From Pseudomonas caricapapayae (GTDB taxonomy: Bacteria > Pseudomonadota > Gammaproteobacteria > Pseudomonadales > Pseudomonadaceae): DNA of 64,000 bases. Both the position numbers and the translations under genes were made by a program. Below the pieces are notes generated by a model that searched no databases, was not told where the DNA came from, and was given only the letters and a program-made list of their open reading frames with translations. How positions within the stretch are numbered: the stretch's first letter is position 1; each line of letters starts with the position of its first letter. This document shows positions 1 through 64,000 of the stretch, one piece after another. Location: assembly GCF_001400735.1 (NCBI RefSeq), contig NZ_LJPW01000140.1, positions 1 through 64,000 of the forward strand, read 5' to 3'.

Positions 1-121
1 CCGGCGCGCGCCGGCTCAGGCCAGTGACGTGCAGACCCTGTTCCAGCAGGCGCGTGACAATGGCTTTGCCAATGCCGGAGCTGGCACCGGTAACGAGGAC
101 GGACTGGATCGGTTCGGGCAT
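1..121 (-). CDS. SDR-family oxidoreductase, N-terminal 40 codons only
   Basis: The window edge cuts this gene, leaving the first 40 codons. The reading from ATG at 121 gives MPEPIQSVLVTGASSGIGKA and onward, which contains the TGxxxGIG nucleotide-binding motif of classical short-chain dehydrogenases and a following beta-alpha-beta turn (VTGLSRR) suited to NADP(H). It follows the sialidase-like gene after 63 bases and is probably the last or next-to-last gene of the sugar-acid operon. The catalytic Tyr-Lys part lies outside the window, so substrate and function cannot be judged. Confidence 0.8.
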   Translation of the reverse strand, partial: MPEPIQSVLVTGASSGIGKAIVTRLLEQGLHVTGLSRRAP

Positions 122-139
122 GAAAAGGCTTCCGCAGAG

Positions 140-176
140 GCGTCGATCAGCCAAAAAAGCAAGGCGTGATCGACGC
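140..176. repeat. Inverted repeat between SDR and sialidase-like genes
   Basis: Perfect 10-base arms GCGTCGATCA (140-149) and TGATCGACGC (167-176) enclose a 17-base A-rich loop. It sits in the 63-base gap after the sialidase-like stop and before the SDR start on the minus strand. No T-run follows, so it may be an mRNA-processing or stability hairpin or an operator rather than an intrinsic terminator. Confidence 0.5.
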
Positions 177-184
177 AGGTGGAT

Positions 185-1309
185 TCAACGGATCGCATTC
201 AGCGGCAGATGGACATGTTTGATCTTCTGCCGGAAGTAAGTGAATGCGATGTGCAGACTGCCATCAGCAGCCTGGATGATGCTGGGGTAGGAAAACTCGC
301 GATTGAGCTTTTCCTGCGAATTGTTGGTCAGGCAGAAGCCGTCACCCAGTTCCAGGTCCAGCCGGGTCGGCCAGCTGTGGCCGCCGTCGCGGGAGATGGC
401 CAGGCTCATCGGCGCGCGGGGGATGCCCCAGACGGCTGACTTGCCGTCGTGGCGTGCTTGCGGTGTGATGCGGTCATCGCCTTCATCTTCGATTTCGTCG
501 TACAGCGAGGCCCTGCGCTGCGCATGACCTTCGGCACTGACCGGGTTGTAGACCAGCGCCAGCTCTTGCGTCGCCAGTTTCACGAACTGGATCGACGAGT
601 TGTTGTTGGGCAGTCCGGTCGGCGTCGGCGCGCTCCAGGTTCGCCCTCGATCAGTTGACCGGCTGCTGTAGATGAAGTCTGCCCAACGGCTGCGGAACAG
701 GCCGAGCAGGCTGCCGTCCGGCAACTGATGAACGTTCATGTGCACGCTGCCGATGCTGTCCGGCACGTCATGGCGCGACCAGCTCTGGCCTTGATCGCTG
801 GAGATCATCACTGCGCTGACGTCATGGTTGCCGACCCACTTTTCGCCGGGCCCGGTGATGCAGTACCAGACGGGCAACAACCAGTCGCCGTTATCCAGCA
901 CCACAGGCGGTTGGCGCACAAAGGTGCCGGGCTCGTCGAACAACGTGTCTATCGGCCCCCAGCTTTGGCCACCGTCCAGTGACATACGGCGGCGGATGAT
1001 CGCCGTCTCCTGATTGCCGGAAATCTGTGCGGTCCAGATCAGCCACAGCGGGCCGTCGGGTGCCTGAAACAGGATCGGGTTCTGCTCGGAGCGGGTCGAG
1101 TCTTCGGACATTTTCTGTGGCTCGCTCCAAGCGCCGCTGGCCGGGTCGCGGCGCGAAAGCAGGACGAAGATGTCTGCCATGCCCTCCTGAGTGCCGGCGA
1201 ACCAGGTACAGAGCACTGTGCCGTCGGCCAGCTCGTGCAGGTTCGCTGCATGATTCTGCGCATAAGGCGTTGGCAGGAACGCATCCTGGCGGGTATCAGC
1301 GGTTGGCAT
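185..1309 (-). CDS. Sialidase-fold (BNR/Asp-box) protein, probably cytoplasmic
   Basis: A 374-residue protein with four Asp-box motifs of the S-x-D-x-G-x-x-W type near residues 110-117, 170-177, 218-225 and 306-313 (for example SLDGGQSW and STDRGRTW). These mark a six-bladed sialidase-type beta-propeller. The start at 1309 has GAGG upstream and overlaps the symporter stop by 14 bases; a longer reading from 1372 would run deep into the symporter gene. There is no signal peptide, so it should act in the cytoplasm on an imported compound. The family contains both glycosidases and sugar-acid enzymes of unknown reaction; true sialidase activity is not shown. Its place behind a symporter and a sugar-acid kinase suggests it opens or hydrolyses the imported substrate. 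Confidence 0.8.
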   Translation of the reverse strand: MPTADTRQDAFLPTPYAQNHAANLHELADGTVLCTWFAGTQEGMADIFVLLSRRDPASGAWSEPQKMSEDSTRSEQNPILFQAPDGPLWLIWTAQISGNQETAIIRRRMSLDGGQSWGPIDTLFDEPGTFVRQPPVVLDNGDWLLPVWYCITGPGEKWVGNHDVSAVMISSDQGQSWSRHDVPDSIGSVHMNVHQLPDGSLLGLFRSRWADFIYSSRSTDRGRTWSAPTPTGLPNNNSSIQFVKLATQELALVYNPVSAEGHAQRRASLYDEIEDEGDDRITPQARHDGKSAVWGIPRAPMSLAISRDGGHSWPTRLDLELGDGFCLTNNSQEKLNREFSYPSIIQAADGSLHIAFTYFRQKIKHVHLPLNAIR

Positions 1310-2711
1310 GGGGAACCTCGTTTTGAGCAGGTTTGGTCGACGCGGACTGGGGCAGCAGGCGCTCGATGGCAATCACGATAGCGGGTGTTACCAGGGCGAT
1401 ATACATGTTGTCGATGCCGTAAGGGTTATCCAGCAGGTACCAGACACTGGTAGTGATGGCTGAGGCGATCAGCCCAAGCGTAGCGCCTCGACCTGAACCG
1501 AAGAACGGCAGGTAAATGGCGATCATGGCCACAACGGCAATCGACAGGCGCAGGGCGCGGGTGAAGAACGATAGGTTGAGGATCTCCGGGACAAAAAACA
1601 CGAAGAACAGCGGCACGAAACCGATCACCAGAGCAATCAGGCGTGTGGTCTTGAACTCTTGATCCACGGACGGCTTGCGCCAGGGTACGTAGAAGTCACG
1701 AACGACCAGGGACGCGATGGCCAGCGCTACGGTACTGACGCTGACGAAAATCGAGGCAACCAGCGAGATGGTCACGACGCCCGCCATGACCGGGCTCATC
1801 GACTGCAGGAAGATCGGCAGGGCGTACAGGCTGCTCATGTCCGGGTGCAGGTACTTGGAGGCAACCCCGATGAAGCCCAGCGCCAGCGCTATCGGAATGC
1901 ACAGCAGCGAGGCATAGAAGGTCGAGCGGCGTGCGGCGTTCTGGTTCTGGGTCGAGGAAATGGCCTGAATGATGAACTGCGTCGAGAAAATCGCACCGAC
2001 CGTGCCGATGATCCAGGCCATGATTTTCGAGCCGCCGATGGCACCGTCCCAAGTGAAGTAATGCTCGGGCATATTCTGTACAACGGGGCTGAATCCGCCG
2101 GTCATTTTCAGCGCAACGCCCAGCACGATCAGCACGCCGATGTACTTCACTCCGGTGTGCAGAATGCTCATGTAGGCCACGCTTTTCAGGCCGCCGAACA
2201 CGTAGTACAGGGTGCTGATGATCGCTGTAATGAATGCGGCGGTGGTCAGATTGATTTTCAGCACCGTGGCAATCGCCGCCGCACCGCTGACGTAGTTGCC
2301 GACGTTCACCAGCAACAGTGCGTAGATCATGATGATCGAGACTGCGAGTTTGGTGGAGGTGCCATATTTTTTGGCGATAAACCCGGAAATGGTGAATTCG
2401 CCGGAGCTGTACAGCTTGCGTGCCATCAACAGGCCGAACAGCGGAAAGCCGATGGCGGCAGCGATGACCGACCAGGAGGCCGCGAAACCACTCTCGAATG
2501 CGGCCTGCGCGGTGCCGACCGTGGACTTGGCACCGATGAATTCAGACATCATCAGCACGCCGACGACAAAGGCGGGCATGGTGCGCGAGGCGACCATGTA
2601 TTGCTCACTGGTCTTGCTGCGCAGGCGCATGCTCATCCAGGTGGTGACAAGGATATAGATGACCACCATGCCGATGATGATCCAGGTGTCTTGCGCGTTG
2701 AAGGTATCCAT
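1296..2711 (-). CDS. Sodium:solute symporter family (SSS) transporter
   Basis: A 471-residue inner-membrane protein with about 13 hydrophobic segments spread over its length and the SSS-type N-terminus. Residues near 45-75 hold FVVGVLMMSEFIGAKSTVG, a helix-1/2 region typical of the family. It should use the sodium gradient to import a small solute. It lies 70 bases after pdxA2 and overlaps the sialidase-like gene by 14 bases, so the two are translationally coupled. The neighbours point to a sugar acid or a derivative as cargo; the sequence alone cannot tell which. The C-terminal end is short, polar and unremarkable. Confidence 0.88.
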   Translation of the reverse strand: MDTFNAQDTWIIIGMVVIYILVTTWMSMRLRSKTSEQYMVASRTMPAFVVGVLMMSEFIGAKSTVGTAQAAFESGFAASWSVIAAAIGFPLFGLLMARKLYSSGEFTISGFIAKKYGTSTKLAVSIIMIYALLLVNVGNYVSGAAAIATVLKINLTTAAFITAIISTLYYVFGGLKSVAYMSILHTGVKYIGVLIVLGVALKMTGGFSPVVQNMPEHYFTWDGAIGGSKIMAWIIGTVGAIFSTQFIIQAISSTQNQNAARRSTFYASLLCIPIALALGFIGVASKYLHPDMSSLYALPIFLQSMSPVMAGVVTISLVASIFVSVSTVALAIASLVVRDFYVPWRKPSVDQEFKTTRLIALVIGFVPLFFVFFVPEILNLSFFTRALRLSIAVVAMIAIYLPFFGSGRGATLGLIASAITTSVWYLLDNPYGIDNMYIALVTPAIVIAIERLLPQSASTKPAQNEVPHANR

Positions 2712-2781
2712 CAGTTTCGCTCCATTGTTGTTGTTCTGGCGCGTTATGGGGTGCCGCAGGGTGTCAGGACTACTGACGACC

Positions 2782-3816
2782 TCAGACGGCGATGGAATTG
2801 CGGGTGTCGCGTTTACGGGTTGCCAGCTCCACGGCCTGACGCATGGCTTCGATCAGACTGCGCTCGTCGGCGATGCCTTTGCCGGCAATGTCGAAGGCGG
2901 TGCCGTGGTCGACCGAGGTACGAATCACCGGAAGGCCGATGGTCACGTTGACGCCTGCTTCCAGGCCCATGACCTTGACCGGGCCATGACCCTGATCGTG
3001 ATACATCGCAACGACTGCATCGAAATCACCTCGTCCGGCACGGAAAAATAGTGTGTCGGCGGGTAACGGACCTTCGACGCGCCAGCCACGGGCACGCAGT
3101 TCGTCGATCGCGGGCTGGATCTTGGTGGCTTCTTCGCCGTAGCCAAACAGGCCGTTTTCCCCTGCGTGCGGGTTGATGCCGCAGACGGCGATCAGCGGAT
3201 TTTCGATACCGGCGCGGGTCAGTGTCTCCCGGGCGCGCTCGATGGTGCGCTTGACCAGCCCCGGCTCGATCCGCGCAATGGCGTCGATGATGCCGATGTG
3301 GGTAGTGACATGAATCACCCGCAGTGTCGGGGTCATCAGCATCATCGATACTTCATCGATACCCAGCAGGTGCGCGAGCATCTCGGTATGGCCAGGAAAA
3401 ATATGCCCGCCCGCGTGCAGGGCTTCCTTGTTCAGTGGTGCGGTGCAGATCGCATCCAGCTCCCCGGCCTGAGTCAGTTGCACCGTGCGCTCGATGTAGC
3501 GAAAGGCAGCATCACCGGCCAGTGCCGAGAGCTTTCCATACGGCAGGTCGGCCGGGATCAGGCCCAGGTCGATGCAGTCCACAGTGCCTTGGGTGAAACG
3601 GGCGTCTGCAGGGCTGGTGATGCTGTTGACGCGCAACTGGCTGCCGACGATCCGGTTGGCGTCTTCCAGGCGTTGCGCGTCGCCGATCACCAGCGGGCGG
3701 CAGGTGGCGTACACCGAGGCGTGGGTGAGCATTTTCATGATGATTTCCGGCCCCACCCCGGCGGCATCGCCCATGGTGATGCCGATGACAGGACGTTCAG
3801 ACAGACGCTCAGACAT
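2782..3816 (-). CDS. pdxA2: PdxA2-type 4-phospho-sugar-acid dehydrogenase (PdxA family)
   Basis: A 344-residue PdxA-family enzyme. Visible motifs are GDAAGVGPE at the N-terminus and three probable metal-binding His sites in GHTEML, NPHAGENG and MYHDQGHG. Classical PdxA oxidises 4-phosphohydroxy-threonine in pyridoxal phosphate synthesis. Members linked to DUF1537 kinases (PdxA2) instead oxidise 4-phospho-threonate or -erythronate and decarboxylate it to dihydroxyacetone phosphate. Here the gene overlaps the DUF1537 kinase by 8 bases, so the catabolic role is much more likely than vitamin B6 synthesis. The start at 3816 begins MSERLSERPVIGITMGDAAG and keeps the full N-terminal strand. Confidence 0.85.
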   Translation of the reverse strand: MSERLSERPVIGITMGDAAGVGPEIIMKMLTHASVYATCRPLVIGDAQRLEDANRIVGSQLRVNSITSPADARFTQGTVDCIDLGLIPADLPYGKLSALAGDAAFRYIERTVQLTQAGELDAICTAPLNKEALHAGGHIFPGHTEMLAHLLGIDEVSMMLMTPTLRVIHVTTHIGIIDAIARIEPGLVKRTIERARETLTRAGIENPLIAVCGINPHAGENGLFGYGEEATKIQPAIDELRARGWRVEGPLPADTLFFRAGRGDFDAVVAMYHDQGHGPVKVMGLEAGVNVTIGLPVIRTSVDHGTAFDIAGKGIADERSLIEAMRQAVELATRKRDTRNSIAV

Positions 3817-5068
3817 AGGAAGCTTCCTCGTTGAAAGGGGTGCCGGTCGCAGCCGGTGCGTGGAGCATTTGCCAGGCAGTCAGCAAGGTGTCGGGGTTGC
3901 CGAACCCTCCGGCTTTGGTCACCACATTGATCGTATGCTTGCCCAGTTGGGCTTCGGCCAGGACCACCCCGGTGGCCAGTTCGCCATGCAGGGTCAGGCG
4001 CTTGATGCCGGCAGCGGTCAGGATCGCTCTGGCGGTTTCACCACCGGTGGCGATCAATGACCCTGCATGGGGCAGGGCAGGGGCCAGCCACTGCGCCAGT
4101 GCATTGCTCAACAGGGCCGCGAGCGCCGGGTCGCGCTGTTGTTGATCGAGACGCACCAGCACATCCTCGCCAGCGGACAGATGCTCGCGGAGTTGCAGGC
4201 GCATGGCATCACGCTCGGCGTGTGCATCTTCATTCAACAGGCTCGTCGGCTGCAGCGTCAGGCACAGTGCCTGGCTGATGTGTGCGAGCCTGTCGGCCTG
4301 GGCCTGAGAATGGCGGGACATGCTACCCACCACCGTCAGTACCGGTGAACGCGGTTGGACCTTGACCGGCAAGGCTTCGGCCAGCCCGAATGCGTGCGGC
4401 AGATGGCGAGCCAGCCCGGCAGAACCGACCCAGAACAGTTCCTCATGCCAGTCCACTGACGCTTCGGCCAGGTGCAGCAGATCACTGTCCAGTTCTGCAT
4501 CGCAGACCAGCGCCTGCACACCCTGTTCAAGTGCGCTGCGCAGTGTGGTTTTGAGTCTTGGGGGATCACGCAGGGTGTCCAGCCCCAGCCATTGCGTGCG
4601 CAGGCCTTGTGCGGCAAACAGGTCGAGCAGATTACCCGTACCTTGCAGGTTTTCGTTGCGCCAGACATCGCTTTGATCGACCGGCACACCGTCTACCAGT
4701 TGCACACCCTGAACCGTCGTGCGCTTCATGGCCGGGAACGCCGGAGCCACCAGCGCCATGCCCCGCAGCCCCTGCAGCGCATCGATTTCGCTGGCGATAT
4801 TGCCGCGTAGCGTGGAGTCGATTTTCTTGTACAGCGCCATGCCCGGGCGAGGTTGTTGTTGCAAGGCTGCGCGGTTCTGTTCAGCAGCCTGCTGCGGCGC
4901 GAGCCGACGTGAATCGGCATCGACGGCGATCACCCCCGACAGGCCTGCGGCACTGTCGGCCAGAAGCACATGGGTATCGATTCGTGAGGCGAAATCCGCT
5001 GCACAATCGGCGGCTCCGGACAGGTCGTCAGCGATGATCAGCAGGCCGGGAAACTCGGCGCGGCTCAT
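3809..5068 (-). CDS. Four-carbon acid sugar kinase (DUF1537 family)
   Basis: A 419-residue two-domain kinase of the DUF1537 family. The N-terminal substrate domain starts LLIIADDLSGAADCAA, with the conserved ADDLTGA-like motif. The C-terminal nucleotide domain has LIATGGETARAIL, a glycine-rich GGxT-type motif. It should phosphorylate the 4-hydroxyl of threonate, erythronate or a similar sugar acid, feeding PdxA2. I chose ATG at 5068, whose ATGA overlaps the stop of the alcohol dehydrogenase; a GTG at 5080 would add four residues. Family members with different substrates (D-threonate, L-threonate, D-erythronate and others) look alike, so the exact substrate is not assigned. Confidence 0.87.
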   Translation of the reverse strand: MSRAEFPGLLIIADDLSGAADCAADFASRIDTHVLLADSAAGLSGVIAVDADSRRLAPQQAAEQNRAALQQQPRPGMALYKKIDSTLRGNIASEIDALQGLRGMALVAPAFPAMKRTTVQGVQLVDGVPVDQSDVWRNENLQGTGNLLDLFAAQGLRTQWLGLDTLRDPPRLKTTLRSALEQGVQALVCDAELDSDLLHLAEASVDWHEELFWVGSAGLARHLPHAFGLAEALPVKVQPRSPVLTVVGSMSRHSQAQADRLAHISQALCLTLQPTSLLNEDAHAERDAMRLQLREHLSAGEDVLVRLDQQQRDPALAALLSNALAQWLAPALPHAGSLIATGGETARAILTAAGIKRLTLHGELATGVVLAEAQLGKHTINVVTKAGGFGNPDTLLTAWQMLHAPAATGTPFNEEASYV

Positions 5069-6237
5069 GGCAGCAGGCACCGATACAGCTGCTGAATATC
5101 GTCCAGGCTGAGGGTTTTAGGGTTGTTGGTCATCAGGCGAGTGACCTTTGAGGCGGCCACCGCCATGTCAGCCAGGTGCTCTTCAGCAACCCCGAACTCT
5201 CGCAGGTTCTGCGGGATGTCCAGCACCTGAGTCCATTGGCGAATCTGCTCGATCAGTTTGTTGGCGGCGATTTCGTTGCTGTCGTCCTGTTGCGCGACGC
5301 CGCAGACCAGTGCCGCACGCTTGAGACGTTCGGCGCAGCTGTCCAGGTTGAAAGCCATCACGTGTGGTAGCAGCATGGCGTTGGCCACGCCGTGGGTGAC
5401 GTGAAATTTGCCGCCCAGCGGGTAAGCCAGCGCGTGCACCGCTGCGGTCCCGGCGGCGGTTAGCGCAAGGCCGCCATACATCGAGCCCAGCAGCATGTCG
5501 CCGCGTGCGCGCACGGATTCCGGTTGTTGCCAGGCCTCGACAATGCTGCCTGCGATCAGGCGCATCGACTCCAGTGCAAATGCATCGCTGATCGGGTTGG
5601 CCTTGGTCGAGATGAAAGACTCCAGCGAATGCGTGAAGGCATCCATTCCGGTCGCTGCGGTGATTGGCCGCGGCAGGCTGAGGGTCAACAGCGGATCGAG
5701 GATTACCAGCGTCGGCAGCAGATGACGGCTGACCACGCCGATCTTCAGTTCTTCATCGGGCAGGGTGACGATGGCATTGGGGGTCACTTCCGATCCTGTA
5801 CCGGACGTAGTCGGGACCAGCACCATGGGCTTGCCGGGGTGAGTCACCTTGTCGATACCCAGCAGGTCTTTGAGCGGTGTGTCGTTGGTCAGCATGACTG
5901 CGAACAGCTTGGCGGCATCCAGCACACTGCCTCCGCCAATCGCGATCAGAGCGTCCGGCGCGTGCGGAGCAACGTCTTCGCGGAACACCCGCTCGATGTT
6001 GTCCAGGGTCGGTTCGATTTCGACGTTGTCGAGCATGTGCACACGGATGTTGCGGGCACCGAGTTGCTCGGTGACGCGCTGAGTGACCCCCAGGTTATGC
6101 ATGGCGTTCTGAGTCACCAGAATCACGGTCTTGACCGGCACATCGAGCAGCGGCAGTTTTTCCCCCAGCAGGTCGAGGCTGCCGGGGCCATGAACGACGT
6201 GTTTGACCGTCTGGAAGTGATAGGGAGCAGGCATCAT
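5065..6237 (-). CDS. Iron-containing alcohol dehydrogenase (group III)
   Basis: A 390-residue enzyme with the two-part fold of iron-type alcohol dehydrogenases. The nucleotide motif IAIGGGSVLDAAK lies near residue 100 and the metal site is complete: Asp and His in MDAFTHSLE, His in HALAYPLGG and His in HGVANA. It should interconvert an alcohol and an aldehyde or ketone using NAD(P)H. The start at 6237 (ATGATG) has GAGG close upstream and leaves a 7-base gap to the aldolase gene. In this operon it may reduce or oxidise the carbonyl product of the DapA-type aldolase; this is inferred from position only. Confidence 0.88.
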   Translation of the reverse strand: MMPAPYHFQTVKHVVHGPGSLDLLGEKLPLLDVPVKTVILVTQNAMHNLGVTQRVTEQLGARNIRVHMLDNVEIEPTLDNIERVFREDVAPHAPDALIAIGGGSVLDAAKLFAVMLTNDTPLKDLLGIDKVTHPGKPMVLVPTTSGTGSEVTPNAIVTLPDEELKIGVVSRHLLPTLVILDPLLTLSLPRPITAATGMDAFTHSLESFISTKANPISDAFALESMRLIAGSIVEAWQQPESVRARGDMLLGSMYGGLALTAAGTAAVHALAYPLGGKFHVTHGVANAMLLPHVMAFNLDSCAERLKRAALVCGVAQQDDSNEIAANKLIEQIRQWTQVLDIPQNLREFGVAEEHLADMAVAASKVTRLMTNNPKTLSLDDIQQLYRCLLP

Positions 6238-6244
6238 GATTACC

Positions 6245-7123
6245 TCAGGCTTGGCGGTAGACGGCCAACAGGCTGTGGAGTTTTTCCAGGGCGGCGGCAT
6301 CCAGCGGCTGCACCGGCGCACGACAGGGGCCTACCGGGACATTAAGCAACTGCGTTGCGGTTTTCAGCACCACCGGCATGGTGCCCAGGGCGAAGGCATC
6401 GCGCAGCGGACGCAGGGCTTCCTGCGCGGCACGGGCCGCTTCGTGGTCGCCTGACTGGAAGTTGTTCCAGATCGACATGACCACATCCGGTACGGCATTG
6501 GCTGTTGCAGCAACAGCGCCGTCACCGCCGGCCAGCAGGTTCCAGTAAATCAGCGAGTCGGTCCCGGCGAACACTGCGAAGTCTTCGCTGCGGTACTTCA
6601 TCATCTGCACCAGTGCATCGAAGTTGCCGGCGCTGTCCTTGATGCCTTTGATCTGCGGGTGCTTGCTGAGCGTGGCCACGGCACCGATACCGATCGACAT
6701 GCCGGTCTTGGCGGGAATGTTGTACATCATCAGCGGCAGCTCGGAAGCGTCGGCAATGGCGGTGTAGTGCCTGATCAGTTCGGACTGGCTGATGGCGTTG
6801 AAGTAAGGCGTGATGATCGACAGGGCATCAGCGCCCACATCGATCATTTTTTTGTTCATTTCAATCACTTCATGCGTGGCGAACGCACCGGTGCCGACCA
6901 CAACAGGCACGCGTCCTGCTGCCGCTTCGACTGTGATACGAGCGATTTTGAGTTTTTCCGATTCGGAAAGCGTGAAGAACTCGCCATTGGTCCCCAGTAC
7001 GAAAAGCCCATGAACGCCTGCATTCAGTAGGTTTTCGATCAGGTTGCGCAGGGCCTGCTCGTCGAGTTGCTGGTCTTCGGTGAAGGGCGTGACCAGAGCT
7101 GGAATGATGCCGCGAAATTGCAT
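6245..7123 (-). CDS. DapA-type (dihydrodipicolinate synthase/N-acetylneuraminate lyase) aldolase
   Basis: A 292-residue class I aldolase-barrel protein. The Schiff-base lysine is visible in IKGIKDSAGN (about Lys162) and the catalytic tyrosine in MMYNIPAKTG (about Tyr134); GTNGEFFTLS near residue 45 matches the GTTGE carboxylate-binding motif, with Asn in place of the second Thr. Family members condense or cleave pyruvate with an aldehyde, or dehydrate sugar acids. It is the first gene of the operon, and the presence of kinase, PdxA2 and symporter genes argues for carbohydrate catabolism rather than lysine synthesis. The substrate is unknown. Confidence 0.87.
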   Translation of the reverse strand: MQFRGIIPALVTPFTEDQQLDEQALRNLIENLLNAGVHGLFVLGTNGEFFTLSESEKLKIARITVEAAAGRVPVVVGTGAFATHEVIEMNKKMIDVGADALSIITPYFNAISQSELIRHYTAIADASELPLMMYNIPAKTGMSIGIGAVATLSKHPQIKGIKDSAGNFDALVQMMKYRSEDFAVFAGTDSLIYWNLLAGGDGAVAATANAVPDVVMSIWNNFQSGDHEAARAAQEALRPLRDAFALGTMPVVLKTATQLLNVPVGPCRAPVQPLDAAALEKLHSLLAVYRQA

Positions 7124-7149
7124 GACCAGATTCTCGTTTTATTTTTAGT

Positions 7150-7200
7150 AAAACGATAATGATTGAATCGATCATTACTGGCAAGCACTTTGATCGTTTT
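7150..7200. promoter_or_regulatory. Nested inverted repeats upstream of the sugar-acid operon (candidate operator)
   Basis: Two symmetric elements are nested 27-77 bases before the aldolase start. The inner one has 7-base arms TAATGAT (7157-7163) and ATCATTA (7171-7177) around 7 bases. The outer one has 8-base arms AAAACGAT (7150-7157) and ATCGTTTT (7193-7200). The region is much more AT-rich than its surroundings. This looks like the operator and promoter area of the leftward operon; no regulator gene for it is in the window. Confidence 0.5.
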
Positions 7201-7246
7201 TTTCATCCGCAGGCAGGACGGTGGCCTGAAAGTGACAGGTTTGATC

Positions 7247-7270
7247 AAAAAGCCAGGCACATGGCCTGGC
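7247..7270 (-). terminator. Rho-independent terminator after the MFS permease
   Basis: On the minus strand a 7-base stem GCCAGGC/GCCTGGC (7252-7258 with 7264-7270) and a 5-base loop are followed by five T residues (7251-7247). It lies 24 bases after the permease stop and separates that gene from the sugar-acid operon. Confidence 0.75.
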
Positions 7271-7293
7271 GTGTGGGGAGGGTATGGATAATG

Positions 7294-8619
7294 TCAGGCC
7301 GTCGCCGCAACCTTGCCCGCCGACTGACGGCTGACCCGCAATGCCACCAGACTGCCGACGATGGTCAGCGCGGCCAGCGAGTACAGTGCCAGGGTGGTGG
7401 AGCCGGTCTGATCCTTGATCCAGCCCACCAGGTATGGGCTGAGAAAGCCTGCCATCTGGCCGATCGAGTTGATCAGCGCCAGGCCACCTGCGGCAACACT
7501 GGCGCTCAGCAGTGCGGTTGGCAATGGCCAGAACATCGGCAGACTGGTCAGCGCGCCCATGGTGGCGATGGTCAGACCGAGAATGGCGACGATGGGCACC
7601 GTCGCAAAGTTGGCGGCGATGATCAGGCCGGTTGCGCCCATCAGCATCGGCACTACCAAATGCCAGCGCCGCTCATTGCACAGGTCTGCGGAGCGGCCGA
7701 CCAGCAGCATGAACACGCCTGCCATCAGGTACGGCACGGCGCTGATCCAGCCGATCACCAGCGCGTCGCTGAAACCGAGGTTCTTGATGATTGACGGCAG
7801 CCAGAAGTTGATCGCATAGACACCGCTCTGGATGCAGAAATAAATAAAGCCCAGAATCCATATGAACGGCATGGTCAGCACCGAAGCCACCGAGCTTTTA
7901 CCGTGCACCGGGCGACTCAGTTCGTCGTTGGTAATATCGGCCTTGACCCGCTGGCGTTGCTCGGGTGTCAGCCAGCGCGCGTCCTCGACCTTGTCGCACA
8001 ACAGAACGAATGCCAGCACGCCGAGGGCGACGGTCGGCAGGCCCTGAATCAAGAACATCCACTGCCAGCCGGCCATTCCGCCTTGGCCAGCGGCAAAATG
8101 ATTGAGAATCCACCCTGAAAAAGGACCGCCCAGCAGCCCGGATACCGGGATTGCCGACATGAACAGCGCCATGATCCGTCCGCGCCGCTGGTTCGGATAC
8201 CAGCGCGAGAGGTACAGCACGATGCCGGGAAAGAAACCGGCTTCTGCCATACCGGTCAGGAAGCGCAGCAGGTAAAACTCGACCGGCGTCGTGACGAACA
8301 GCAGGCAGGTCGAAAACAGGCCCCAGGTAATCATCATCAGGCCAATCCAGCGACGCGGCCCGAAGCGGTTCAGCGCCAGGTTGCTGGGCAGCCCGCACAA
8401 CACGTAGCCAATGAAGAAGATGCCGGCACCCAGGCCATAGACCGTCTCGCTGAAGCTCAGGGCGTCGAGCATCTGCAGTTTGGCGAAGCCGACGTTCACG
8501 CGGTCCAGGTAATTGAACAGGTAGCAGATGAAGATAAACGGGATAAGACGCAGGGTGATGCGACGGTAGACATGATTGCCTTCAGCGTCGCCCACCTCGT
8601 GGGTCGATACAGGAGCCAT
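7294..8619 (-). CDS. MFS transporter, anion:cation symporter (ACS) family
   Basis: A 441-residue permease with 12 hydrophobic helices in two halves. The first helix region contains ICYLFNYLDRVNVGFAK, the signature of the ACS family that carries tartrate, galactonate, phthalate and other organic anions. The start at 8619 (MAPVSTHEVG) has AGAGGAA about 8 bases upstream; a GTG at 8676 would add an unconserved 19 residues. It has its own terminator and lies between a sugar-acid operon and pobA, so its cargo could be a sugar acid or an aromatic acid. The known 4-hydroxybenzoate carrier PcaK belongs to another MFS family, which favours a sugar acid. Confidence 0.85.
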   Translation of the reverse strand: MAPVSTHEVGDAEGNHVYRRITLRLIPFIFICYLFNYLDRVNVGFAKLQMLDALSFSETVYGLGAGIFFIGYVLCGLPSNLALNRFGPRRWIGLMMITWGLFSTCLLFVTTPVEFYLLRFLTGMAEAGFFPGIVLYLSRWYPNQRRGRIMALFMSAIPVSGLLGGPFSGWILNHFAAGQGGMAGWQWMFLIQGLPTVALGVLAFVLLCDKVEDARWLTPEQRQRVKADITNDELSRPVHGKSSVASVLTMPFIWILGFIYFCIQSGVYAINFWLPSIIKNLGFSDALVIGWISAVPYLMAGVFMLLVGRSADLCNERRWHLVVPMLMGATGLIIAANFATVPIVAILGLTIATMGALTSLPMFWPLPTALLSASVAAGGLALINSIGQMAGFLSPYLVGWIKDQTGSTTLALYSLAALTIVGSLVALRVSRQSAGKVAATA

Positions 8620-8734
8620 GGCGTGTGTTCCTCTGTGCTTGTTGTTTTTATCTAGCGGATTAGCTATCGGGTGCACTCCCGATCATAGGGGGCCGTTGAA
8701 AAAAACGCTTTGGGGTTTTGCACAGCTGCACGAG

Positions 8735-8764
8735 ACCTGCGTTGTGTGATTGCACAACGCAGGT
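8735..8764 (-). terminator. Strong hairpin downstream of pobA
   Basis: A perfect 12-base stem ACCTGCGTTGTG (8735-8746) and CACAACGCAGGT (8753-8764) with a 6-base loop lies 57 bases past the pobA stop. No U-run follows on the minus strand, so it may block exonucleases or act as an imperfect terminator. Confidence 0.55.
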
Positions 8765-8821
8765 GATTGGAGTGTATGGGGTTCTTCTGGCACCCATGTA
8801 TTGAGCCGCGTACTCGATGCT

Positions 8822-10153
<1,332 letters not shown>

Positions 10154-11023
10154 ATGTCCAGACCTGCTATCGCAGCAATACCTGTTTTCAAGCTCTATGG
10201 TGAAACAACGGCCTGGCCAACGCCTGACCTGATCCACTGTGAGTCGATCCCCGAACGCAGCAGGATTCACGAATGGGAGATCAAGCCGCACCGGCACGGT
10301 GATCTGGTTCAGTTGCTTTACGTACAGTCAGGCAAGGCGATGCTGAAGGTCGAGGACAGGGGCAGCGAGGTTGAAACGCCTTCGCTGCAGGTCGTTCCTG
10401 CCCTGAGTGTGCATACCTTCAGGTTCTCCAGAGATATCCAGGGGCATATTCTCAGTCTGGCCAGACCCTTGGTGGAGCAGCTTGAGGCCGCGCTCGATAT
10501 CTCGGGCCTGAGCACGGCACGTTGCTATGCGCTGGGGGCGGACAGCGATTATGTGGACACGCTGTTCACGGCCATTGCCAGCGAATATCGGCAGCCCGGA
10601 GCAGGGCGCGATCTGATGCTGCACTCACTGGTCAATGTGCTGACCGTGTGGCTCAGTCGGCGTAGCAGCGAGCATGCTGGCGAAGAGATTCACGCGATGG
10701 ACCGTGGCCGCGAGCATCTGCAGGTATTCATGCATCAACTGGAGGCGAGTTTTCGCGAGCATTGGTCGATTGACCAGCACGCCCAGGCCATGGGGATCAG
10801 CGCGGCGCATTTGAATGCACTGTGTCGCCGCCTGTGCAACCAGTCGGCCTTGCAGATCATCAGTCAGCGACTGTTGCTGGAGGCGAAACGCAACCTGATC
10901 TACACCACCCTGACGATCAACCAGGTGTCCGACAGTCTGGGATTTTCCGAACCAGCGTATTTTTCGCGCTTTTTCAAACGTGCCACCGGGCAATCGCCCA
11001 AGGCGTTTCGTCAGCAGAAATAG
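10154..11023 (+). CDS. pobR: AraC-family transcriptional activator of pobA
   Basis: A 289-residue regulator. The N-terminal half is a cupin-like effector domain with HRHGDLVQLLYV (residues about 47-58). The C-terminal 100 residues form the AraC double helix-turn-helix, with IVNQVSDSLGF-like ITINQVSDSLGF and ending FSRFFKRATGQSPKAFR. Its divergence from pobA and its length identify it as the AraC-type PobR of pseudomonads, unlike the IclR-type PobR of Acinetobacter. It should bind 4-hydroxybenzoate and activate the divergent gene. A 12-base stem hairpin follows the stop within two bases. Confidence 0.93.
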   Translation: MSRPAIAAIPVFKLYGETTAWPTPDLIHCESIPERSRIHEWEIKPHRHGDLVQLLYVQSGKAMLKVEDRGSEVETPSLQVVPALSVHTFRFSRDIQGHILSLARPLVEQLEAALDISGLSTARCYALGADSDYVDTLFTAIASEYRQPGAGRDLMLHSLVNVLTVWLSRRSSEHAGEEIHAMDRGREHLQVFMHQLEASFREHWSIDQHAQAMGISAAHLNALCRRLCNQSALQIISQRLLLEAKRNLIYTTLTINQVSDSLGFSEPAYFSRFFKRATGQSPKAFRQQK

Positions 11024-11024
11024 A

Positions 11025-11050
11025 AACGGGGTGCTCAAGAGCACCCCGTT
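11025..11050. terminator. Bidirectional terminator between pobR and ppnN
   Basis: Perfect 12-base arms AACGGGGTGCTC and GAGCACCCCGTT nearly touch, giving a tight hairpin between two convergent genes. On the minus strand it is followed by TTTCTATTTC, so it serves ppnN best. On the plus strand there is no clear T-run, but it lies directly after the pobR stop. Confidence 0.75.
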
Positions 11051-11074
11051 GGCGTGTCGCCTTTCGCTGCACGG

Positions 11075-12448
11075 TCAGGTCACGACCTGATAACACGGCA
11101 CGTAGGCCGCGCCGCCTGGCAGCTTCATCCGATGCTGGTCGACAAACGCCTGCAGCAATTTGTCCAGCGGGCCCATGATCGACGGGTCGCCGTGGATCTG
11201 ATAAGGACCGTGTTCTTCTATCAGGCGAATACCCTTGTCCTTGACGTTGCCTGCCACGATCCCGGAGAACGCCCGGCGCAGATTGGCGGCCAGTTCGTGA
11301 GTAGGGACTTCGTGGTTCAGTTGCAGCCTGGACATGTTCTCGTGGGTCGGATCGAACGGGTGCTGGAAGCTTTCCTCGATTTTCAGCAACCAGTTGAAGT
11401 GAAACGCATCGTTGCGCTCGCGGCGGAACTGCTTCACTTCTTTCAGGCCCTGGGTCATCTGCCGGGCCACGTCTGCCGGGTTATCGATGATGATCTGATA
11501 GTGGCGCTGCGCTTCTTCACCCAGCGTGGCACCGACGAATGCATGCAATTGTTGCAGGTACGGCTCGGTATTTTTCGGGCCGGTCAGGATTACCGGAAAC
11601 GGCACGTCCTTGTTGTCCGGGTGCATCAGGATGCCCAGCAGGTACAGAAACTCTTCGGCGGTGCCGGCGCCGCCAGGGAAGATGATGATGCCGTGACCGA
11701 CGCGCACGAAGGCTTCAAGACGTTTTTCGATGTCCGGCAGAATCACCAGTTCGTTGACGATCGGGTTGGGCGCTTCGGCGGCGATGATGCCCGGTTCGGT
11801 CAGGCCCAGGTAGCGACCGCCGACAATGCGTTGCTTGGCGTGAGCGATGGTCGCGCCTTTCATTGGGCCTTTCATCACACCAGGGCCACAGCCTGTGCAG
11901 ATGTCCAGGCTGCGCAGGCCCAGTTCGTGGCCGACTTTCTTGGTGTATTTGTATTCTTCGGTATTGATCGAATGACCACCCCAGCACACCACCATCTTCG
12001 GCTCGACGCCCGCACGCAGGGTGCGAGCGTTGCGCAGCAGGTGGAATACGTAATCGGTGATTCCCTGGGAATTGCTCAGGTCGATGCGCTGGCTGTCCAG
12101 CTCGCTCTCGGTGTAGACGATGTCGCGCAAGGCGCTGAACAGCATTTCTCGAGTGCTGGCGATCATTTCGCCATCGACGAACGCGTCGGCCGGAGCGTTG
12201 AGCAGCTCCAGGCGGACACCGCGGTCCTGTTGATGGATGCGCACTTCAAAACTCTCGTACGCTTCAAGAATAGTCTTGGCGTTGTCGACGTGGGCGCCGG
12301 TGTTGAGGATGGCCAGGGCGCACTGGCGGAACAGGGTATAGGTGCTGCCTGAACCCGCCGCGCTGAGCTGCTGCACTTCACGCTGGGACAGGGTTTCAAG
12401 GCTGCCTTTCGGGCTTACGGTGGCGTTAATCACTTGTCTTGGGATCAT
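11075..12448 (-). CDS. ppnN: Nucleotide 5'-monophosphate nucleosidase (YgdH/PpnN)
   Basis: A 457-residue cytoplasmic enzyme that splits purine and pyrimidine nucleotide monophosphates into base and ribose 5-phosphate, and in E. coli is tuned by (p)ppGpp. The central Rossmann-type LOG domain shows the signature FPGGAGTAEEFLYLLG. The N-terminal regulatory part (GSLETLSQREV onward) and the C-terminal part both match the YgdH layout. I chose ATG at 12448 because GGAAAA precedes it and it matches the E. coli N-terminus; ATG at 12460 or further up is possible. It stands alone and converges on pobR. Confidence 0.93.
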   Translation of the reverse strand: MIPRQVINATVSPKGSLETLSQREVQQLSAAGSGSTYTLFRQCALAILNTGAHVDNAKTILEAYESFEVRIHQQDRGVRLELLNAPADAFVDGEMIASTREMLFSALRDIVYTESELDSQRIDLSNSQGITDYVFHLLRNARTLRAGVEPKMVVCWGGHSINTEEYKYTKKVGHELGLRSLDICTGCGPGVMKGPMKGATIAHAKQRIVGGRYLGLTEPGIIAAEAPNPIVNELVILPDIEKRLEAFVRVGHGIIIFPGGAGTAEEFLYLLGILMHPDNKDVPFPVILTGPKNTEPYLQQLHAFVGATLGEEAQRHYQIIIDNPADVARQMTQGLKEVKQFRRERNDAFHFNWLLKIEESFQHPFDPTHENMSRLQLNHEVPTHELAANLRRAFSGIVAGNVKDKGIRLIEEHGPYQIHGDPSIMGPLDKLLQAFVDQHRMKLPGGAAYVPCYQVVT

Positions 12449-12900
12449 TCTATTTTCCATTAGAGCGATGCGGTCGAGCATCAGGATGGCGAACATCGGG
12501 AGCATTCACCCCTGTGAGGCCTTTTCTACAGCACTTGGCCGGGAAAGCAAACGTCGGACCACGCACGACCCGCGTTTGAGGCCTGATACGTTGTCGAGGG
12601 CGTAGGTCGGGGGCTGAATTCTTTCGAAAGCAGGAACTTGCTCTGCATGACCGTGCGGCTGAATTTTGACGCGAACACCGGGCAATAGTGAACCTGACCC
12701 CTTTAACAGAGTCTGTTAGCTGATGGACTTTCTGGACGGCCTGCACGAAAGGGATCCTCAGGTGCTTTTTCAGCGCGCCTGATAGGCAGACATTCCGTCC
12801 GGGCAGGAGTTGCAAAACCTTTGATCGCCTGCCGCTCCCATCCTTAGCCGGCCCGTTAAACGAGGCTTTATTTTCATTTCAGATAAAGATAATTATCGCC
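12449..12900. other. 452-base gap without a convincing gene
   Basis: This gap between divergent ppnN and the SH3 protein should hold both promoters. An open frame of about 120 codons on the minus strand (12450-12815) is Arg/Ser/Cys-rich and unlike any family I recognise. The main structured element is the palindrome at 12704-12718. Confidence 0.5.
12704..12718. repeat. 15-base palindrome TAACAGA-G-TCTGTTA
   Basis: Perfect 7-base arms around a single G in the ppnN/SH3 intergenic region, some 180 bases upstream of the SH3 gene. The symmetry suits a dimeric regulator, but no matching regulator is in the window and it could equally be remnant repeat sequence. Confidence 0.4.
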
Positions 12901-13575
12901 ATGTCTCGTCATTTTTCTGCACTTCTTTCCCGTGCCCCTGGCCTGTTCGCTGTTTCGCGTCGCTTGCTTGGCGCAGGCCTGTTTGGCGCTGTATTGACCG
13001 TTGTCATTCCTGACAGCGCACAGGCCGCAGGCAATGATCGCTGGGTCAGCGACAGCCTTACCACCTATGTCCGCAGCGGGCCAACCGATGAGCATCGCAT
13101 AGTGGGTACGTTGAAGTCCGGGCAGAAGGTCGAACTGCTCACCTCCTCGGGCAAGTTCAGCCAGGTGCGCGGCGAAGGCGGTGCCACGGTATGGATTCCG
13201 AGCAGTGACCTGCAGGAGGTCCCGGGCCAGGCCGAACGTGTGCCGCAACTGACTCAGCAAGTCGCCGATCTGACCGAGCAACTGGCAGGCATCGACAACA
13301 CCTGGAAGACCCGCGTTCAAGGCATGCAGGAGACGCTGGATGCGCGCAAGAAACTGGTCGACGAACTGGAAGCCCGCACCAAGACCCTCAACGATCAACT
13401 GGCCGACTCTCAGGCCGAATTGCGTGCTACTCAGGCGCGACTTGGCGATGAGAACAAGCAGGTGATGATGCGTTACATGGTTTATGGCGGCAGCATTGCC
13501 GGTGCAGGTCTGCTGGTTGGCCTGATCCTCCCGGCGCTGACCAAAGGCCGCAAGAAGAACGACGGCTGGGTATAA
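12901..13575 (+). CDS. SH3-domain envelope protein (TIGR04211/YgiM type)
   Basis: A 224-residue protein with a clear layout: a signal peptide ending near SAQA-AGND (about residue 42), a bacterial SH3 domain (about 48-105; WVSDSLTTYVRSGPTDEHRI), a Leu/Gln-rich coiled coil (about 110-185), and a C-terminal transmembrane helix (about 193-212) followed by KGRKKN. It should sit in the inner membrane with the SH3 part in the periplasm, where such domains bind cell wall or protein partners. Its role is not known. It stands alone between ppnN and the two-component pair. Confidence 0.88.
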   Translation: MSRHFSALLSRAPGLFAVSRRLLGAGLFGAVLTVVIPDSAQAAGNDRWVSDSLTTYVRSGPTDEHRIVGTLKSGQKVELLTSSGKFSQVRGEGGATVWIPSSDLQEVPGQAERVPQLTQQVADLTEQLAGIDNTWKTRVQGMQETLDARKKLVDELEARTKTLNDQLADSQAELRATQARLGDENKQVMMRYMVYGGSIAGAGLLVGLILPALTKGRKKNDGWV

Positions 13576-13942
13576 GCTGCCTGCAATATTTGCCCACGCC
13601 AGCGCCGCGCGCTGGCATGGGCAATCGGTGATGCACCTCCCCGAAAACTCCCTTCGCACCCCCGCCATTACGATTCCGCCCACAAAAATCATGCACGCCT
13701 GCCGCCCGGACAGTGTGCGAAGTTGATGTTCGTTCTACAGTTTCTGCGCGGATGGTCGAAAAACTGAGTGTCGTCTTCAACCCATGCGCCATGTTGCGAG
13801 GGTAGGGGTATCGGCAAATTGTGTTATGGCATGTTGCCATCAGTTATTATGTGCGTCCTGAAAAATGGGCTGCCGAGTCGGGTCTGATTGGTTTTCAGGC
13901 TTCGGGTCTCATATTTTCACCCTCTCCTGTGCAGGAATCCGG
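13576..13942. other. Gap before the response regulator gene
   Basis: These 367 bases hold the hairpin above and a small inverted repeat ATGGCA-TGT-TGCCAT (13826-13840). I find no gene and no clear sigma-54 or FliA motif, so the two-component pair is probably read from a housekeeping promoter that I cannot place. Confidence 0.45.
13590..13624 (+). terminator. Long hairpin after the SH3-domain gene
   Basis: TTGCCCA and TGGGCAA arms continue inward, past one mismatch, into GCCAGCGC/GCGCTGGC, giving a stem of about 15 pairs that starts 14 bases past the stop. There is no T-run, so it is a candidate terminator only. Confidence 0.5.
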
Positions 13943-15544
13943 ATGCTGGCGTACAACCAAAAAAGCTTTCTTATCGTTGATGACTTTTCTGACTTTCGCA
14001 GTTCAGTGAGGTCGATGCTGCGTGAACTGGGCGTCAAGGAAGTGGACACCGCCGACACCGGCGAGCAGGCTCTGCGCATGTGCTCGCAAAAGCGTTATGA
14101 CTTCGTGTTGCACGATTTCAACCTGGGTGATGGCCGCAAGAATGGCCAGCAGGTGCTGGAAGACTTGATGGTCGAACGCCTGCTGAGTTACGAAAGCGTG
14201 TTCATCATGGTTACCGCCGAAAACAGTCAGGCGATGGTCATGAGTGCGCTTGAGTGGGAGCCGGACGGCTACCTGACCAAGCCGTTCAACCGTGCCGGGC
14301 TGGCTCAGCGACTTGAGAAACTCGTGCAGCGCAAGACGCTGCTCAAACCGATTCTGCAGGCGCTCGACCGTCGTAAGCCGGCCGAGGTACTGGCCGCGTG
14401 CAACAGGCTGATCGAGCAGGACCCGCGTTATGCGCCTTTGTGCTTGCGCTATAAGGCCGATGCCTTGCGTGACCTGAAGCAGAACGAGCCACTGGAAGCC
14501 TTTCTCAAGACCATTCTGGCTGATCGCGCTACGCCGTGGGCCTATGGCGCGCTGGGCAGCCTGCTGCTCAAGCGTGGCAAGACCGCCGAGGCGCAGGCTG
14601 TTTACGAGCAGGCAATCAAGGCCTTTCCGGCCATGCCCGCGCTGTTCGATGGGCTGGCCGATGTGCTGGTGGCGCTTGGTGATGCCAAACGGGCGCAGAC
14701 GGTGCTGGAAAGTGCCGTGCGCCTGTCGCCGCTGGCGGTACGCCGACAGAAGTTGCTGGGCAAGCTGGCGCTGGACAACGAGGATTTCGAAAGTGCTTCC
14801 AAGGCCTATCGTCAAGCGGTCTCCCAAGGCCAGCACTCGCGTTTCAAAGACCCGGAAACCAACCTGGGGCTGGCGCATGCGCTGATCAGCAAGGGTGGCG
14901 ATCAGGGGCTTGATGCTCGCACGCGCGTCGAGATCAACAACGCCCTTGTCGACGTGGCGAAGGAGCATACCAATGACGAAGGTCTGCAAGTGCGCACCCG
15001 GCTGATGAAGGCCGCCAGCCTGCAGCACTCGGACCCTGAAACCGCGGCCAAGCTCACCGAGCAGGCGATGGCCAGGCTGGGCGGCATGGAGCAGGTACTC
15101 AGCGCCGATGCCGCACTGATGGTGGCGGCGCAACTCAAGAAGCTCGGTCAGGAAGAAGCGGGTGCCGGGGTCCTGAAGAGCTGCGCGGAAGCCTATGGCG
15201 ATGACCCGGCGGTGATGAAAAGCGTCGCCAGCATGACCGACGATCCAGCGATTCTCGGTGCCAGCAAGGCCGCCGTCGATTTCAACCTGCAAGGCGTGCG
15301 CAGTTACAAGGCGGGTAATCTCACCGAGGCGCAGGCGTTTTTCCGCAGTGCGCTGGGCCTGCAGCCAAAGAACATCAGTATCGTGCTGAACATGGTGCAG
15401 TCGCTGCTTCATCCTGGCCAGAATCTCGGGCAGGCGGGGATCGACGAGTGTCGTGCCAGCCTGACCACGCTTGGCAAGATTCCGGAAAGCGATCCGCGTT
15501 ATGAGCGTTATCAGAAACTCAGGGAGAGGGCGTTTGGCGCATGA
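13943..15544 (+). CDS. Response regulator with TPR-repeat C-terminus
   Basis: A 533-residue protein. Residues 1-125 are a receiver domain: acidic pair in IVDDFSD, phospho-acceptor Asp in VLHDFNLGDG, switch Thr in MVTAENS and Lys in LTKPFN. The remaining 400 residues are helical repeats resembling tetratricopeptide units (for example GKTAEAQAVYEQAIKAFPAM and GDAKRAQTVLESAVRLSP). There is no DNA-binding or enzymatic output, so phosphorylation probably alters protein partners. The start at 13943 has AGGA 7 bases upstream; an upstream ATG at 13865 adds unconserved sequence. The stop overlaps the next gene (ATGA), which encodes its likely kinase. Confidence 0.87.
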   Translation: MLAYNQKSFLIVDDFSDFRSSVRSMLRELGVKEVDTADTGEQALRMCSQKRYDFVLHDFNLGDGRKNGQQVLEDLMVERLLSYESVFIMVTAENSQAMVMSALEWEPDGYLTKPFNRAGLAQRLEKLVQRKTLLKPILQALDRRKPAEVLAACNRLIEQDPRYAPLCLRYKADALRDLKQNEPLEAFLKTILADRATPWAYGALGSLLLKRGKTAEAQAVYEQAIKAFPAMPALFDGLADVLVALGDAKRAQTVLESAVRLSPLAVRRQKLLGKLALDNEDFESASKAYRQAVSQGQHSRFKDPETNLGLAHALISKGGDQGLDARTRVEINNALVDVAKEHTNDEGLQVRTRLMKAASLQHSDPETAAKLTEQAMARLGGMEQVLSADAALMVAAQLKKLGQEEAGAGVLKSCAEAYGDDPAVMKSVASMTDDPAILGASKAAVDFNLQGVRSYKAGNLTEAQAFFRSALGLQPKNISIVLNMVQSLLHPGQNLGQAGIDECRASLTTLGKIPESDPRYERYQKLRERAFGA

Positions 15545-16236
15545 GTGAAAAGACAGAGCAGGGCCTCGACTTTTCCATGGTGATCGCCTCCACCGTTCAC
15601 GACATGAAGAACTCGCTGGCGACGCTGACCCAGGCGCACAGTGAGTGGCTGGCGAAGCTTTCTGTCCAGCAGCGCGATACGCCGGAACATGGTGTTATCG
15701 ATTATGAGTTCGCCAACCTCAACGGCATGCTTGTGCAACTGCTCGGTCTCTACAAGCTGGGTGTCAACCAGTTGCCATTGCGCCCGGATTACCACGAACT
15801 GGACGATTTCATCGAAGCGCAACTGGCGCACCACCAGGATGTGCTGGCCAGTCGCAGTATCGCCGCGCGCTATGCGATCGATGATATGAGCCCACTGGGC
15901 TTTTTCGACCGCGAGCTGGTTGGCTCGGTGGTGGGCAATATCATCGTCAACGCCATCGGATTTGCCCGCGAGCAGATCCTGATCAGCGTGGGTGATGAGG
16001 GAGGTCAGTTGAAGATCACCCTCAACGACGACGGTCCCGGTTACCCGGCGTATCTGATCGAGCGGCAGACCGACTATGTGCAGGGCATCAACCAGGGCAG
16101 CGGCAGTACCGGTCTGGGTTTGTACTTCGCCGCGCATATAGCCCGGCTGCATGTGCGCAACAGCATGCGCGGGCGCATCGAGATCGCCAACGGCGGTCTG
16201 CTGGGCGGGGCGATGTTCAGTATTTATCTGCCCTGA
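15541..16236 (+). CDS. Sensorless cytoplasmic histidine kinase
   Basis: A short kinase of 231 residues that starts almost directly with its phosphorylation helix (VHDMKNSLATL, His20) and has no membrane helix or sensory domain. The ATPase part is complete: N-box NIIVNAIGFA, G1 box NDDGPGYPAYL and G2 box GSTGLGLYFA. It overlaps the response regulator gene by four bases, so the two are made together. Input must come from a partner protein, perhaps through the regulator's TPR repeats. I do not recognise a named system. Confidence 0.88.
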   Translation: MSEKTEQGLDFSMVIASTVHDMKNSLATLTQAHSEWLAKLSVQQRDTPEHGVIDYEFANLNGMLVQLLGLYKLGVNQLPLRPDYHELDDFIEAQLAHHQDVLASRSIAARYAIDDMSPLGFFDRELVGSVVGNIIVNAIGFAREQILISVGDEGGQLKITLNDDGPGYPAYLIERQTDYVQGINQGSGSTGLGLYFAAHIARLHVRNSMRGRIEIANGGLLGGAMFSIYLP

Positions 16237-16421
16237 AACCTGCTCTTAAATGGCTTTAAACCCTGAACGGCTGTGTATCAGCATTATATTGACGCTGTGC
16301 AGCACAGCCGCGTCGTCCCGGTGACCCTCTGCGCGTCATGGTTTTGACTTTCGCCCCTCCAGCGTCTCCTTTGCATGCTTCTCCAGCCCGCTATCAGGGG
16401 CGCACGAGCACGTCCCGTGGC

Positions 16422-16439
16422 TTGGTTCGATTATTGCTA
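16422..16439 (+). promoter_or_regulatory. Sigma-54 promoter of the ACP-KAS III operon
   Basis: TTGGTTCGATTATTGCTAA has GG at 16424-16425 and GC at 16436-16437 with exactly 10 bases between, and a TTGCT -12 element. It closely resembles the flgF promoter at 38933. Transcription would start near 16449, about 60 bases before the acp start. Confidence 0.65.
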
Positions 16440-16451
16440 AGTTGCTATCAG

Positions 16452-16471
16452 GCGCAGGCTTTTGCCTGCGC
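16452..16471 (+). repeat. GC-rich hairpin at the 5' end of the acp transcript
   Basis: Perfect 8-base arms GCGCAGGC and GCCTGCGC around TTTT. If the sigma-54 promoter is right, this hairpin forms the very first bases of the mRNA and would protect its 5' end. Confidence 0.55.
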
Positions 16472-16509
16472 AGCATCAATTCAATAGCGGGTTGTCCGGG
16501 AGCATCGAG

Positions 16510-16716
16510 ATGGAAGACAAAGTACTCAGGCTGATCGAAGAAGCGATGGAAGCGGACGAAGGCACTGTGAGCAAGGGACAGAGCCTGGATTGGGACTCTA
16601 TTGCTGTCGTGACATTCATGTCGCTTGCCAATGAACATTTGGGCAAGAACCTTTCGGCCAACCGTCTCAACGCTTGCAAGAGTGTGGATGACGTCATCGG
16701 TCTGGTCACAGAGTAA
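16510..16716 (+). CDS. Acyl carrier protein of the glycan cassette
   Basis: A small acidic protein of 68 residues with the 4'-phosphopantetheine attachment site DWDSIAVV (Ser30), matching the DSL motif of acyl carrier proteins with Ile in place of Leu. It should carry the growing acyl chain for the ketoreductase, KAS III and acyltransferase encoded just downstream. The start at 16510 follows GGGAG; a longer reading from 16462 lies across the hairpin. It is divergent from housekeeping AcpP (shorter, without the usual GADSLD), so it looks dedicated to this pathway. Confidence 0.85.
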   Translation: MEDKVLRLIEEAMEADEGTVSKGQSLDWDSIAVVTFMSLANEHLGKNLSANRLNACKSVDDVIGLVTE

Positions 16717-16769
16717 CAAGCGATCAGGGACTTGCAGGCAGTGCCGTCAGCCCTCAAGAGGAACGTTGG

Positions 16770-17531
16770 GTGGTAAGTAATCCGTTTTCATTGAGCGGTA
16801 AAGTGATCATGGTCACGGGGGCCTCTTCCGGCATCGGCAGCCAGGTTGCGATATGGCTGAGTCAGCAGGGCGCTCGGGTGGTGCTCGTGGCCAGGAACAC
16901 CGAACGGCTTGAAGCCACGAGGTGCCAGCTCCACGGTGAAGGCCACGGCGTCGAGCCTTTCGATTTGCTGGACGGTCACGCTGTTCCCGCCTGGATGAAA
17001 AACCTTGCCAGGACCTACGCTCCCTTTGACGGGCTGGTGCATGCTGCCGGTGTGCAGATGCCACTGCCGATTCGAGCCCTGGCAATGGAGCAATGGGAAA
17101 CGGTATTTGCCACCAACGTGACTTCCGGCTTTTCGTTGATAAAGTCCTTCAGGCAGAAAGGGGTCTTTGTTCAAGGAGCCAGTATCGTTCTGCTTTCGTC
17201 GGTGATGGCTCAGGCCGCCCAGCCATCCCTGATGGCCTACTGCGCCAGTAAGGGCGCAGTTGAATCGATGGTCCGCGCTGCGGCACTTGAACTGGCCAGA
17301 GACGGAATAAGGGTCAATGCCATTGCGCCAGGCGTGGTGCGAACCGAAATGACCCGCAAGCTTGAGGACCTGGTCGGTATCGACTCCATGAACAGTGTGG
17401 AGCAGAAGCATCCGTTGGGGTTTGGTGAGCCGCTGGACGTCGCTTATGCGGTCAATTATCTGTTGTCCCCGGCTGCTCGCTGGGTAACCGGGACATCAAT
17501 GGTTGTGGATGGAGGATATCTGGCGCAATGA
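16770..17531 (+). CDS. FabG-like short-chain dehydrogenase (3-oxoacyl-ACP reductase)
   Basis: A 253-residue classical SDR with TGASSGIG (residues about 16-23), a catalytic Ser in LLSSVMAQ, YCASKGA for Tyr-Lys (about 157-161) and the C-terminal VVDGGYLAQ. It should reduce a 3-oxoacyl group on the neighbouring acyl carrier protein to 3-hydroxyacyl with NAD(P)H, as FabG does. The GTG start has AGAGGA upstream. Its stop overlaps the acyltransferase start by four bases. A 3-hydroxybutyryl group is known on the terminal viosamine of P. syringae flagellin, which fits this reaction. Confidence 0.86.
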   Translation: MVSNPFSLSGKVIMVTGASSGIGSQVAIWLSQQGARVVLVARNTERLEATRCQLHGEGHGVEPFDLLDGHAVPAWMKNLARTYAPFDGLVHAAGVQMPLPIRALAMEQWETVFATNVTSGFSLIKSFRQKGVFVQGASIVLLSSVMAQAAQPSLMAYCASKGAVESMVRAAALELARDGIRVNAIAPGVVRTEMTRKLEDLVGIDSMNSVEQKHPLGFGEPLDVAYAVNYLLSPAARWVTGTSMVVDGGYLAQ

Positions 17532-18169
17532 CTGCCAATAGATTGCTCATCGTCGGTGCCGGCGCTTTCGGCCGTGAAGTGCATGCGTGGCTGACGGATT
17601 GGGTGGAGAAGAACCCGGGATGGCTCATCGCCGGTTTCATCAATGATGGCCCCGGCTCAACCGAGCGATTCGACCATTATCCGCCTATCGTCTCGACGGT
17701 GGACGGTTATGAGCCAAAACCTGAAGAGTATTTGGTCTGCGCGATCGGCGAGCCGGGAGGCAAACGGCTGGTCGTGGAAAAACTGCTCGCCCGAGGCGCG
17801 AGATTTTTCACCCTGATCCACCCCTCGGTCATCATGGGTGCCAATGTTTCCATCGGCCAGGGGGCGGTCATCTGTCCGTCGACAGTGCTTTCGGTGGATC
17901 TTCGCATCGGTGCCTTTGTAACCCTCAATATTGGTTGTCTGGTGGGACATGACGCAGACATCGGTGATTTTTCTACCCTGAGTGGGCATTGCGATATCAC
18001 CGGCGGTGTCGTGCTGGAAGAGGGTGTCTTCATGGGGACGCACGCCAGCGTCCTGCCAAAAGTAAGGATCGGCAAACAGGCTGTGGTCGGTGCGGGCAGC
18101 GTTGCAATACGCAATGTGGCCGCAGGCACTACAGTATTCGGTGTACCTGCCACACGCATATCGGGGTAA
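17528..18169 (+). CDS. vioB: Sugar N-acyltransferase, NeuD/PglD hexapeptide family (VioB-like)
   Basis: A 213-residue trimeric-type acyltransferase. The N-terminal part has a Rossmann-like LLIVGAGAFGREV motif, and the C-terminal part is a left-handed beta-helix of hexapeptide repeats (about 95-205). The likely catalytic His is in LVGHDADIGDF (about 141). PglD-like enzymes acylate the 4-amino group of nucleotide-activated 4-amino-4,6-dideoxysugars. Here the acyl donor is probably the local acyl carrier protein rather than acetyl-CoA. It overlaps the SDR gene by four bases and precedes KAS III by five. Confidence 0.84.
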   Translation: MTANRLLIVGAGAFGREVHAWLTDWVEKNPGWLIAGFINDGPGSTERFDHYPPIVSTVDGYEPKPEEYLVCAIGEPGGKRLVVEKLLARGARFFTLIHPSVIMGANVSIGQGAVICPSTVLSVDLRIGAFVTLNIGCLVGHDADIGDFSTLSGHCDITGGVVLEEGVFMGTHASVLPKVRIGKQAVVGAGSVAIRNVAAGTTVFGVPATRISG

Positions 18170-18174
18170 CGCTC

Positions 18175-19191
18175 ATGGGCACTCATGCCAGGATCGTGAA
18201 CATAGAATATGAACTGCCTGTTCATTCGCTGGACAATGAAACGCTGGCGCGCGAATTTCCCGAGTGGGATGTCGAGAAGATCTTCTCGAAGACCGGTATT
18301 GGCGAGCGGCATATCATCGACAAGGATGAAACGGCCTCCGACCTGGCCTACCGGGCCTGCGAGAAGTTGTTTCTTGACGGGACTGTTCAGCGCAGCGAAA
18401 TAGATGCGTTGATTTACTGCACGCAAAGTCCGGATTACGTATTGCCCGCCACCGCCTGCATTCTGCAGCACCGCTTGCAGCTCCCCACCCACTGCGCTGC
18501 CTTCGACTTCAATCAGGGATGTTCAGGCTATATTTACGGGCTTGGCATCGCCAAGGGGCTGATCGAGTCGGGGCAATGCCGGAATGTATTGCTGGTGACG
18601 GCGGAAACCTACAGCCGCTACATTCATCCGCAGGACAAAAGTGTTCGTACTCTTTTCGGTGATGCTGCGGCCGTGACGCTGCTGAGCGCAACCGAGGGCG
18701 GGCCTTTTCTGGAGCGTTTCCGTTATGGCAGTGATGGCTCCGGGGCCGAAAACCTGATTGTGCCGATTGGCGGCGCGCGAAGACCGTCAGCAGAGAACCT
18801 TCAGCCTGCCGAGTACCAGGATGACAGTGGCAATGTTCGTACCGATGCCAACCTGTACATGAATGGCCCGGCGATTTTCGAGTTCTCGATGACGCGCGTA
18901 CCGCAGCTGTTCGCTTCGTTGTTCGATGACGGGCTGGATGTGGCCGATGTTGATCTGTTCGTATTTCACCAGGCCAATCACTTCATGCTGGATGCACTGC
19001 GCCGGCGTTTGAAGTTACCGGTCGAGAAGTTCGTTTCCGCCTTCCAGCACTGTGGCAATACGGTGTCGTGCACCATTCCTATTGCGCTGAAAGAGTCCTT
19101 GAATCGAGGGACGCTCAAACCGGGTGACCGGGTTGCCGCGGTGGGGTTCGGGGTGGGCTATTCGTGGGGGGCGTGCGTCATTCGCTGGTGA
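18175..19191 (+). CDS. KAS III-like 3-oxoacyl-ACP synthase of the glycan cassette
   Basis: A 338-residue thiolase-fold enzyme with the complete FabH triad: Cys116 in FNQGCSGY, His265 in FHQAN and Asn295 in HCGNTVS. It should condense an acyl-CoA with malonyl-ACP to make 3-oxoacyl-ACP. With the ketoreductase and carrier protein beside it, this makes a small dedicated acyl factory giving a 3-hydroxyacyl donor. The ATG at 18175 is the only start that keeps the family N-terminus; the longer frame upstream overlaps the acyltransferase in another phase. A second, divergent KAS III lies at 54416. Confidence 0.87.
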   Translation: MGTHARIVNIEYELPVHSLDNETLAREFPEWDVEKIFSKTGIGERHIIDKDETASDLAYRACEKLFLDGTVQRSEIDALIYCTQSPDYVLPATACILQHRLQLPTHCAAFDFNQGCSGYIYGLGIAKGLIESGQCRNVLLVTAETYSRYIHPQDKSVRTLFGDAAAVTLLSATEGGPFLERFRYGSDGSGAENLIVPIGGARRPSAENLQPAEYQDDSGNVRTDANLYMNGPAIFEFSMTRVPQLFASLFDDGLDVADVDLFVFHQANHFMLDALRRRLKLPVEKFVSAFQHCGNTVSCTIPIALKESLNRGTLKPGDRVAAVGFGVGYSWGACVIRW

Positions 19192-19198
19192 GCAACAC

Positions 19199-19234
19199 CG
19201 ATGCTCTGCGCCACAGCCCGGACGCAGAGCATCG
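19199..19234. terminator. Bidirectional hairpin between KAS III and the glycosyltransferase
   Basis: Perfect 12-base arms CGATGCTCTGCG and CGCAGAGCATCG around a 12-base loop, placed between two convergent genes 8 bases after the KAS III stop and 13 bases before the other. No strong T-run, but position and stem length suit a shared terminator. Confidence 0.7.
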
Positions 19235-19246
19235 CTCTTCCCCTGA

Positions 19247-22200
19247 TTAACCCTTCAGCCAGGCATCGTGCCAGGCTTGCAAGTGATCGGCCTCAAGCAT
19301 CCAGTTATCGATGACTGCCTGCCGCAAGGCATCGCCCCTGCGTGCACATTCACCCATCTGCTCGATGTGTTCCTCGATGGCGCTGATCCAGGCATCCGTT
19401 TCGTTTGTAACCCGAGTGACTGGCAAGCCTTCAGGAACGCCCAGCACATCACTGCAGATGGCTGCAAAACCACAGGCGCCGAACTCCAGCAAGGCCAACG
19501 GGCTTTTGCTCCGGTTGATCAGGTTCGACTCGGCCGGCACCAGCACCAGATCCAGATTCAGACTGGCTAAAGCCTGTGGGAACAATGTGCCCTCCACTGG
19601 CGAACGCAATTCATGGATGTAAGGGCGCAGCCAGCGTGTGCACGGTCCCATGACGACCCATTCAACACGGTCTGCCAGTGTTTTGATGACTTCTGACAGA
19701 ACCAGCAGGTCACCCGTTTGTGCCGCCGTGCCTACCCAACCCACACGGGGTCTGGGTCGAGTCTGGCGCTGGCCTTGCAGAGTGAGCCAGGGATCAGGCG
19801 CGAGCCGGGTTTCGACGACCTGCACATCCGGATGCGAATCTGCCAGCAGTTCGGCCAGCGCCTGGGTCGGTACGGTTACCCGGTCGGCTCGAGCCAGCCC
19901 ATGATGCAGATACGCCTGCACTGTGGCGAGCGGTGCAGCGCTCTTGTCGATTTCAGCGTAGGCCGGGTACTCCGGCAGGTCGTAGACCACCCGTGCATTG
20001 GTATGGTCCTTGATCGCATTGATGCTGGCGATCAGGCTTTCGTTGACCGGCCCCTGAATGACGACCGCGTCCGGGCTGAGCCTGGCGATCTCCACGAACG
20101 GAAGCGGCATGCGGCTGATGATGCTGTCTATCTTGCATTCGGCACGCAGGCTTTGCAGCACAGCACTGATGCGATTGCCGGCAGACGTGTGATTGCAGGG
20201 CTGAGCGAGGACCACGGGGAGTGGGCGGTGGGTCAATGGCCGCCAGCTCAATTCGGGGTTGCTCTGTGGCGCAAAGCTATTGGCCAGGTCCAGATTGCTG
20301 TTGTACGCAGGGTCCCAGGCCATGTAGTGCAGCCAGCGGTGGGAAAGCGCACGCGTTGCGAAATCCAGCGCTTCGGCGTCGCTCTGTGCGTTGTCCGGGC
20401 GCAGCGCAACGATGGCGTGCGGCGTCCAGACCACCATATGCCCGGTGCTGCGTGCCTTCAGGCAAAGGTCCACGTCATTGAAGTGCTGGGGGAACAAGTG
20501 TTCGTCCAGGCCTTGTACTTCTTCATGCAGCGACTTGCGGATCATCAGGCACGATCCGCTCACGGCACTGTAGTTCTGATCTGTTTCCAGGCGTTGTGCG
20601 TCGCTGGCGGAAGCTGCGATATCGCGGGCAGTGACGGCGTCGGCGGTGCCATTGAGGCCGACGATGATCCCGGCCTGTACGACGTTGCCATCCGTCGAAA
20701 TGAGTTTCGCACCGACAACTCCCACTTCAGGGCGCAGTGCGTGGTTGAGCAGGTGGTTGAGCCAGTCCTGCTGGATGATCAGGGCGTGGCAGTCGAGCAT
20801 CAGCAGATAGTCGCCCAGTGCGTGTCCGGAGGCGGAATTGAGCAGCGCCGACGGGCTCAATGTCTGCTCGTGGCGAACGATGCGGATCCGCTCCGACTGC
20901 ATCGAGTCGATGGTCGCCAGCCATTCGCTGGTCTGCGCCGACTGGCTGTTGTTGTCGCAGATCAGAATTTCATAGAACGGATACGTCGTGTTTTCCAGAA
21001 TGCTCTCTACGCAGGGCAACAGTGTCTCCAGTTGATCCTGTGAGGTCACCAGAATGGAAACCAGAGGCTGATCGGCATGGCCGTAGTCGATTCGGTAATG
21101 CCCCGACTCCAGTGCATGCACCTGACTGTCGGCGTAGCCACGCGTGTGCAGATGGCGTTGCACGGTGCGGGCCTGATCATAGTTGTCCTGCGCCTGCCAT
21201 AGTGGCGAGATGATGATCGGCTCGGGAGAGTGCACAAATTCGGTAAAGCCCGAGTCCTCGATCATGCGCAGGATCAAATCGAGCTCGATGGCCTGCGCGT
21301 GCCCCGGATCGAAACCGCCCACTGCCAGGGCTTTTTCGCGGTTGAACAGCCAGTTGCGGCTGGTTGCCATCGGGCAGCTCAGCAGGTAGTCCAGACTGAA
21401 GTCCGGGCGAAAGGCCAGATGGGCACCTGCCTGTGCATGCAGGGTCACTTCGTCGCCGAACACGGCACAGGCCTGGGGCGCTTCGATCATTTTCATCACG
21501 GCACACAGCAGGCCGCTCTGGGTAAAGGTTGTACCTGCATCGACCAGGATCCACCAGGCGTGGTCGTTTTCCTGCATCAGTTCGTTGATGACTGTTGCGC
21601 GGCTGTCCACGCTGGCATCCCGCCAGGGCAATTGGGCTTGCAATGGGGTCTGCTGGTCCCTGTCATAGTCGGCAAGGACAAAAACCTTGAGCCTGTCGAG
21701 CAGCGGCGCATCGGACGCCAGGCTTTGCAGCGTGCTCAGCACGCCCTCGGGTTGTTGATTGAAGTCCGACACGACAATCGCAATCGCAGGGCCGCCGTTG
21801 TGTTGTTGCAGGTGCTCATTGAGGAGCGCGTGCTGAGCAGGTGACGGGCGGCGATGGCCAAGCCAGCCGGCGACACGGGTGTTGCGAACGGTGGCTTCCG
21901 GCCTTCTGTCGAAGTAGGCCAGCAGGTCCATTTCCTGAATACTGTCGCGTTGTGACAGTGGAGCTACCTTGACCTTGCCATTAAGCTCGTCAGGCCTCAC
22001 CCAGCCCAGTTCTGCGGGGATGCGACTGAAGTTGGCGTGACCTTCGCGAGGCAGGGTCGGGTCTTTTCTGAATGCCTCGCTGCTCTGCTGGTCCGAAACA
22101 CGGAAATAGGACAGCGGGCGGGCAAGCATTGCCAGATTGCCATGACGCAAGAGCTTTGCGTACATGGCCAGATCACCCAGCCCCCAGATCAGCACCTGCT

Positions 22201-22768
22201 GCAAAGACATGATGTCTTGCCCGAATGCCAATAGATCGTCACGACGGCACATGACTGCACTAGGCTCGCCGACGAAGTTGATCGGGTGTCTGGCCAGAAA
22301 GGACACCAGCTCCGGGCCGTTCAACACAACGTTTTTGCCAAATGGGTAGGCGGTGTAGATATTGTCCGCCAGCAGAGCACCGTCGGCGTCGATCCTTTTT
22401 CTGGTCGCTGAAACGACTTTGATGTCGGGACTGTCATGCATGACATCGAACATCAGCCGCACGCAGTCCGGCAGAAGGATGTCATCGTCGTAGAGAAACT
22501 TGATGTAATCGCCACGCGCACGAGCTATTGCATGTGCAATGTTGTGAGGTTCGCCCAGCGGCGTTGCGTTTTTGAAATAGTGAATGGGCCAGCGGCTGTC
22601 CGGGCTGAGCTTTTCGACAATCAGCTTGATCCCGTCGTCCCGGCAGTCGTCGGTGACGATGATCTCGACGTCGTCGTGGTTCTGGCGCAGCGCGCTGGCA
22701 AGCGCCGCTTCGAAGAAAGCCGGTTTGTAAGCGGGGATGACAATACTGACCAGGCGTGAAGGGCTCAT
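19247..22768 (-). CDS. vioT: Very large multidomain glycosyltransferase (VioT-like)
   Basis: A cytoplasmic 1173-residue protein built from several transferase modules: an N-terminal GT2 domain (about 5-230; VSIVIPAYKPAFF, with acidic DDD in FLYDDDILLP), a middle degenerate GT-like segment (about 340-560), a second GT2 domain (about 565-800; LVSILVTSQDQ) and a C-terminal GT4-like domain (about 1000-1165; RPRVGWVGTAAQ). It is paralogous to Fgt1 and Fgt2: all share the phrase RPEVGxVG in the second GT2 domain. In pv. tabaci a transferase of this cassette adds modified viosamine to the flagellin glycan; this gene is the candidate. It ends the leftward arm. Confidence 0.85.
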   Translation of the reverse strand: MSPSRLVSIVIPAYKPAFFEAALASALRQNHDDVEIIVTDDCRDDGIKLIVEKLSPDSRWPIHYFKNATPLGEPHNIAHAIARARGDYIKFLYDDDILLPDCVRLMFDVMHDSPDIKVVSATRKRIDADGALLADNIYTAYPFGKNVVLNGPELVSFLARHPINFVGEPSAVMCRRDDLLAFGQDIMSLQQVLIWGLGDLAMYAKLLRHGNLAMLARPLSYFRVSDQQSSEAFRKDPTLPREGHANFSRIPAELGWVRPDELNGKVKVAPLSQRDSIQEMDLLAYFDRRPEATVRNTRVAGWLGHRRPSPAQHALLNEHLQQHNGGPAIAIVVSDFNQQPEGVLSTLQSLASDAPLLDRLKVFVLADYDRDQQTPLQAQLPWRDASVDSRATVINELMQENDHAWWILVDAGTTFTQSGLLCAVMKMIEAPQACAVFGDEVTLHAQAGAHLAFRPDFSLDYLLSCPMATSRNWLFNREKALAVGGFDPGHAQAIELDLILRMIEDSGFTEFVHSPEPIIISPLWQAQDNYDQARTVQRHLHTRGYADSQVHALESGHYRIDYGHADQPLVSILVTSQDQLETLLPCVESILENTTYPFYEILICDNNSQSAQTSEWLATIDSMQSERIRIVRHEQTLSPSALLNSASGHALGDYLLMLDCHALIIQQDWLNHLLNHALRPEVGVVGAKLISTDGNVVQAGIIVGLNGTADAVTARDIAASASDAQRLETDQNYSAVSGSCLMIRKSLHEEVQGLDEHLFPQHFNDVDLCLKARSTGHMVVWTPHAIVALRPDNAQSDAEALDFATRALSHRWLHYMAWDPAYNSNLDLANSFAPQSNPELSWRPLTHRPLPVVLAQPCNHTSAGNRISAVLQSLRAECKIDSIISRMPLPFVEIARLSPDAVVIQGPVNESLIASINAIKDHTNARVVYDLPEYPAYAEIDKSAAPLATVQAYLHHGLARADRVTVPTQALAELLADSHPDVQVVETRLAPDPWLTLQGQRQTRPRPRVGWVGTAAQTGDLLVLSEVIKTLADRVEWVVMGPCTRWLRPYIHELRSPVEGTLFPQALASLNLDLVLVPAESNLINRSKSPLALLEFGACGFAAICSDVLGVPEGLPVTRVTNETDAWISAIEEHIEQMGECARRGDALRQAVIDNWMLEADHLQAWHDAWLKG

Positions 22769-22842
22769 CGCAATACCACTTTTGAAAAAGTTTTAAAAAC
22801 CAACCGGACAACGCAGCCGGCGTCCATGACCTGCAGTTGCCG

Positions 22843-23568
22843 TCAGGCTTTTCGGCCGATGTACAGAACCGACTGTTCTGTAATGCCGTGCTGCTTGAAG
22901 ATGCCTTCGCCGAATGCCTGCGAACCGAGGGCATCGACGTCGAAGCCTGCCTGTATCAGGCGGGACTGAAAGTCATGTTTGGCATACATCCGCACATGAT
23001 CGTCCTGACCGAAGCGCGCCCAGCGCTCGTCGACGCTTGGCTCATCCGGGTCTTCTTCTGTTTCGGTGGCGGTCAGCAGGATGGGCACCATCAGGATGGC
23101 AGAGCCGCCCTTGGCCAGTACCCGAAACAGCTCGGACATGGCCTTGCGGTCATCTGGTACGTGCTCAAGTACGTGCGAGCACACGATGAAATCGAAAGAC
23201 TCGTCGGCATACATGTGCATGTCCATGATGTCGACCACGTCATCGGCCAGCGGCGAGAACAGGTCGGCCGAACGATAGCGGGCGTTGGGCAGGCTGCGCA
23301 GGAACCTTGAAAGCACAACTGCCGGCGCGATATCGAGGATGCGCAATGGTTTGCCTGGCGGGTTGTTCAGCATGTGCATCGCGTACAGCGCATAAAGCCG
23401 GTCGCGATCCGATGCCACGCATTCGGGGCAGCTGTACTGCGCAACGTTCAGGGTTTCGAAATCTTCAATGCAGTAGTGGACGTTGAGGCGGTGGAGGATT
23501 TCCAGGTGGCTTCTGCCCAACGGATAGAAGTTTGGAAAACGACAGGAGCAGACCGGGCACGTTCGCAT
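22843..23568 (-). CDS. SAM-dependent methyltransferase with Cys-rich N-terminus
   Basis: A 241-residue class I methyltransferase. The SAM-binding region shows LRILDIAPA and the post-core VCSHVLEHVPDD typical of the UbiE/Methyltransf_11 group. Ahead of it are paired cysteines in RTCPVCSC (4, 7, 9) and SCPECVA (48, 51), suggesting a zinc ribbon. P. syringae flagellin viosamine bears a 2-O-methyl group, so it probably methylates the sugar. Its ATG shares one base with the aminotransferase TAA, which couples translation. Confidence 0.84.
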   Translation of the reverse strand: MRTCPVCSCRFPNFYPLGRSHLEILHRLNVHYCIEDFETLNVAQYSCPECVASDRDRLYALYAMHMLNNPPGKPLRILDIAPAVVLSRFLRSLPNARYRSADLFSPLADDVVDIMDMHMYADESFDFIVCSHVLEHVPDDRKAMSELFRVLAKGGSAILMVPILLTATETEEDPDEPSVDERWARFGQDDHVRMYAKHDFQSRLIQAGFDVDALGSQAFGEGIFKQHGITEQSVLYIGRKA

Positions 23569-24686
23569 TAGCAGTTCTCTTTACTGGCGGTGGCGATCAC
23601 ATTGATGATGCTGTCGAAGGCTTCATCCGTCAGGCTGTCGAAGATCGGCAGGCACAGAATCTGGCTGGACAGACCGGTCGCGACGCGCAGGCGTTCAGGT
23701 TTGGCCGAGTCAAGGCCGCGGTACATGGGAAATGTGGAAATGAGCGGGTAAAAATAGCGGCGCGCAAGGATGTCATGGTCGCGAAACCGCTGATAAAGGT
23801 CATCGCGGGAAATCGCAAAGTCTTCGGTCACCAGTACCGGAAAATACGAGTAATTGTGTTTTTCGGTGCTTTTCCAGAGAATTTTCAGCCCCGGGATTGT
23901 TGCCAGGGCGTCGCGATAGCGTTCGTCGATACGTTGCCGCTTGAGAAGCGCTTCATCGATGTACTTCAGCTGAAGCAGACCGAATGCGGCGTTGATTTCA
24001 CTCATTTTGCCGTTGATCCCCGGCGCAACCACGGTGACTTCGTCGGCGAAGCCGAAGTTCTTCAGGTAATCGATGCGTTGCTTGGTCTTGGCATCCGGGC
24101 TGATGATCGCCCCGCCTTCGAACGTGTTGAACACTTTGGTGGCGTGAAAGCTCAGCACCGACAGATCACCATGATTCAACAGGCTCTGGCCGCGATGCTG
24201 CACACCGAACGCGTGAGCGGCATCGTAGATGACCTTCAGGCCATAGCGGTCGGCGATCTGCTGGATCCGGTCCACGTCGCATGGAATGCCGTAGCAATGT
24301 ACGGGCATGATCGCCGTGGTTGCCGGGGTGATGGCTTCTTCGATGCGGTCCGGGTCCAGGTTGTAAGTGCCCGGATCGATGTCGACAAACACGGGCGTCA
24401 GGCTATTCCAGAGCAACGAATGGGCAGTCGCCACGAAGGAGTAGGGCGTGGTGATGACCTCGCCCTTGATGCGCAGCGCCTGAATGGCGGTCATCAACGC
24501 CAGGGTGCCATTGGAAAACAGCGAGAGGTGCTGCACGCCCAGATACTCGGCCAGCTCCTTTTCGAGTTGCTGGTGAAACGGGCCGCCATTGGTGAGCTGG
24601 CGGCTTTCCCATATGTGTTCGAGATAGGGAATGAACTCCTCCAGAGGCGGTAACAGAGGACGAGTTACGGGAATCGGTGCGCTCAT
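23568..24686 (-). CDS. vioA: DegT/DnrJ/EryC1 sugar aminotransferase (VioA-like)
   Basis: A 372-residue PLP enzyme. The Schiff-base Lys is in SFHATKVFNTFEGG (about Lys184), with the cofactor Asp in VIYDAAHAFG and the substrate loop TPYSFVATAH. Family members aminate 4-keto-6-deoxy-hexose nucleotides. With a PglD-like acyltransferase, methyltransferase and flagellin transferase nearby, the best match is dTDP-4-amino-4,6-dideoxyglucose (viosamine) aminotransferase. The starting dTDP-4-keto-6-deoxyglucose would come from RmlA and RmlB encoded elsewhere. It is the first gene of the leftward arm, with a sigma-54 motif upstream. Confidence 0.87.
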   Translation of the reverse strand: MSAPIPVTRPLLPPLEEFIPYLEHIWESRQLTNGGPFHQQLEKELAEYLGVQHLSLFSNGTLALMTAIQALRIKGEVITTPYSFVATAHSLLWNSLTPVFVDIDPGTYNLDPDRIEEAITPATTAIMPVHCYGIPCDVDRIQQIADRYGLKVIYDAAHAFGVQHRGQSLLNHGDLSVLSFHATKVFNTFEGGAIISPDAKTKQRIDYLKNFGFADEVTVVAPGINGKMSEINAAFGLLQLKYIDEALLKRQRIDERYRDALATIPGLKILWKSTEKHNYSYFPVLVTEDFAISRDDLYQRFRDHDILARRYFYPLISTFPMYRGLDSAKPERLRVATGLSSQILCLPIFDSLTDEAFDSIINVIATASKENC

Positions 24687-24752
24687 GGAGGCTTCTCTGC
24701 TCGTGTTTTATCCGATTGCGGTTCGAAAGGGCATTTGCTTCAAGCGCTTCCC

Positions 24753-24768
24753 TGCAAGGAGGCCGCCA
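24753..24768 (-). promoter_or_regulatory. Sigma-54 promoter of the vioA-methyltransferase-glycosyltransferase arm
   Basis: On the minus strand TGGCGGCCTCCTTGCA gives GG and GC exactly 10 bases apart, with the canonical TGGC and TTGCA elements. Transcription would start near 24742, about 56 bases before vioA. It is the mirror of the promoter at 16422 for the other arm. Confidence 0.65.
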
Positions 24769-24968
24769 TTGACATAAAAATGACAGTCGAACTGTTGTGA
24801 CCGGGGTACACAGCAAGAACCCGGCCAAGACTGTGTTCGTGGGGTGGCGCGACAGTTGAGTCGTGATGGCCTTCACTAAGTCGTTTCAGTGCTTGATATC
24901 CCGAACGCGCGCTGCGTATTTTGTACGGATTGCCGCCGAGCGGCCTGGACGATGACAAAGGATTGACC

Positions 24969-26312
24969 ATGACACGCAATGGCACCCACTCGCTGGCACA
25001 GGCGCTGATGGGGATTGATGAAGTGGAATGTGTGACCCCGGATTTGAACGGCGTGCCACGCGGCAAGGTGATGACCGCTGCCGGATTTCTGGAGGGAAGG
25101 CGTTTGCAGCTGGCGCGCGGGGTGCTGTTGCAATGCATCATGGGGGGGTATCCACCGGCGCGCTTCTACGGCAGTGATGACGGCGACCTTGCGCTGCTCA
25201 GCGACCCACAGCAGGTTCATCGTCTGCCCTGGAGCGAGCAGCCTCGGGCCCTGGCCATTTGCGATGCAGAAGAGTTGAGTGGCGAGCGTTGCATGCTGTC
25301 GACCCGCACTCAGCTCAAGGCCGTCATTGCCCGTTATGTGGCGCGTGGTTTGGCACCTGTCGTTGCCACCGAACTCGAGTTCTTTGTCTTCGCGCCCAAT
25401 CCCGAGCCGCTTTATCCGTTTGTGCCGCCCACAGGGCTGGACGGACGGCGCGAGCAAGGGCACTCAGCGTTTACTGTGAGCTCCAGCAATGGCTTGCGGC
25501 CTTTTTTTGCCGAGGTCTATGCCTGCATGGCGGCGCTGGGTCTGCCGCGAGACACCGTGATGCATGAGATGGGCGTCAGCCAGTTCGAGATCAATCTGCT
25601 GCATGGTGATCCACTGCTGCTGGCCGACCAGACCTTTCTGTTCAAGCACCTGCTCAAGGAGGTCGCGCTCAGGCACGGGCTGATCGTAGTCTGCATGGCC
25701 AAGCCGCTTGCCCACACGGCGGGCAGTTCGATGCATATTCATCAGAGCGTGGTGGCAACAGCGTCAGGAACCAACGTCTTTACTGACGAGGAGGGAAAAC
25801 CGACTGACACGTTTCGACACTTTATTGCCGGTCAGCAGGCCTGCATGGCTGACTTTACGGCGCTGTTCGCGCCTAACGTGAATTCCTACCAGCGCCTTTG
25901 CCATCCCTATGCCTCGCCCAACAACGCCTGCTGGTCCTACGACAACCGCGCTGCCGGATTACGTATTCCGTCGAGTGCAGCGGCGGCGCGAAGGGTAGAG
26001 AATCGTCTGCCGGGCGCAGACGCCAATCCTTATCTGGCCATTGCCGCGAGCCTCGCAGCCGGGCTGCATGGCATCGAACAGAGACTGGAGCCGACCCCGC
26101 CGATGCAAGGCGAACTGGACGTGCCGGAAGAATTGTCGTTGCCGTGTACCCTGCACGCCGCTCTGGAGCGTCTGAAAAGCAGTCAGTTGGCCAAGGAACT
26201 GTTTGGTCATGAATTCATCGAAGGCTACATCGCGTCGAAGACCCTGGAACTGACCAGTTTTTTTGACGAGATAACCCCCTGGGAACGGCGCGTTCTGGCT
26301 GCTCAGGTTTAA
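24969..26312 (+). CDS. Glutamine synthetase family ligase (gamma-glutamyl-polyamine synthetase type)
   Basis: A 447-residue protein of the GS catalytic fold. Metal-binding Glu residues appear in VVATELEFFVF and in HEMGVSQFEINLLHGD, the ATP/ammonia region in AGSSMHIHQSV, and the PSSAAAARRVENRLPGADANPYL segment follows the GS signature. The N-terminal domain VECVTPDLNGVPRGKVM is that of PuuA/SpuI-like enzymes that couple glutamate to putrescine or other amines, not of GlnA. The start at 24969 has AAAGGA upstream. The MFS gene follows after 54 bases. The exact amine is unknown. A similar enzyme lies near flgMN in P. aeruginosa. Confidence 0.85.
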   Translation: MTRNGTHSLAQALMGIDEVECVTPDLNGVPRGKVMTAAGFLEGRRLQLARGVLLQCIMGGYPPARFYGSDDGDLALLSDPQQVHRLPWSEQPRALAICDAEELSGERCMLSTRTQLKAVIARYVARGLAPVVATELEFFVFAPNPEPLYPFVPPTGLDGRREQGHSAFTVSSSNGLRPFFAEVYACMAALGLPRDTVMHEMGVSQFEINLLHGDPLLLADQTFLFKHLLKEVALRHGLIVVCMAKPLAHTAGSSMHIHQSVVATASGTNVFTDEEGKPTDTFRHFIAGQQACMADFTALFAPNVNSYQRLCHPYASPNNACWSYDNRAAGLRIPSSAAAARRVENRLPGADANPYLAIAASLAAGLHGIEQRLEPTPPMQGELDVPEELSLPCTLHAALERLKSSQLAKELFGHEFIEGYIASKTLELTSFFDEITPWERRVLAAQV

Positions 26313-26366
26313 GAATCGCAGTGTCGGGCTCGCCCAGTCGGGCGACTCCCTATTTTTGGAAAGTTG

Positions 26367-27770
26367 ATGCGCCAAATCTGGAAGTCCTTTCGAGCGCTTT
26401 ATTTTGCCTCGTTGATGATGTTGATCGGCTCGGGTCTGCTGAGCACTTATCTGGCCCTGCGCCTGGCGGCCGATCAGGTCGACAGCCTGTGGGTCGGTGC
26501 GTTGATGGCCGCCAACTATTTCGGTCTGGTCCTGGGTGGCAAGATCGGCCACCGTCTGATCGGTCGTGTGGGCCATATTCGGGCCTATGCCACCTGTGCC
26601 GGTATCGTCGGTGCGGCAGTGCTCGGTCACGGCCTGATCAGCTGGTTGCCTGCGTGGCTGGTGCTGAGGGTCATCGTCGGTCTGGGCATGATGTGCCAGT
26701 ACATGGTCATCGAGAGCTGGCTGAACGAACAGGCTGCCGCAAAGCAGCGCGGCATGGTCTTCAGCGGTTACATGATCGCATCCTATCTAGGCCTGGTGCT
26801 GGGGCAGCTTGTGCTGGTGGTTCACCCGCAACTGGGTCCTGAATTGCTGATGCTGGTAGCGTTGTGTTTCGCGCTGTGTCTGGTACCTGTCGCCATGACC
26901 CGGGCAATTCACCCGGCACCTTTGCATCCGGCTCCGCTGGAGCCGCGCTTTTTCATGAAGCGTGTGCCGCAGTCGCTGACGGCGGTGCTGGGCGCGGGGC
27001 TGATCATCGGCTCGTTCTATGGTCTGGCACCGGTCTACGCCGCGGAGCAGGGGCTGTCGACCGAGCAGGTCGGTCTGTTCATGGGATGCTGCATTCTGGC
27101 CGGGTTCCTGGTGCAGTGGCCCTTGGGCCTGCTGTCCGACCGCTATGACCGGTCCGTACTGATGCGCATCTTTGCCGCTGCACTGGTGATAGCGTCGTTG
27201 CCGCTGGCGGTGTTTCCCAGCGTTCCGGTGGAAGTATTGTTCGGTGTCGGTTTCCTGGCATCGCTGATGCAGTTCTGTCTTTATCCGCTGGCAGTGGCAT
27301 TTGCCAATGACCACGTCGAGGCCGAACGCCGGGTATCACTCACGGCCATGCTGCTCATGACCTACGGTATCGGCGCGAGTATCGGTCCATTGGCGGCTGG
27401 CGTGGTGATGAAACTGTTTGGCGGCCATATGCTGTATGCGTTCGTCTGTGGTGCCGGGGTTATTCTGGTGCTGCTGATCAGACCCAAGGCCGTTACCCAC
27501 TTGCACCAGGTCGAAAACGCACCGCTGCACCACGTTGCAATGCCGGACAGCATGTCCAGCTCGCCTCTGGTGGTTGCTCTTGACCCGCGCGTCGACGAAC
27601 AGGTTGTGCAGGAGCAGATGCAGGCCACCGTCGAACCCGAGCCCGAAGTGGCGGATGAGGCAGAAAGCGAAGTTCATGCCTCTGCCGAGTCCGAGCCGGC
27701 TGCCAGCACAGCAACAGCGGAAGGTGAAGAGCACGAGCGCGAGCGTGAAAGCGAGACCTGGAAGGCGTGA
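26367..27770 (+). CDS. MFS transporter (YcaD-like) with long acidic tail
   Basis: A 467-residue inner-membrane protein. Residues 1-375 form 12 helices with loops such as GGKIGHRLIGRVGHIR and LGLLSDRYDRS. The last 80-90 residues are a Glu/Ala/Pro-rich acidic tail (for example EPEPEVADEAESEV) unusual for MFS proteins and probably unfolded in the cytoplasm. I chose ATG at 26367 (GGAAAG upstream) over TTG at 26364. It follows the glutamine synthetase-like gene by 54 bases and may move an amine or drug. It ends in a convergent hairpin facing flgZ. Confidence 0.83.
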   Translation: MRQIWKSFRALYFASLMMLIGSGLLSTYLALRLAADQVDSLWVGALMAANYFGLVLGGKIGHRLIGRVGHIRAYATCAGIVGAAVLGHGLISWLPAWLVLRVIVGLGMMCQYMVIESWLNEQAAAKQRGMVFSGYMIASYLGLVLGQLVLVVHPQLGPELLMLVALCFALCLVPVAMTRAIHPAPLHPAPLEPRFFMKRVPQSLTAVLGAGLIIGSFYGLAPVYAAEQGLSTEQVGLFMGCCILAGFLVQWPLGLLSDRYDRSVLMRIFAAALVIASLPLAVFPSVPVEVLFGVGFLASLMQFCLYPLAVAFANDHVEAERRVSLTAMLLMTYGIGASIGPLAAGVVMKLFGGHMLYAFVCGAGVILVLLIRPKAVTHLHQVENAPLHHVAMPDSMSSSPLVVALDPRVDEQVVQEQMQATVEPEPEVADEAESEVHASAESEPAASTATAEGEEHERERESETWKA

Positions 27771-27792
27771 ACGTAGAGGAGGGGAGTCGCGC

Positions 27793-27819
27793 GTGATTGC
27801 GGCAGAACGCCGCAATCAC
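27793..27819. terminator. Shared hairpin between convergent MFS and flgZ genes
   Basis: Perfect 11-base arms GTGATTGCGGC and GCCGCAATCAC around AGAAC, 22 bases after the MFS stop and 19 before the flgZ stop. No T-run on either side; position argues for a two-way terminator. Confidence 0.65.
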
Positions 27820-27838
27820 CGTCAAGCAAAAGCGTGTG

Positions 27839-28585
27839 TCAGAAGTCGTCGTCTTTGTCGAAGCGACGCGCTTCGCGCTGCAACTGGTAAACAAAGCGTT
27901 CGACCTGACGTTGCACCAGTCCACTCATGTTATGGAAGCGCACGCCGGCAAAGGTGGTGTGGAATCTTTCTTCGAAGTGCAGATAGCGCAACTCGACTGG
28001 TGCCGTCATCGCGCCGAAGGGCAGCTTGGCGATAAAACGTTCGTATACCTGGCCCAGTTGCATGCGCTCGGACACATCGCCTTCAAAACGCAGCTTGCAG
28101 CCGGTGGCGGAAATATCCAGCAGTTTGCCGGTCAGAGGGGATTTCAGGCGGTCGCCGCCGATCTCGATATCGACCAGTTGCGCCAGCTTCAGCGCTGCAC
28201 GGAAGGCGTTGCGCCGCTGGTGGTAAATCACTTCTTCGGGCATCGGGCCGCGGTACATGCGCTGGCCGTCGGTATCGACGATGTCCATGTGCGCCGAGCT
28301 TTCCCAGGCAATGCGCACGCCGTCGTGAAAGCCTTCGACGCGGAAAGATTCGCCGTTGCTCAGGAAGCGTTCGCCATCGCGGGGGATCATTTCGTCGAGG
28401 GCCATGACGTTGTTGTCACGGTCGACTTCAAGCAGGTAACTCTGAAAGCGCTGGGCGCGCTCATGGAAGGTAATGATCAGAGGATCATGACTCTCGAGTA
28501 GCAACCGCAGGTTAGCGGCAATTTCCAAAGGTGTATTGAGGACCTTCGGGGGCTGCGGAGCATCGTCCGCGCTTGAGCCATTCAC
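27839..28585 (-). CDS. flgZ: Flagellar brake protein, PilZ domain (YcgR/FlgZ)
   Basis: A 248-residue c-di-GMP effector. Residues 1-118 form the YcgR N-terminal domain. The PilZ domain follows with both parts of the c-di-GMP site: RRNAFR (Arg125 to Arg129) and DISATG (157-162). When c-di-GMP rises it should bind the motor stator or rotor and slow swimming. It lies 82 bases after flgN on the same strand, the flgM-flgN-flgZ order also found in P. aeruginosa, so it may be read from the FliA promoter of flgM. Confidence 0.93.
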
Positions 28586-28667
28586 GTTCTTACATCTCCA
28601 GGCAAAATACTACGGCAACGCAACAACAGGCATTCTGCCACTACGCACGAAACCTTGATACAGGAAG

Positions 28668-29135
28668 TTACGCCTGACTCAGAGGGCGTGGTTTTGCTCT
28701 AAGGGCAGTCGACCCGCGACTGTCGTAGAGTGTTGGCGTATCACCACCGTTCAGTATGCGAAGCTGGTGAGCGGTGCTGATCTGTTGCAACTGGATCAGA
28801 CTACCATTCTGCTCGTTCAGCGTCTGGCATTCGTTGATCAATGCATTCAGTTCATCACCTGCCGCCAGCAGCTGCTCGCCGATATCCGACTGGCTGGCCA
28901 GTTGCTGGAGACCACTGCGATTGGCTGGCAGCCCCATGCCCGCAAGCACCTGGCTACGTTTGCGACCATGCTGGTCGAGAAGAATGACCAAGGCTTGCTT
29001 CTGCGCCAGCACTTGCTCCATCTCGCCCATGTCGCGGCCGTGAAGAATCAGTGCCTCGGCCTGCAACAATTCAAGAAGTTGCCGGGCCGACACCCTGTCA
29101 TCAGTGATCATCTGCAGCAAAGTAGTGTCTTGCAT
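28668..29135 (-). CDS. flgN: Flagellar export chaperone FlgN
   Basis: A 155-residue, mostly helical protein with heptad-like Leu and Gln runs (QLLELLQAEALILHGRD, QVLAQKQALVILLDQHGRK), the FlgN-family pattern. It should hold the hook-junction proteins FlgK and FlgL for export and couple their export to flgM translation. It follows flgM by 49 bases, as in most gamma-proteobacteria. The C-terminal TPTLYDSRG segment is the typical conserved end. Confidence 0.92.
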   Translation of the reverse strand: MQDTTLLQMITDDRVSARQLLELLQAEALILHGRDMGEMEQVLAQKQALVILLDQHGRKRSQVLAGMGLPANRSGLQQLASQSDIGEQLLAAGDELNALINECQTLNEQNGSLIQLQQISTAHQLRILNGGDTPTLYDSRGSTALRAKPRPLSQA

Positions 29136-29184
29136 CGCATGCTCTGGTTTTTAAGCGTCCAGAATATCCAGCGCCAGCCTTGGC

Positions 29185-29499
29185 TTAGCGTTGGGTTTCG
29201 AAATTCAACAGTTTGCTGGCGACACGGTTGCTGTCCACTGTGTAAGTACCGTCGGCAATGGCCTGTTTGAGCTCGGCAACGCGAGCGCTGTTGACGGTAG
29301 GCAGATCGGTCAGCTTGTCCGTGATTTTCTGCAACTGTTGAGCCTCACTGCTCAAGGAAAACGTTTCCCCGGTGCTTTTCACGCCTGCGGTGGCTGCAGG
29401 GGCTGGGGCATCGGTCTTGGCGGTGTCTTTACTGGCACTGGTACGTGCAGTACCGGTGACAGGCTGTGAGTTGTTAAGGCGACTGAAATCTATGACCAT
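29185..29499 (-). CDS. flgM: Anti-sigma-28 factor FlgM
   Basis: A 104-residue protein. The N-terminal part ([14 protein letters not shown] followed by Ala/Thr/Pro-rich sequence) is unstructured, and the C-terminal 50 residues hold the FliA-binding helices ([20 protein letters not shown]). It binds and blocks FliA until it is exported through the finished hook. A longer open frame from 29613 is rejected: it overlaps the promoter below, and ATG at 29499 gives the family N-terminus with AGAGG upstream. Confidence 0.95.
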
Positions 29500-29537
29500 G
29501 ATTGAAAAAACCTCTGGGTGTTTGGACGCTTGCCTTG

Positions 29538-29564
29538 TTTTCGGCCAACCCCGATTAAACTTTA
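29538..29564 (-). promoter_or_regulatory. FliA (sigma-28) promoter of flgM-flgN-flgZ
   Basis: On the minus strand TAAAGTTT (29564-29557) is a perfect -35 element, then exactly 11 bases, then GCCGAAAA (29545-29538), 7 of 8 matches to GCCGATAA. Transcription would start about 30 bases before the flgM ATG. Confidence 0.88.
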
Positions 29565-29660
29565 GGCCGATTGTGAGAAAGCTTCCCAGTAGACGCTTTT
29601 CACCGTCGGGCATTCCCCGCAGTCTAAAAAAAACACACCCTTCGCGCCAGCATCAATGCA

Positions 29661-30419
29661 TTACATAGCCACTTCCACCTGACCTGGGCCGGTGACGTTC
29701 GCTTTGATCACCCGCTGGGAATTAAGGTTTTTCACCCGTATCTGTTCGTTGAAACCTCCGTCGGACATCGCCTCGCCAGGCATGCGCACCGCCAGCGAAC
29801 CGCTACGGGCGATGATCACCACCTGATCGCCCTTGTGAATCATTTGTGGTTGTTCCAGCGCCACCGGGGTAATGACCTGGTCGATGACCATTTGTCGGAC
29901 AACCTTCTGACCGACTGCCTGATCGAGAGAGGCGAGGAATCCCTGACCCAGGCTGCTCACATCACGCTCACGAAGCGCGACGTCTTCTTCGGTGACGATG
30001 GCGTCGCGTTTCAGCGGGCGCATCACGGTTACTACGTTGCGATACAGCAGCACCTGGGCCGGCACGAACACTGTCCAGGGCGAAGAACCTTCACAGCGCA
30101 CCCGCACCGTGACCCGTCCTACCGGACGCGGACTTTCCAGTGTGGCTGTCAAATCCTTGTCGCAAGCACCCATCCGCAAACGCGGGTCGAGCTGCTTGAC
30201 CTGTATGTCATGACGTCCGTCAATCTGGTTGGTTGCCAAATAGTCTTCTACTGTGAACTCAAGAAACCCCTGGGTGACGCCGATAAGCTGTTCAGGCAGT
30301 GTGAAATTCTCGGCACGAGCGAGGCTCACCGTGCCGGAAAGGCACAGCAGGGCGATTGCGCACAGAAGCCTGCGGGTTTCTAATGCGAGGTGTCGAGAAA
30401 TTGTCGTCTTAGCGTTCAT
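29661..30419 (-). CDS. flgA: P-ring assembly chaperone FlgA
   Basis: A 252-residue periplasmic protein with a signal peptide (cleavage near SLARA-ENF, residue 36) and the C-terminal SAF domain (GDQVVIIARSGSLAVRMPG and VEVAM end). It helps FlgI subunits assemble into the P ring. ATG at 30419 gives the normal N-terminus; the frame stays open much further up but that part runs across cheV on the other strand. The sigma-54 motif at 30431-30447 would place the transcript start only a base or two before this ATG. Confidence 0.93.
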   Translation of the reverse strand: MNAKTTISRHLALETRRLLCAIALLCLSGTVSLARAENFTLPEQLIGVTQGFLEFTVEDYLATNQIDGRHDIQVKQLDPRLRMGACDKDLTATLESPRPVGRVTVRVRCEGSSPWTVFVPAQVLLYRNVVTVMRPLKRDAIVTEEDVALRERDVSSLGQGFLASLDQAVGQKVVRQMVIDQVITPVALEQPQMIHKGDQVVIIARSGSLAVRMPGEAMSDGGFNEQIRVKNLNSQRVIKANVTGPGQVEVAM

Positions 30420-30430
30420 GACGTAATAAA

Positions 30431-30447
30431 TAGCAAAGCCCGTGCCG
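30431..30447 (-). promoter_or_regulatory. Sigma-54 promoter of flgA
   Basis: On the minus strand CGGCACGGGCTTTGCTA has GG and GC 10 bases apart and a strong match to TGGCACG-N4-TTGCT. Expected to need FleQ. The predicted start is near 30421, almost at the flgA ATG. Confidence 0.72.
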
Positions 30448-30497
30448 CTTGTTGATCCGGTGTCTGGGCGGCGGTCATTTTGGTAAGGGGGTTCGGC

Positions 30498-31424
30498 ATG
30501 GCAGGTGTAATGGATTCGGTAAACCAGCGAACTCAGCTGGTGGGTCAGAATCGCCTGGAGCTGCTCTTGTTCCGTCTCGACGGCAAGCAGCTCTACGGGA
30601 TCAATGTCTTCAAGGTAAAAGAAGTACTGCAATGCCCGAAACTCACCATCATGCCCAAGTCGAGCAAGATCGTTCGGGGTGTAGCCAATATTCGTGGCGG
30701 TACCATCCCGATCATGGATCTGGCGATGGCAACCGGTTCCACAGGCATGATTTCGCTGGTCAACTCCTTCGTCATCATCACCGAGTACAACACCAAGGTT
30801 CAGGGTTTTCTGGTGCATTCTGTCGAACGCATCGTCAATATGAACTGGGAAGAGATTCATCCACCACCCAAGGGCACCGGGCGCGATCATTACCTGACCG
30901 CCGTTACCCGGGTTGATAACCAGTTGGTGGAAATTATCGACGTCGAGAAAATTCTCGCTGAAGTTGCACCTATTTCCGAAGAAGTGTCGGTCGGTGTAAT
31001 CGACTCCGAGGTGCACCACAAGGCAATATCCTTGCGCGTGCTGACAGTCGATGACTCATCGGTTGCGCGTAAGCAGGTGAGTCGTTGTCTGGAAACCGTC
31101 GGTGTGGAAGTGGTTGCCCTCAATGATGGCCGTCAGGCGCTGGATTACCTGCGCAAGATGGTCGAAGAGGGTAAAAAGCCTGAAGAAGAGTTCCTGATGA
31201 TGATCTCCGACATTGAAATGCCGGAGATGGATGGCTATACCCTTACAGCTGCGATACGCAACGATCCGCGTATGCAGAAGATGCACATCACCTTGCATAC
31301 CTCTCTGTCCGGGGTATTCAACCAGGCGATGGTCAAGAAAGTCGGCGCTGATGATTTTCTCGCGAAATTCCGGCCTGATGACCTTGCGGCCAGGGTTGTG
31401 GCGCGGATCAAGGCAGCAGAATAA
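30498..31424 (+). CDS. cheV: Chemotaxis coupling-receiver protein CheV
   Basis: A 308-residue protein with an N-terminal CheW domain (about 15-165; ELLLFRLDGKQLYGINVFKV, VRGVANIRGG) and a C-terminal receiver domain (about 178-305) with phospho-acceptor Asp in MISDIEMPEMDG (about 238). It links receptors to CheA and aids adaptation. The start at 30498 follows AAGGGG; six codons upstream are also open. It is divergent from flgA and precedes cheR by 51 bases, the usual Pseudomonas order. Confidence 0.95.
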   Translation: MAGVMDSVNQRTQLVGQNRLELLLFRLDGKQLYGINVFKVKEVLQCPKLTIMPKSSKIVRGVANIRGGTIPIMDLAMATGSTGMISLVNSFVIITEYNTKVQGFLVHSVERIVNMNWEEIHPPPKGTGRDHYLTAVTRVDNQLVEIIDVEKILAEVAPISEEVSVGVIDSEVHHKAISLRVLTVDDSSVARKQVSRCLETVGVEVVALNDGRQALDYLRKMVEEGKKPEEEFLMMISDIEMPEMDGYTLTAAIRNDPRMQKMHITLHTSLSGVFNQAMVKKVGADDFLAKFRPDDLAARVVARIKAAE

Positions 31425-31475
31425 CCAGCCGGGGGCGTCGTCCCCGGTGATTCACATGATTTGAGAGGCGGCACC

Positions 31476-32303
31476 TTGTCTACGGGTAATTTGGATTTTG
31501 ATCAGTTCCGGGTATTTCTGGAAAAAGCCTGTGGCATCTTGCTTGGGGAAAACAAGCAGTATCTGGTGTCCAGCCGCCTCAACAAATTGATGGAGCAGCA
31601 AAGCATCAAGTCGCTTGGCGAGTTGGTTCAGCGCATTCAGACCCAGCCGCGCAGTGGCTTGCGTGAGCAAGTGGTCGATGCAATGACTACCAATGAAACC
31701 TTGTGGTTTCGCGATACCTATCCGTTCGAAGTGCTGAAGAACAAAGTGTTGCCCGAGCAGATCAAGGCCAGCCCTGGTCAGCGACTGCGCATCTGGTCGG
31801 CGGCCTGTTCATCGGGCCAGGAACCGTACTCGCTGTCGATGTCCATCGATGAGTTCGAGCGTGCCAATCAGGGCCAGCTCAAGTCGGGCGTGCAGATTGT
31901 CGCCACTGATTTGTCAGGCGCAATGCTCAACAACTGCAAGACCGGCGAGTACGACAGCCTGGCCATCGGTCGCGGCTTGTCGCCGGATCGTCTGCAGCGT
32001 TTTTTTGACGTGAAGAGTCCGGGTCGCTGGGTCGTCAAGGCGCCGATCAAGAGCCGTGTGGAGTTTCGCTCGTTTAACCTGCTCGACAGCTACGCTGCGC
32101 TGGGCAAGTTCGATATCGTGTTCTGCCGCAACGTACTCATCTACTTCTCCGCTGAAGTGAAGAAAGACATCCTGCTGCGCATTCACGGCACGCTCAAGCC
32201 GGGCGGCTACCTGTTCCTGGGTGCTTCCGAAGCGCTTAACGGTTTGCCTGATCACTATCAGATGGTCCAATGCAGTCCGGGGATCATCTACAAGGCCAAA
32301 TGA
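31476..32303 (+). CDS. cheR: Chemotaxis receptor methyltransferase CheR
   Basis: A 275-residue SAM-dependent enzyme that methylates glutamates on chemoreceptors. The N-terminal helical domain (FDQFRVFLEKACGILLG) and the SAM core (RIWSAACSSGQEPYSLSMS, and FDIVFCRNVLIYFS) match the family. I chose TTG at 31476, which has AGAGG 10 bases upstream and gives LSTGNLDF as in P. aeruginosa CheR1; a TTG at 31461 is also open. A strong terminator follows 16 bases past the stop, so this ends the cheV-cheR unit. Confidence 0.94.
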   Translation: MSTGNLDFDQFRVFLEKACGILLGENKQYLVSSRLNKLMEQQSIKSLGELVQRIQTQPRSGLREQVVDAMTTNETLWFRDTYPFEVLKNKVLPEQIKASPGQRLRIWSAACSSGQEPYSLSMSIDEFERANQGQLKSGVQIVATDLSGAMLNNCKTGEYDSLAIGRGLSPDRLQRFFDVKSPGRWVVKAPIKSRVEFRSFNLLDSYAALGKFDIVFCRNVLIYFSAEVKKDILLRIHGTLKPGGYLFLGASEALNGLPDHYQMVQCSPGIIYKAK

Positions 32304-32319
32304 TCCCTGCCTGGCGCTT

Positions 32320-32350
32320 GTTACCAAAGAGACCTTCGGGTCTCTTTTTT
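32320..32350 (+). terminator. Rho-independent terminator after cheR (copy 1 of a repeat)
   Basis: Stem AAAGAGACC/GGTCTCTTT with a TTCG loop and a run of six T. The 31-base stretch from 32320 differs at only two positions from the terminator at 33396-33426. Confidence 0.95.
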
Positions 32351-32414
32351 GTGTTCTGGATCTTATGGTGCTATTGCTGGCCTGACAGAGAATCGAATCG
32401 TCAGGAGATCGGTG

Positions 32415-32882
32415 ATGCCACATAGCAATATTTCCAGAGCGCCGCGTCAGCGTCTGACCGAGCGCGTGTTACACGCCAAAACGGCAAAAAATCTGACCTG
32501 GGCCGGGCTCGCCGAAGGTACGGGGTTGAGCGTGGTCTATGTCACTGCCGCGCTGCTCGGCCAGCACCCGTTGCCGGAAGCGGTAGCCGAGGTGGTCGCC
32601 GAGCGTCTCGGGCTGGACAGGGAGGCGGTCATTGAACTGCAGACCATCCCCTTGCGCGGCAATGTGGAAGACGTCTCCAGTGATCCGACCATCTATCGTT
32701 TCCACGAAATGGTGCAGGTCTACGGCACTACGCTGAAGGCACTGGTGCACGAGCAGTTCGGTGACGGCATCATCAGTGCCATCAACTTCAAGCTGGACAT
32801 CCGTAAGGTCGAAGATCCGGAGGGTGGCGAGCGAGCCGTGATAACCCTCGATGGAAAATTTCTGCCCTATAAACCGTTCTGA
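32415..32882 (+). CDS. cynS: Cyanate hydratase (cyanase)
   Basis: A 155-residue enzyme that turns cyanate and bicarbonate into ammonia and CO2, working as a decamer in the cytoplasm. The catalytic triad is present: Arg95 and Glu98 in IYRFHEM, and Ser121 in [10 protein letters not shown]. The C-terminal [12 protein letters not shown] is the family end. ATG at 32415 has AGGAG about 9 bases upstream. It sits between cheR and flgB, where pseudomonad flagellar clusters usually have no metabolic gene, bounded by two near-identical terminators. No cynR or cynT is adjacent. Confidence 0.95.
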
Positions 32883-32892
32883 GAACGCTGAC

Positions 32893-33381
32893 ATGAGTGA
32901 GACCGGCATGAGTGATAAAGCAAGGCCCCCACTTCCGCCTTTTACCCTTGAAACGGCCATCCAGAAAGTCCGTGGTGCCGAGGATGGCTGGAACTCCCGG
33001 GATGCGGCGAAAGTCGCGCTGGCCTATACCGAAGACACGTATTGGCGTAACCGCAGCGAGTTCATCAACGGACGCGCAGAAGCCCAGGCGTTCCTTGAAC
33101 GCAAGTGGCGCAAGGAACTGGATTACCGGTTGATCAAGGAGCTTTGGGCGTTTACCGATCATCGCATTGCCGTGCGTTATGCCTATGAGTGGCACGACGA
33201 CTCGGGCAACTGGTTCCGCTCGTACGGTAATGAGAACTGGGAGTTCGCCGCGAACGGCCTGATGCAGCGACGCTTTGCCTGCATCAACGATTTGCCGATC
33301 GCCGAATCCGAACGTAAATACCATTGGCCCCTGGGACGCCGGCCAGATGACCATCCTGGTTTGAGTGAGCTTGGCCTTTGA
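32893..33381 (+). CDS. NTF2-like protein, DUF1348 family
   Basis: A 162-residue protein of the SnoaL/NTF2-like fold, DUF1348 type. Conserved blocks include [34 protein letters not shown] and [24 protein letters not shown]. It follows cynS by 10 bases and shares its terminator, so the two are co-transcribed. Members are small barrels that may bind a ligand; no reaction is established. The start is uncertain between 32893 and 32908, both with weak ribosome sites. Confidence 0.87.
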
Positions 33382-33395
33382 TAAAGGCTTCGTCA

Positions 33396-33426
33396 GTTGC
33401 CAAAGAGACCTGCGGGTCTCTTTTTT
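33396..33426 (+). terminator. Rho-independent terminator after the cynS cassette (copy 2 of a repeat)
   Basis: Stem AAAGAGACC/GGTCTCTTT with a TGCG loop and six T. Nearly the same 31 bases as at 32320-32350, in direct orientation, 1076 bases apart. Confidence 0.95.
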
Positions 33427-33606
33427 ATTACGCGTCGATTGAGGCAATGATAGGGCGGTGCCGCTGCCAGGCGGCAAGCCGATACTGGCAAAAAAACGGC
33501 ACCCGGCTTGCCGCTTTCCCCTTCGGCAGCGGAAATGCCTTGCCGCTTTTCTGGCATTGCCGCCTTGCTGGCATCTCCGGCCCCTGTAAACACTGGCTTT
33601 TGCAAC

Positions 33607-33624
33607 ATGGCACGTCGATTGCTT
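33607..33624 (+). promoter_or_regulatory. Sigma-54 promoter of flgBCDE
   Basis: ATGGCACGTCGATTGCTT is almost the full consensus TGGCACG-N4-TTGCT, with GG (33609-33610) and GC (33621-33622) exactly 10 bases apart. The start would be near 33634, 36 bases before flgB. Expected control by FleR, as in other pseudomonads. Confidence 0.85.
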
Positions 33625-33669
33625 TGTCAGTAACAACAGAATCAGGTCAACCGGCAAAGGTTTCCCGAA

Positions 33670-34077
33670 ATGAGCATCAGCTTCGATAAAGCGCTAGGCA
33701 TACATGAAAAGGCTCTGAACTTCCGGGCTCAGCGTGCAGAGGTGTTGGCCAACAACATTTCCAACGCCGACACCCCGAACTTCAAGGCTCGTGATCTGGA
33801 CTTCTCGTCGGTACTGGCTGCCGAAAACGACAAGGTCCAGAACGGTCACTTCGCGCTGAACAAGACCAACAGCCGCCATATCGAAGCCGAGGGCATGGGT
33901 AATGACGACGGGACGCTGATGTATCGCACTCCGTCGCAGCCTTCGCTGGACCAGAACACCGTCGATTCACAGGTCGAGCAGGCCAGCTACACCGAGAACG
34001 CCATGGGCTTTCAGGCCAGCTTCACATTGCTCAACAGCAAGTTCAAGGGGCTGGTTGCAGCCCTTCGCGGAGAATAA
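33670..34077 (+). CDS. flgB: Flagellar proximal rod protein FlgB
   Basis: A 135-residue rod subunit placed at the base of the axis. It starts with the rod-family helix (FDKALGIHEKALNFRAQRAEVLANNISNADTP) and ends with the paired C-terminal helix (FQASFTLLNSKFKGLVAALRGE). No signal peptide, as expected for export by the flagellar type III system. It leads the flgBCDE operon with 3 bases to flgC. Confidence 0.97.
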   Translation: MSISFDKALGIHEKALNFRAQRAEVLANNISNADTPNFKARDLDFSSVLAAENDKVQNGHFALNKTNSRHIEAEGMGNDDGTLMYRTPSQPSLDQNTVDSQVEQASYTENAMGFQASFTLLNSKFKGLVAALRGE

Positions 34078-34080
34078 TTC

Positions 34081-34521
34081 ATGTCACTAGCCAATGTGTT
34101 CAACATTGCCGGTAGCGCCATGAGTGCCCAGACCACACGTCTGAACACTACGGCCAGTAACATCGCCAACGCCGAGACCGTGTCTTCGAGCATGGACCAG
34201 ACATATCGCGCCCGTCACCCGGTGTTTGCCACCGTGATGCAGGGTCAGCAGTCGACCGGTGGCTCGCTGTTCCAGGACCAGGGCGAAGCGGGGCAGGGCG
34301 TTCAGGTCAACGGCATCATCGAAGACAGTTCCAACCTCGAAGCGCGTTACGAGCCCAATCATCCTTCCGCTGACAAGGACGGGTATGTCTATTACCCCAA
34401 CGTCAATGTCGTGGAAGAAATGGCCGACATGATTTCTGCCAGCCGGTCTTTCCAGACCAACGCTGAAATCATGAACACCGCTAAATCCATGATGCAGAAG
34501 GTTCTGACCCTCGGTCAGTGA
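34081..34521 (+). CDS. flgC: Flagellar proximal rod protein FlgC
   Basis: A 146-residue rod protein. The N-terminal block FNIAGSAMSAQTTRLNTTASNIANAETVS and the C-terminal block VNVVEEMADMISASRSFQTN are the conserved axial-family helices that pack against each other in the filament core. The start has GGAGAA upstream, only 3 bases after flgB, so the two are coupled. Confidence 0.97.
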   Translation: MSLANVFNIAGSAMSAQTTRLNTTASNIANAETVSSSMDQTYRARHPVFATVMQGQQSTGGSLFQDQGEAGQGVQVNGIIEDSSNLEARYEPNHPSADKDGYVYYPNVNVVEEMADMISASRSFQTNAEIMNTAKSMMQKVLTLGQ

Positions 34522-34536
34522 TAGAAGGCGAACGTT

Positions 34537-35223
34537 ATGGCCGATAACACCACAGCAAGCAGCGTCTCATCGACGTTTTTGAACACGCTGCAGAATCCGA
34601 CGCCGACCGCGACGAATTCGACGGGCACGCTGGGCAAGGACGCGTTCCTGCAGCTGCTCGTGACGCAGATGAAGAACCAGAACCCGCTGGATCCACAGGA
34701 CAACACTCAGTTCGTGGCCCAATTGGCGCAGTTCAGCAGCCTTGAAAGCATGCAGAACCTGACGTCGACGGTTGACACGATTGCAACCAGTTACAAGTCG
34801 TCCCAGGCGTTGCAGGCATCGTCGCTGGTGGGTCGCTCGGTGATCATCGACTCGAGTTCCACCACCGTCGATACCGCCAAAGGCATGACCGGTTCGATCG
34901 TTGTTCCAAGCGCCACTTCGCTGACGACCGTCAAGGTTTACGACGCGCAGTCGAACCTGGTCGACTCTGTCGATCTGGGTGCTCAGAAGGCCGGCACCAC
35001 CAGCTTCACGTGGGACGGCACGGACAGCGACGGCACGGCGCTCGCGTCGGGCAACTATACCTTCAAGGCTGAAGGCACGGTTGACGGCAAGAACACACAG
35101 TTTTCGACTTACCTGCCCGCCACGGTCAACAGTGTCACGTTGGGTGTGAATGGTGCGGAAACAATGCTCAACCTGGCCAGCGGCAGTGTTGCCCTGTCCA
35201 AAGTTCAAACCATCGGATTGTAG
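34537..35223 (+). CDS. flgD: Hook assembly scaffold (cap) protein FlgD
   Basis: A 228-residue hook cap protein. It has the conserved LGKDAFLQLLVTQMKNQNPLDP block (about 29-50), which targets it for export and capping, and a C-terminal FlgD Ig/Tudor-like part (VKVYDAQSNLVDSVDLG and TFKAEGTVDGK). It guides FlgE assembly and leaves when the hook is complete. The gap to flgC is 15 bases. Confidence 0.96.
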   Translation: MADNTTASSVSSTFLNTLQNPTPTATNSTGTLGKDAFLQLLVTQMKNQNPLDPQDNTQFVAQLAQFSSLESMQNLTSTVDTIATSYKSSQALQASSLVGRSVIIDSSSTTVDTAKGMTGSIVVPSATSLTTVKVYDAQSNLVDSVDLGAQKAGTTSFTWDGTDSDGTALASGNYTFKAEGTVDGKNTQFSTYLPATVNSVTLGVNGAETMLNLASGSVALSKVQTIGL

Positions 35224-35248
35224 AGCCTACCAGGCGCAGGAGTGAAAC

Positions 35249-36577
35249 ATGTCTTTCAATATCGGCCTTAGTGGGCTCTATGCTGCAAACAAAAGCCTCG
35301 ACGTTACCGGCAACAACATTGCCAACGTTGCGACCACCGGTTTCAAATCGTCGCGGGCGGAATTCGCCGACCAGTATGCCCAGTCGATTCGCGGCACATC
35401 CGGTCAGACCAACGTCGGCAGTGGCGTGACAACTGCTGCGGTCTCCCAGCAGTTCTCCCAGGGCAACCTGACTACCGGCACAGCCAACAGCCTGGACCTT
35501 GCCATCAACGGCAACGGTTTCTTCATGCTCAGCAATAACGGCGAAAAGCTCTATACCCGTGCCGGTGCATTCCACACTGACAAGGAAGGCTATGTCGTCA
35601 ACAGCGGCGGCATGAAGTTGCAGGGTTACAACGTTGATGCCAACGGCAGTGTGGTGACCGGTGCATTGAGTGACTTGCGTGTGGACTCGTCCAACCTTGA
35701 GCCCAAGGCGACTTCTTCCATCACTAACGTCGCCAACCTGAACTCGACGACTGCGTTGCCGTCCCTCACCACGTTCGACGCGACGGACACCAAGTCTTAC
35801 AACATGAAGTACAGCACGCCGACCTACGACACTCAGGGTAATGCACATACGCTGGATCAGTATTTCGTCAAGACCGGCACCAACACGTGGTCCATGTACT
35901 CGCTGATGGACGGTCGCAGCATTTCCGACCCCGCCACCACTACGGCAGACAAGAACGACCTGACGTTCGATTCCTCGGGCAATCTGGTGGTTACAGCGCC
36001 GGGTGCTGTGCCGACCGACAGCGCGAACATCAAGTTCAACACTGACGGCACCTTTACCGTCGCCAACTGGGTGCCGGGTGTGCAGACCGGTACGGGTACC
36101 ACCACCAGTTGGGTTTCCAACGGTGCAACCGGTGCAGCGTCCATCAAGCTGAACATGGCCGGTATCACCCAGACCGCCTCGGTGTCGGGTCTGATCAGTC
36201 AGGATCAGGACGGTTACGCGACCGGGCAACTGAGCGCCATGAGTGTGGACGCGACCGGCAATCTCTTCGCGACCTACACCAACGGCAAATCCCAGGTGAT
36301 CGGGCAGACCTCGCTGACCAACTTCGCCAACGTTCAGGGTCTGGCGCAGGCGGGCGGCACCAACTGGCGTGAAACCTTTGCCTCGGGCGTACCGGTCAGC
36401 GGCACACCACAGTCGGGCACACTGGGTTACATCACCGGTCAGGCACTGGAGGAATCCAACGTCGACCTGACCATGGAGCTGGTCAACCTGATCAAGGCGC
36501 AGAGCAACTATCAGGCAAACGCCAAGACAATCTCTACGCAAAGCACCATCATGCAGACCACTATCCAGATGACTTGA
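35249..36577 (+). CDS. flgE: Flagellar hook protein FlgE
   Basis: A 442-residue hook subunit. N-terminal SFNIGLSGLYAANKSLDVTG and C-terminal LVNLIKAQSNYQANAKTIST are the core helices; between them are D1 and the variable D2 domains, with the segment HTLDQYFVKTGTNTWSMY. AGGAG precedes the ATG. A strong terminator follows 19 bases after the stop, closing the flgBCDE unit. A second, longer FlgE-like gene starts 190 bases further on. Confidence 0.96.
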   Translation: MSFNIGLSGLYAANKSLDVTGNNIANVATTGFKSSRAEFADQYAQSIRGTSGQTNVGSGVTTAAVSQQFSQGNLTTGTANSLDLAINGNGFFMLSNNGEKLYTRAGAFHTDKEGYVVNSGGMKLQGYNVDANGSVVTGALSDLRVDSSNLEPKATSSITNVANLNSTTALPSLTTFDATDTKSYNMKYSTPTYDTQGNAHTLDQYFVKTGTNTWSMYSLMDGRSISDPATTTADKNDLTFDSSGNLVVTAPGAVPTDSANIKFNTDGTFTVANWVPGVQTGTGTTTSWVSNGATGAASIKLNMAGITQTASVSGLISQDQDGYATGQLSAMSVDATGNLFATYTNGKSQVIGQTSLTNFANVQGLAQAGGTNWRETFASGVPVSGTPQSGTLGYITGQALEESNVDLTMELVNLIKAQSNYQANAKTISTQSTIMQTTIQMT

Positions 36578-36595
36578 TAGGGTAACGCGTTGAAT

Positions 36596-36622
36596 AAAGC
36601 CCCTTTTCGAAGGGGCTTTTTT
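36596..36622 (+). terminator. Rho-independent terminator after flgE
   Basis: AAAGCCCC and GGGGCTTT arms with a TTTTCGAA centre and a run of T residues. Canonical and directly after the operon end. Confidence 0.94.
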
Positions 36623-36662
36623 ATGGCTATTTTTTATACCGTGATAACGCCTTTGCAGGGAT

Positions 36663-36689
36663 TAAAGTTACGGAAAGTTCGGTCAATGT
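36663..36689 (+). promoter_or_regulatory. Possible FliA promoter of the second FlgE gene
   Basis: TAAAGTTA (7 of 8 to the -35 consensus) is followed after exactly 11 bases by GTCAATGT, which matches GCCGATAA at only 4 of 8 positions. Spacing and -35 are good, the -10 is poor. It lies about 80 bases before the ATG. Confidence 0.4.
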
Positions 36690-36728
36690 ACTTGGATATC
36701 TCCTACGCACGATGATGTGAGAATCAAA

Positions 36729-36763
36729 ACTCCTCTATAAGTTGCCCTTTGCGGCAAAGGAGT
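36729..36763 (+). promoter_or_regulatory. Hairpin covering the ribosome site of the second FlgE gene
   Basis: ACTCCT (36729-36734) can pair with AGGAGT (36758-36763), which is the ribosome binding site, and TTGCC (36742-36746) pairs with GGCAA (36753-36757) directly inside it. Translation may therefore be low or switched. Confidence 0.5.
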
Positions 36764-36767
36764 TCTC

Positions 36768-38528
36768 ATGTCGTTCAATACTGCGATCAGCGGCATTCAT
36801 GCCGCTAACAAAAGGCTGGAGGTGGCCGGTAATAATATTGTCAACTCAGGCACCCTCGGGTTCAAGTCATCGCGCGCGCAGTTCTCGGCACTCTATTCGG
36901 CCAGTCAGTTGGGCAGTGGTCGCAATGCAACAGGTGACGGTGTGCGTCTTGCAGCCACGCAGCAGAACTTCAATCAGGGCGAGAGCATGACCACGTCGGG
37001 CAATCCGCTGGACATGCGAATTCAGGGCAATGGCTTTTTTGTGGTGAGTGACGGCGGATCCCTTGCCTATACCCGTGCCGGGGCGTTCCTCAAGGATGCC
37101 GCCAATTTTGTCGTCGACAGCGAGGGTGGCCGCTTGCAGGGCTACGCTGCAAACGAGCAGGGCGAGATCAAGCGGGGGCTGCGTACCGACTTGCAGATTG
37201 ACACCTCGAATGTTTCGGCCAGAGCCACAACGCGGGTTGCCGAAAATATAAATCTGGACGCGTCGCTGCCCTCGCTTGCCCGATTGCCGGTCTTCGATGC
37301 GGCCGATCCTGCGACCTACACGCGGGTCATCGGCCGTACCATTCAGGACGCCGGCTCTGGAGCAGGGGCCACTGCTGTGCCTGCTGCCGATCATGAGCTC
37401 AAGCAGTATTTCGTCAAGACCGGCGACACCCAGTGGTCCATGTATGTACTGGTCGATGGGCGCAATCCGGTGGACCCGAACAGTGTGGCACCGTTGCACG
37501 TCACGCTTGAGCAAAGACCCGACGGGTCGCTGTTGTACAGCGGCAACAGCCAGCATCTTCGCAAGATCTCGGACACCGAGTTCGCCCTGCAGGGCTGGCG
37601 CCCGGCTGAGCAGGTCGATGGTGCCTGGGGCGCTAATGGAGCGGCCAGTGGCGGTGCGGTGTCGCTGCCGCTGAACGATGGCCCGATCAGCATGCTCGAC
37701 CCCGGCGATGCCGTGATGGATCGCCCGGTGCCGGCGTTTGATCCGTCGGACCTCAAGACCTACAGCGATATGTTTGCCAATGCGATTTTCGACAGTCAGG
37801 GCAATCAGCACGAGCTGAAACAGTATTTCGTCAAGGATGGCACCAACAGCTGGCGCATCCATGCACTGATTGATGGTCGCAACCCGCAGATACCTGATTC
37901 CACCGATCCGCTGACGGCAAACATCGTGTTTGATTCTGGTGGCTGGGTACAGTCGTTGACCGGCGGCCCAGGTTTTGCGAGTACCCATGACAGGGGTCTG
38001 CAGCTGACCGGCTGGACACCGGCCATGCCTGCCGAGCGGGTCGCCGGTCCGGAGCAGTGGGTGTCCAACGGTGCGGCTGGCAGTGCCAGGGGCATCACGA
38101 TCGACTTCACCAACCTGCTTCAGCACAACGCCGCCAGTTCGCGTTCTTCGACTCATGTGGATGGTCATGCAGCGGGGCAGTTGAGCAGCTTGAGTGTGGG
38201 GCGCGACGGCATCTTGCGGGCCGGGTTTACCAACGGCATGAACAAGAATATCGGTCAGGTGATACTCGCCGGCTTCGCCAATCCGCAAGGGCTGCAGGCT
38301 CGCAGTGATACGCGCTGGACCGAATCGGCCGAGTCAGGCGTTGCCGACTATGATGTGCCGGGTGTCGGCACGCTGGGCAACCTCATCGGTGACGGGCTGG
38401 AGGGCTCCAATGTTGTCCTGGCCGATGAATTGATTGCCCTGATCCAGGCGCAGACAGCCTATCAGGCCAACTCCAAGGCGATATCGACAGAGGCGACGGT
38501 GATGCAGACGCTGATTCAGTCGACCTGA
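36768..38528 (+). CDS. Second FlgE-like hook protein with a duplicated central module
   Basis: A 586-residue FlgE paralogue. The N-terminus (SFNTAISGIHAANKRLEVAGNN) and C-terminus (LIALIQAQTAYQANSKAIST) are the axial core helices. Between them a module of about 125 residues occurs twice, at about 175-302 and 323-447: each copy has ELKQYFVKxGxxxW followed by DGRNP. FlgE has one such module, which accounts for the extra 144 residues. It may build or modify the hook or an alternative one. It has its own upstream region and hairpin-covered ribosome site. I know of no named gene for it. Confidence 0.88.
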   Translation: MSFNTAISGIHAANKRLEVAGNNIVNSGTLGFKSSRAQFSALYSASQLGSGRNATGDGVRLAATQQNFNQGESMTTSGNPLDMRIQGNGFFVVSDGGSLAYTRAGAFLKDAANFVVDSEGGRLQGYAANEQGEIKRGLRTDLQIDTSNVSARATTRVAENINLDASLPSLARLPVFDAADPATYTRVIGRTIQDAGSGAGATAVPAADHELKQYFVKTGDTQWSMYVLVDGRNPVDPNSVAPLHVTLEQRPDGSLLYSGNSQHLRKISDTEFALQGWRPAEQVDGAWGANGAASGGAVSLPLNDGPISMLDPGDAVMDRPVPAFDPSDLKTYSDMFANAIFDSQGNQHELKQYFVKDGTNSWRIHALIDGRNPQIPDSTDPLTANIVFDSGGWVQSLTGGPGFASTHDRGLQLTGWTPAMPAERVAGPEQWVSNGAAGSARGITIDFTNLLQHNAASSRSSTHVDGHAAGQLSSLSVGRDGILRAGFTNGMNKNIGQVILAGFANPQGLQARSDTRWTESAESGVADYDVPGVGTLGNLIGDGLEGSNVVLADELIALIQAQTAYQANSKAISTEATVMQTLIQST

Positions 38529-38720
38529 TCAGATTGAGCAGTCGGATTTGATGAAGTGACCTTTCAGTCGTGTCCAGCCAGGCCCCGGGCTGGTCTGGGC
38601 GCAGACAATCCGGCTGTCGCCCTGCCATTTGTAATAGTGGGCGGGGGCGGCGTTGGAAAGGAGGGTAATGCTCATCAGGCTCGCGCTCGCGATGCCGACA
38701 ATGCATGCACGAAGAAGCAT
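38529..38720 (-). CDS. Small exported hypothetical protein
   Basis: A 63-residue protein with a signal peptide (MLLRACIVGIASASLMSITL, cleavage near SNA-AP) and a mature part of about 38 residues with two Cys (RIVCAQTS and KSDCSI) that could form a disulphide. ATG at 38720 has AGGGAAC 10 bases upstream. It lies on the opposite strand in the gap between the second flgE and flgF and abuts the former stop. I do not recognise the family. Confidence 0.7.
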   Translation of the reverse strand: MLLRACIVGIASASLMSITLLSNAAPAHYYKWQGDSRIVCAQTSPGPGWTRLKGHFIKSDCSI

Positions 38721-38932
38721 GACGGTTCCCTTTGAGGATGATGGTGTCGGCAAGATTATCACTGTCGCGCCAGTTGTCAGGGCCAGTCGATGAAGTTTTT
38801 TTGGCGGTGCTCCCTGCTCGATGATCCGCAGGCGGCAGTCCTCCGCCGCTATTGAATGGCACTTTGCCCGAAGGCGATCTCCGAGGCCCGGTTTTTACTG
38901 GTTAATCAAGCATTTGTATCGAGCCTGACAAG

Positions 38933-38949
38933 TTGGTTCAAAAATTGCT
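38933..38949 (+). promoter_or_regulatory. Sigma-54 promoter of flgFGHIJKL
   Basis: TTGGTTCAAAAATTGCT has GG (38935-38936) and GC (38947-38948) exactly 10 bases apart and a perfect TTGCT -12 element. Transcription would start near 38960, 44 bases before flgF. Confidence 0.78.
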
Positions 38950-39003
38950 TTATCCCTTTCAGAACAGCTACAGGCGGCAAGCGTCTGTCGGAGGAGGAAG
39001 ACT

Positions 39004-39744
39004 GTGGACAAGTTGCTTTACGTCGCAATGAGCGGTGCATCCGAAAACGCGATCGCGCAGAAGGCTCACGCCAACAACCTGGCAAACGTCTCGACCAACG
39101 GTTTCATGCGTGACCTTGAACAGGCCCGCTCGATGCCGGTGTTTGGCGAGGTCATGCCGTCGCGTGCCTACGCGATGAGTGAACGTCCGGGCACTGACTT
39201 TTCCGCGGGTGCCATGGTCGAGACCGGCCGTGAACTGGACATCGCCGTCAAGGGCGACGGCTGGATTGCGGTGCAGACTCCCGACGGTGGTGAAGCCTAC
39301 ACCCGCAGTTCCGGCATGAACATCGACGCCCTCGGCGTGCTGCGTGACGGCAGTGGTTTGCCGGTAATGGGCAACGGCGGTCCGATTGCCGTGCCGCCTC
39401 AGCAGCAGATCGAGATCGGTGCCGACGGCACCATCAGCATTCGTTCGCTGGGCGAGAGCCCGCAGGTGATGGCGCAGGTCGACCGTATCAAGCTGGTCCG
39501 GCCTGACCTCAAGACCATGGAGAAGGGCCCCGATGGCTTGATCCACACCAAGAGTGGCCGGCCTGCCGACGCAGACGCCACCGTTCAGGTCGAGTCCGGC
39601 TTTCTGCAGGCGAGCAACGTCAATGCGGTCGAGGAAATGACCTCGGTACTGGCCTTGTCCCGTCAATTCGAATTGCACGTCAAGATGATGAAGACCGCCG
39701 AAGAAGACGACCAGTCGATGGCGCGCGTCTTGCAACTTGGCTAA
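39004..39744 (+). CDS. flgF: Flagellar proximal rod protein FlgF
   Basis: A 246-residue rod protein starting at GTG with a strong GGAGGAGG site. It has the N-terminal axial helix (LLYVAMSGASENAIAQKAHANNLANVS) and the C-terminal block VNAVEEMTSVLALSRQFELHVKMMK. It joins the proximal rod between FlgC and FlgG. First gene of the second hook-basal body operon, with its own sigma-54 promoter. Confidence 0.96.
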   Translation: MDKLLYVAMSGASENAIAQKAHANNLANVSTNGFMRDLEQARSMPVFGEVMPSRAYAMSERPGTDFSAGAMVETGRELDIAVKGDGWIAVQTPDGGEAYTRSSGMNIDALGVLRDGSGLPVMGNGGPIAVPPQQQIEIGADGTISIRSLGESPQVMAQVDRIKLVRPDLKTMEKGPDGLIHTKSGRPADADATVQVESGFLQASNVNAVEEMTSVLALSRQFELHVKMMKTAEEDDQSMARVLQLG

Positions 39745-39790
39745 TCAATGACAGCTTGCGCCGACAAACCGGCGCTTGAGGAGAACACAC

Positions 39791-40579
39791 ATGCTTCCTG
39801 CACTATACGTCGCCAAAACCGGCCTTGCCGCTCAGGACACCAACCTGACCACCATCTCCAACAACCTGGCGAACGTTTCGACCACAGGTTTCAAGAGTGA
39901 CCGCGCCGAGTTCCAGGACTTGCTCTACCAGATCAAACGCCAGCCGGGTGCTCAGTCCACTCAGGACAGCGAGCTGCCATCCGGCCTGCAACTGGGTACC
40001 GGTGTGCGCATTGTCGGTACGCAGAAGAACTTCACTGCCGGTAGCCTGCAGACCACCAACAACCCGCTGGACCTGGCGGTCAATGGTCGCGGTTTTTTCC
40101 AGGTGACCCAGCCGGACGGTACTGTGGCCTATAGCCGTGACGGTACATTCCACCTGGATGCCAACGGCCAGATCGTGACTGCCAACGGTTATGCCCTCGA
40201 GCCTGCGATTGTCGTTCCACAGAACGCCCAGACCTTCACGGTCGGCCAGGACGGTACTGTTTCCGTCACGCTGGCAGGCGCGACCGCTACACCGCAGATC
40301 ATCGGCAACATTCAAACCGCCGACTTCATCAACCCGGCCGGCCTGCAGGCAATCGGCGGCAACCTTTATCTGGAAACCGGTTCGAGCGGCGCGCCGCAGA
40401 TCGGTACGCCAGGCCTCAACGGTCTGGGCCCGACCCTGCAGAACACGCTGGAGAACTCCAACGTCAGCACCGTTGAGGAACTGGTCAACATGATCACCAC
40501 CCAGCGCGCTTACGAGATGAACTCCAAAGTGATCTCGACCGCCGACCAGATGCTGCAAAACCTGACTCAGAACCTGTAA
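39791..40579 (+). CDS. flgG: Flagellar distal rod protein FlgG
   Basis: A 262-residue distal rod subunit. LYVAKTGLAAQDTNLTTISNNLANVS begins it, and VEELVNMITTQRAYEMNSKVIST ends it, both typical of FlgG. The rod runs through the P and L rings. GAGGAG precedes ATG 39791; an upstream start at 39776 lies before the ribosome site and is rejected. Confidence 0.97.
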   Translation: MLPALYVAKTGLAAQDTNLTTISNNLANVSTTGFKSDRAEFQDLLYQIKRQPGAQSTQDSELPSGLQLGTGVRIVGTQKNFTAGSLQTTNNPLDLAVNGRGFFQVTQPDGTVAYSRDGTFHLDANGQIVTANGYALEPAIVVPQNAQTFTVGQDGTVSVTLAGATATPQIIGNIQTADFINPAGLQAIGGNLYLETGSSGAPQIGTPGLNGLGPTLQNTLENSNVSTVEELVNMITTQRAYEMNSKVISTADQMLQNLTQNL

Positions 40580-41377
<798 letters not shown>

Positions 41378-41390
41378 TAGCGGGATAGAC

Positions 41391-42500
41391 ATGATCAAGC
41401 TCAAGCAACTGATAGCGGCGACCTTGTTGTTGTCCACAGCGTTCGGTGTTCACGCCGAGCGTCTGAAGGACATCGCAAGCATCTCCGGCGTGCGGGCCAA
41501 CCAGTTGATCGGTTACGGTCTGGTCGTGGGTCTTAATGGTACAGGTGACCAGACCACCCAGACCCCGTTTACCCTGCAGACCTTCAACAACATGCTTTCG
41601 CAGTTCGGCATCAAGGTGCCGGCAGGTTCCGGCACGGTCCAGCTGAAAAACGTCGCGGCGGTTGCTGTGTATGCGGATCTGCCTGCATTCGCCAAGCCGG
41701 GCCAGGTGGTCGATATCACCGTGTCCTCGATTGGTAACTCCAAGAGCCTGCGTGGCGGCTCGTTGCTGATGACCCCGCTCAAAGGTGTCGACGGTAACGT
41801 CTACGCAATCGCTCAGGGCAACCTGGTCGTGGGCGGTTTCGACGCCGAAGGCCGCGACGGTTCGAAAATCACCGTCAACGTCCCGTCGTCGGGCCGCATT
41901 CCCGGTGGTGCTTCGGTTGAGCGTGCGGTGCCGAGCGGTTTCAACCAGGGCAACACCCTGACGCTGAACCTGAATCGCTCTGATTTCACCACTGCCAAGC
42001 GGGTAGTGGACAAGATCAATGACATGCTTGGCCCTGGCGTCGCTCAGGCGCTGGACGGTGGCTCCGTACGAGTGACTGCGCCGCTTGATCCGAGCCAGCG
42101 CGTGGACTACCTGTCGATCCTGGAAAACCTGGAAATCGATCCGGGCCAGACCGCCGCCAAAGTCATCATCAATTCGCGGACCGGCACCATCGTCATCGGC
42201 CAGAACGTGAAGGTTTCGCCTGCCGCAGTCACCCACGGCAGCCTGACCGTGACCATCACCGAAGACCCGATTGTCAGTCAGCCGGGCGCATTGTCCGGCG
42301 GTCAGACCGCGGTAGTGCCTCGCTCACGGGTCAACGCCCAGCAGGAGCTGCACCCGATGTTCAAGTTCGGCCCGGGCACCACGCTGGATGAGATTGTTCG
42401 TGCGGTCAATCAGGTGGGCGCTGCGCCCGGTGACCTGATGGCTATCCTCGAAGCCCTGAAGCAGGCCGGTGCGTTGCAAGCCGACCTGATCGTGATCTGA
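41391..42500 (+). CDS. flgI: P-ring protein FlgI
   Basis: A 369-residue periplasmic ring protein with a signal peptide ([20 protein letters not shown], cleavage before ERLKDI). The core [19 protein letters not shown] and the C-terminal [13 protein letters not shown] are characteristic. FlgA helps it polymerise around the rod in the peptidoglycan layer. The start follows GCGGGA; the frame is open upstream over flgH but those residues are not FlgI-like. Confidence 0.97.
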
Positions 42501-42510
42501 GGAATCGAGC

Positions 42511-43755
42511 ATGGATATGCCCAAGAGCGGGATTTCGTCGGCGGTGGACTCGGGTGCGTACACCGACGTCAACCGTCTGGCGTCGCTGAAGCACGGCGAC
42601 AAGGACAGTGTGGAAAACCAGAAGAAGGTGGCCCGCGAGTTCGAGTCGCTGTTCGTCAGCCAGATGCTCAAGGCCATGCGCTCGGCCAACGAAGTGCTGG
42701 CCAAGGACAACCCGATGAACACCCCGGCGACGCGGCAGTATCAGGACATGTATGACCAGCAATTGGCGGTCACCCTGTCCACCCGTGGCAACGGTATCGG
42801 TCTGCAGGACGTGTTGATGCGCCAATTGTCGAAAGACAAGGGCATTCAGCATGCAGCGTCGACCGACACAGCAGCCACGGCTGCTACCACTGCCGATGCG
42901 ACGCCGGCGAAAACCGGGCTGGCAACCAGTGTCTACCAGCGTCCGTTGTGGGCTACGCGCTCGGCGGCGGCCGATCAGGCAGCGGCTGCCGCTTCGGCGT
43001 CCGGAGAGGGGCGCAATGACATGGCGTTGCTTAACGCGCGTCGCCTGTCGTTGCCCGCCAAACTCACCGACCGGTTGCTGGCTGGCATCGTGCCTTCCGC
43101 CACCGCAGCCGTCAGCAACAGCCCTGTGCCTGCCCGCGCCACGGCCAGTGCAACCGGCAACAACGGTGACTGGACGCTTGATCCGAACCTGGCTCCTGCG
43201 CCCGAATACGTGCGCTCGATGGCCCAGCCACCGCTGGCACCCGCCAAGCGTGCGTTCAGCAACGCCGACCAGTTCGTCGAAACCATGCTGCCGCTGGCCA
43301 AGGAAGCCGCTGCACGCATCGGCGTCGACCCGGTCATGCTGGTGGCGCAGGCTGCACTGGAAACCGGCTGGGGCAAATCGATCATGCGTCAGCAGGATGG
43401 CAGCAGCAGTCACAACCTGTTCGGTATCAAGGCGGCAGGTAGCTGGAAAGGCGCTGAAGCGCGGGCCATTACCAGCGAGTTCCGCGACGGCAAGATGGTC
43501 AAGGAAACCGCAGACTTCCGGTCTTACGATTCCTATGCCGACAGCTTCCATGACCTGGTCAGTCTGTTGCAGAACAACAATCGGTATAAAGAAGTGGTCA
43601 ATTCGGCCGATAAACCGGAACAGTTTGTAAAAGAATTGCAGAAGGCCGGTTACGCCACTGACCCGGACTATGCCAGCAAGATTTCGCAGATCGCGAAGCA
43701 GATGAAGAGTTACCAGACTTACGCTGCTGCATCGGGCTCTTCCACGACTTTATAA
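42511..43755 (+). CDS. flgJ: Rod cap and peptidoglycan hydrolase FlgJ
   Basis: A 414-residue two-domain protein. The N-terminal rod-cap part has KKVAREFESLFVSQMLKAMRS. The C-terminal glucosaminidase domain (about 265-405) has VAQAALETGWGKSI, with catalytic Glu about 284. It opens the cell wall for the rod. A long Ala/Thr-rich linker (about 110-230) joins the two, longer than in enteric FlgJ (about 313 residues) and similar to other pseudomonads. Confidence 0.96.
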   Translation: MDMPKSGISSAVDSGAYTDVNRLASLKHGDKDSVENQKKVAREFESLFVSQMLKAMRSANEVLAKDNPMNTPATRQYQDMYDQQLAVTLSTRGNGIGLQDVLMRQLSKDKGIQHAASTDTAATAATTADATPAKTGLATSVYQRPLWATRSAAADQAAAAASASGEGRNDMALLNARRLSLPAKLTDRLLAGIVPSATAAVSNSPVPARATASATGNNGDWTLDPNLAPAPEYVRSMAQPPLAPAKRAFSNADQFVETMLPLAKEAAARIGVDPVMLVAQAALETGWGKSIMRQQDGSSSHNLFGIKAAGSWKGAEARAITSEFRDGKMVKETADFRSYDSYADSFHDLVSLLQNNNRYKEVVNSADKPEQFVKELQKAGYATDPDYASKISQIAKQMKSYQTYAAASGSSTTL

Positions 43756-43766
43756 GGTTTTGACTC

Positions 43767-45827
43767 ATGTCGCTGATTTCAATTGGGCTCTCAGGTATCA
43801 ATGCCAGCAGTGCCGCGATCAATACCATCGGTAATAACACGGCTAACGTGGATACCGCCGGTTACTCGCGTCAGCAGGTAATGACCACGGCGTCGGCACA
43901 GATCAATATCGGTCTGGGTGTCGGTTACATCGGCACCGGGACCACGCTGTCCGACGTGCGTCGGATCTACAACAGCTACCTTGATGCCCAATTGCAATCC
44001 AGCACCGCCCTGAGTGCCGACGCGGTCGCGTATTCGGGTCAGGCGAGCAAGACCGACACGTTGCTGTCGGACAGTGCCACCGGCGTTTCCGTACAGTTGG
44101 CGGATTTTTTCACCAAGATGCAGGGTATTGCCACCAACGCCACGCAGTCGTCTGATCGCTCGGCATTCCTGACCCAGGCCTCGGCGTTGAGTTCGCGTTT
44201 CAATTCGGTTGCCTCGCAGCTGTCGTCGCAGAACGATAACGTCAATGCTCAGCTGACCACGTTCACCAAGCAGGTCAATGAACTGACCACAACGCTGGCG
44301 AGCCTCAACAAACAGATCACTCAGGCGGGCGCAGGCAATACGTCGCCCAACTCGCTGCTCGATTCGCGCAATGAGGCTGTTCGCCAGCTCAACGGGCTGG
44401 TGGGCGTCAAAGTAGTCGAGAACAACGGCAACTACGACGTCTATACCGGTACTGGCCAATCGCTGGTAAGCGGCGGCACGTCGTACTCCATGTCCGCCAC
44501 GCCAAGTCCGACCGACCCGCTGCAATACAACGTGCAGATCGCTTACGGTCAGACCCAGACCGACGTGACCTCGGTGATCACCGGTGGCTCGATTGGCGGT
44601 CTGCTGCGCTACCGCTCCGATGTGCTGGTGCCAGCGACCAATCAGCTTGGCCGTGCGGCCATGGTGCTGGCCGATCAGGTCAACAGCCAGATGAGCCAGG
44701 GCATCGACAGCAAGGGCAACTTCGGTTCCAGCCTGTACGCCAATATCAACAGTGCCGACGCCATTTCACAGCGCAGCACCGGCAAGACCACCAATAGCCT
44801 GGGTTCCGGCAACCTGAACGTGAGCATCGGCGACACCAGCAAGCTGACTGCCGATGACTACGAAGTGACGTTCAGCGACGCTTCCAACTTCACGGTGCGC
44901 CGCCTGCCCAATGGCGAAAGTCTCGGCACCGGTGCCCTGACCGACAATCCGCCGAAGCAGTTCGACGGCTTCAGCGTCAGCCTCAACGGCAACACGCTGG
45001 CGGCCGGTGACGTCTTCAAGGTCACACCGACACGCAACGGTGCCTCGGGCATTGCCGTGGTGCTGACCGATCCCAAGGACATCGCAGCGGCTGCTCCGCT
45101 GACGGCAACCGCAGGGGCGAGCAACTCCGGTACGGGCGGTTTCACTCAGCCAGTGCTGAGCACCAAGTCCGATATCTATGACAGCGTCCAGACCTCGGAC
45201 CTGCGCAATGCCATCAAGGACTCTGCGCCGATGAAGCTGGTGATGGGCGCAGTCGGCAGCGGCGGTGTGCAGAGCTATACGCTGATCAATGCCAGCGGCG
45301 CTGCCGTGCTCGACAAAAACGGCAACGCAGTGGGCGGTACGATCGTTCAGGGCCAGAGCAACGCGATAAAGCTGAGCATTGGCTACACCGATACCACCAC
45401 CACGCCGAGCTCTCAGACAGCGTTCGAAGTCGAGATGACACTTTCGGGTTCGCCGGTCGTCAACGACACGTTCAGCATCGGCCTGACGGGTGCGGGCTCT
45501 TCCGATAACCGCAATGCGCTGGCTGTGGTGGGCTTGCAGACGGCCAAGACCGTCGGTGTCACCAACGGCGGGGTGGGCACCAGCCTGTCCGGTGCTTATG
45601 CCGATCTGGTCTCTGTGGTCGGTACGCTGGCGGGTCAGAGCAAGAGTGATGTGACTGCCACTGCTGCGGTCGTTGCGCAGGCCAAGTCTGCCCGTGACTC
45701 GGTCTCGGGTGTGTCGCTCGATGAAGAAGCGGCCAACCTGATCAAGTACCAGCAGTACTACACCGCCTCTTCGCAGATCATCAAGGCGGCCCAAACCATT
45801 TTCAGCACGCTGATCAACAGTCTTTAA
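43767..45827 (+). CDS. flgK: Hook-filament junction protein FlgK (HAP1)
   Basis: A 686-residue junction protein, near the usual Pseudomonas length. N-terminal ISIGLSGINASSAAINTIGNN and C-terminal ANLIKYQQYYTASSQIIKAAQT are the core helices; a Ser/Thr/Ala/Gly-rich variable region lies between. It is held by the chaperone FlgN before export and joins hook to filament with FlgL. The gap to flgJ is 11 bases. Confidence 0.96.
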   Translation: MSLISIGLSGINASSAAINTIGNNTANVDTAGYSRQQVMTTASAQINIGLGVGYIGTGTTLSDVRRIYNSYLDAQLQSSTALSADAVAYSGQASKTDTLLSDSATGVSVQLADFFTKMQGIATNATQSSDRSAFLTQASALSSRFNSVASQLSSQNDNVNAQLTTFTKQVNELTTTLASLNKQITQAGAGNTSPNSLLDSRNEAVRQLNGLVGVKVVENNGNYDVYTGTGQSLVSGGTSYSMSATPSPTDPLQYNVQIAYGQTQTDVTSVITGGSIGGLLRYRSDVLVPATNQLGRAAMVLADQVNSQMSQGIDSKGNFGSSLYANINSADAISQRSTGKTTNSLGSGNLNVSIGDTSKLTADDYEVTFSDASNFTVRRLPNGESLGTGALTDNPPKQFDGFSVSLNGNTLAAGDVFKVTPTRNGASGIAVVLTDPKDIAAAAPLTATAGASNSGTGGFTQPVLSTKSDIYDSVQTSDLRNAIKDSAPMKLVMGAVGSGGVQSYTLINASGAAVLDKNGNAVGGTIVQGQSNAIKLSIGYTDTTTTPSSQTAFEVEMTLSGSPVVNDTFSIGLTGAGSSDNRNALAVVGLQTAKTVGVTNGGVGTSLSGAYADLVSVVGTLAGQSKSDVTATAAVVAQAKSARDSVSGVSLDEEAANLIKYQQYYTASSQIIKAAQTIFSTLINSL

Positions 45828-45840
45828 GGAGTCGTGAACC

Positions 45841-47433
45841 ATGCGTATCTCAACTACCCAGTTCTACGAAGCCACGAACGCCAATTATCAGCGCAGCTAT
45901 TCGAATGTCCTGAAAACCAGCGAAGAAGTTTCCAGCGGTATCAAGCTCAACACTGCCAGCGATGACCCGGTAGGGGCTGCACGCGTGCTGCAACTGGCTC
46001 AGCAGAACTCGATGCTGACCCAGTACGCGTCGAATATCGGCACGATCAATACCAACATCGTCAACTCCGAGACTGCGTTGACCAGCATCATCGATACGAT
46101 GCAGGCCGCCCGCGAAACAATCGTGTCGGCAGGCAACGGTGCCTACACCGACGCCGACCGTCTGGCCAAGGCCAGCGAGCTCAAGCAGTATCAGAGCCAG
46201 ATTCTCGGCTTGATGAACAGCCAGGATGCCAACGGCCAGTATATTTTCGCCGGTTCCAAGTCGTCGGCACCGCCATACTCGATGAATGCCGATGGCTCTT
46301 ACAGCTATAGCGGTGATCAGACCAGCGTCAACCTGGCAATCGGCGACGGCCTGGTGCTGCCGAGCAACACCACAGGTTATGAAGCGTTCGAGCAGGCGCT
46401 GAACACGACCCGCACGTCCTCGAAGCTGACGTCGCCTGCAACGGACGATGGCAAGGTCGGTCTGACCGGCGGTCTGGTCAAGTCGACCAGCACTTACAAT
46501 TCCAGCTATCAGGCTGGCGAACCGTACACCATGACGTTCCTCAGCGGCACGCAGTTCAAGATTACCGATGCCACCGGAACCGATGTCACCACCGACGCGT
46601 CATCTGCCGGTAAATTCAGCTATGGCTCGTTCAGCGATCAGACCTTCACCTTCAGGGGTGTCGAGCTGACCATGAACATCAACCTGTCGGCCGCCGAGTC
46701 TGCTAGCGACGCAACGGCCAGTGCTGCACTGACCAATCGCAGCTACGAGCTGGCCTCGACGCCGGACACGGTCTCGACTTCGCGCAGCCCGGGCAACACC
46801 TCGGCTGCGACCGTCAGCAGCTCGGCAGTCGGTGATACCGCCGCCGACCGGACCGCCTTCAACAATACCTTCCCGGCCAACGGGGCGATTCTCAAGTTCA
46901 CCAGTGCCACCGACTATGAGTTGTATGCATCTCCCCTGACCAGCAGTAGCAAGCCGGTGTCGAGCGGCACGCTGAGCGGCTCGACTGCCAATGCCTCGGG
47001 TGTCAATTTTACGGTCAGTGGCACGCCTGCAGCCGGTGACCAGTTTGTGGTGGAGTCCGGCACGCACCAGACCGAGAACATCCTCAATACGCTGACGGCA
47101 GCCATCAAGGCACTGTCGACACCGACAGATGGCAATCTGGTTGCTTCACAGAAGCTCGATTCTGCATTGACGTCTGCATTGGGCAACCTTTCCAGCAGTA
47201 TCGATCAGGCGTCCACGGCCCGTTCCAATGGTGGTGCGCGTCAGTTGGCGGCCACCGCGCAAGGGACGACCAACGAGTTGCTCAAGGGCAATAACACCAC
47301 TGAACAAGGCACCTATGTGAACGCCGATATCGTCGAGGCCACCACTCGACTGACCTTGCAAAAGACCATGCTTGATGCATCCCAGCAAGTGTTCACCATG
47401 CTGTCCAAGTTGAACCTGTTCAGTCAGCTTTGA
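45841..47433 (+). CDS. flgL: Hook-filament junction protein FlgL (HAP3)
   Basis: A 530-residue flagellin-like protein. The N-terminus has RISTTQFYEATNANYQRSYS and the GIKLNTASDDPVGAARVLQL signature; the C-terminus ends TLQKTMLDASQQVFTMLSK. The middle is Ser/Thr-rich and variable. It forms the second junction layer on which flagellin grows. AAGGAG lies ahead of ATG, 13 bases after flgK. Last gene of the flgF-L operon proper, although fgt1 follows in the same direction without a terminator. Confidence 0.95.
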   Translation: MRISTTQFYEATNANYQRSYSNVLKTSEEVSSGIKLNTASDDPVGAARVLQLAQQNSMLTQYASNIGTINTNIVNSETALTSIIDTMQAARETIVSAGNGAYTDADRLAKASELKQYQSQILGLMNSQDANGQYIFAGSKSSAPPYSMNADGSYSYSGDQTSVNLAIGDGLVLPSNTTGYEAFEQALNTTRTSSKLTSPATDDGKVGLTGGLVKSTSTYNSSYQAGEPYTMTFLSGTQFKITDATGTDVTTDASSAGKFSYGSFSDQTFTFRGVELTMNINLSAAESASDATASAALTNRSYELASTPDTVSTSRSPGNTSAATVSSSAVGDTAADRTAFNNTFPANGAILKFTSATDYELYASPLTSSSKPVSSGTLSGSTANASGVNFTVSGTPAAGDQFVVESGTHQTENILNTLTAAIKALSTPTDGNLVASQKLDSALTSALGNLSSSIDQASTARSNGGARQLAATAQGTTNELLKGNNTTEQGTYVNADIVEATTRLTLQKTMLDASQQVFTMLSKLNLFSQL

Positions 47434-47521
47434 AACTGACGTTGAGCATCCACCGTCTTTTTTCAGCGGTGAGGGGAGCCACTCGACTGGCTGGTTCCCC
47501 GCCGCTCGCGAGTCTGCAATA

Positions 47522-50500
47522 GTGAATTCAGTTCCCCTCGTCAGTATCGTCATTCCCGCCTTCAATTCCCGGTTCTTCCGCACCGCGCTGCAAAGCGCAC
47601 TGAATCAGGTTTACGACAATCTGGAAATCATCGTCTGCGACGATTGCCCCGGTGATGAAATCCGGGCAATTTTCGATGAACTGGTGCCAGCTTCCAGCGA
47701 CCGTGCCCGTTACCTGCGCAATCCCCGGCGGCTGGGATTTCAAGGCAACCTGCTGAAGGGCCTGGAAGAAGCGCAGGGCGACTACATCAAGTTCCTGTGC
47801 GACGACGACCGTCTCTTTCCGTACTTCATTGCTCATCAGGCGGACGTTCTGCACGCCTATGAAGATGTGAGTCTGGTGGTTGGTCGACGGCATCTGGTCG
47901 ATATCGATGATTACGTCTTGCCGCCCCGCATGGAGAACGTCGGGCTTGTGCCGTATGACGCCTTGTTCAAAGGCGAGGACATGCTGGCGATCTTCGAGCG
48001 CACGCCGCGCAATTACCTGGGGGGCTTCAGCGCTGCGCTGATGCGCAGGTCCAATGTTCTGGAGTACCTGCCATCAATTGCCCAGCCGGGGCAGGGTTTT
48101 GTCGCGCTGCTGGATTTCACGCTGTTCATTTGCCTGCTGCGACGGGGCAATCTGGTTGCGCTGCACACCATCGAGAACGTCGAGCGGGAGCATCCCGGCC
48201 GTTTCAGCAGTTCGCCGGAGATAGCTCAGAAGGCGACCACCGAGTGGGCGTGGCTGAACGAAATGCTCAAGGCGCGTAGCGGTGAACAGGCACCGGCGCA
48301 GGGCTGGGTACGCTTTCTGCCGTTGCGCAAGGCGCTGGAGCAGCCCCGTGAGTGGGATGAGGTTGGCCTGTACGGGGTAATGGCCAGTCGCCAAGGCATT
48401 ATGAACAGCCGGGTGGGCAGCAAGAGCGCAAGCTATGCCGAGCTTTACACCGAGTGGTTGTCGTGTCGGGAGTTCTCCGCGCCACAGAAAAAGCTGAATG
48501 AAAACCGCATCGCACACTGGACATGGCAACCGCGCATTGTTCCGGTGATTATCGACCCGTCAGGAGACGCTGCGGGACTGGACATCACGTTACGCAGTAT
48601 TGCCGAGCAGGATTACGCGGCCGACTCAGTGGTTGTGCTGACCAATGCCAGTGTCGACGAGCCTCAGGTGCTGCGTTTTCCGTTGCAGGCAGACTGGACG
48701 CGACAGCTCAACGAAATACTGCCGCTGCTGGAAAACGCCGACTGGGTCTATCTGTTGCGTGCCGGGGATCGGCTGACTCAGCCGGCACTGCTGGTGCTGG
48801 CCGAGCGTATCGCTCAGAGCACGGGCCTGTTGTGCATTTACAGCGATGAAGGCGCGCTGGTCGATGAACAATCAAAAGAACCGATCTTCAAGCCGGACTT
48901 CAACCTGGACCTGATGCGTGCCTACCCTTATGTGGGCCGCACGCTGGCTTTCGAGCGCCGTCATCTGCTCGATGCAGGTGGCTTCGATCCGCTCCACGGT
49001 GAGCTGGCCCCTCATGATTTCATCTGGCGTCTGGTCGAAGGTGTCGGGCCGCAGACGATCGAGCACATTGCCGAGGTTCAGGTGGAGTCGACCCTGACCT
49101 TTGCCGAATGGCTTTCGCTGCCTCGGGTGATCGAGCACAACGAGTCAGTCGTGTCGGCTCACCTCACGCGCATTGGCCGGGAACATGTCATCCACCATGA
49201 CCAATTGCCGCTGCTGAACCGGATCGAGTATGTGCATGCGGGCAGCCCGCTGGTGTCGGTGATCATTACCACCCGGGATCAACTGGCGGCACTGGAACGC
49301 TGTGTCGACAGCCTGCTCAGCAATACGTCCTATCCTCATTACGAGGTGCTGATCGTCGACAATGCCAGCGAGAGTGCTGATGCACGCGCCTGGTTTACAG
49401 CGATGGGCGAGCTGGGCAGCGACAAGCTGCGGATCTATTCCCTGAGCGAGCCGGTCAGTGAAGCCCGCGCGCAGAATCTCGCTGCCGGGCACGCCAACGG
49501 CGACTATCTGGTGATGCTCAGCCCGCACGCGGTGCTGCATCAGGCGGACTGGCTGCAAGGCATGCTCAATCACGCTCAACGTCCGGAAGTGGGTATCGTC
49601 GGCCCGCGAATCGTCAACCCGCAGGGCAACATTCTGTATGCCGGCATGGTGATGGGCATGGAAGGCCTGGCCGGTCGTCCTTTCTTCAATTTTTCGGCAG
49701 GTGCCAGCAGTTACATGCAGCGCCTGCAGTTGACGCAGAACTGGAGTGCGGTCAGCGGCAATTGTCTGATGGTCCGCAAGGACGTATTCGACAGTGTGGG
49801 CGAGATGGAAGCGGCGACGTTCACGCAGGGGCTTCAGGACCTTGACCTGTGCATGAGGGTCGGGCGTGAGGGCTATCTGATTGTGGGCACGCCTGATTCT
49901 TCGCTGGTATTGGCCGAACCTGCGGCTGCCGAGCGCTCCGCGGCGTCCCGTGAGGCGCTGGATAACGATCAGAAGTCGTTCTACCAGAAGTGGCTACCGA
50001 AAATCGCCCGGGATCCGGCCTACAACCCCAACCTGAACCTCAACGAGCCGCTGTCTTTCGACCTTGACCCCGGTTTGCTGGTGGGCTGGAATCCGTTCTG
50101 CACCCGTCATCTGCCTTCCATATTTGGCATGATGGTCAATTCCTCGGCAGTGGGCCACTATCGCGTCAGCCAGCCGTTGCTGGAGTTGATGGCCGCCGGG
50201 CGAGTCGTAGGCCGCATGACCTACGAATCTGTTTCACCGGTCGAGGTGGAACGTGTTTCTCCGGATGTCATAGTCTTTCAGGGGCGCTACACCGAGCCCA
50301 AGGTCAAGGACATCGTTCTGGCAAAGAATTATTCGAATGCCATGCGCATCTTCGAACTGGATGACTATATCGCCGATGTGCCCGAGCGAAACGAGCACCG
50401 GCGCAACATGCCCGACAATATTGCTGCGATGCTGCGCAAGGGCATAGGCCTGTGTGATCGTGTGGTGGTGTCCACCCAGCCACTCGCCCAGGCGCTGTCG

Positions 50501-51097
50501 AGCATGCACAGTGACATTCGTGTGGTGCCGAACATGCTCGCGACCCACTTGTGGAGCAGCCTGAAAAGTCAGCGTCGCAGCTCTGGCAAGCCCCGTATCG
50601 GCTGGGGTGGCGGGACCAGTCACCGGGGCGATCTGGAGCTGATTGTCGATGTAGTGCGCGAGCTGGCCGATGAAGTCGAGTGGGTGTTCTTCGGCATGTG
50701 CCCTGACTTGCTCAAGCCCTATATCCACGAATTTCACACCGGCGTCAGCCTGCAGACCTATCCTGCCAAACTGGCCAGCCTGAATCTGGACCTGGCCCTT
50801 GCGCCGCTGGAATTTCATATCTTCAATGACTGCAAGAGCAATCTGCGTCTGCTGGAGTATGGCGCGTGCGGCTACCCGGTTATCTGTTCGGACACCGAAG
50901 CGTACCGGGGTCATCTACCGGCTACCCGGGTTTACACCAACAGCTCCGAAGAATGGTTGCAGGCGATCCGTATGCACCTCTCCGATCCCGATGCGAGCTA
51001 CCGTATGGGGGACGAATTGCGCGAGACGGTGTTGCGCGATTTCATGTTGCGCGGGGAAAACCTGCAGTATTGGGCCAACGGCTGGTTGCCCGACTGA
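47522..51097 (+). CDS. fgt1: Flagellin glycosyltransferase Fgt1
   Basis: A 1191-residue cytoplasmic transferase of the P. syringae flagellin glycosylation island, thought to attach the first rhamnose to FliC serines. Its modules are a GT2 domain (about 5-230; VSIVIPAFNSRFF, with DDD in FLCDDDRLFP), a degenerate GT-like segment (about 340-560), a second GT2 domain (about 576-800; VSVIITTRDQ, where the expected Asp is replaced in VMLSPHAVL) and a GT4-like domain (about 1020-1180; RIGWGGGTSHRGD). It starts at GTG with a weak ribosome site. Paralogous to Fgt2 and the transferase at 19247. Confidence 0.92.
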   Translation: MNSVPLVSIVIPAFNSRFFRTALQSALNQVYDNLEIIVCDDCPGDEIRAIFDELVPASSDRARYLRNPRRLGFQGNLLKGLEEAQGDYIKFLCDDDRLFPYFIAHQADVLHAYEDVSLVVGRRHLVDIDDYVLPPRMENVGLVPYDALFKGEDMLAIFERTPRNYLGGFSAALMRRSNVLEYLPSIAQPGQGFVALLDFTLFICLLRRGNLVALHTIENVEREHPGRFSSSPEIAQKATTEWAWLNEMLKARSGEQAPAQGWVRFLPLRKALEQPREWDEVGLYGVMASRQGIMNSRVGSKSASYAELYTEWLSCREFSAPQKKLNENRIAHWTWQPRIVPVIIDPSGDAAGLDITLRSIAEQDYAADSVVVLTNASVDEPQVLRFPLQADWTRQLNEILPLLENADWVYLLRAGDRLTQPALLVLAERIAQSTGLLCIYSDEGALVDEQSKEPIFKPDFNLDLMRAYPYVGRTLAFERRHLLDAGGFDPLHGELAPHDFIWRLVEGVGPQTIEHIAEVQVESTLTFAEWLSLPRVIEHNESVVSAHLTRIGREHVIHHDQLPLLNRIEYVHAGSPLVSVIITTRDQLAALERCVDSLLSNTSYPHYEVLIVDNASESADARAWFTAMGELGSDKLRIYSLSEPVSEARAQNLAAGHANGDYLVMLSPHAVLHQADWLQGMLNHAQRPEVGIVGPRIVNPQGNILYAGMVMGMEGLAGRPFFNFSAGASSYMQRLQLTQNWSAVSGNCLMVRKDVFDSVGEMEAATFTQGLQDLDLCMRVGREGYLIVGTPDSSLVLAEPAAAERSAASREALDNDQKSFYQKWLPKIARDPAYNPNLNLNEPLSFDLDPGLLVGWNPFCTRHLPSIFGMMVNSSAVGHYRVSQPLLELMAAGRVVGRMTYESVSPVEVERVSPDVIVFQGRYTEPKVKDIVLAKNYSNAMRIFELDDYIADVPERNEHRRNMPDNIAAMLRKGIGLCDRVVVSTQPLAQALSSMHSDIRVVPNMLATHLWSSLKSQRRSSGKPRIGWGGGTSHRGDLELIVDVVRELADEVEWVFFGMCPDLLKPYIHEFHTGVSLQTYPAKLASLNLDLALAPLEFHIFNDCKSNLRLLEYGACGYPVICSDTEAYRGHLPATRVYTNSSEEWLQAIRMHLSDPDASYRMGDELRETVLRDFMLRGENLQYWANGWLPD

Positions 51098-51115
51098 TCC
51101 GGCTTGTTTTAATTC

Positions 51116-51140
51116 GCCCCGGCGAGCCAATGGCCGGGGC
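51116..51140 (+). terminator. Hairpin between fgt1 and fgt2
   Basis: Perfect 8-base arms GCCCCGGC and GCCGGGGC with a 9-base loop, 19 bases after fgt1, followed by only a loose T-rich stretch (TGTCCTGTTT). It may act as an attenuator that lowers fgt2 transcription. Confidence 0.55.
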
Positions 51141-51225
51141 TGTCCTGTTTGCTGGTGCTTCGACAGTGAGCCCGTTCGGGCCCTTCGGTTCGAAGGCACC
51201 ATCGGTATGCCATTAAGGAAAGATC

Positions 51226-54132
51226 ATGCTCAGCCATTTCGGGAATGAAGCCACACCGCTGGATCAGCGTCTGACGCTGCTATTGCTTGCTCAGGATCAG
51301 CCTGACTTTCTGCGCCGCGCCCTGAAGTATTACAGCGATTATCCGTGCAGCGTCATCGTGGTTGACGCTTCTCCCGAACCTGACACGCAGATCGTCGAAC
51401 GCGCAGGGCTGCGGTACATCCACAACGCGGCGCTCAACGGTGCCAGTTTCAGCGCCAGGATTGCAGAAGGTCTCAGTAAAGTGGCCACACCCTTTGTGGT
51501 GTACGCCCAGGCCGACAGTTTCCTGCTACCGGGTGCACTGACAGAGGCGCTGACTTTCCTTGAAAGCAACGAGCGCTATGGCGCCTGCCAGGGCTACAGC
51601 CTGAGTTATCAGGCCTACGTCGATCATGTGGAGTATTTCCGCCGGGACCGCAAGGTTCAGGAGGATTACGCATCTGCTCAGGCGGATGAGCGAATGCTGA
51701 GCTTCATGGGGCAAAGCCTGTCGCTGCTCAATGCAGTGACCCGCACCGCCCTGGCCCGGCAGTGGTTCAGCGCGGTCCCTGAGGGCACCGAACTGCACTG
51801 GCAGGAAATCGGCCATATGACCTTCATGGTCGCCTCTGCCGCGCTGCGCATTTTGCCCATTCCCTATGCCTTGCACGCCAAAGCCGACAAGGATCCGGAG
51901 CATCGTTACGGTGCCGTCATCGCTGGCGCGGTCAAACACATTGACCCCAAGGCCAAAGCGGGGCGCGAAGCGTTTGCACGCATGCTCGTTTCATCCCTGG
52001 GTAACGCTTCGGGCTTCGAAAGAGAGCAGGGCGAGCGCCACATACTGGCCGGTCTCGCGGCGATGGCTGAATGCCTCGATACTCAGGCTTATCAGGCCGA
52101 CGAAAAAATCATCAAATCGGTCTGGAATGTCGCATTGACCCAGTCGGATGCACTTTTCGAACCTCGCCAGTTCGTTGAAATGCCTTTTTACAACCAACCG
52201 CTGTTTGACGAACTGGCGAGGATCGAGTTTCTGATTCACCTGTTGCCGGCCGGTCATGTGCAACTGGAAGGGCTCGAGGCCGCCCTGGTCAAGCAGGCTG
52301 AATTGTTGCACGAGCAGAACAACCCGGATGCCGAGTCGCGTCTGAGTCGTCTATGGCAAGCCTATGCAACGTATGCGTTCAGTCACGGTGTCGTGCAAGC
52401 GCTGGCTGAGGAGTTGGGCAAGTCTCAGGACGAGGAAGATCAGGAGTGCGCCGAGCGTATCGGTGCCTGGGGTCAGCGCCTGCAGGCGGATTCCGCTTTC
52501 GATAACAGCCAGCTGTTGCGTGGCATGGCTTCCGGCAAACTGCTCGACTGGCTGGATTCGCGTGATCCAGCGCCGGAACAGCTGAAAAAACTCACCGCGC
52601 AACTGGCGAGCAAGCCTGCCGGTTCGCAGATCGGCATTTTGCTGCTTGATCTGGAAGCCGATGTGTTCAAGCTGCAAGCAACGTTCGACAGTCTGATCAA
52701 TGGCCATTATCGGGCGTTCAAGGTCGTGGTGTTCACCACCGGGGAGATGCCGTCAACGACGACGTTGAGCAACACCGTGCACTTTGTGAAAGTCACCGAA
52801 AGCAATTACGTCGACAAGGTCAACCAGGTCGTCAAGCAGTCGCCCAGCGACTGGCTGATGCTGGCGCAGGCAGGTGAAGTGTTTACCCGCAGCGGCCTGT
52901 TGCTGGCCAGCACCGAGCTGGTTGATGCAGCGCAATGCCGGGCGGTGGCCGTGGACGAGATTCACCGTCAAGCCAATGGCACCCTGGCACCGTTGTTCCG
53001 GCCGGGCTTCAACCTCGATCTCTTGCAAAGCGTGCCGACCCTGGCCGCTCGGCACTGGCTGATTCGTCGCGATCTGCTGGCGGAGGCGGGCGGCTATTCA
53101 CGAGCGTTTCCCAAGGCACTGGAATTCGATTTGCTGCTGCGCCTGATCGAACAGGGCGGCATGAGTGGTCTGGCGCACCTGAGCGAGCCGGTGATGATCT
53201 GCGACGCCCCCGAGCTGGAAGACAATCAGGACGAACACAAGGCGTTGACGCGTCATCTCGCGCAACGTGGGTATCAGGCTGAAGTCAGCTCGGCATTGCC
53301 TGGCACCTACAAGATCGATTATCGCCATGCCCATCGGCCAGTGGTCTCGATTCTGCTGCACAGTCAGGACAACCTGCCGGAACTGCAACGCTGCCTGCAC
53401 AGCATCCTGCAGCGTACCCGCTATCAGCGCTATGAGGTGCTGATCGGTGATAACGCCAGTACCTCTGCGGAACTGTCGACCTGGCTCGATCAGCAGCAAC
53501 AGTTGTCCAGCCGGGTACGCGTGTTCCGCGCCGACACCCGCATGAACACCGCTGCCTTGCGCAATCTGGTCAGCCAGGAGGCCAAGGGCGAATACCTGAT
53601 TCTGCTGGATGCCGAGAGTCAGATCGTCAATGTCGGCTGGATCGAATCACTGCTCAATCAGGCGCAGCGTCCCGAAGTGGGCGTGGTCGGGGTACGTCTG
53701 GTGGACCGTGAGGGCACCATCACCCAGGCCGGTCTTATTCTGGGGCTCAATGGCGGGGTCGGTTCCGGCTTCGTCGGCGAGTCGAAGAAGTCCCGCGGCT
53801 ACATGCAGCGGCTGACGGTCGAGCAGAACTACTCTGCGGTGTCATCGGCCTGCCTGATGATTGCCAAGGATCTGTACGATGCGCTGGGCGGGCTCGATGA
53901 TGAGGCTTTTGCCGAATTTCTGGGCGATGTCGATCTGTGCCTGAAGGCCGCGCAGTCAGGTTATCTGACTGTCTGGACTCCGCATGTTCAGGTGGTGCAT
54001 TCCGGTGTGGTTAATGCTCCCGAGCAAGTGCTTGGCGCGCTGATCGAAAAGTGGCCGGCGCAATTCGCGCAGGACGAAGCCTACAATGCCAACCTCGATC
54101 TTCATGGTCAGGGCTTCACGCTGGCTATTTAA
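51226..54132 (+). CDS. fgt2: Flagellin glycosyltransferase Fgt2
   Basis: A 968-residue relative of Fgt1, thought to extend the flagellin glycan with further rhamnose. It has an N-terminal GT2-like domain (about 15-240) in which the acidic motif is reduced to AQADSF, a degenerate GT-like segment (about 480-680) and a GT2 domain (about 704-900; VSILLHSQDN) with an acidic LLDAESQI. It stops after that and lacks the C-terminal GT4-like domain of Fgt1. The start has AAGGAAAG upstream. Confidence 0.92.
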   Translation: MLSHFGNEATPLDQRLTLLLLAQDQPDFLRRALKYYSDYPCSVIVVDASPEPDTQIVERAGLRYIHNAALNGASFSARIAEGLSKVATPFVVYAQADSFLLPGALTEALTFLESNERYGACQGYSLSYQAYVDHVEYFRRDRKVQEDYASAQADERMLSFMGQSLSLLNAVTRTALARQWFSAVPEGTELHWQEIGHMTFMVASAALRILPIPYALHAKADKDPEHRYGAVIAGAVKHIDPKAKAGREAFARMLVSSLGNASGFEREQGERHILAGLAAMAECLDTQAYQADEKIIKSVWNVALTQSDALFEPRQFVEMPFYNQPLFDELARIEFLIHLLPAGHVQLEGLEAALVKQAELLHEQNNPDAESRLSRLWQAYATYAFSHGVVQALAEELGKSQDEEDQECAERIGAWGQRLQADSAFDNSQLLRGMASGKLLDWLDSRDPAPEQLKKLTAQLASKPAGSQIGILLLDLEADVFKLQATFDSLINGHYRAFKVVVFTTGEMPSTTTLSNTVHFVKVTESNYVDKVNQVVKQSPSDWLMLAQAGEVFTRSGLLLASTELVDAAQCRAVAVDEIHRQANGTLAPLFRPGFNLDLLQSVPTLAARHWLIRRDLLAEAGGYSRAFPKALEFDLLLRLIEQGGMSGLAHLSEPVMICDAPELEDNQDEHKALTRHLAQRGYQAEVSSALPGTYKIDYRHAHRPVVSILLHSQDNLPELQRCLHSILQRTRYQRYEVLIGDNASTSAELSTWLDQQQQLSSRVRVFRADTRMNTAALRNLVSQEAKGEYLILLDAESQIVNVGWIESLLNQAQRPEVGVVGVRLVDREGTITQAGLILGLNGGVGSGFVGESKKSRGYMQRLTVEQNYSAVSSACLMIAKDLYDALGGLDDEAFAEFLGDVDLCLKAAQSGYLTVWTPHVQVVHSGVVNAPEQVLGALIEKWPAQFAQDEAYNANLDLHGQGFTLAI

Positions 54133-54147
54133 GCTGCATGCAGCACG

Positions 54148-54175
54148 CGATCCGGCTGTTTCCAAGGCCGGATCG
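54148..54175 (+). terminator. Hairpin after fgt2
   Basis: Perfect 9-base arms CGATCCGGC and GCCGGATCG with a 10-base loop, 15 bases after the stop. No T-run directly follows, although the next 30 bases become T-rich. Candidate terminator. Confidence 0.55.
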
Positions 54176-54415
54176 TGGTCGTCCTGACGCGACTTCATTT
54201 TATTTTTTACCCCCGCCAATAATCGCAAAGCGTGCAAACCGGCGTGACCTGCGGGTCATAACGTGCATCTTCACTGTATTGTGTTACAGGGAGCGACACG
54301 CGTCTGGCTTGCTTTCACAGGCTTTGCGCCCTGAAAATGTCTGCAAACCACCTTTATTCGGTAGCGCCCTGATCTTGTCGGGACGAAAAATGACCTGTTT
54401 ACTCATCGGGAAGCC

Positions 54416-55345
54416 ATGATGATTGGCATTAAAAGCATAGCGAGTTACGTGCCCACTGCTGGCGTGGATAACTACGCTCAAGGTGCCAGTTTCGGCAAGG
54501 ATGAAGATTTCATCCTCGGGAAAATCGGCTCCACGTTCCTGCCGCGCAAAGACGCTGGCCAGGAAACCTCGGATCTGTGCGTTGAAGCGGCCAATACGCT
54601 GTTTGCCAGCAACCCGCAGCTCAAGCGTGAAAGCATTGATGTACTGATCGTCGTCACTCAGAACGGCGACGAAGAGGGGCTGCCGCACACCGCAGCCATC
54701 GTTCAGGACAAGCTGGGCCTGTCGACCAACGTTGCCGCGTTCGATATTTCGCTGGGTTGTTCCGGCTATGTCTACGGCATTTATGCGATCAAGGGTTTTA
54801 TGGAAGCGGCGGGCCTGAAGAACGGGCTGCTGATAACCGCTGATCCGTATTCGAAAATCGTCGACCCGCAGGATCGCAACACCACCATGTTGTTTGGCGA
54901 TGCCGCGACGGCGACCTGGATGGGTGAGGACGCTGCCTGGCAACTGGGCAAGGCAAAATTCGGTACCGACGGTTCGGGTGCGCCGCACTTGAAGGTCAGC
55001 AACGGCGTATTTTTCATGAACGGCCGTCAGGTGTTCAATTTCGCCTTGCTCAAAGTGCCCGCGCATCTGCACGAGCTGTTGGGCGAGTCGGAGCTGACGC
55101 CGGACGATATCGACGCCTTCTGCATCCATCAGGGCAGTGCGGCGATTGTCGATGCCGTGGCACGGCGTTTCGAGGACAAGCCCGAGAAGTTTCTCAAGGA
55201 CATGGTCGAAACGGGTAACACCGTATCGTCCAGTATTCCGTTGTTGATTGAAAAACACGTGCTCAACTCGTCCTGGCACCGTGTCGCGTTGAGCGGTTTT
55301 GGTGTGGGGCTCTCCTGGGGTTCAGCCATTATCTATAAAGCCTGA
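54416..55345 (+). CDS. KAS III-like protein of the flagellin glycosylation island (orf3)
   Basis: A 309-residue FabH-family enzyme with the triad Cys115 (SLGCSGYVYG), His238 (IHQGSAA) and Asn268 (ETGNTVSS). It is the third gene of the known fgt1-fgt2-orf3 island of P. syringae. It should condense an acyl-CoA with malonyl-ACP, probably for an acyl group on the glycan or for a related lipid signal. It is distinct from the KAS III at 18175 and lacks an adjacent carrier protein. The ATG pair at 54416/54419 follows GGGA. Its role is less clear than that of its neighbours. Confidence 0.88.
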   Translation: MMIGIKSIASYVPTAGVDNYAQGASFGKDEDFILGKIGSTFLPRKDAGQETSDLCVEAANTLFASNPQLKRESIDVLIVVTQNGDEEGLPHTAAIVQDKLGLSTNVAAFDISLGCSGYVYGIYAIKGFMEAAGLKNGLLITADPYSKIVDPQDRNTTMLFGDAATATWMGEDAAWQLGKAKFGTDGSGAPHLKVSNGVFFMNGRQVFNFALLKVPAHLHELLGESELTPDDIDAFCIHQGSAAIVDAVARRFEDKPEKFLKDMVETGNTVSSSIPLLIEKHVLNSSWHRVALSGFGVGLSWGSAIIYKA

Positions 55346-55367
55346 ATCACCGTCGGCTATTAAAGAG

Positions 55368-55402
55368 CGCCCGGGGTCTTGACGACTGCGGGCGTTTTTT
55401 TT
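55368..55402 (+). terminator. Rho-independent terminator before fliC
   Basis: CGCCCG and CGGGCG arms enclose a 15-base loop, and eight T follow (55395-55402). It isolates fliC from the glycosylation island. Confidence 0.85.
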
Positions 55403-55569
55403 GAATAATCGATTCTGTTCACATGTTTGAACTTCGGTACTTGCCGGATTTGCCCGGCGCGCTAAGTTCAGGTCGTGGTTTTTTGCCCCGTCCTGATGGT
55501 TTGATTTCGACCTAATCCCTTGTTTTACAAGGGGTTCAGGAATGATGGCAAAATATTCAAAAAAAACCC

Positions 55570-55596
55570 TCAAGCAACCTGCCATCGCGACGATAA
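55570..55596 (+). promoter_or_regulatory. FliA (sigma-28) promoter of fliC
   Basis: TCAAGCAA, 11 bases, then GACGATAA (7 of 8 to GCCGATAA). The -35 has the TCAAG form usual in Pseudomonas flagellin promoters. The start would be near 55603, about 75 bases before the ATG; GAGGA is the ribosome site. The rest of this 332-base gap holds the terminator above and AT-rich sequence. Confidence 0.78.
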
Positions 55597-55677
55597 CTAT
55601 TACGAAGGTTCTCTAGGCACACCCGGCGCTAGCAGGGGCCGGAAGCCACGTAGTACCAAACCAACGAGGAATTCATC

Positions 55678-56526
55678 ATGGCTTTAACAGTAAACACCAA
55701 CGTAGCATCGTTGAACGTCCAGAAGAACCTGGGTCGCGCTTCCGACGCACTTTCGACCTCGATGACTCGTCTGTCTTCCGGTCTGAAAATCAACAGCGCC
55801 AAAGATGACGCTGCCGGCCTGCAAATCGCTACCAAGATCACTTCGCAGATCCGTGGTCAGACAATGGCGATCAAAAACGCCAACGACGGTATGTCCCTGG
55901 CTCAGACCGCTGAAGGCGCTCTGCAAGAGTCGACCAACATTCTGCAGCGTATGCGTGAACTGGCTGTTCAGTCGCGAAACGACAGCAACAGCTCTACTGA
56001 CCGCGACGCGCTGAACAAAGAATTCACCGCGATGAGTTCCGAGCTGACCCGTATCGCCAACAGCACCAACCTGAACGGCAAGAACCTGATCGACGGTTCC
56101 GCCAGCACCATGACTTTCCAGGTTGGCTCCAACTCGGGCTCTTCGAACCAGATCACTCTGACTCTGAGCGCAAGTTTTGACGCAAACACCCTGGGTGTCG
56201 GCTCGGCCATCACTATCGCCGGTTCCGACAGCACTGCTGCAGAGACCAACTTCTCTGCTGCAATTGCCGCAATCGACTCGGCTCTGCAGACCATCAACTC
56301 CACCCGTGCTGACCTCGGTGCTGCACAAAACCGTCTGACCAGCACCATCTCCAACTTGCAGAACATCAACGAAAACGCCAGTGCTGCACTGGGTCGCGTA
56401 CAAGATACCGACTTCGCTGCTGAAACTGCACAGCTGACCAAGCAACAGACCCTGCAACAGGCTTCCACCTCTGTTCTGGCTCAGGCTAACCAGCTGCCAT
56501 CCGCTGTACTGAAACTGCTTCAGTAA
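55678..56526 (+). CDS. fliC: Flagellin FliC
   Basis: A 282-residue flagellin. The conserved D0/D1 ends are [18 protein letters not shown] and the C-terminal [14 protein letters not shown]. The flg22 region (about 30-51) has the P. syringae form [18 protein letters not shown], and the flgII-28 region (about 84-111) includes [18 protein letters not shown]. Ser is present at 143, 164, 176, 183, 193 and 201, the six sites glycosylated in pv. tabaci. It has its own FliA promoter and terminator and is exported with the help of FliS. Confidence 0.98.
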
Positions 56527-56542
56527 TATCGGCATGAGTTTT

Positions 56543-56579
56543 AGCGGGGGAGTGCGTAACAGCGCTCTCTCGCTTTTTT
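56543..56579 (+). terminator. Terminator after fliC
   Basis: An imperfect stem running from AGCG (56543) to CGCT (56571-56574) with an inner GC-rich part and a final run of six T. It starts 17 bases past the stop and ends just before the flaG ribosome site. Confidence 0.75.
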
Positions 56580-56598
56580 ACTTTCGGAGGTGATGGTC

Positions 56599-56991
56599 AT
56601 GGATATGAGTGTAAAGCTGAACTTGTCTTATCCGGCCGCTCAACCGGCGAGTCAGGCTCCGCTGCCGGACAAGTCTGTTGACAAGCCTGCCGATACGCCG
56701 ACAGTCGAGCGTGTTGCAGCCCCCGCGGAGAGTAAAGGCTCAGATCTGCACAAGGATGATTCTCACGACGAGGCGAAAGTCAAAGCCGCTGCAGAAGACA
56801 TCCAGAAATTTTTTCACTCGGTCAAACGCAATCTCGAGTTCTCGATTGACGAAGCTTCTGGCAAAGTGATCGTGAAAGTGATTGCCAGTGATTCTGGTGA
56901 AGTGGTTCGACAGATTCCCAATGCAGAAATCCTGAAGCTGGCCGATAGCCTGAGTGATGCGAACAGTTTGTTGTTCCGCGCCAAGGCCTGA
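56599..56991 (+). CDS. flaG: FlaG-family flagellar protein
   Basis: A 130-residue protein of the FlaG family. The N-terminal half is polar and probably unfolded; the C-terminal half has the conserved SVKRNLEFSIDEASGKVIVKV and GEVVRQIPNAEILKLADSL. FlaG affects filament length in other bacteria. Of several start codons in a row, ATG 56599 has the best spacing (8-9 bases) from GGAGG. It lies between fliC and fliD, as in P. aeruginosa. Confidence 0.9.
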   Translation: MDMSVKLNLSYPAAQPASQAPLPDKSVDKPADTPTVERVAAPAESKGSDLHKDDSHDEAKVKAAAEDIQKFFHSVKRNLEFSIDEASGKVIVKVIASDSGEVVRQIPNAEILKLADSLSDANSLLFRAKA

Positions 56992-57074
56992 CCGCCAGTA
57001 AGGTATTTGTTGCCGTTTTGCCAGTCCTTTGACGGGGCGGCAAGACTGGCGACATTCTTGAAGGGAGAAGCACA

Positions 57075-58550
57075 ATGGCAAGTCCAATTACATCTTCGAC
57101 GGGTCTTGGCTCGGGTCTGGCAATTACTGCCATCGTTGAAGGTCTTGTAGGGGCCGAGAAGGCACCCAAGCAGAACCAGATCGACAAACAGACCGCGGCC
57201 ACAACCGCATCACTGTCGGGTGTCAGCCAGCTGACGTCGGCACTCGCGGCGTTCCAGAAAACCCTGGATACCCTGGGCAGTTCCACGACGCCTGCGTTTC
57301 AGGGCTTTGCTGCGACATCGGCCGATGAAGCAGTGGTCAAGGCGACAGCGGGCAATACGGCAGTCAACGGCACGTACGCTATTGGTATAACCCAACTGGC
57401 AACGCCCTCGAAGGTTGCTACTGCTGCGCTGAATGCCACGCAGGCGAGTGCTATTCCGAGTGGTACCCTGAAAATCACTCAAAATGGCACTGATTACAAT
57501 GTCCTGGTCGACAAGACCTCGACGCTGCAGGAAGTGCGCGACAAGATCAACTCGACCCTGCAGGGGAAAGGCATTACTGCCAACATTATCAACGACAGTA
57601 ACGGTTCGAGGCTGGTGTTCAGTTCGACCACGACTGGCAAGGGCAGTGACATCTCGGTGGTGGGGGCTTCCGGTCAGGAGGCGTTGAACATCGACGGTAC
57701 CAAGTTGATGAGTTCCACAAGTGCCGGTACTGATGCAAGTGGTAAAGCCATTCCTGGTGCCGGTGCGATCGTCGATGTTGCCAAGGATGCCGAGTTCACG
57801 GTCGATGGGCTGAGTCTCACCAGCAAGACGAATACCGTGAGCACGGCTATTTCCGGTCTGACATTCGAACTGGTCGCGCCCAGCACCGCTGCCAGCCCGA
57901 CCACCACGGTTACGGTAGCCACCAACACCGACGGCCTGAAGTCGTCGCTGCAGTCCTTTGTCGACTCCTACAACACACTGGTATCGCTAGTGTCTTCGCT
58001 GACCAAGGGGAGCATCGACGCCGATGGTAAATACACTGCGGCCGCTTTGACCGGTGACGCCACCCCGCGCGCGTTGCTGGCAACGATACGTAGCCAGATC
58101 GCCAGTGCCACTTCGGGAGCTGGCCTGAGTTCGCTTTCGCAGCTGGGGATCAAGACTCAGCAGGCGGACGGCAAACTGTCATTGAATACGAGTGAATTCA
58201 CCACGGCATTGAGTGATAAAAAACTGGGCAGTCAGATCCAGGCGATGTTTACCGGTGCAACAAATGCCGATGGCACCACCTCGGATGGTTTGATTGCGCG
58301 CATGAACAAAGCGCTGCTGCCTTATACGAAGTCCGACGGAGTTCTGGCCAGCAAGACCACCAGTCTCAATAAAGTGCAGACCCGGCTCGCCAGTGATCAG
58401 GATGCCCTCGACCGTCGTATTGCGAGTCTGACTACAACCCTGACCAAGAAATATAATGCGATGGACCTGGTTGTCGGGCAGCTCAAAGCAACCGCGACCA
58501 ATATCACTTCTATTTTTGAAGCGATGAACGCGCAGAAAAACGCCTCGTAA
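57075..58550 (+). CDS. fliD: Filament cap protein FliD (HAP2)
   Basis: A 491-residue cap protein. The N-terminal core SSTGLGSGLAITAIVEGLVGAE and the C-terminal coiled coil (RRIASLTTTLTKKYNAMDLVV) are typical; the Ser/Thr-rich middle forms the outer domains that fold flagellin at the tip. AGGGAGAAG precedes the ATG. A terminator follows. Confidence 0.96.
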   Translation: MASPITSSTGLGSGLAITAIVEGLVGAEKAPKQNQIDKQTAATTASLSGVSQLTSALAAFQKTLDTLGSSTTPAFQGFAATSADEAVVKATAGNTAVNGTYAIGITQLATPSKVATAALNATQASAIPSGTLKITQNGTDYNVLVDKTSTLQEVRDKINSTLQGKGITANIINDSNGSRLVFSSTTTGKGSDISVVGASGQEALNIDGTKLMSSTSAGTDASGKAIPGAGAIVDVAKDAEFTVDGLSLTSKTNTVSTAISGLTFELVAPSTAASPTTTVTVATNTDGLKSSLQSFVDSYNTLVSLVSSLTKGSIDADGKYTAAALTGDATPRALLATIRSQIASATSGAGLSSLSQLGIKTQQADGKLSLNTSEFTTALSDKKLGSQIQAMFTGATNADGTTSDGLIARMNKALLPYTKSDGVLASKTTSLNKVQTRLASDQDALDRRIASLTTTLTKKYNAMDLVVGQLKATATNITSIFEAMNAQKNAS

Positions 58551-58573
58551 AAAGCGTTGCAGAAGTGCCAGGA

Positions 58574-58596
58574 ACCCGACGCCATGTCGGGTTTTT
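58574..58596 (+). terminator. Rho-independent terminator after fliD
   Basis: ACCCGAC and GTCGGGT arms around GCCAT, then TTTT. It starts 23 bases past the fliD stop and lies just before the fliS promoter. Confidence 0.85.
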
Positions 58597-58606
58597 GCTT
58601 TTGGGC

Positions 58607-58633
58607 TAAAGTTTCTGCGCGATACGTCGATAG
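58607..58633 (+). promoter_or_regulatory. FliA (sigma-28) promoter of fliS
   Basis: A perfect -35 TAAAGTTT, then exactly 11 bases, then GTCGATAG (6 of 8 to GCCGATAA). The start would fall about 35 bases before the fliS ATG. Confidence 0.8.
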
Positions 58634-58674
58634 CTTGAGTATCAGTATTATGGATTTGCGACGAGGTCCCCTTT

Positions 58675-59064
58675 ATGAATCCGATGTTAGCGTTGCGGCA
58701 GTATCAGAAGATCGGCTCCCAGGCTCAGACCTCGGAGGCCAGTCCTCACCGTCTGGTTCAGATGTTGATGGAGGGTGGTCTCGACCGTATCGCTCAAGCC
58801 AAGGGTGCCATGGCGCGCAAGGACATCGCCAATAAGGGTGTGTTCATCAGCAAGGCTATCGGCATCGTGGGTGGGCTTCGTGAAGGTCTGGATCTGGAAA
58901 ACGAGCCCAGCGAAGCGCTGGTCAGGCAGGACAGTCTCTATCACTACATGATGACGCGTCTGGCCGAGGCCAATGCCCGCAACGATCAAAAGATGCTCGA
59001 CGAAGTTGCCGGCCTGCTGATCACTGTCAAGGAAGGCTGGGACGCTATCGGCACCGCGCAATAA
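58675..59064 (+). CDS. fliS: Flagellin export chaperone FliS
   Basis: A 129-residue helical-bundle protein that wraps the flagellin C-terminus before export. The start MNPMLALRQYQKIGSQAQTS and the helix SPHRLVQMLMEGGLDRIAQA match the family. Its FliA promoter and the preceding terminator separate it from fliD. The FliT-like gene follows by 33 bases. Confidence 0.95.
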   Translation: MNPMLALRQYQKIGSQAQTSEASPHRLVQMLMEGGLDRIAQAKGAMARKDIANKGVFISKAIGIVGGLREGLDLENEPSEALVRQDSLYHYMMTRLAEANARNDQKMLDEVAGLLITVKEGWDAIGTAQ

Positions 59065-59097
59065 GCAATAATTTGCTGCCCTGAGGAGAACAAGACA

Positions 59098-59394
59098 ATG
59101 AGTGCTGCGCTCAAGCGTATCGAAGAAACCCGGGAAGCCTTGGTGGGGGCGTTGGCCGAGCGCGACTGGGAGGCTATCGTCAAGCTTGACCTGGCATGCC
59201 GCGAGTGTGTCGATGCCGTTGTCAGCGAGGCGCCCGCCGACGAGCCGGCGCTGCGCAGCAACCTTGAGGAATTATTAGGGGTCTACAGGCAACTGATTGA
59301 TGTTGCAACCGGGGAGCGTCAAGCCGTCGTCGATGAAATGGCTCAAATCCAGAATGCGAAGAACGCGACGAAGGTATACCATCTGTTCGGTTAA
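59098..59394 (+). CDS. FliT-like flagellar chaperone
   Basis: A 98-residue, almost wholly helical and acidic protein (ALVGALAERDWEAIVKLDLAC, LLGVYRQLIDVATGERQAVV). In pseudomonads a small gene in this place between fliS and fleQ encodes a FliT/FleP-type protein, expected to bind FliD for export. Sequence similarity among such proteins is low, so the call rests mostly on size, helical pattern and position. The ribosome site is GAGGAG. Confidence 0.75.
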   Translation: MSAALKRIEETREALVGALAERDWEAIVKLDLACRECVDAVVSEAPADEPALRSNLEELLGVYRQLIDVATGERQAVVDEMAQIQNAKNATKVYHLFG

Positions 59395-59458
59395 TGTTTA
59401 ATTGTCATTTTTATTGTTCGACAAGAATTTCGCCATAAATTTGACTGTGTCCGTTTTT

Positions 59459-59487
59459 TTGACTTAACTAGTGATGTTTACTATTTT
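59459..59487 (+). promoter_or_regulatory. Possible sigma-70 promoter of fleQ
   Basis: TTGACT (59459-59464), 17 bases, then TATTTT (59482-59487) in an AT-rich stretch 85 bases before fleQ. As master regulator, fleQ should not depend on sigma-54. The -10 match is only fair. Confidence 0.4.
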
Positions 59488-59571
59488 CTGGCGTCTCAAG
59501 GTTTATACAGCTGAGATGCCAAGCTGCCCCCCAATCATGAGCATTGAGTTGACTAGGGAAGTTGCTATTGC

Positions 59572-61047
59572 ATGTGGCGTGAAATCAAGATTCTGCTAAT
59601 CGATGACGATAGCCAGCGCCGCCGGGATCTGGCGGTTATCCTGAATTTTCTTGGCGAAGAAAATCTCTCCTGTTCAAGCCAGGACTGGCAACAGGTGGTC
59701 GGCTCTCTGGCGTCCCCACGAGAAGTGCTGTGCGTGCTGGTCGGTAGCGTAAGTGCTCCGGGCAGCCTGCAAGGGCTTCTTAAGACCATCGCAGCATGGG
59801 ATGAGTTCCTTCCGGTGCTGCTGATGAGTGAAAATTCTTCTGTCGAGCTGCCGGAGGACTTGCGCAGGCGGGTTCTTTCCGCGCTCGAGATGCCTCCCAG
59901 CTACAGCAAGCTGCTCGACTCCCTGCACCGTGCCCAGGTCTATCGCGAGATGTACGATCAGGCCCGTGAGCGCGGTCGTCATCGAGAGCCCAACCTGTTC
60001 CGCAGCCTGGTAGGCACCAGTCGCGCGATTCAGCACGTGCGGCAGATGATGCAGCAGGTTGCAGATACCGACGCCAGCGTACTGATTCTTGGCGAGTCGG
60101 GGACCGGCAAGGAAGTGGTTGCGCGCAACCTGCATTACCACTCCAAGCGCCGCGACGCGCCGTTCGTGCCGGTCAACTGCGGTGCCATTCCCGCCGAACT
60201 GCTCGAAAGCGAGTTGTTCGGGCATGAGAAGGGCGCGTTCACCGGTGCAATCACCAGCCGTGCAGGCCGCTTCGAGCTGGCCAACGGCGGTACGTTGTTT
60301 CTCGATGAAATCGGCGACATGCCGCTGCCGATGCAGGTCAAACTGCTTCGCGTCCTGCAGGAGCGCACATTCGAGCGAGTGGGCAGCAACAAGACGCAGA
60401 GCATCGACGTGCGCATTATTGCCGCGACGCACAAGAACCTCGAAAACATGATCGAGCTTGGCAGCTTCCGCGAAGACCTTTATTACCGTCTCAATGTGTT
60501 CCCCATCGAGATGGCACCGTTGCGCGAACGTGTCGAAGACATACCGCTGTTGATGAACGAGCTGATCTCGCGCATGGAGCACGAAAAGCGCGGCTCGATC
60601 CGATTCAACTCGGCCGCGATCATGTCGCTTTGCCGTCATGCCTGGCCGGGCAACGTCCGTGAGCTGGCCAACCTGGTCGAGCGCATGGCGATCATGCACC
60701 CCTATGGTGTGATCGGTGTGGCCGAGCTGCCGAAGAAATTCCGCTACGTTGATGACGAAGACGAGCAGATGGTCGACAGCATGCGCAGCGATATCGAAGA
60801 GCGCGTTGCCATCAACAGCAACACGCCGAACTTCGCTTCTGGCGCGATGCTGCCCCCCGAAGGGCTTGATCTGAAAGACTACCTTGGTGGTCTGGAGCAA
60901 GGCCTGATCCAGCAGGCGCTCGATGATGCCAACGGTATTGTCGCCCGCGCTGCGGAGCGCTTGCGGATTCGTCGCACCACACTGGTAGAGAAGATGCGCA
61001 AGTACGGTATGAGCCGTCGTGAAGGTGACGAACAGGCAGATGATTGA
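59572..61047 (+). CDS. fleQ: Flagellar master regulator FleQ
   Basis: A 491-residue sigma-54 activator and c-di-GMP sensor. The N-terminal receiver-like domain (1-120) keeps the fold (ILLIDDD) but has Gly/Ser where the phospho-Asp should be ([11 protein letters not shown]), as in known FleQ. The AAA+ domain has GESGTGKE (about 174) and GAFTGA (about 222). A Fis-type helix-turn-helix ends it ([20 protein letters not shown]). It activates fleSR and basal-body genes and is opposed by FleN, encoded elsewhere. Confidence 0.97.
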
Positions 61048-61071
61048 CGCCTTGATTCAGCGCCAAAAACC

Positions 61072-61100
61072 AAGCCCCTGAATTTTCAGGGGTTTTTTTT
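61072..61100 (+). terminator. Rho-independent terminator after fleQ
   Basis: CCCCTGAA and TTCAGGGG arms with a very tight centre, followed by eight T. It lies directly ahead of the fleSR promoter. Confidence 0.94.
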
Positions 61101-61116
61101 CGGCACGAGGATTGCT
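61101..61116 (+). promoter_or_regulatory. Sigma-54 promoter of fleSR
   Basis: CGGCACGAGGATTGCT has GG (61102-61103) and GC (61114-61115) with 10 bases between and near-consensus elements. Expected to be driven by FleQ. The start would lie near 61127, some 40 bases before fleS. Confidence 0.85.
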
Positions 61117-61169
61117 AAGTCTCTCTTAACACACCGTTTACTGACGGTCCGCCACGAGAGAGATGAACC

Positions 61170-62384
61170 ATGTCCCAGGCCGCCCAACTGACTTCCGCCC
61201 TATCTGCCCAGGCTCAGTACTCTCCGGAGCTGGAAAGTCGTCAGGGGCTGGAGCAGGCGTTCTCGCTGTTCAATCAGATGTCCGCGCAACTGACCGATTC
61301 CTACGGCCTGCTGGAAGCGCGTGTCACCGAACTCAAGGGTGAGCTGGCCCATGCCGGAGCTCAGCGTCTGCAGGAGCTGGCGGAAAAAGAGCGGCTGGCA
61401 AACCGTCTGCAGAACCTGCTTGATCTGCTGCCCGGCGGAGTGATCGTGATTGACGGCATGGGTGTGGTGCGCGAAGCCAATCCAGCTGCCATCGATCTGC
61501 TCGGTCAGCCCTTGTTGGGCATGCTCTGGCGCCACGTTATCAGCCGCTGCTTTGCGCCCCGCGAGGATGACGGTCACGAAGTCTCCCTCAAGGACGGCCG
61601 CAGGCTTTCGATTGCCACACGTTCTCTGGATGCCGAGCCCGGGCAACTGGTGCTGCTCAATGACCTGACTGAAACGCGGCACCTTCAGGAGCAACTGGCC
61701 CGTCACGAGCGATTGTCATCGCTGGGGCGCATGGTCGCTTCTCTGGCGCATCAGATTCGTACGCCATTGTCGGCCGCCATGATCTATGCCAGCCATCTGA
61801 CCGAGCAGGAACTGCCGGTGGAAACCCAGCAGCGTTTTGCTGCACGGCTCAAGGATCGTCTGCATGAGCTTGAACATCAGGTTCGCGACATGTTGGTGTT
61901 TGCCCGTGGCGAGTTGCCGCTGACGGATCGGCTCACGCCCGGCGCGTTGTTTCAGGCCTTGCAAAACGCTGCAGCGACCCATGTGCAGGGTGTGTCAGTG
62001 CGTTGGCAGTGCGACAGCATCGACGGCGAGTTGCTTTGCAACCGCGATACCCTGGTCGGTGCGTTGCTCAACCTGATTGAGAACGCAGTCCAGGCCAGTG
62101 CCGGCCACACATGCCTGAAGATTCATGCTTACAGCCGCGGCAACGTGTTACGGCTGTGTTTCAGTGATAACGGCAGCGGCATGGACAAGGTCGCGCTGGC
62201 ACGCATCGGTGAGCCATTCTTCACCACCAAGACCACCGGCACCGGACTGGGTCTGGCCGTGGTGACGGCGGTGTCGCGTGCGCATCAGGGTGGCGTGCAT
62301 TATCTGTCGCGGGTCGGTCGTGGCACTTGCGCTATTGTCAGCTTGCCACTGATCCCTGCATCCAGCCCGACAGGTACTAACTGA
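61170..62384 (+). CDS. fleS: Flagellar sensor kinase FleS
   Basis: A soluble 404-residue histidine kinase that phosphorylates FleR. After an N-terminal helix and coiled coil (to about 80) come a PAS domain (about 85-165; LLDLLPGGVIVIDGMGVV), the phospho-His in ASLAHQIRTPLS (His194), and the ATPase boxes NLIENAVQAS, FSDNGSGMD and GTGLGLAVV. There is no membrane segment, so it senses an internal cue, probably basal-body assembly. Its stop shares one base with fleR. Confidence 0.95.
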   Translation: MSQAAQLTSALSAQAQYSPELESRQGLEQAFSLFNQMSAQLTDSYGLLEARVTELKGELAHAGAQRLQELAEKERLANRLQNLLDLLPGGVIVIDGMGVVREANPAAIDLLGQPLLGMLWRHVISRCFAPREDDGHEVSLKDGRRLSIATRSLDAEPGQLVLLNDLTETRHLQEQLARHERLSSLGRMVASLAHQIRTPLSAAMIYASHLTEQELPVETQQRFAARLKDRLHELEHQVRDMLVFARGELPLTDRLTPGALFQALQNAAATHVQGVSVRWQCDSIDGELLCNRDTLVGALLNLIENAVQASAGHTCLKIHAYSRGNVLRLCFSDNGSGMDKVALARIGEPFFTTKTTGTGLGLAVVTAVSRAHQGGVHYLSRVGRGTCAIVSLPLIPASSPTGTN

Positions 62385-63802
62385 TGTCGATCAATGTGCT
62401 GTTGGTCGAGGACGACCGTTCGCTTCGGGAGGCGCTTGGAGAGACCCTTGAGCTGGCCGGTTACCGGTATCAGGCCGTTGGCTCCGCCGAAGAGGCGCTG
62501 GTGGCTGCCGAGGCGCAACCGTTCAGTCTTGTGATAAGTGATGTCAACATGCCGGGTATGGACGGCCATCAGTTGCTGAGTCTGCTGCGCAATCGCCATC
62601 CGCAATTGCCGGTGCTGCTGATGACTGCTCACGGCGCAGTCGAGCGTGCGGTCGATGCCATGCGCCAGGGTGCTGCGGATTATCTGGTCAAGCCCTTCGA
62701 GCCCAAGGCATTGATTGCGCTGGTTGCGCGGCACGCCCTGGGTCGTCTGGAACCTGCCGAGCATGACGGGCCGATTGCTGTCGAGCCCGCCAGCATCCAG
62801 TTGTTGAACCTCGCCAGCCGAGTGGCGAAAAGCGACTCCACCGTGCTGATCTCCGGCGAGTCAGGGACCGGTAAAGAAGTGTTGGCGCGTTTCATTCATC
62901 AAAACTCGCCGCGTGCCGATAAGCCGTTTATTGCGATCAACTGCGCTGCGATTCCGGACAACATGCTGGAGGCGACGCTGTTCGGTCATGAGAAGGGCTC
63001 GTTTACCGGTGCCATTGCAGCGCAGGCCGGCAAGTTCGAGCAGGCTGACGGCGGAACGATCTTGCTTGACGAAATTTCCGAAATGCCTCTTGGGCTGCAA
63101 GCCAAGTTGTTGCGTGTGTTGCAGGAACGGGAAGTCGAGCGCGTCGGTGCGCGCAAGCCGATTATTCTGGATATTCGCGTAGTCGCGACCACTAACCGGG
63201 ATCTGGCGGGCGAAGTGGCCGCAGGACGCTTTCGTGAAGATCTGTTTTATCGCCTGTCGGTGTTTCCGCTGGCATGGCAGGCGTTGCGTCAAAGGACTGC
63301 CGATATTCTGCCGTTGGCCGAGCGTCTTATAGCCAAGCACGTCAATAAAATGAAGCACGCGCCGGTTCGTCTTTCTGTCGAGGCGCAGCAGTGTCTGGTC
63401 AGCTACCCGTGGCCCGGCAATGTGCGTGAGCTGGATAACGCCGTACAGCGTGCGTTGATTCTGCAGCAGGGCGGTGTGATACAGGCGCAGGATTTCTGTC
63501 TGTCGGGGCCGGCGGTTAGCGGGATTCCGGTCGCCGCGCTGGCAGAGACTGTGGCGTCTTTGCCTGTCACATCCCAGGCGGACAATTCCGGCGCCGTCCT
63601 CAATCCGGAATCGGTCGGTGCGCTGGGCGATGACCTCAGGCGTCGCGAGTTTCAAATGATCATCGACACCCTGCGCTCGGAACGCGGTCGTCGCAAGGAA
63701 GCTGCCGAACGCCTGGGTATCAGCCCGCGCACATTGCGCTACAAGCTGGCGCAGATGCGTGACGCTGGCATGGACGTGGAAGCCTATCTGTTCGCCACCT
63801 GA
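62384..63802 (+). CDS. fleR: Flagellar sigma-54 response regulator FleR
   Basis: A 472-residue NtrC-type activator. The receiver domain has VEDDRSL and phospho-Asp in VISDVNMPGMDG (about 53). The AAA+ domain has GESGTGKE (about 158) and the sigma-54 contact loop written GSFTGA (about 205), Ser in place of the usual Ala. A Fis-type helix-turn-helix ends it (EAAERLGISPRTLRYKLAQM). It turns on flgBCDE, flgF-L and other class III genes when phosphorylated by FleS. Confidence 0.96.
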   Translation: MSINVLLVEDDRSLREALGETLELAGYRYQAVGSAEEALVAAEAQPFSLVISDVNMPGMDGHQLLSLLRNRHPQLPVLLMTAHGAVERAVDAMRQGAADYLVKPFEPKALIALVARHALGRLEPAEHDGPIAVEPASIQLLNLASRVAKSDSTVLISGESGTGKEVLARFIHQNSPRADKPFIAINCAAIPDNMLEATLFGHEKGSFTGAIAAQAGKFEQADGGTILLDEISEMPLGLQAKLLRVLQEREVERVGARKPIILDIRVVATTNRDLAGEVAAGRFREDLFYRLSVFPLAWQALRQRTADILPLAERLIAKHVNKMKHAPVRLSVEAQQCLVSYPWPGNVRELDNAVQRALILQQGGVIQAQDFCLSGPAVSGIPVAALAETVASLPVTSQADNSGAVLNPESVGALGDDLRRREFQMIIDTLRSERGRRKEAAERLGISPRTLRYKLAQMRDAGMDVEAYLFAT

Positions 63803-63966
63803 GCAGGTGGCACTGACGACCGGTCATGATCGACGGTCGCTGAATATTCGTATGACGATGCAGGCTGGAAATACCTGGATAGCCCCGAAATACGGGCGGT
63901 CTGGAATGATGTGATGTCGAGCAACATGGCATTCACGTCTGGTGTGGCAAATAGCCGCCATCTAGC

Positions 63967-63983
63967 TGGCACCGTTGTTGCTA
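63967..63983 (+). promoter_or_regulatory. Sigma-54 promoter at the right edge, probably for fliE
   Basis: TGGCACCGTTGTTGCTA has GG (63968-63969) and GC (63980-63981) exactly 10 bases apart and near-perfect elements. In pseudomonads fliEFGHIJ follows fleR, and the coding region would begin just beyond the window. The remaining 198 bases after fleR show no gene. Confidence 0.8.
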
Positions 63984-64000
63984 TGTCTTCTGTACCCGCT

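What the first reader, a model, noticed from the sequence alone, without database searches (positions are those of the whole stretch)
16422..24768. Both arms of the glycan cassette carry flagellar-type sigma-54 promoters
GG-N10-GC motifs stand before the ACP operon (16422-16439, plus) and before the aminotransferase operon (24753-24768, minus). The first looks like the flgF promoter, the second matches TGGC-N7-TTGCA. If real, acyl-sugar synthesis is switched on by RpoN and FleQ or FleR together with the basal body, so the glycan is ready before FliA makes flagellin. Other gene cassettes in the window outside the flagellar set lack such motifs in the places I checked.
Basis: partly seen in the sequence, partly recalled or inferred. 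Interest (0 to 1): 0.72.

Follow-up and report, generated by a model that had tools for sequence, protein, structure and literature searches.

The report
Flagellar promoters drive a flagellin sugar

Summary
The cassette is the published viosamine island (acp-vioR-vioB-vioS and, on the other strand, vioA-vioM-vioT), which makes a flagellin sugar. Site 1 (16422-16438, plus) is real: nearly invariant in 12 of 12 aligned loci in a poorly conserved gap; a similar core precedes acp in 18 of 21 loci. A site 59 bases further upstream, TTGGCCGGGTTCTTGCT (24812-24828, minus), keeps GG/GC in 16 of 16 aligned loci and recurs before 20 of the 30 best VioA matches in the genus (20 of 22 near flagellar genes or flagellar-type glycosyltransferases, 0 of 8 elsewhere). 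A FleQ-like box lies 41-44 bases downstream, the spacing seen at fliE and flhA. The acp core is closest to flgF and has a similar box about 87 bases upstream. Both arms are very probably RpoN promoters of the flagellar programme; vioA looks FleQ-type, acp is open between FleQ and FleR. Nothing was measured. RpoN control of flagellin-glycan genes is known in Helicobacter/Campylobacter, and RpoN2/FleQ control in Xanthomonas; the library searched gave no report for Pseudomonas.

The parts
16422..16438 (+). sigma-54 -24/-12 core of the acp-vioR-vioB-vioS operon, TTGGTTCGATTATTGCT; predicted +1 near 16449 (inferred)
   Evidence: near-invariant in 12 of 12 aligned loci; variant cores in 6 more distant ones; no core in 3 of 21 loci examined
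16335..16348 (+). Enhancer-like box GTCATGGTTTTGAC, 87 bases upstream of the core
   Evidence: 0.85 identity against mean 0.61; a similar box, picked by pattern, at -86 to -91 in 18 of 18 acp loci with a core; best hit in 13 of 18 by a matrix trained on fliE only
16280..16293 (+). Possible second box AGCATTATATTGAC, 142 bases upstream of the core
   Evidence: at least 9 of 13 FleQ-consensus letters at -140 to -142 in 9 of 18 loci
16510..16716 (+). acp, acyl carrier protein
   Evidence: PF00550
16770..17531 (+). vioR, 3-oxoacyl-ACP reductase family (SDR)
   Evidence: PF13561 (from 16773); 253 aa as published
17528..18169 (+). vioB, PglD-like hexapeptide acyltransferase
   Evidence: PF00132/PF17836; 213 aa as published
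18175..19191 (+). vioS, 3-oxoacyl-ACP synthase III
   Evidence: PF08541/PF08545; 338 aa as published
19247..22768 (-). vioT, viosamine transferase
   Evidence: PF00535, two stretches; 1173 aa as published
22843..23568 (-). vioM, methyltransferase
   Evidence: PF13489; 241 aa as published
23568..24686 (-). vioA, dTDP-sugar aminotransferase
   Evidence: PF01041; 372 aa as published
24812..24828 (-). Conserved sigma-54 core of the vioA-vioM-vioT operon, TTGGCCGGGTTCTTGCT; predicted +1 near 24801 (inferred)
   Evidence: GG/GC in 16 of 16 aligned loci; core present in 20 of the 30 vioA loci
24771..24784 (-). FleQ-like box GTCATTTTTATGTC, 44 bases downstream of the start of the core (about +18 to +31, inferred)
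   Evidence: best FleQ-consensus match between offsets 36 and 48 falls at 41-44 in 31 of 31 loci with a core (scores 7-10 of 13; at least 9 in 25 of 31); same offset as fliE and flhA
24753..24768 (-).

Best explanation
The two halves of the viosamine island are each read from an RpoN (sigma-54) promoter that belongs to the flagellar programme. Shown by sequence: a -24/-12 core upstream of each leading gene, conserved far better than its surroundings, each accompanied by a FleQ-type box at a near-fixed distance. Inferred: at vioA, FleQ binds the box just downstream of the start point and drives RpoN polymerase, as at fliE and flhA; at acp, an enhancer-binding protein (FleQ, or FleR as expected for flgF) acts from about 87 bases upstream. 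The sugar enzymes would then be made with the basal body and before FliA-dependent flagellin.
For: acp core rank 2 of 263 windows and vioA core rank 4 of 272 in conservation. Of 7 noncoding candidate sites in 21 kb only these two keep GG/GC in 7 of 7 relatives. The vioA core stays with vioA when the upstream neighbour changes (gs-like, PseB-like, KAS III-like, glycosyltransferase or fliC-like gene divergent, or flgL-like on the same strand; neighbours named by eye). A core is found in 20 of 22 vioA loci near flagellar genes or flagellar-type glycosyltransferases and in 0 of 8 others (Fisher 7.7e-6; with flagellar genes proper only, 14 of 16 against 6 of 14, p = 0.019). The downstream box is at 41-44 in vioA and the FleQ-consensus mean peaks at +43 in fliE (30 of 30 loci anchored) and flhA (28 of 30). 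A matrix trained on fliE alone puts the best vioA hit at 41-45 in 17 of 31 and the best acp hit at -92 to -85 in 13 of 18. No sigma-70-like or FliA-like promoter found before either arm. One RpoN gene and two NtrC-type regulators in the fleQ and fleR positions. Precedent: RpoN2/FleQ regulates the gigX flagellin-glycosylation genes of Xanthomonas oryzae (PMC8657755 passages).
Against: No transcript data. The letters alone are near chance. The published FleQ consensus is called unreliable in P. fluorescens F113 (PMC6120874). A flhA-trained matrix finds the vioA box in 0 of 31 and the acp box in 6 of 18; the acp-trained matrix finds the vioA box only behind positions inside the core; averaged over acp loci the fliE matrix scores a position inside the core slightly above -87. 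A matrix from vioA boxes scores flgB higher than acp in this window. The 41-45 interval was chosen after seeing vioA. Loci share ancestry, so p-values are too small. acp has no core in 3 of 21 loci (L072-L074). vioA has no core in 2 of 22 flagellar loci (L092, L101), nor in L074, a further locus with acp-vioR-vioB-vioS and vioA but no flagellar or glycosyltransferase match within its 19.5 kb.
Confidence: 0.84

Rival explanations
1. Both arms are RpoN promoters and FleQ activates both directly (both early, class II).
For: The vioA box is at the fliE/flhA spacing; the acp box reads GTCATGTTTTTGAC in L001 and is found by the fliE matrix in 13 of 18; in Xanthomonas oryzae the flagellin-glycan genes are class II under RpoN2/FleQ (PMC8657755 passages).
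Against: The acp core is nearest flgF in 18 of 18, and published Pseudomonas schemes put rod and hook genes under FleR (PMC9436044 passage; PMC3930126 passage).
Confidence: 0.4
2. Split control: vioA-vioM-vioT is FleQ-dependent (class II) and acp-vioR-vioB-vioS is FleR-dependent (class III), so the two halves come on at successive stages.
For: acp core nearest flgF 18 of 18, vioA core nearest flhA 23 of 31; the acp-trained matrix peaks at -89 in flgF, the acp position.
Against: No FleR site is known to me; flgF of the window and its near relatives (L165-L169) shows no T-rich box at -89, and the acp-trained matrix has a second flgF peak at +43; the acp box also fits the FleQ consensus; the margin of vioA for flhA over flgB is small (7.67 against 7.23 of 13 free positions).
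Confidence: 0.33
3. The conserved cores are RpoN promoters answering to another activator (for example NtrC, because a glutamine-synthetase-like gene is the divergent neighbour of vioA).
For: RpoN serves many activators (general knowledge).
Against: The gs-like gene has its own sigma-70-like promoter; the vioA core persists where gs is not the neighbour and was not found in the 8 vioA loci without flagellar or glycosyltransferase genes.
Confidence: 0.07
4. The cores are conserved for some other reason and the arms are transcribed by sigma-70 or by read-through.
For: Motif counts alone are near chance.
Against: No sigma-70-like match before acp or vioA; two independent cores with the same spacing rule and invariant GG and GC in the alignments.
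Confidence: 0.07

Closest known systems
Viosamine island of P. syringae pv. tabaci 6605 (Yamamoto et al. 2011, PMC3927599; passages read)
   Same: Same seven genes beside gs and a transporter, with product lengths 372, 241, 1173, 338, 213 and 253 (acp 68 here, 69 there).
   Different: The word promoter does not occur in that paper's main text; control is not treated in the passages seen.
gigX flagellin-glycosylation genes of Xanthomonas oryzae pv. oryzae under RpoN2/FleQ (review PMC8657755, passages; original Yu et al. 2018 not seen)
   Same: A flagellin-glycosylation island switched on by RpoN with FleQ, ahead of FliA-dependent flagellin.
   Different: Other island (ten genes), other genus, second RpoN; no promoter layout seen in the passages.
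FleQ/RpoN promoters fliE and flhA (Jyot et al. 2002, not held; known here through the text and reference list of PMC6120874)
   Same: RpoN core, FleQ-like box about 43 bases downstream of the core start.
   Different: Drives sugar biosynthesis and not export or basal-body genes; FleQ binding not shown; box letters differ from flhA's.
flgF operon promoter
   Same: TTGG-TTCG core, 13 of 13 free positions identical in the closest pair; box GCCGNTTTTTCGNC at exactly -89 in 15 of 30 flgF loci.
   Different: The syringae-type flgF (L165-L169) lacks that box; the leaders differ.
RpoN-dependent flagellin glycosylation genes of Helicobacter/Campylobacter (PMC3930126 passage; PMC5368276 abstract)
   Same: Same idea: sugar enzymes switched on with the middle flagellar genes.
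   Different: Other sugar (pseudaminic acid, recalled), other activator (FlgR), other lineage.

Membership tests
RpoN (sigma-54) -24/-12 promoter | GG and GC ten bases apart, near TGGCACG-N4-TTGCW, kept by selection | tested here: met
RpoN (sigma-54) -24/-12 promoter | Start site about 12 bases after the GC and loss of transcript without RpoN | not testable with these tools
   needs RNA from wild type and rpoN mutant
FleQ-dependent promoter with downstream box, fliE/flhA type (vioA) | FleQ-like box at the offset seen in fliE and flhA | tested here: met
   By cross-trained matrices: 17 of 31 with fliE, 17 of 31 with fleS, but 0 of 31 with flhA and 3 of 31 with flgF
FleQ-dependent promoter with downstream box, fliE/flhA type (vioA) | FleQ binds and is required | not testable with these tools
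   needs binding assay and fleQ mutant
flgF-type promoter (acp) | Core nearest flgF among flgB, flgF, fliE, flhA, fleS | tested here: met
   18 of 18
flgF-type promoter (acp) | Same upstream box as flgF of the same genome | tested here: not met
   L165 (own flgF) has no T-rich box at -89; 15 of 30 flgF loci do at exactly that offset
Viosamine island | acp, vioR, vioB, vioS, vioT, vioM, vioA with the published sizes and order | tested here: met

The most novel reading that the evidence does not exclude
The island is wired into two successive steps of the flagellar cascade: the aminotransferase, methyltransferase and glycosyltransferase arm by a fliE/flhA-type FleQ promoter (early), the acyl-chain arm by a flgF-type promoter (middle, FleR). 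A cell stalled between the steps could make the amino sugar but not its 3-hydroxybutyryl cap, so the cap would act as a mark that the hook-basal body stage was reached; and c-di-GMP, through FleQ, would tune flagellin glycosylation.
Probability: 0.25. Interest if true: 0.62.

Novelty: new member of a known kind. Interest (0 to 1): 0.4.

Why it matters
Flagellin glycosylation in P. syringae pv. tabaci is required for virulence (PMC3927599 abstract). If its sugar pathway is a true part of the RpoN/FleQ flagellar regulon, glycan supply, motility and c-di-GMP state are coupled by design, and two short elements help to predict which vioA-like genes in other Pseudomonas genomes serve the flagellum. 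It also adds two promoters, with many orthologues, to the material from which a FleQ site can be defined; published attempts found none that is robust (PMC6120874).

Tried and rejected
Motif counting as proof: rejected, since counts are near chance in the window and the genome. FliA or sigma-70 promoters for the two arms: none found at the thresholds used (FliA consensus recalled). A clean FleQ-against-FleR verdict for acp: tried with five flagellar promoters, left open. Literature: 10 of 10 searches used; 14 papers were opened, as passages, and one of them (PMC5368276) as abstract and outline; none was read whole. None of what I saw reports RpoN or FleQ control of the viosamine island, but two papers looked up by id are not held, most listed papers were not opened, and prior description in journals outside the library cannot be excluded.

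Errors of mine, corrected: one search read genome-search loci without turning them; searches used a wrong pattern length and found nothing (redone in 44 and 57; the null stands); the flgF part was anchored on the flgG paralogue (shown in 67, redone in 68); the random-stretch control printed in 38 and 39 was drawn from both strands of whole loci and is only a rough guide (142 of 1040 random 350-base stretches reach 9, 46 reach 10). Rows dropped before counts: duplicates L062, L063, L064 and L066 for the promoter alignments; L009 and L070 for the vioA arm, because their own stretches do not contain its upstream DNA (the same genomes enter as L078 and L079); L072 and L073 for the vioA arm, because their best match is 32% identical; L010 and the more distant loci are not in the acp alignment but are; matches below the best 30 (42-58% identity) were not examined; L074 is outside and so outside the table of 30.
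Full report
What the region is. The cassette at 16.5-24.7 kb is the viosamine island described in P. syringae pv. tabaci 6605: gene set, product families and product lengths agree (PMC3927599, passages read). It makes dTDP-N-(3-hydroxy-1-oxobutyl)-2-O-methylviosamine and transfers it to flagellin glycan. It runs as two converging arms: acp-vioR-vioB-vioS on the plus strand and vioA-vioM-vioT on the minus strand. The window belongs to a Pseudomonas of the syringae complex; the closest locus in the search of named genomes is P. amygdali ICMP 3918 (VioS 96% identical).

Is the motif there? Yes at site 1; at site 2 the letters are there but mean little. The window has 970 GG-N10-GC pairs; 60 have at least 9 of 12 consensus letters against about 47 expected, 18 have at least 10 against about 9. 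Genome-wide, YTGGNNCGNNNNTTGCW has 18 matches and its reversed control 20.

Conservation decides. Twelve acp upstream regions were aligned; the 17 columns at 16422 are 0.99 identical against a mean of 0.61 (rank 2 of 263; rank 1 is the same site shifted by one). Among 54 coding sites 13 are kept in 7 of 7, as codon constraint would give.

Wider test. Across 21 acp loci (the window and 20 others), 18 have a core at -72 to -95 from the start codon and 3 (L072-L074) have none. A search of 199 Pseudomonas genomes with VioA gave 46 genomes with matches; I examined the 30 best matches (58-100% identity). A TGGC-N8-TGCW core stands 85-170 bases before the start codon in 20 of 30 (recount in 81). All 20 lie in stretches that also hold flagellar genes or fgt/vioT-type glycosyltransferases (in L084 the only such match is 26-29% identical, and L079's stretch is only 7.5 kb); of the 10 without a core, 2 (L092, L101) lie in such stretches and 8 do not, three of them directly behind a gene that reads by eye as rmlA. 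Fisher p is 7.7e-6 on that broad label and 0.019 when only flagellar genes proper count (14 of 20 with a core against 2 of 10 without); shared ancestry makes both too small. L074, a further vioA locus outside the 30, has no core and no flagellar or glycosyltransferase match in 19.5 kb, although it has acp, vioR, vioB and vioS. Where present, the core stays with vioA while its upstream neighbour changes.

The boxes. A FleQ-like sequence lies 41-44 bases downstream of the start of the vioA core in 31 of 31 loci with a core, when the best offset between 36 and 48 is taken; scores run from 7 to 10 of 13 letters of GTCANTAAATTGAC, and 25 of 31 reach 9, where a rough null from the same pool gives 5% (the consensus and the warning that it is unreliable come from PMC6120874). 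As a less circular test I aligned known flagellar promoters, taking for each gene the 30 loci returned from a search of 40 genomes. fliE (30 of 30 anchored) most often has GTCAAAAAATTGCG at +43, flhA (28 of 30) GTCAAAAGTTTGCT at +43, fleS (30 of 30) TCCGTTTAACTGAC at +33; flgB (29 of 30) peaks at -9 and +25, not at +43. A matrix trained on fliE alone finds the best vioA hit at 41-45 in 17 of 31 and the best acp hit at -92 to -85 in 13 of 18; a fleS matrix gives 17 of 31 and 6 of 18; a flhA matrix gives 0 of 31 and 6 of 18; a flgF -89 matrix gives 3 of 31 and 8 of 18. In this genome the offsets are 44 (vioA), 44 (flhA) and 43 (fliE, tied with a second match at 92). PMC6120874 reports, citing Jyot et al. 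2002, that FleQ acts near the promoter at flhA, fliE and fliL and from a distance at fleSR; the vioA layout fits the first mode. fliL of this genome shows no such box at +43 in the vioA-matrix scan (best at +54).

The acp arm. All 18 acp cores are closest to flgF cores (mean 9.0 of 13 free positions; the next, fleS, 7.3), whereas vioA cores are closest to flhA in 23 of 31 by a small margin. An upstream box, picked by pattern, stands 86-91 bases before the acp core in 18 of 18, and a matrix from it peaks at -89 in flgF, with a second peak at +43; 15 of 30 flgF loci have GCCGNTTTTTCGNC at exactly -89. But the flgF of the window and its nearest relatives lacks that box, and a matrix from vioA boxes scores flgB of this window higher (13.6) than the acp box (10.6), while ranking the acp box first in 11 of the 12 acp loci given to it, out of 18. 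So whether FleQ or FleR serves acp is not settled.

Other promoters. No sigma-70-like match precedes acp or vioA; one precedes the divergent gs-like gene (TTGATA-18-TATTTT, 24893-24922). No FliA-like match with at least 9 of 12 letters was seen. The genome has one sigma-54, and NtrC-type regulators lie at 59572-61047 and 62384-63802; their names FleQ and FleR rest on gene position and recall.

Known or new. In Helicobacter and Campylobacter, enzymes for flagellin glycosylation are RpoN-dependent (PMC3930126 passage; PMC5368276 abstract). In Xanthomonas oryzae, RpoN2/FleQ regulates the flagellin-glycosylation genes gigX1-10 (PMC8657755 passages), so the principle is known with the same activator in a related class of bacteria. 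For Pseudomonas, AlgU-dependent changes of fgt1 and fgt2 are reported (PMC9436044 passages), but the held library gave no report of RpoN or FleQ control of the viosamine island in what I saw; papers outside it could hold one. I file the finding as a new member of a known kind: a flagellin-glycan cassette under flagellar RpoN promoters, with the detail that its two arms appear to use two different promoter types. Timing before flagellin is inference from the published cascade.

Noticed in passing
12546-12561 (minus), before ORF 11075-12505: A further RpoN-like site TGGTCCGACGTTTGCT, 10 of 12 letters, GG/GC kept in 5 of 7 relatives, upstream of an ORF that I did not identify.
   Followed up: no
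24893-24922 (plus): Sigma-70-like promoter TTGATA-18-TATTTT of the gs-like gene, in the best conserved part of the vioA-gs gap.
   Followed up: partly
about 33547-33561, upstream of flgB; also L135-L164: A conserved TTTTCTGGCATTGCC element some 60 bases before the flgB RpoN core in many of 29 Pseudomonas loci; a candidate site for FleR.
   Followed up: no
39718-39734 (plus): ATGGCGCGCGTCTTGCA, 11 of 12 RpoN letters, at the 3' end of the gene before flgG; an ATGGC...TGCA site stands there in 24 of 29 loci. Either codon constraint or an internal promoter for flgG.
   Followed up: no
30432-30447 (minus): CGGCACGGGCTTTGCT, 11 of 12 RpoN letters, inside ORF 29661-31019.
   Followed up: no
L020, L067, L068, L070-L074: A second KAS III paralogue (41-45% identical to VioS) lies about 1.5 kb from vioS in the more distant relatives.
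   Followed up: no
L007 (5289-8599), L005, L009: Extra DNA splits the island: about 3 kb between acp and vioR in L007 (acp match covers only 53 residues), about 1.5 kb between vioS and vioT in L005 and 4.5 kb in L009.
   Followed up: no
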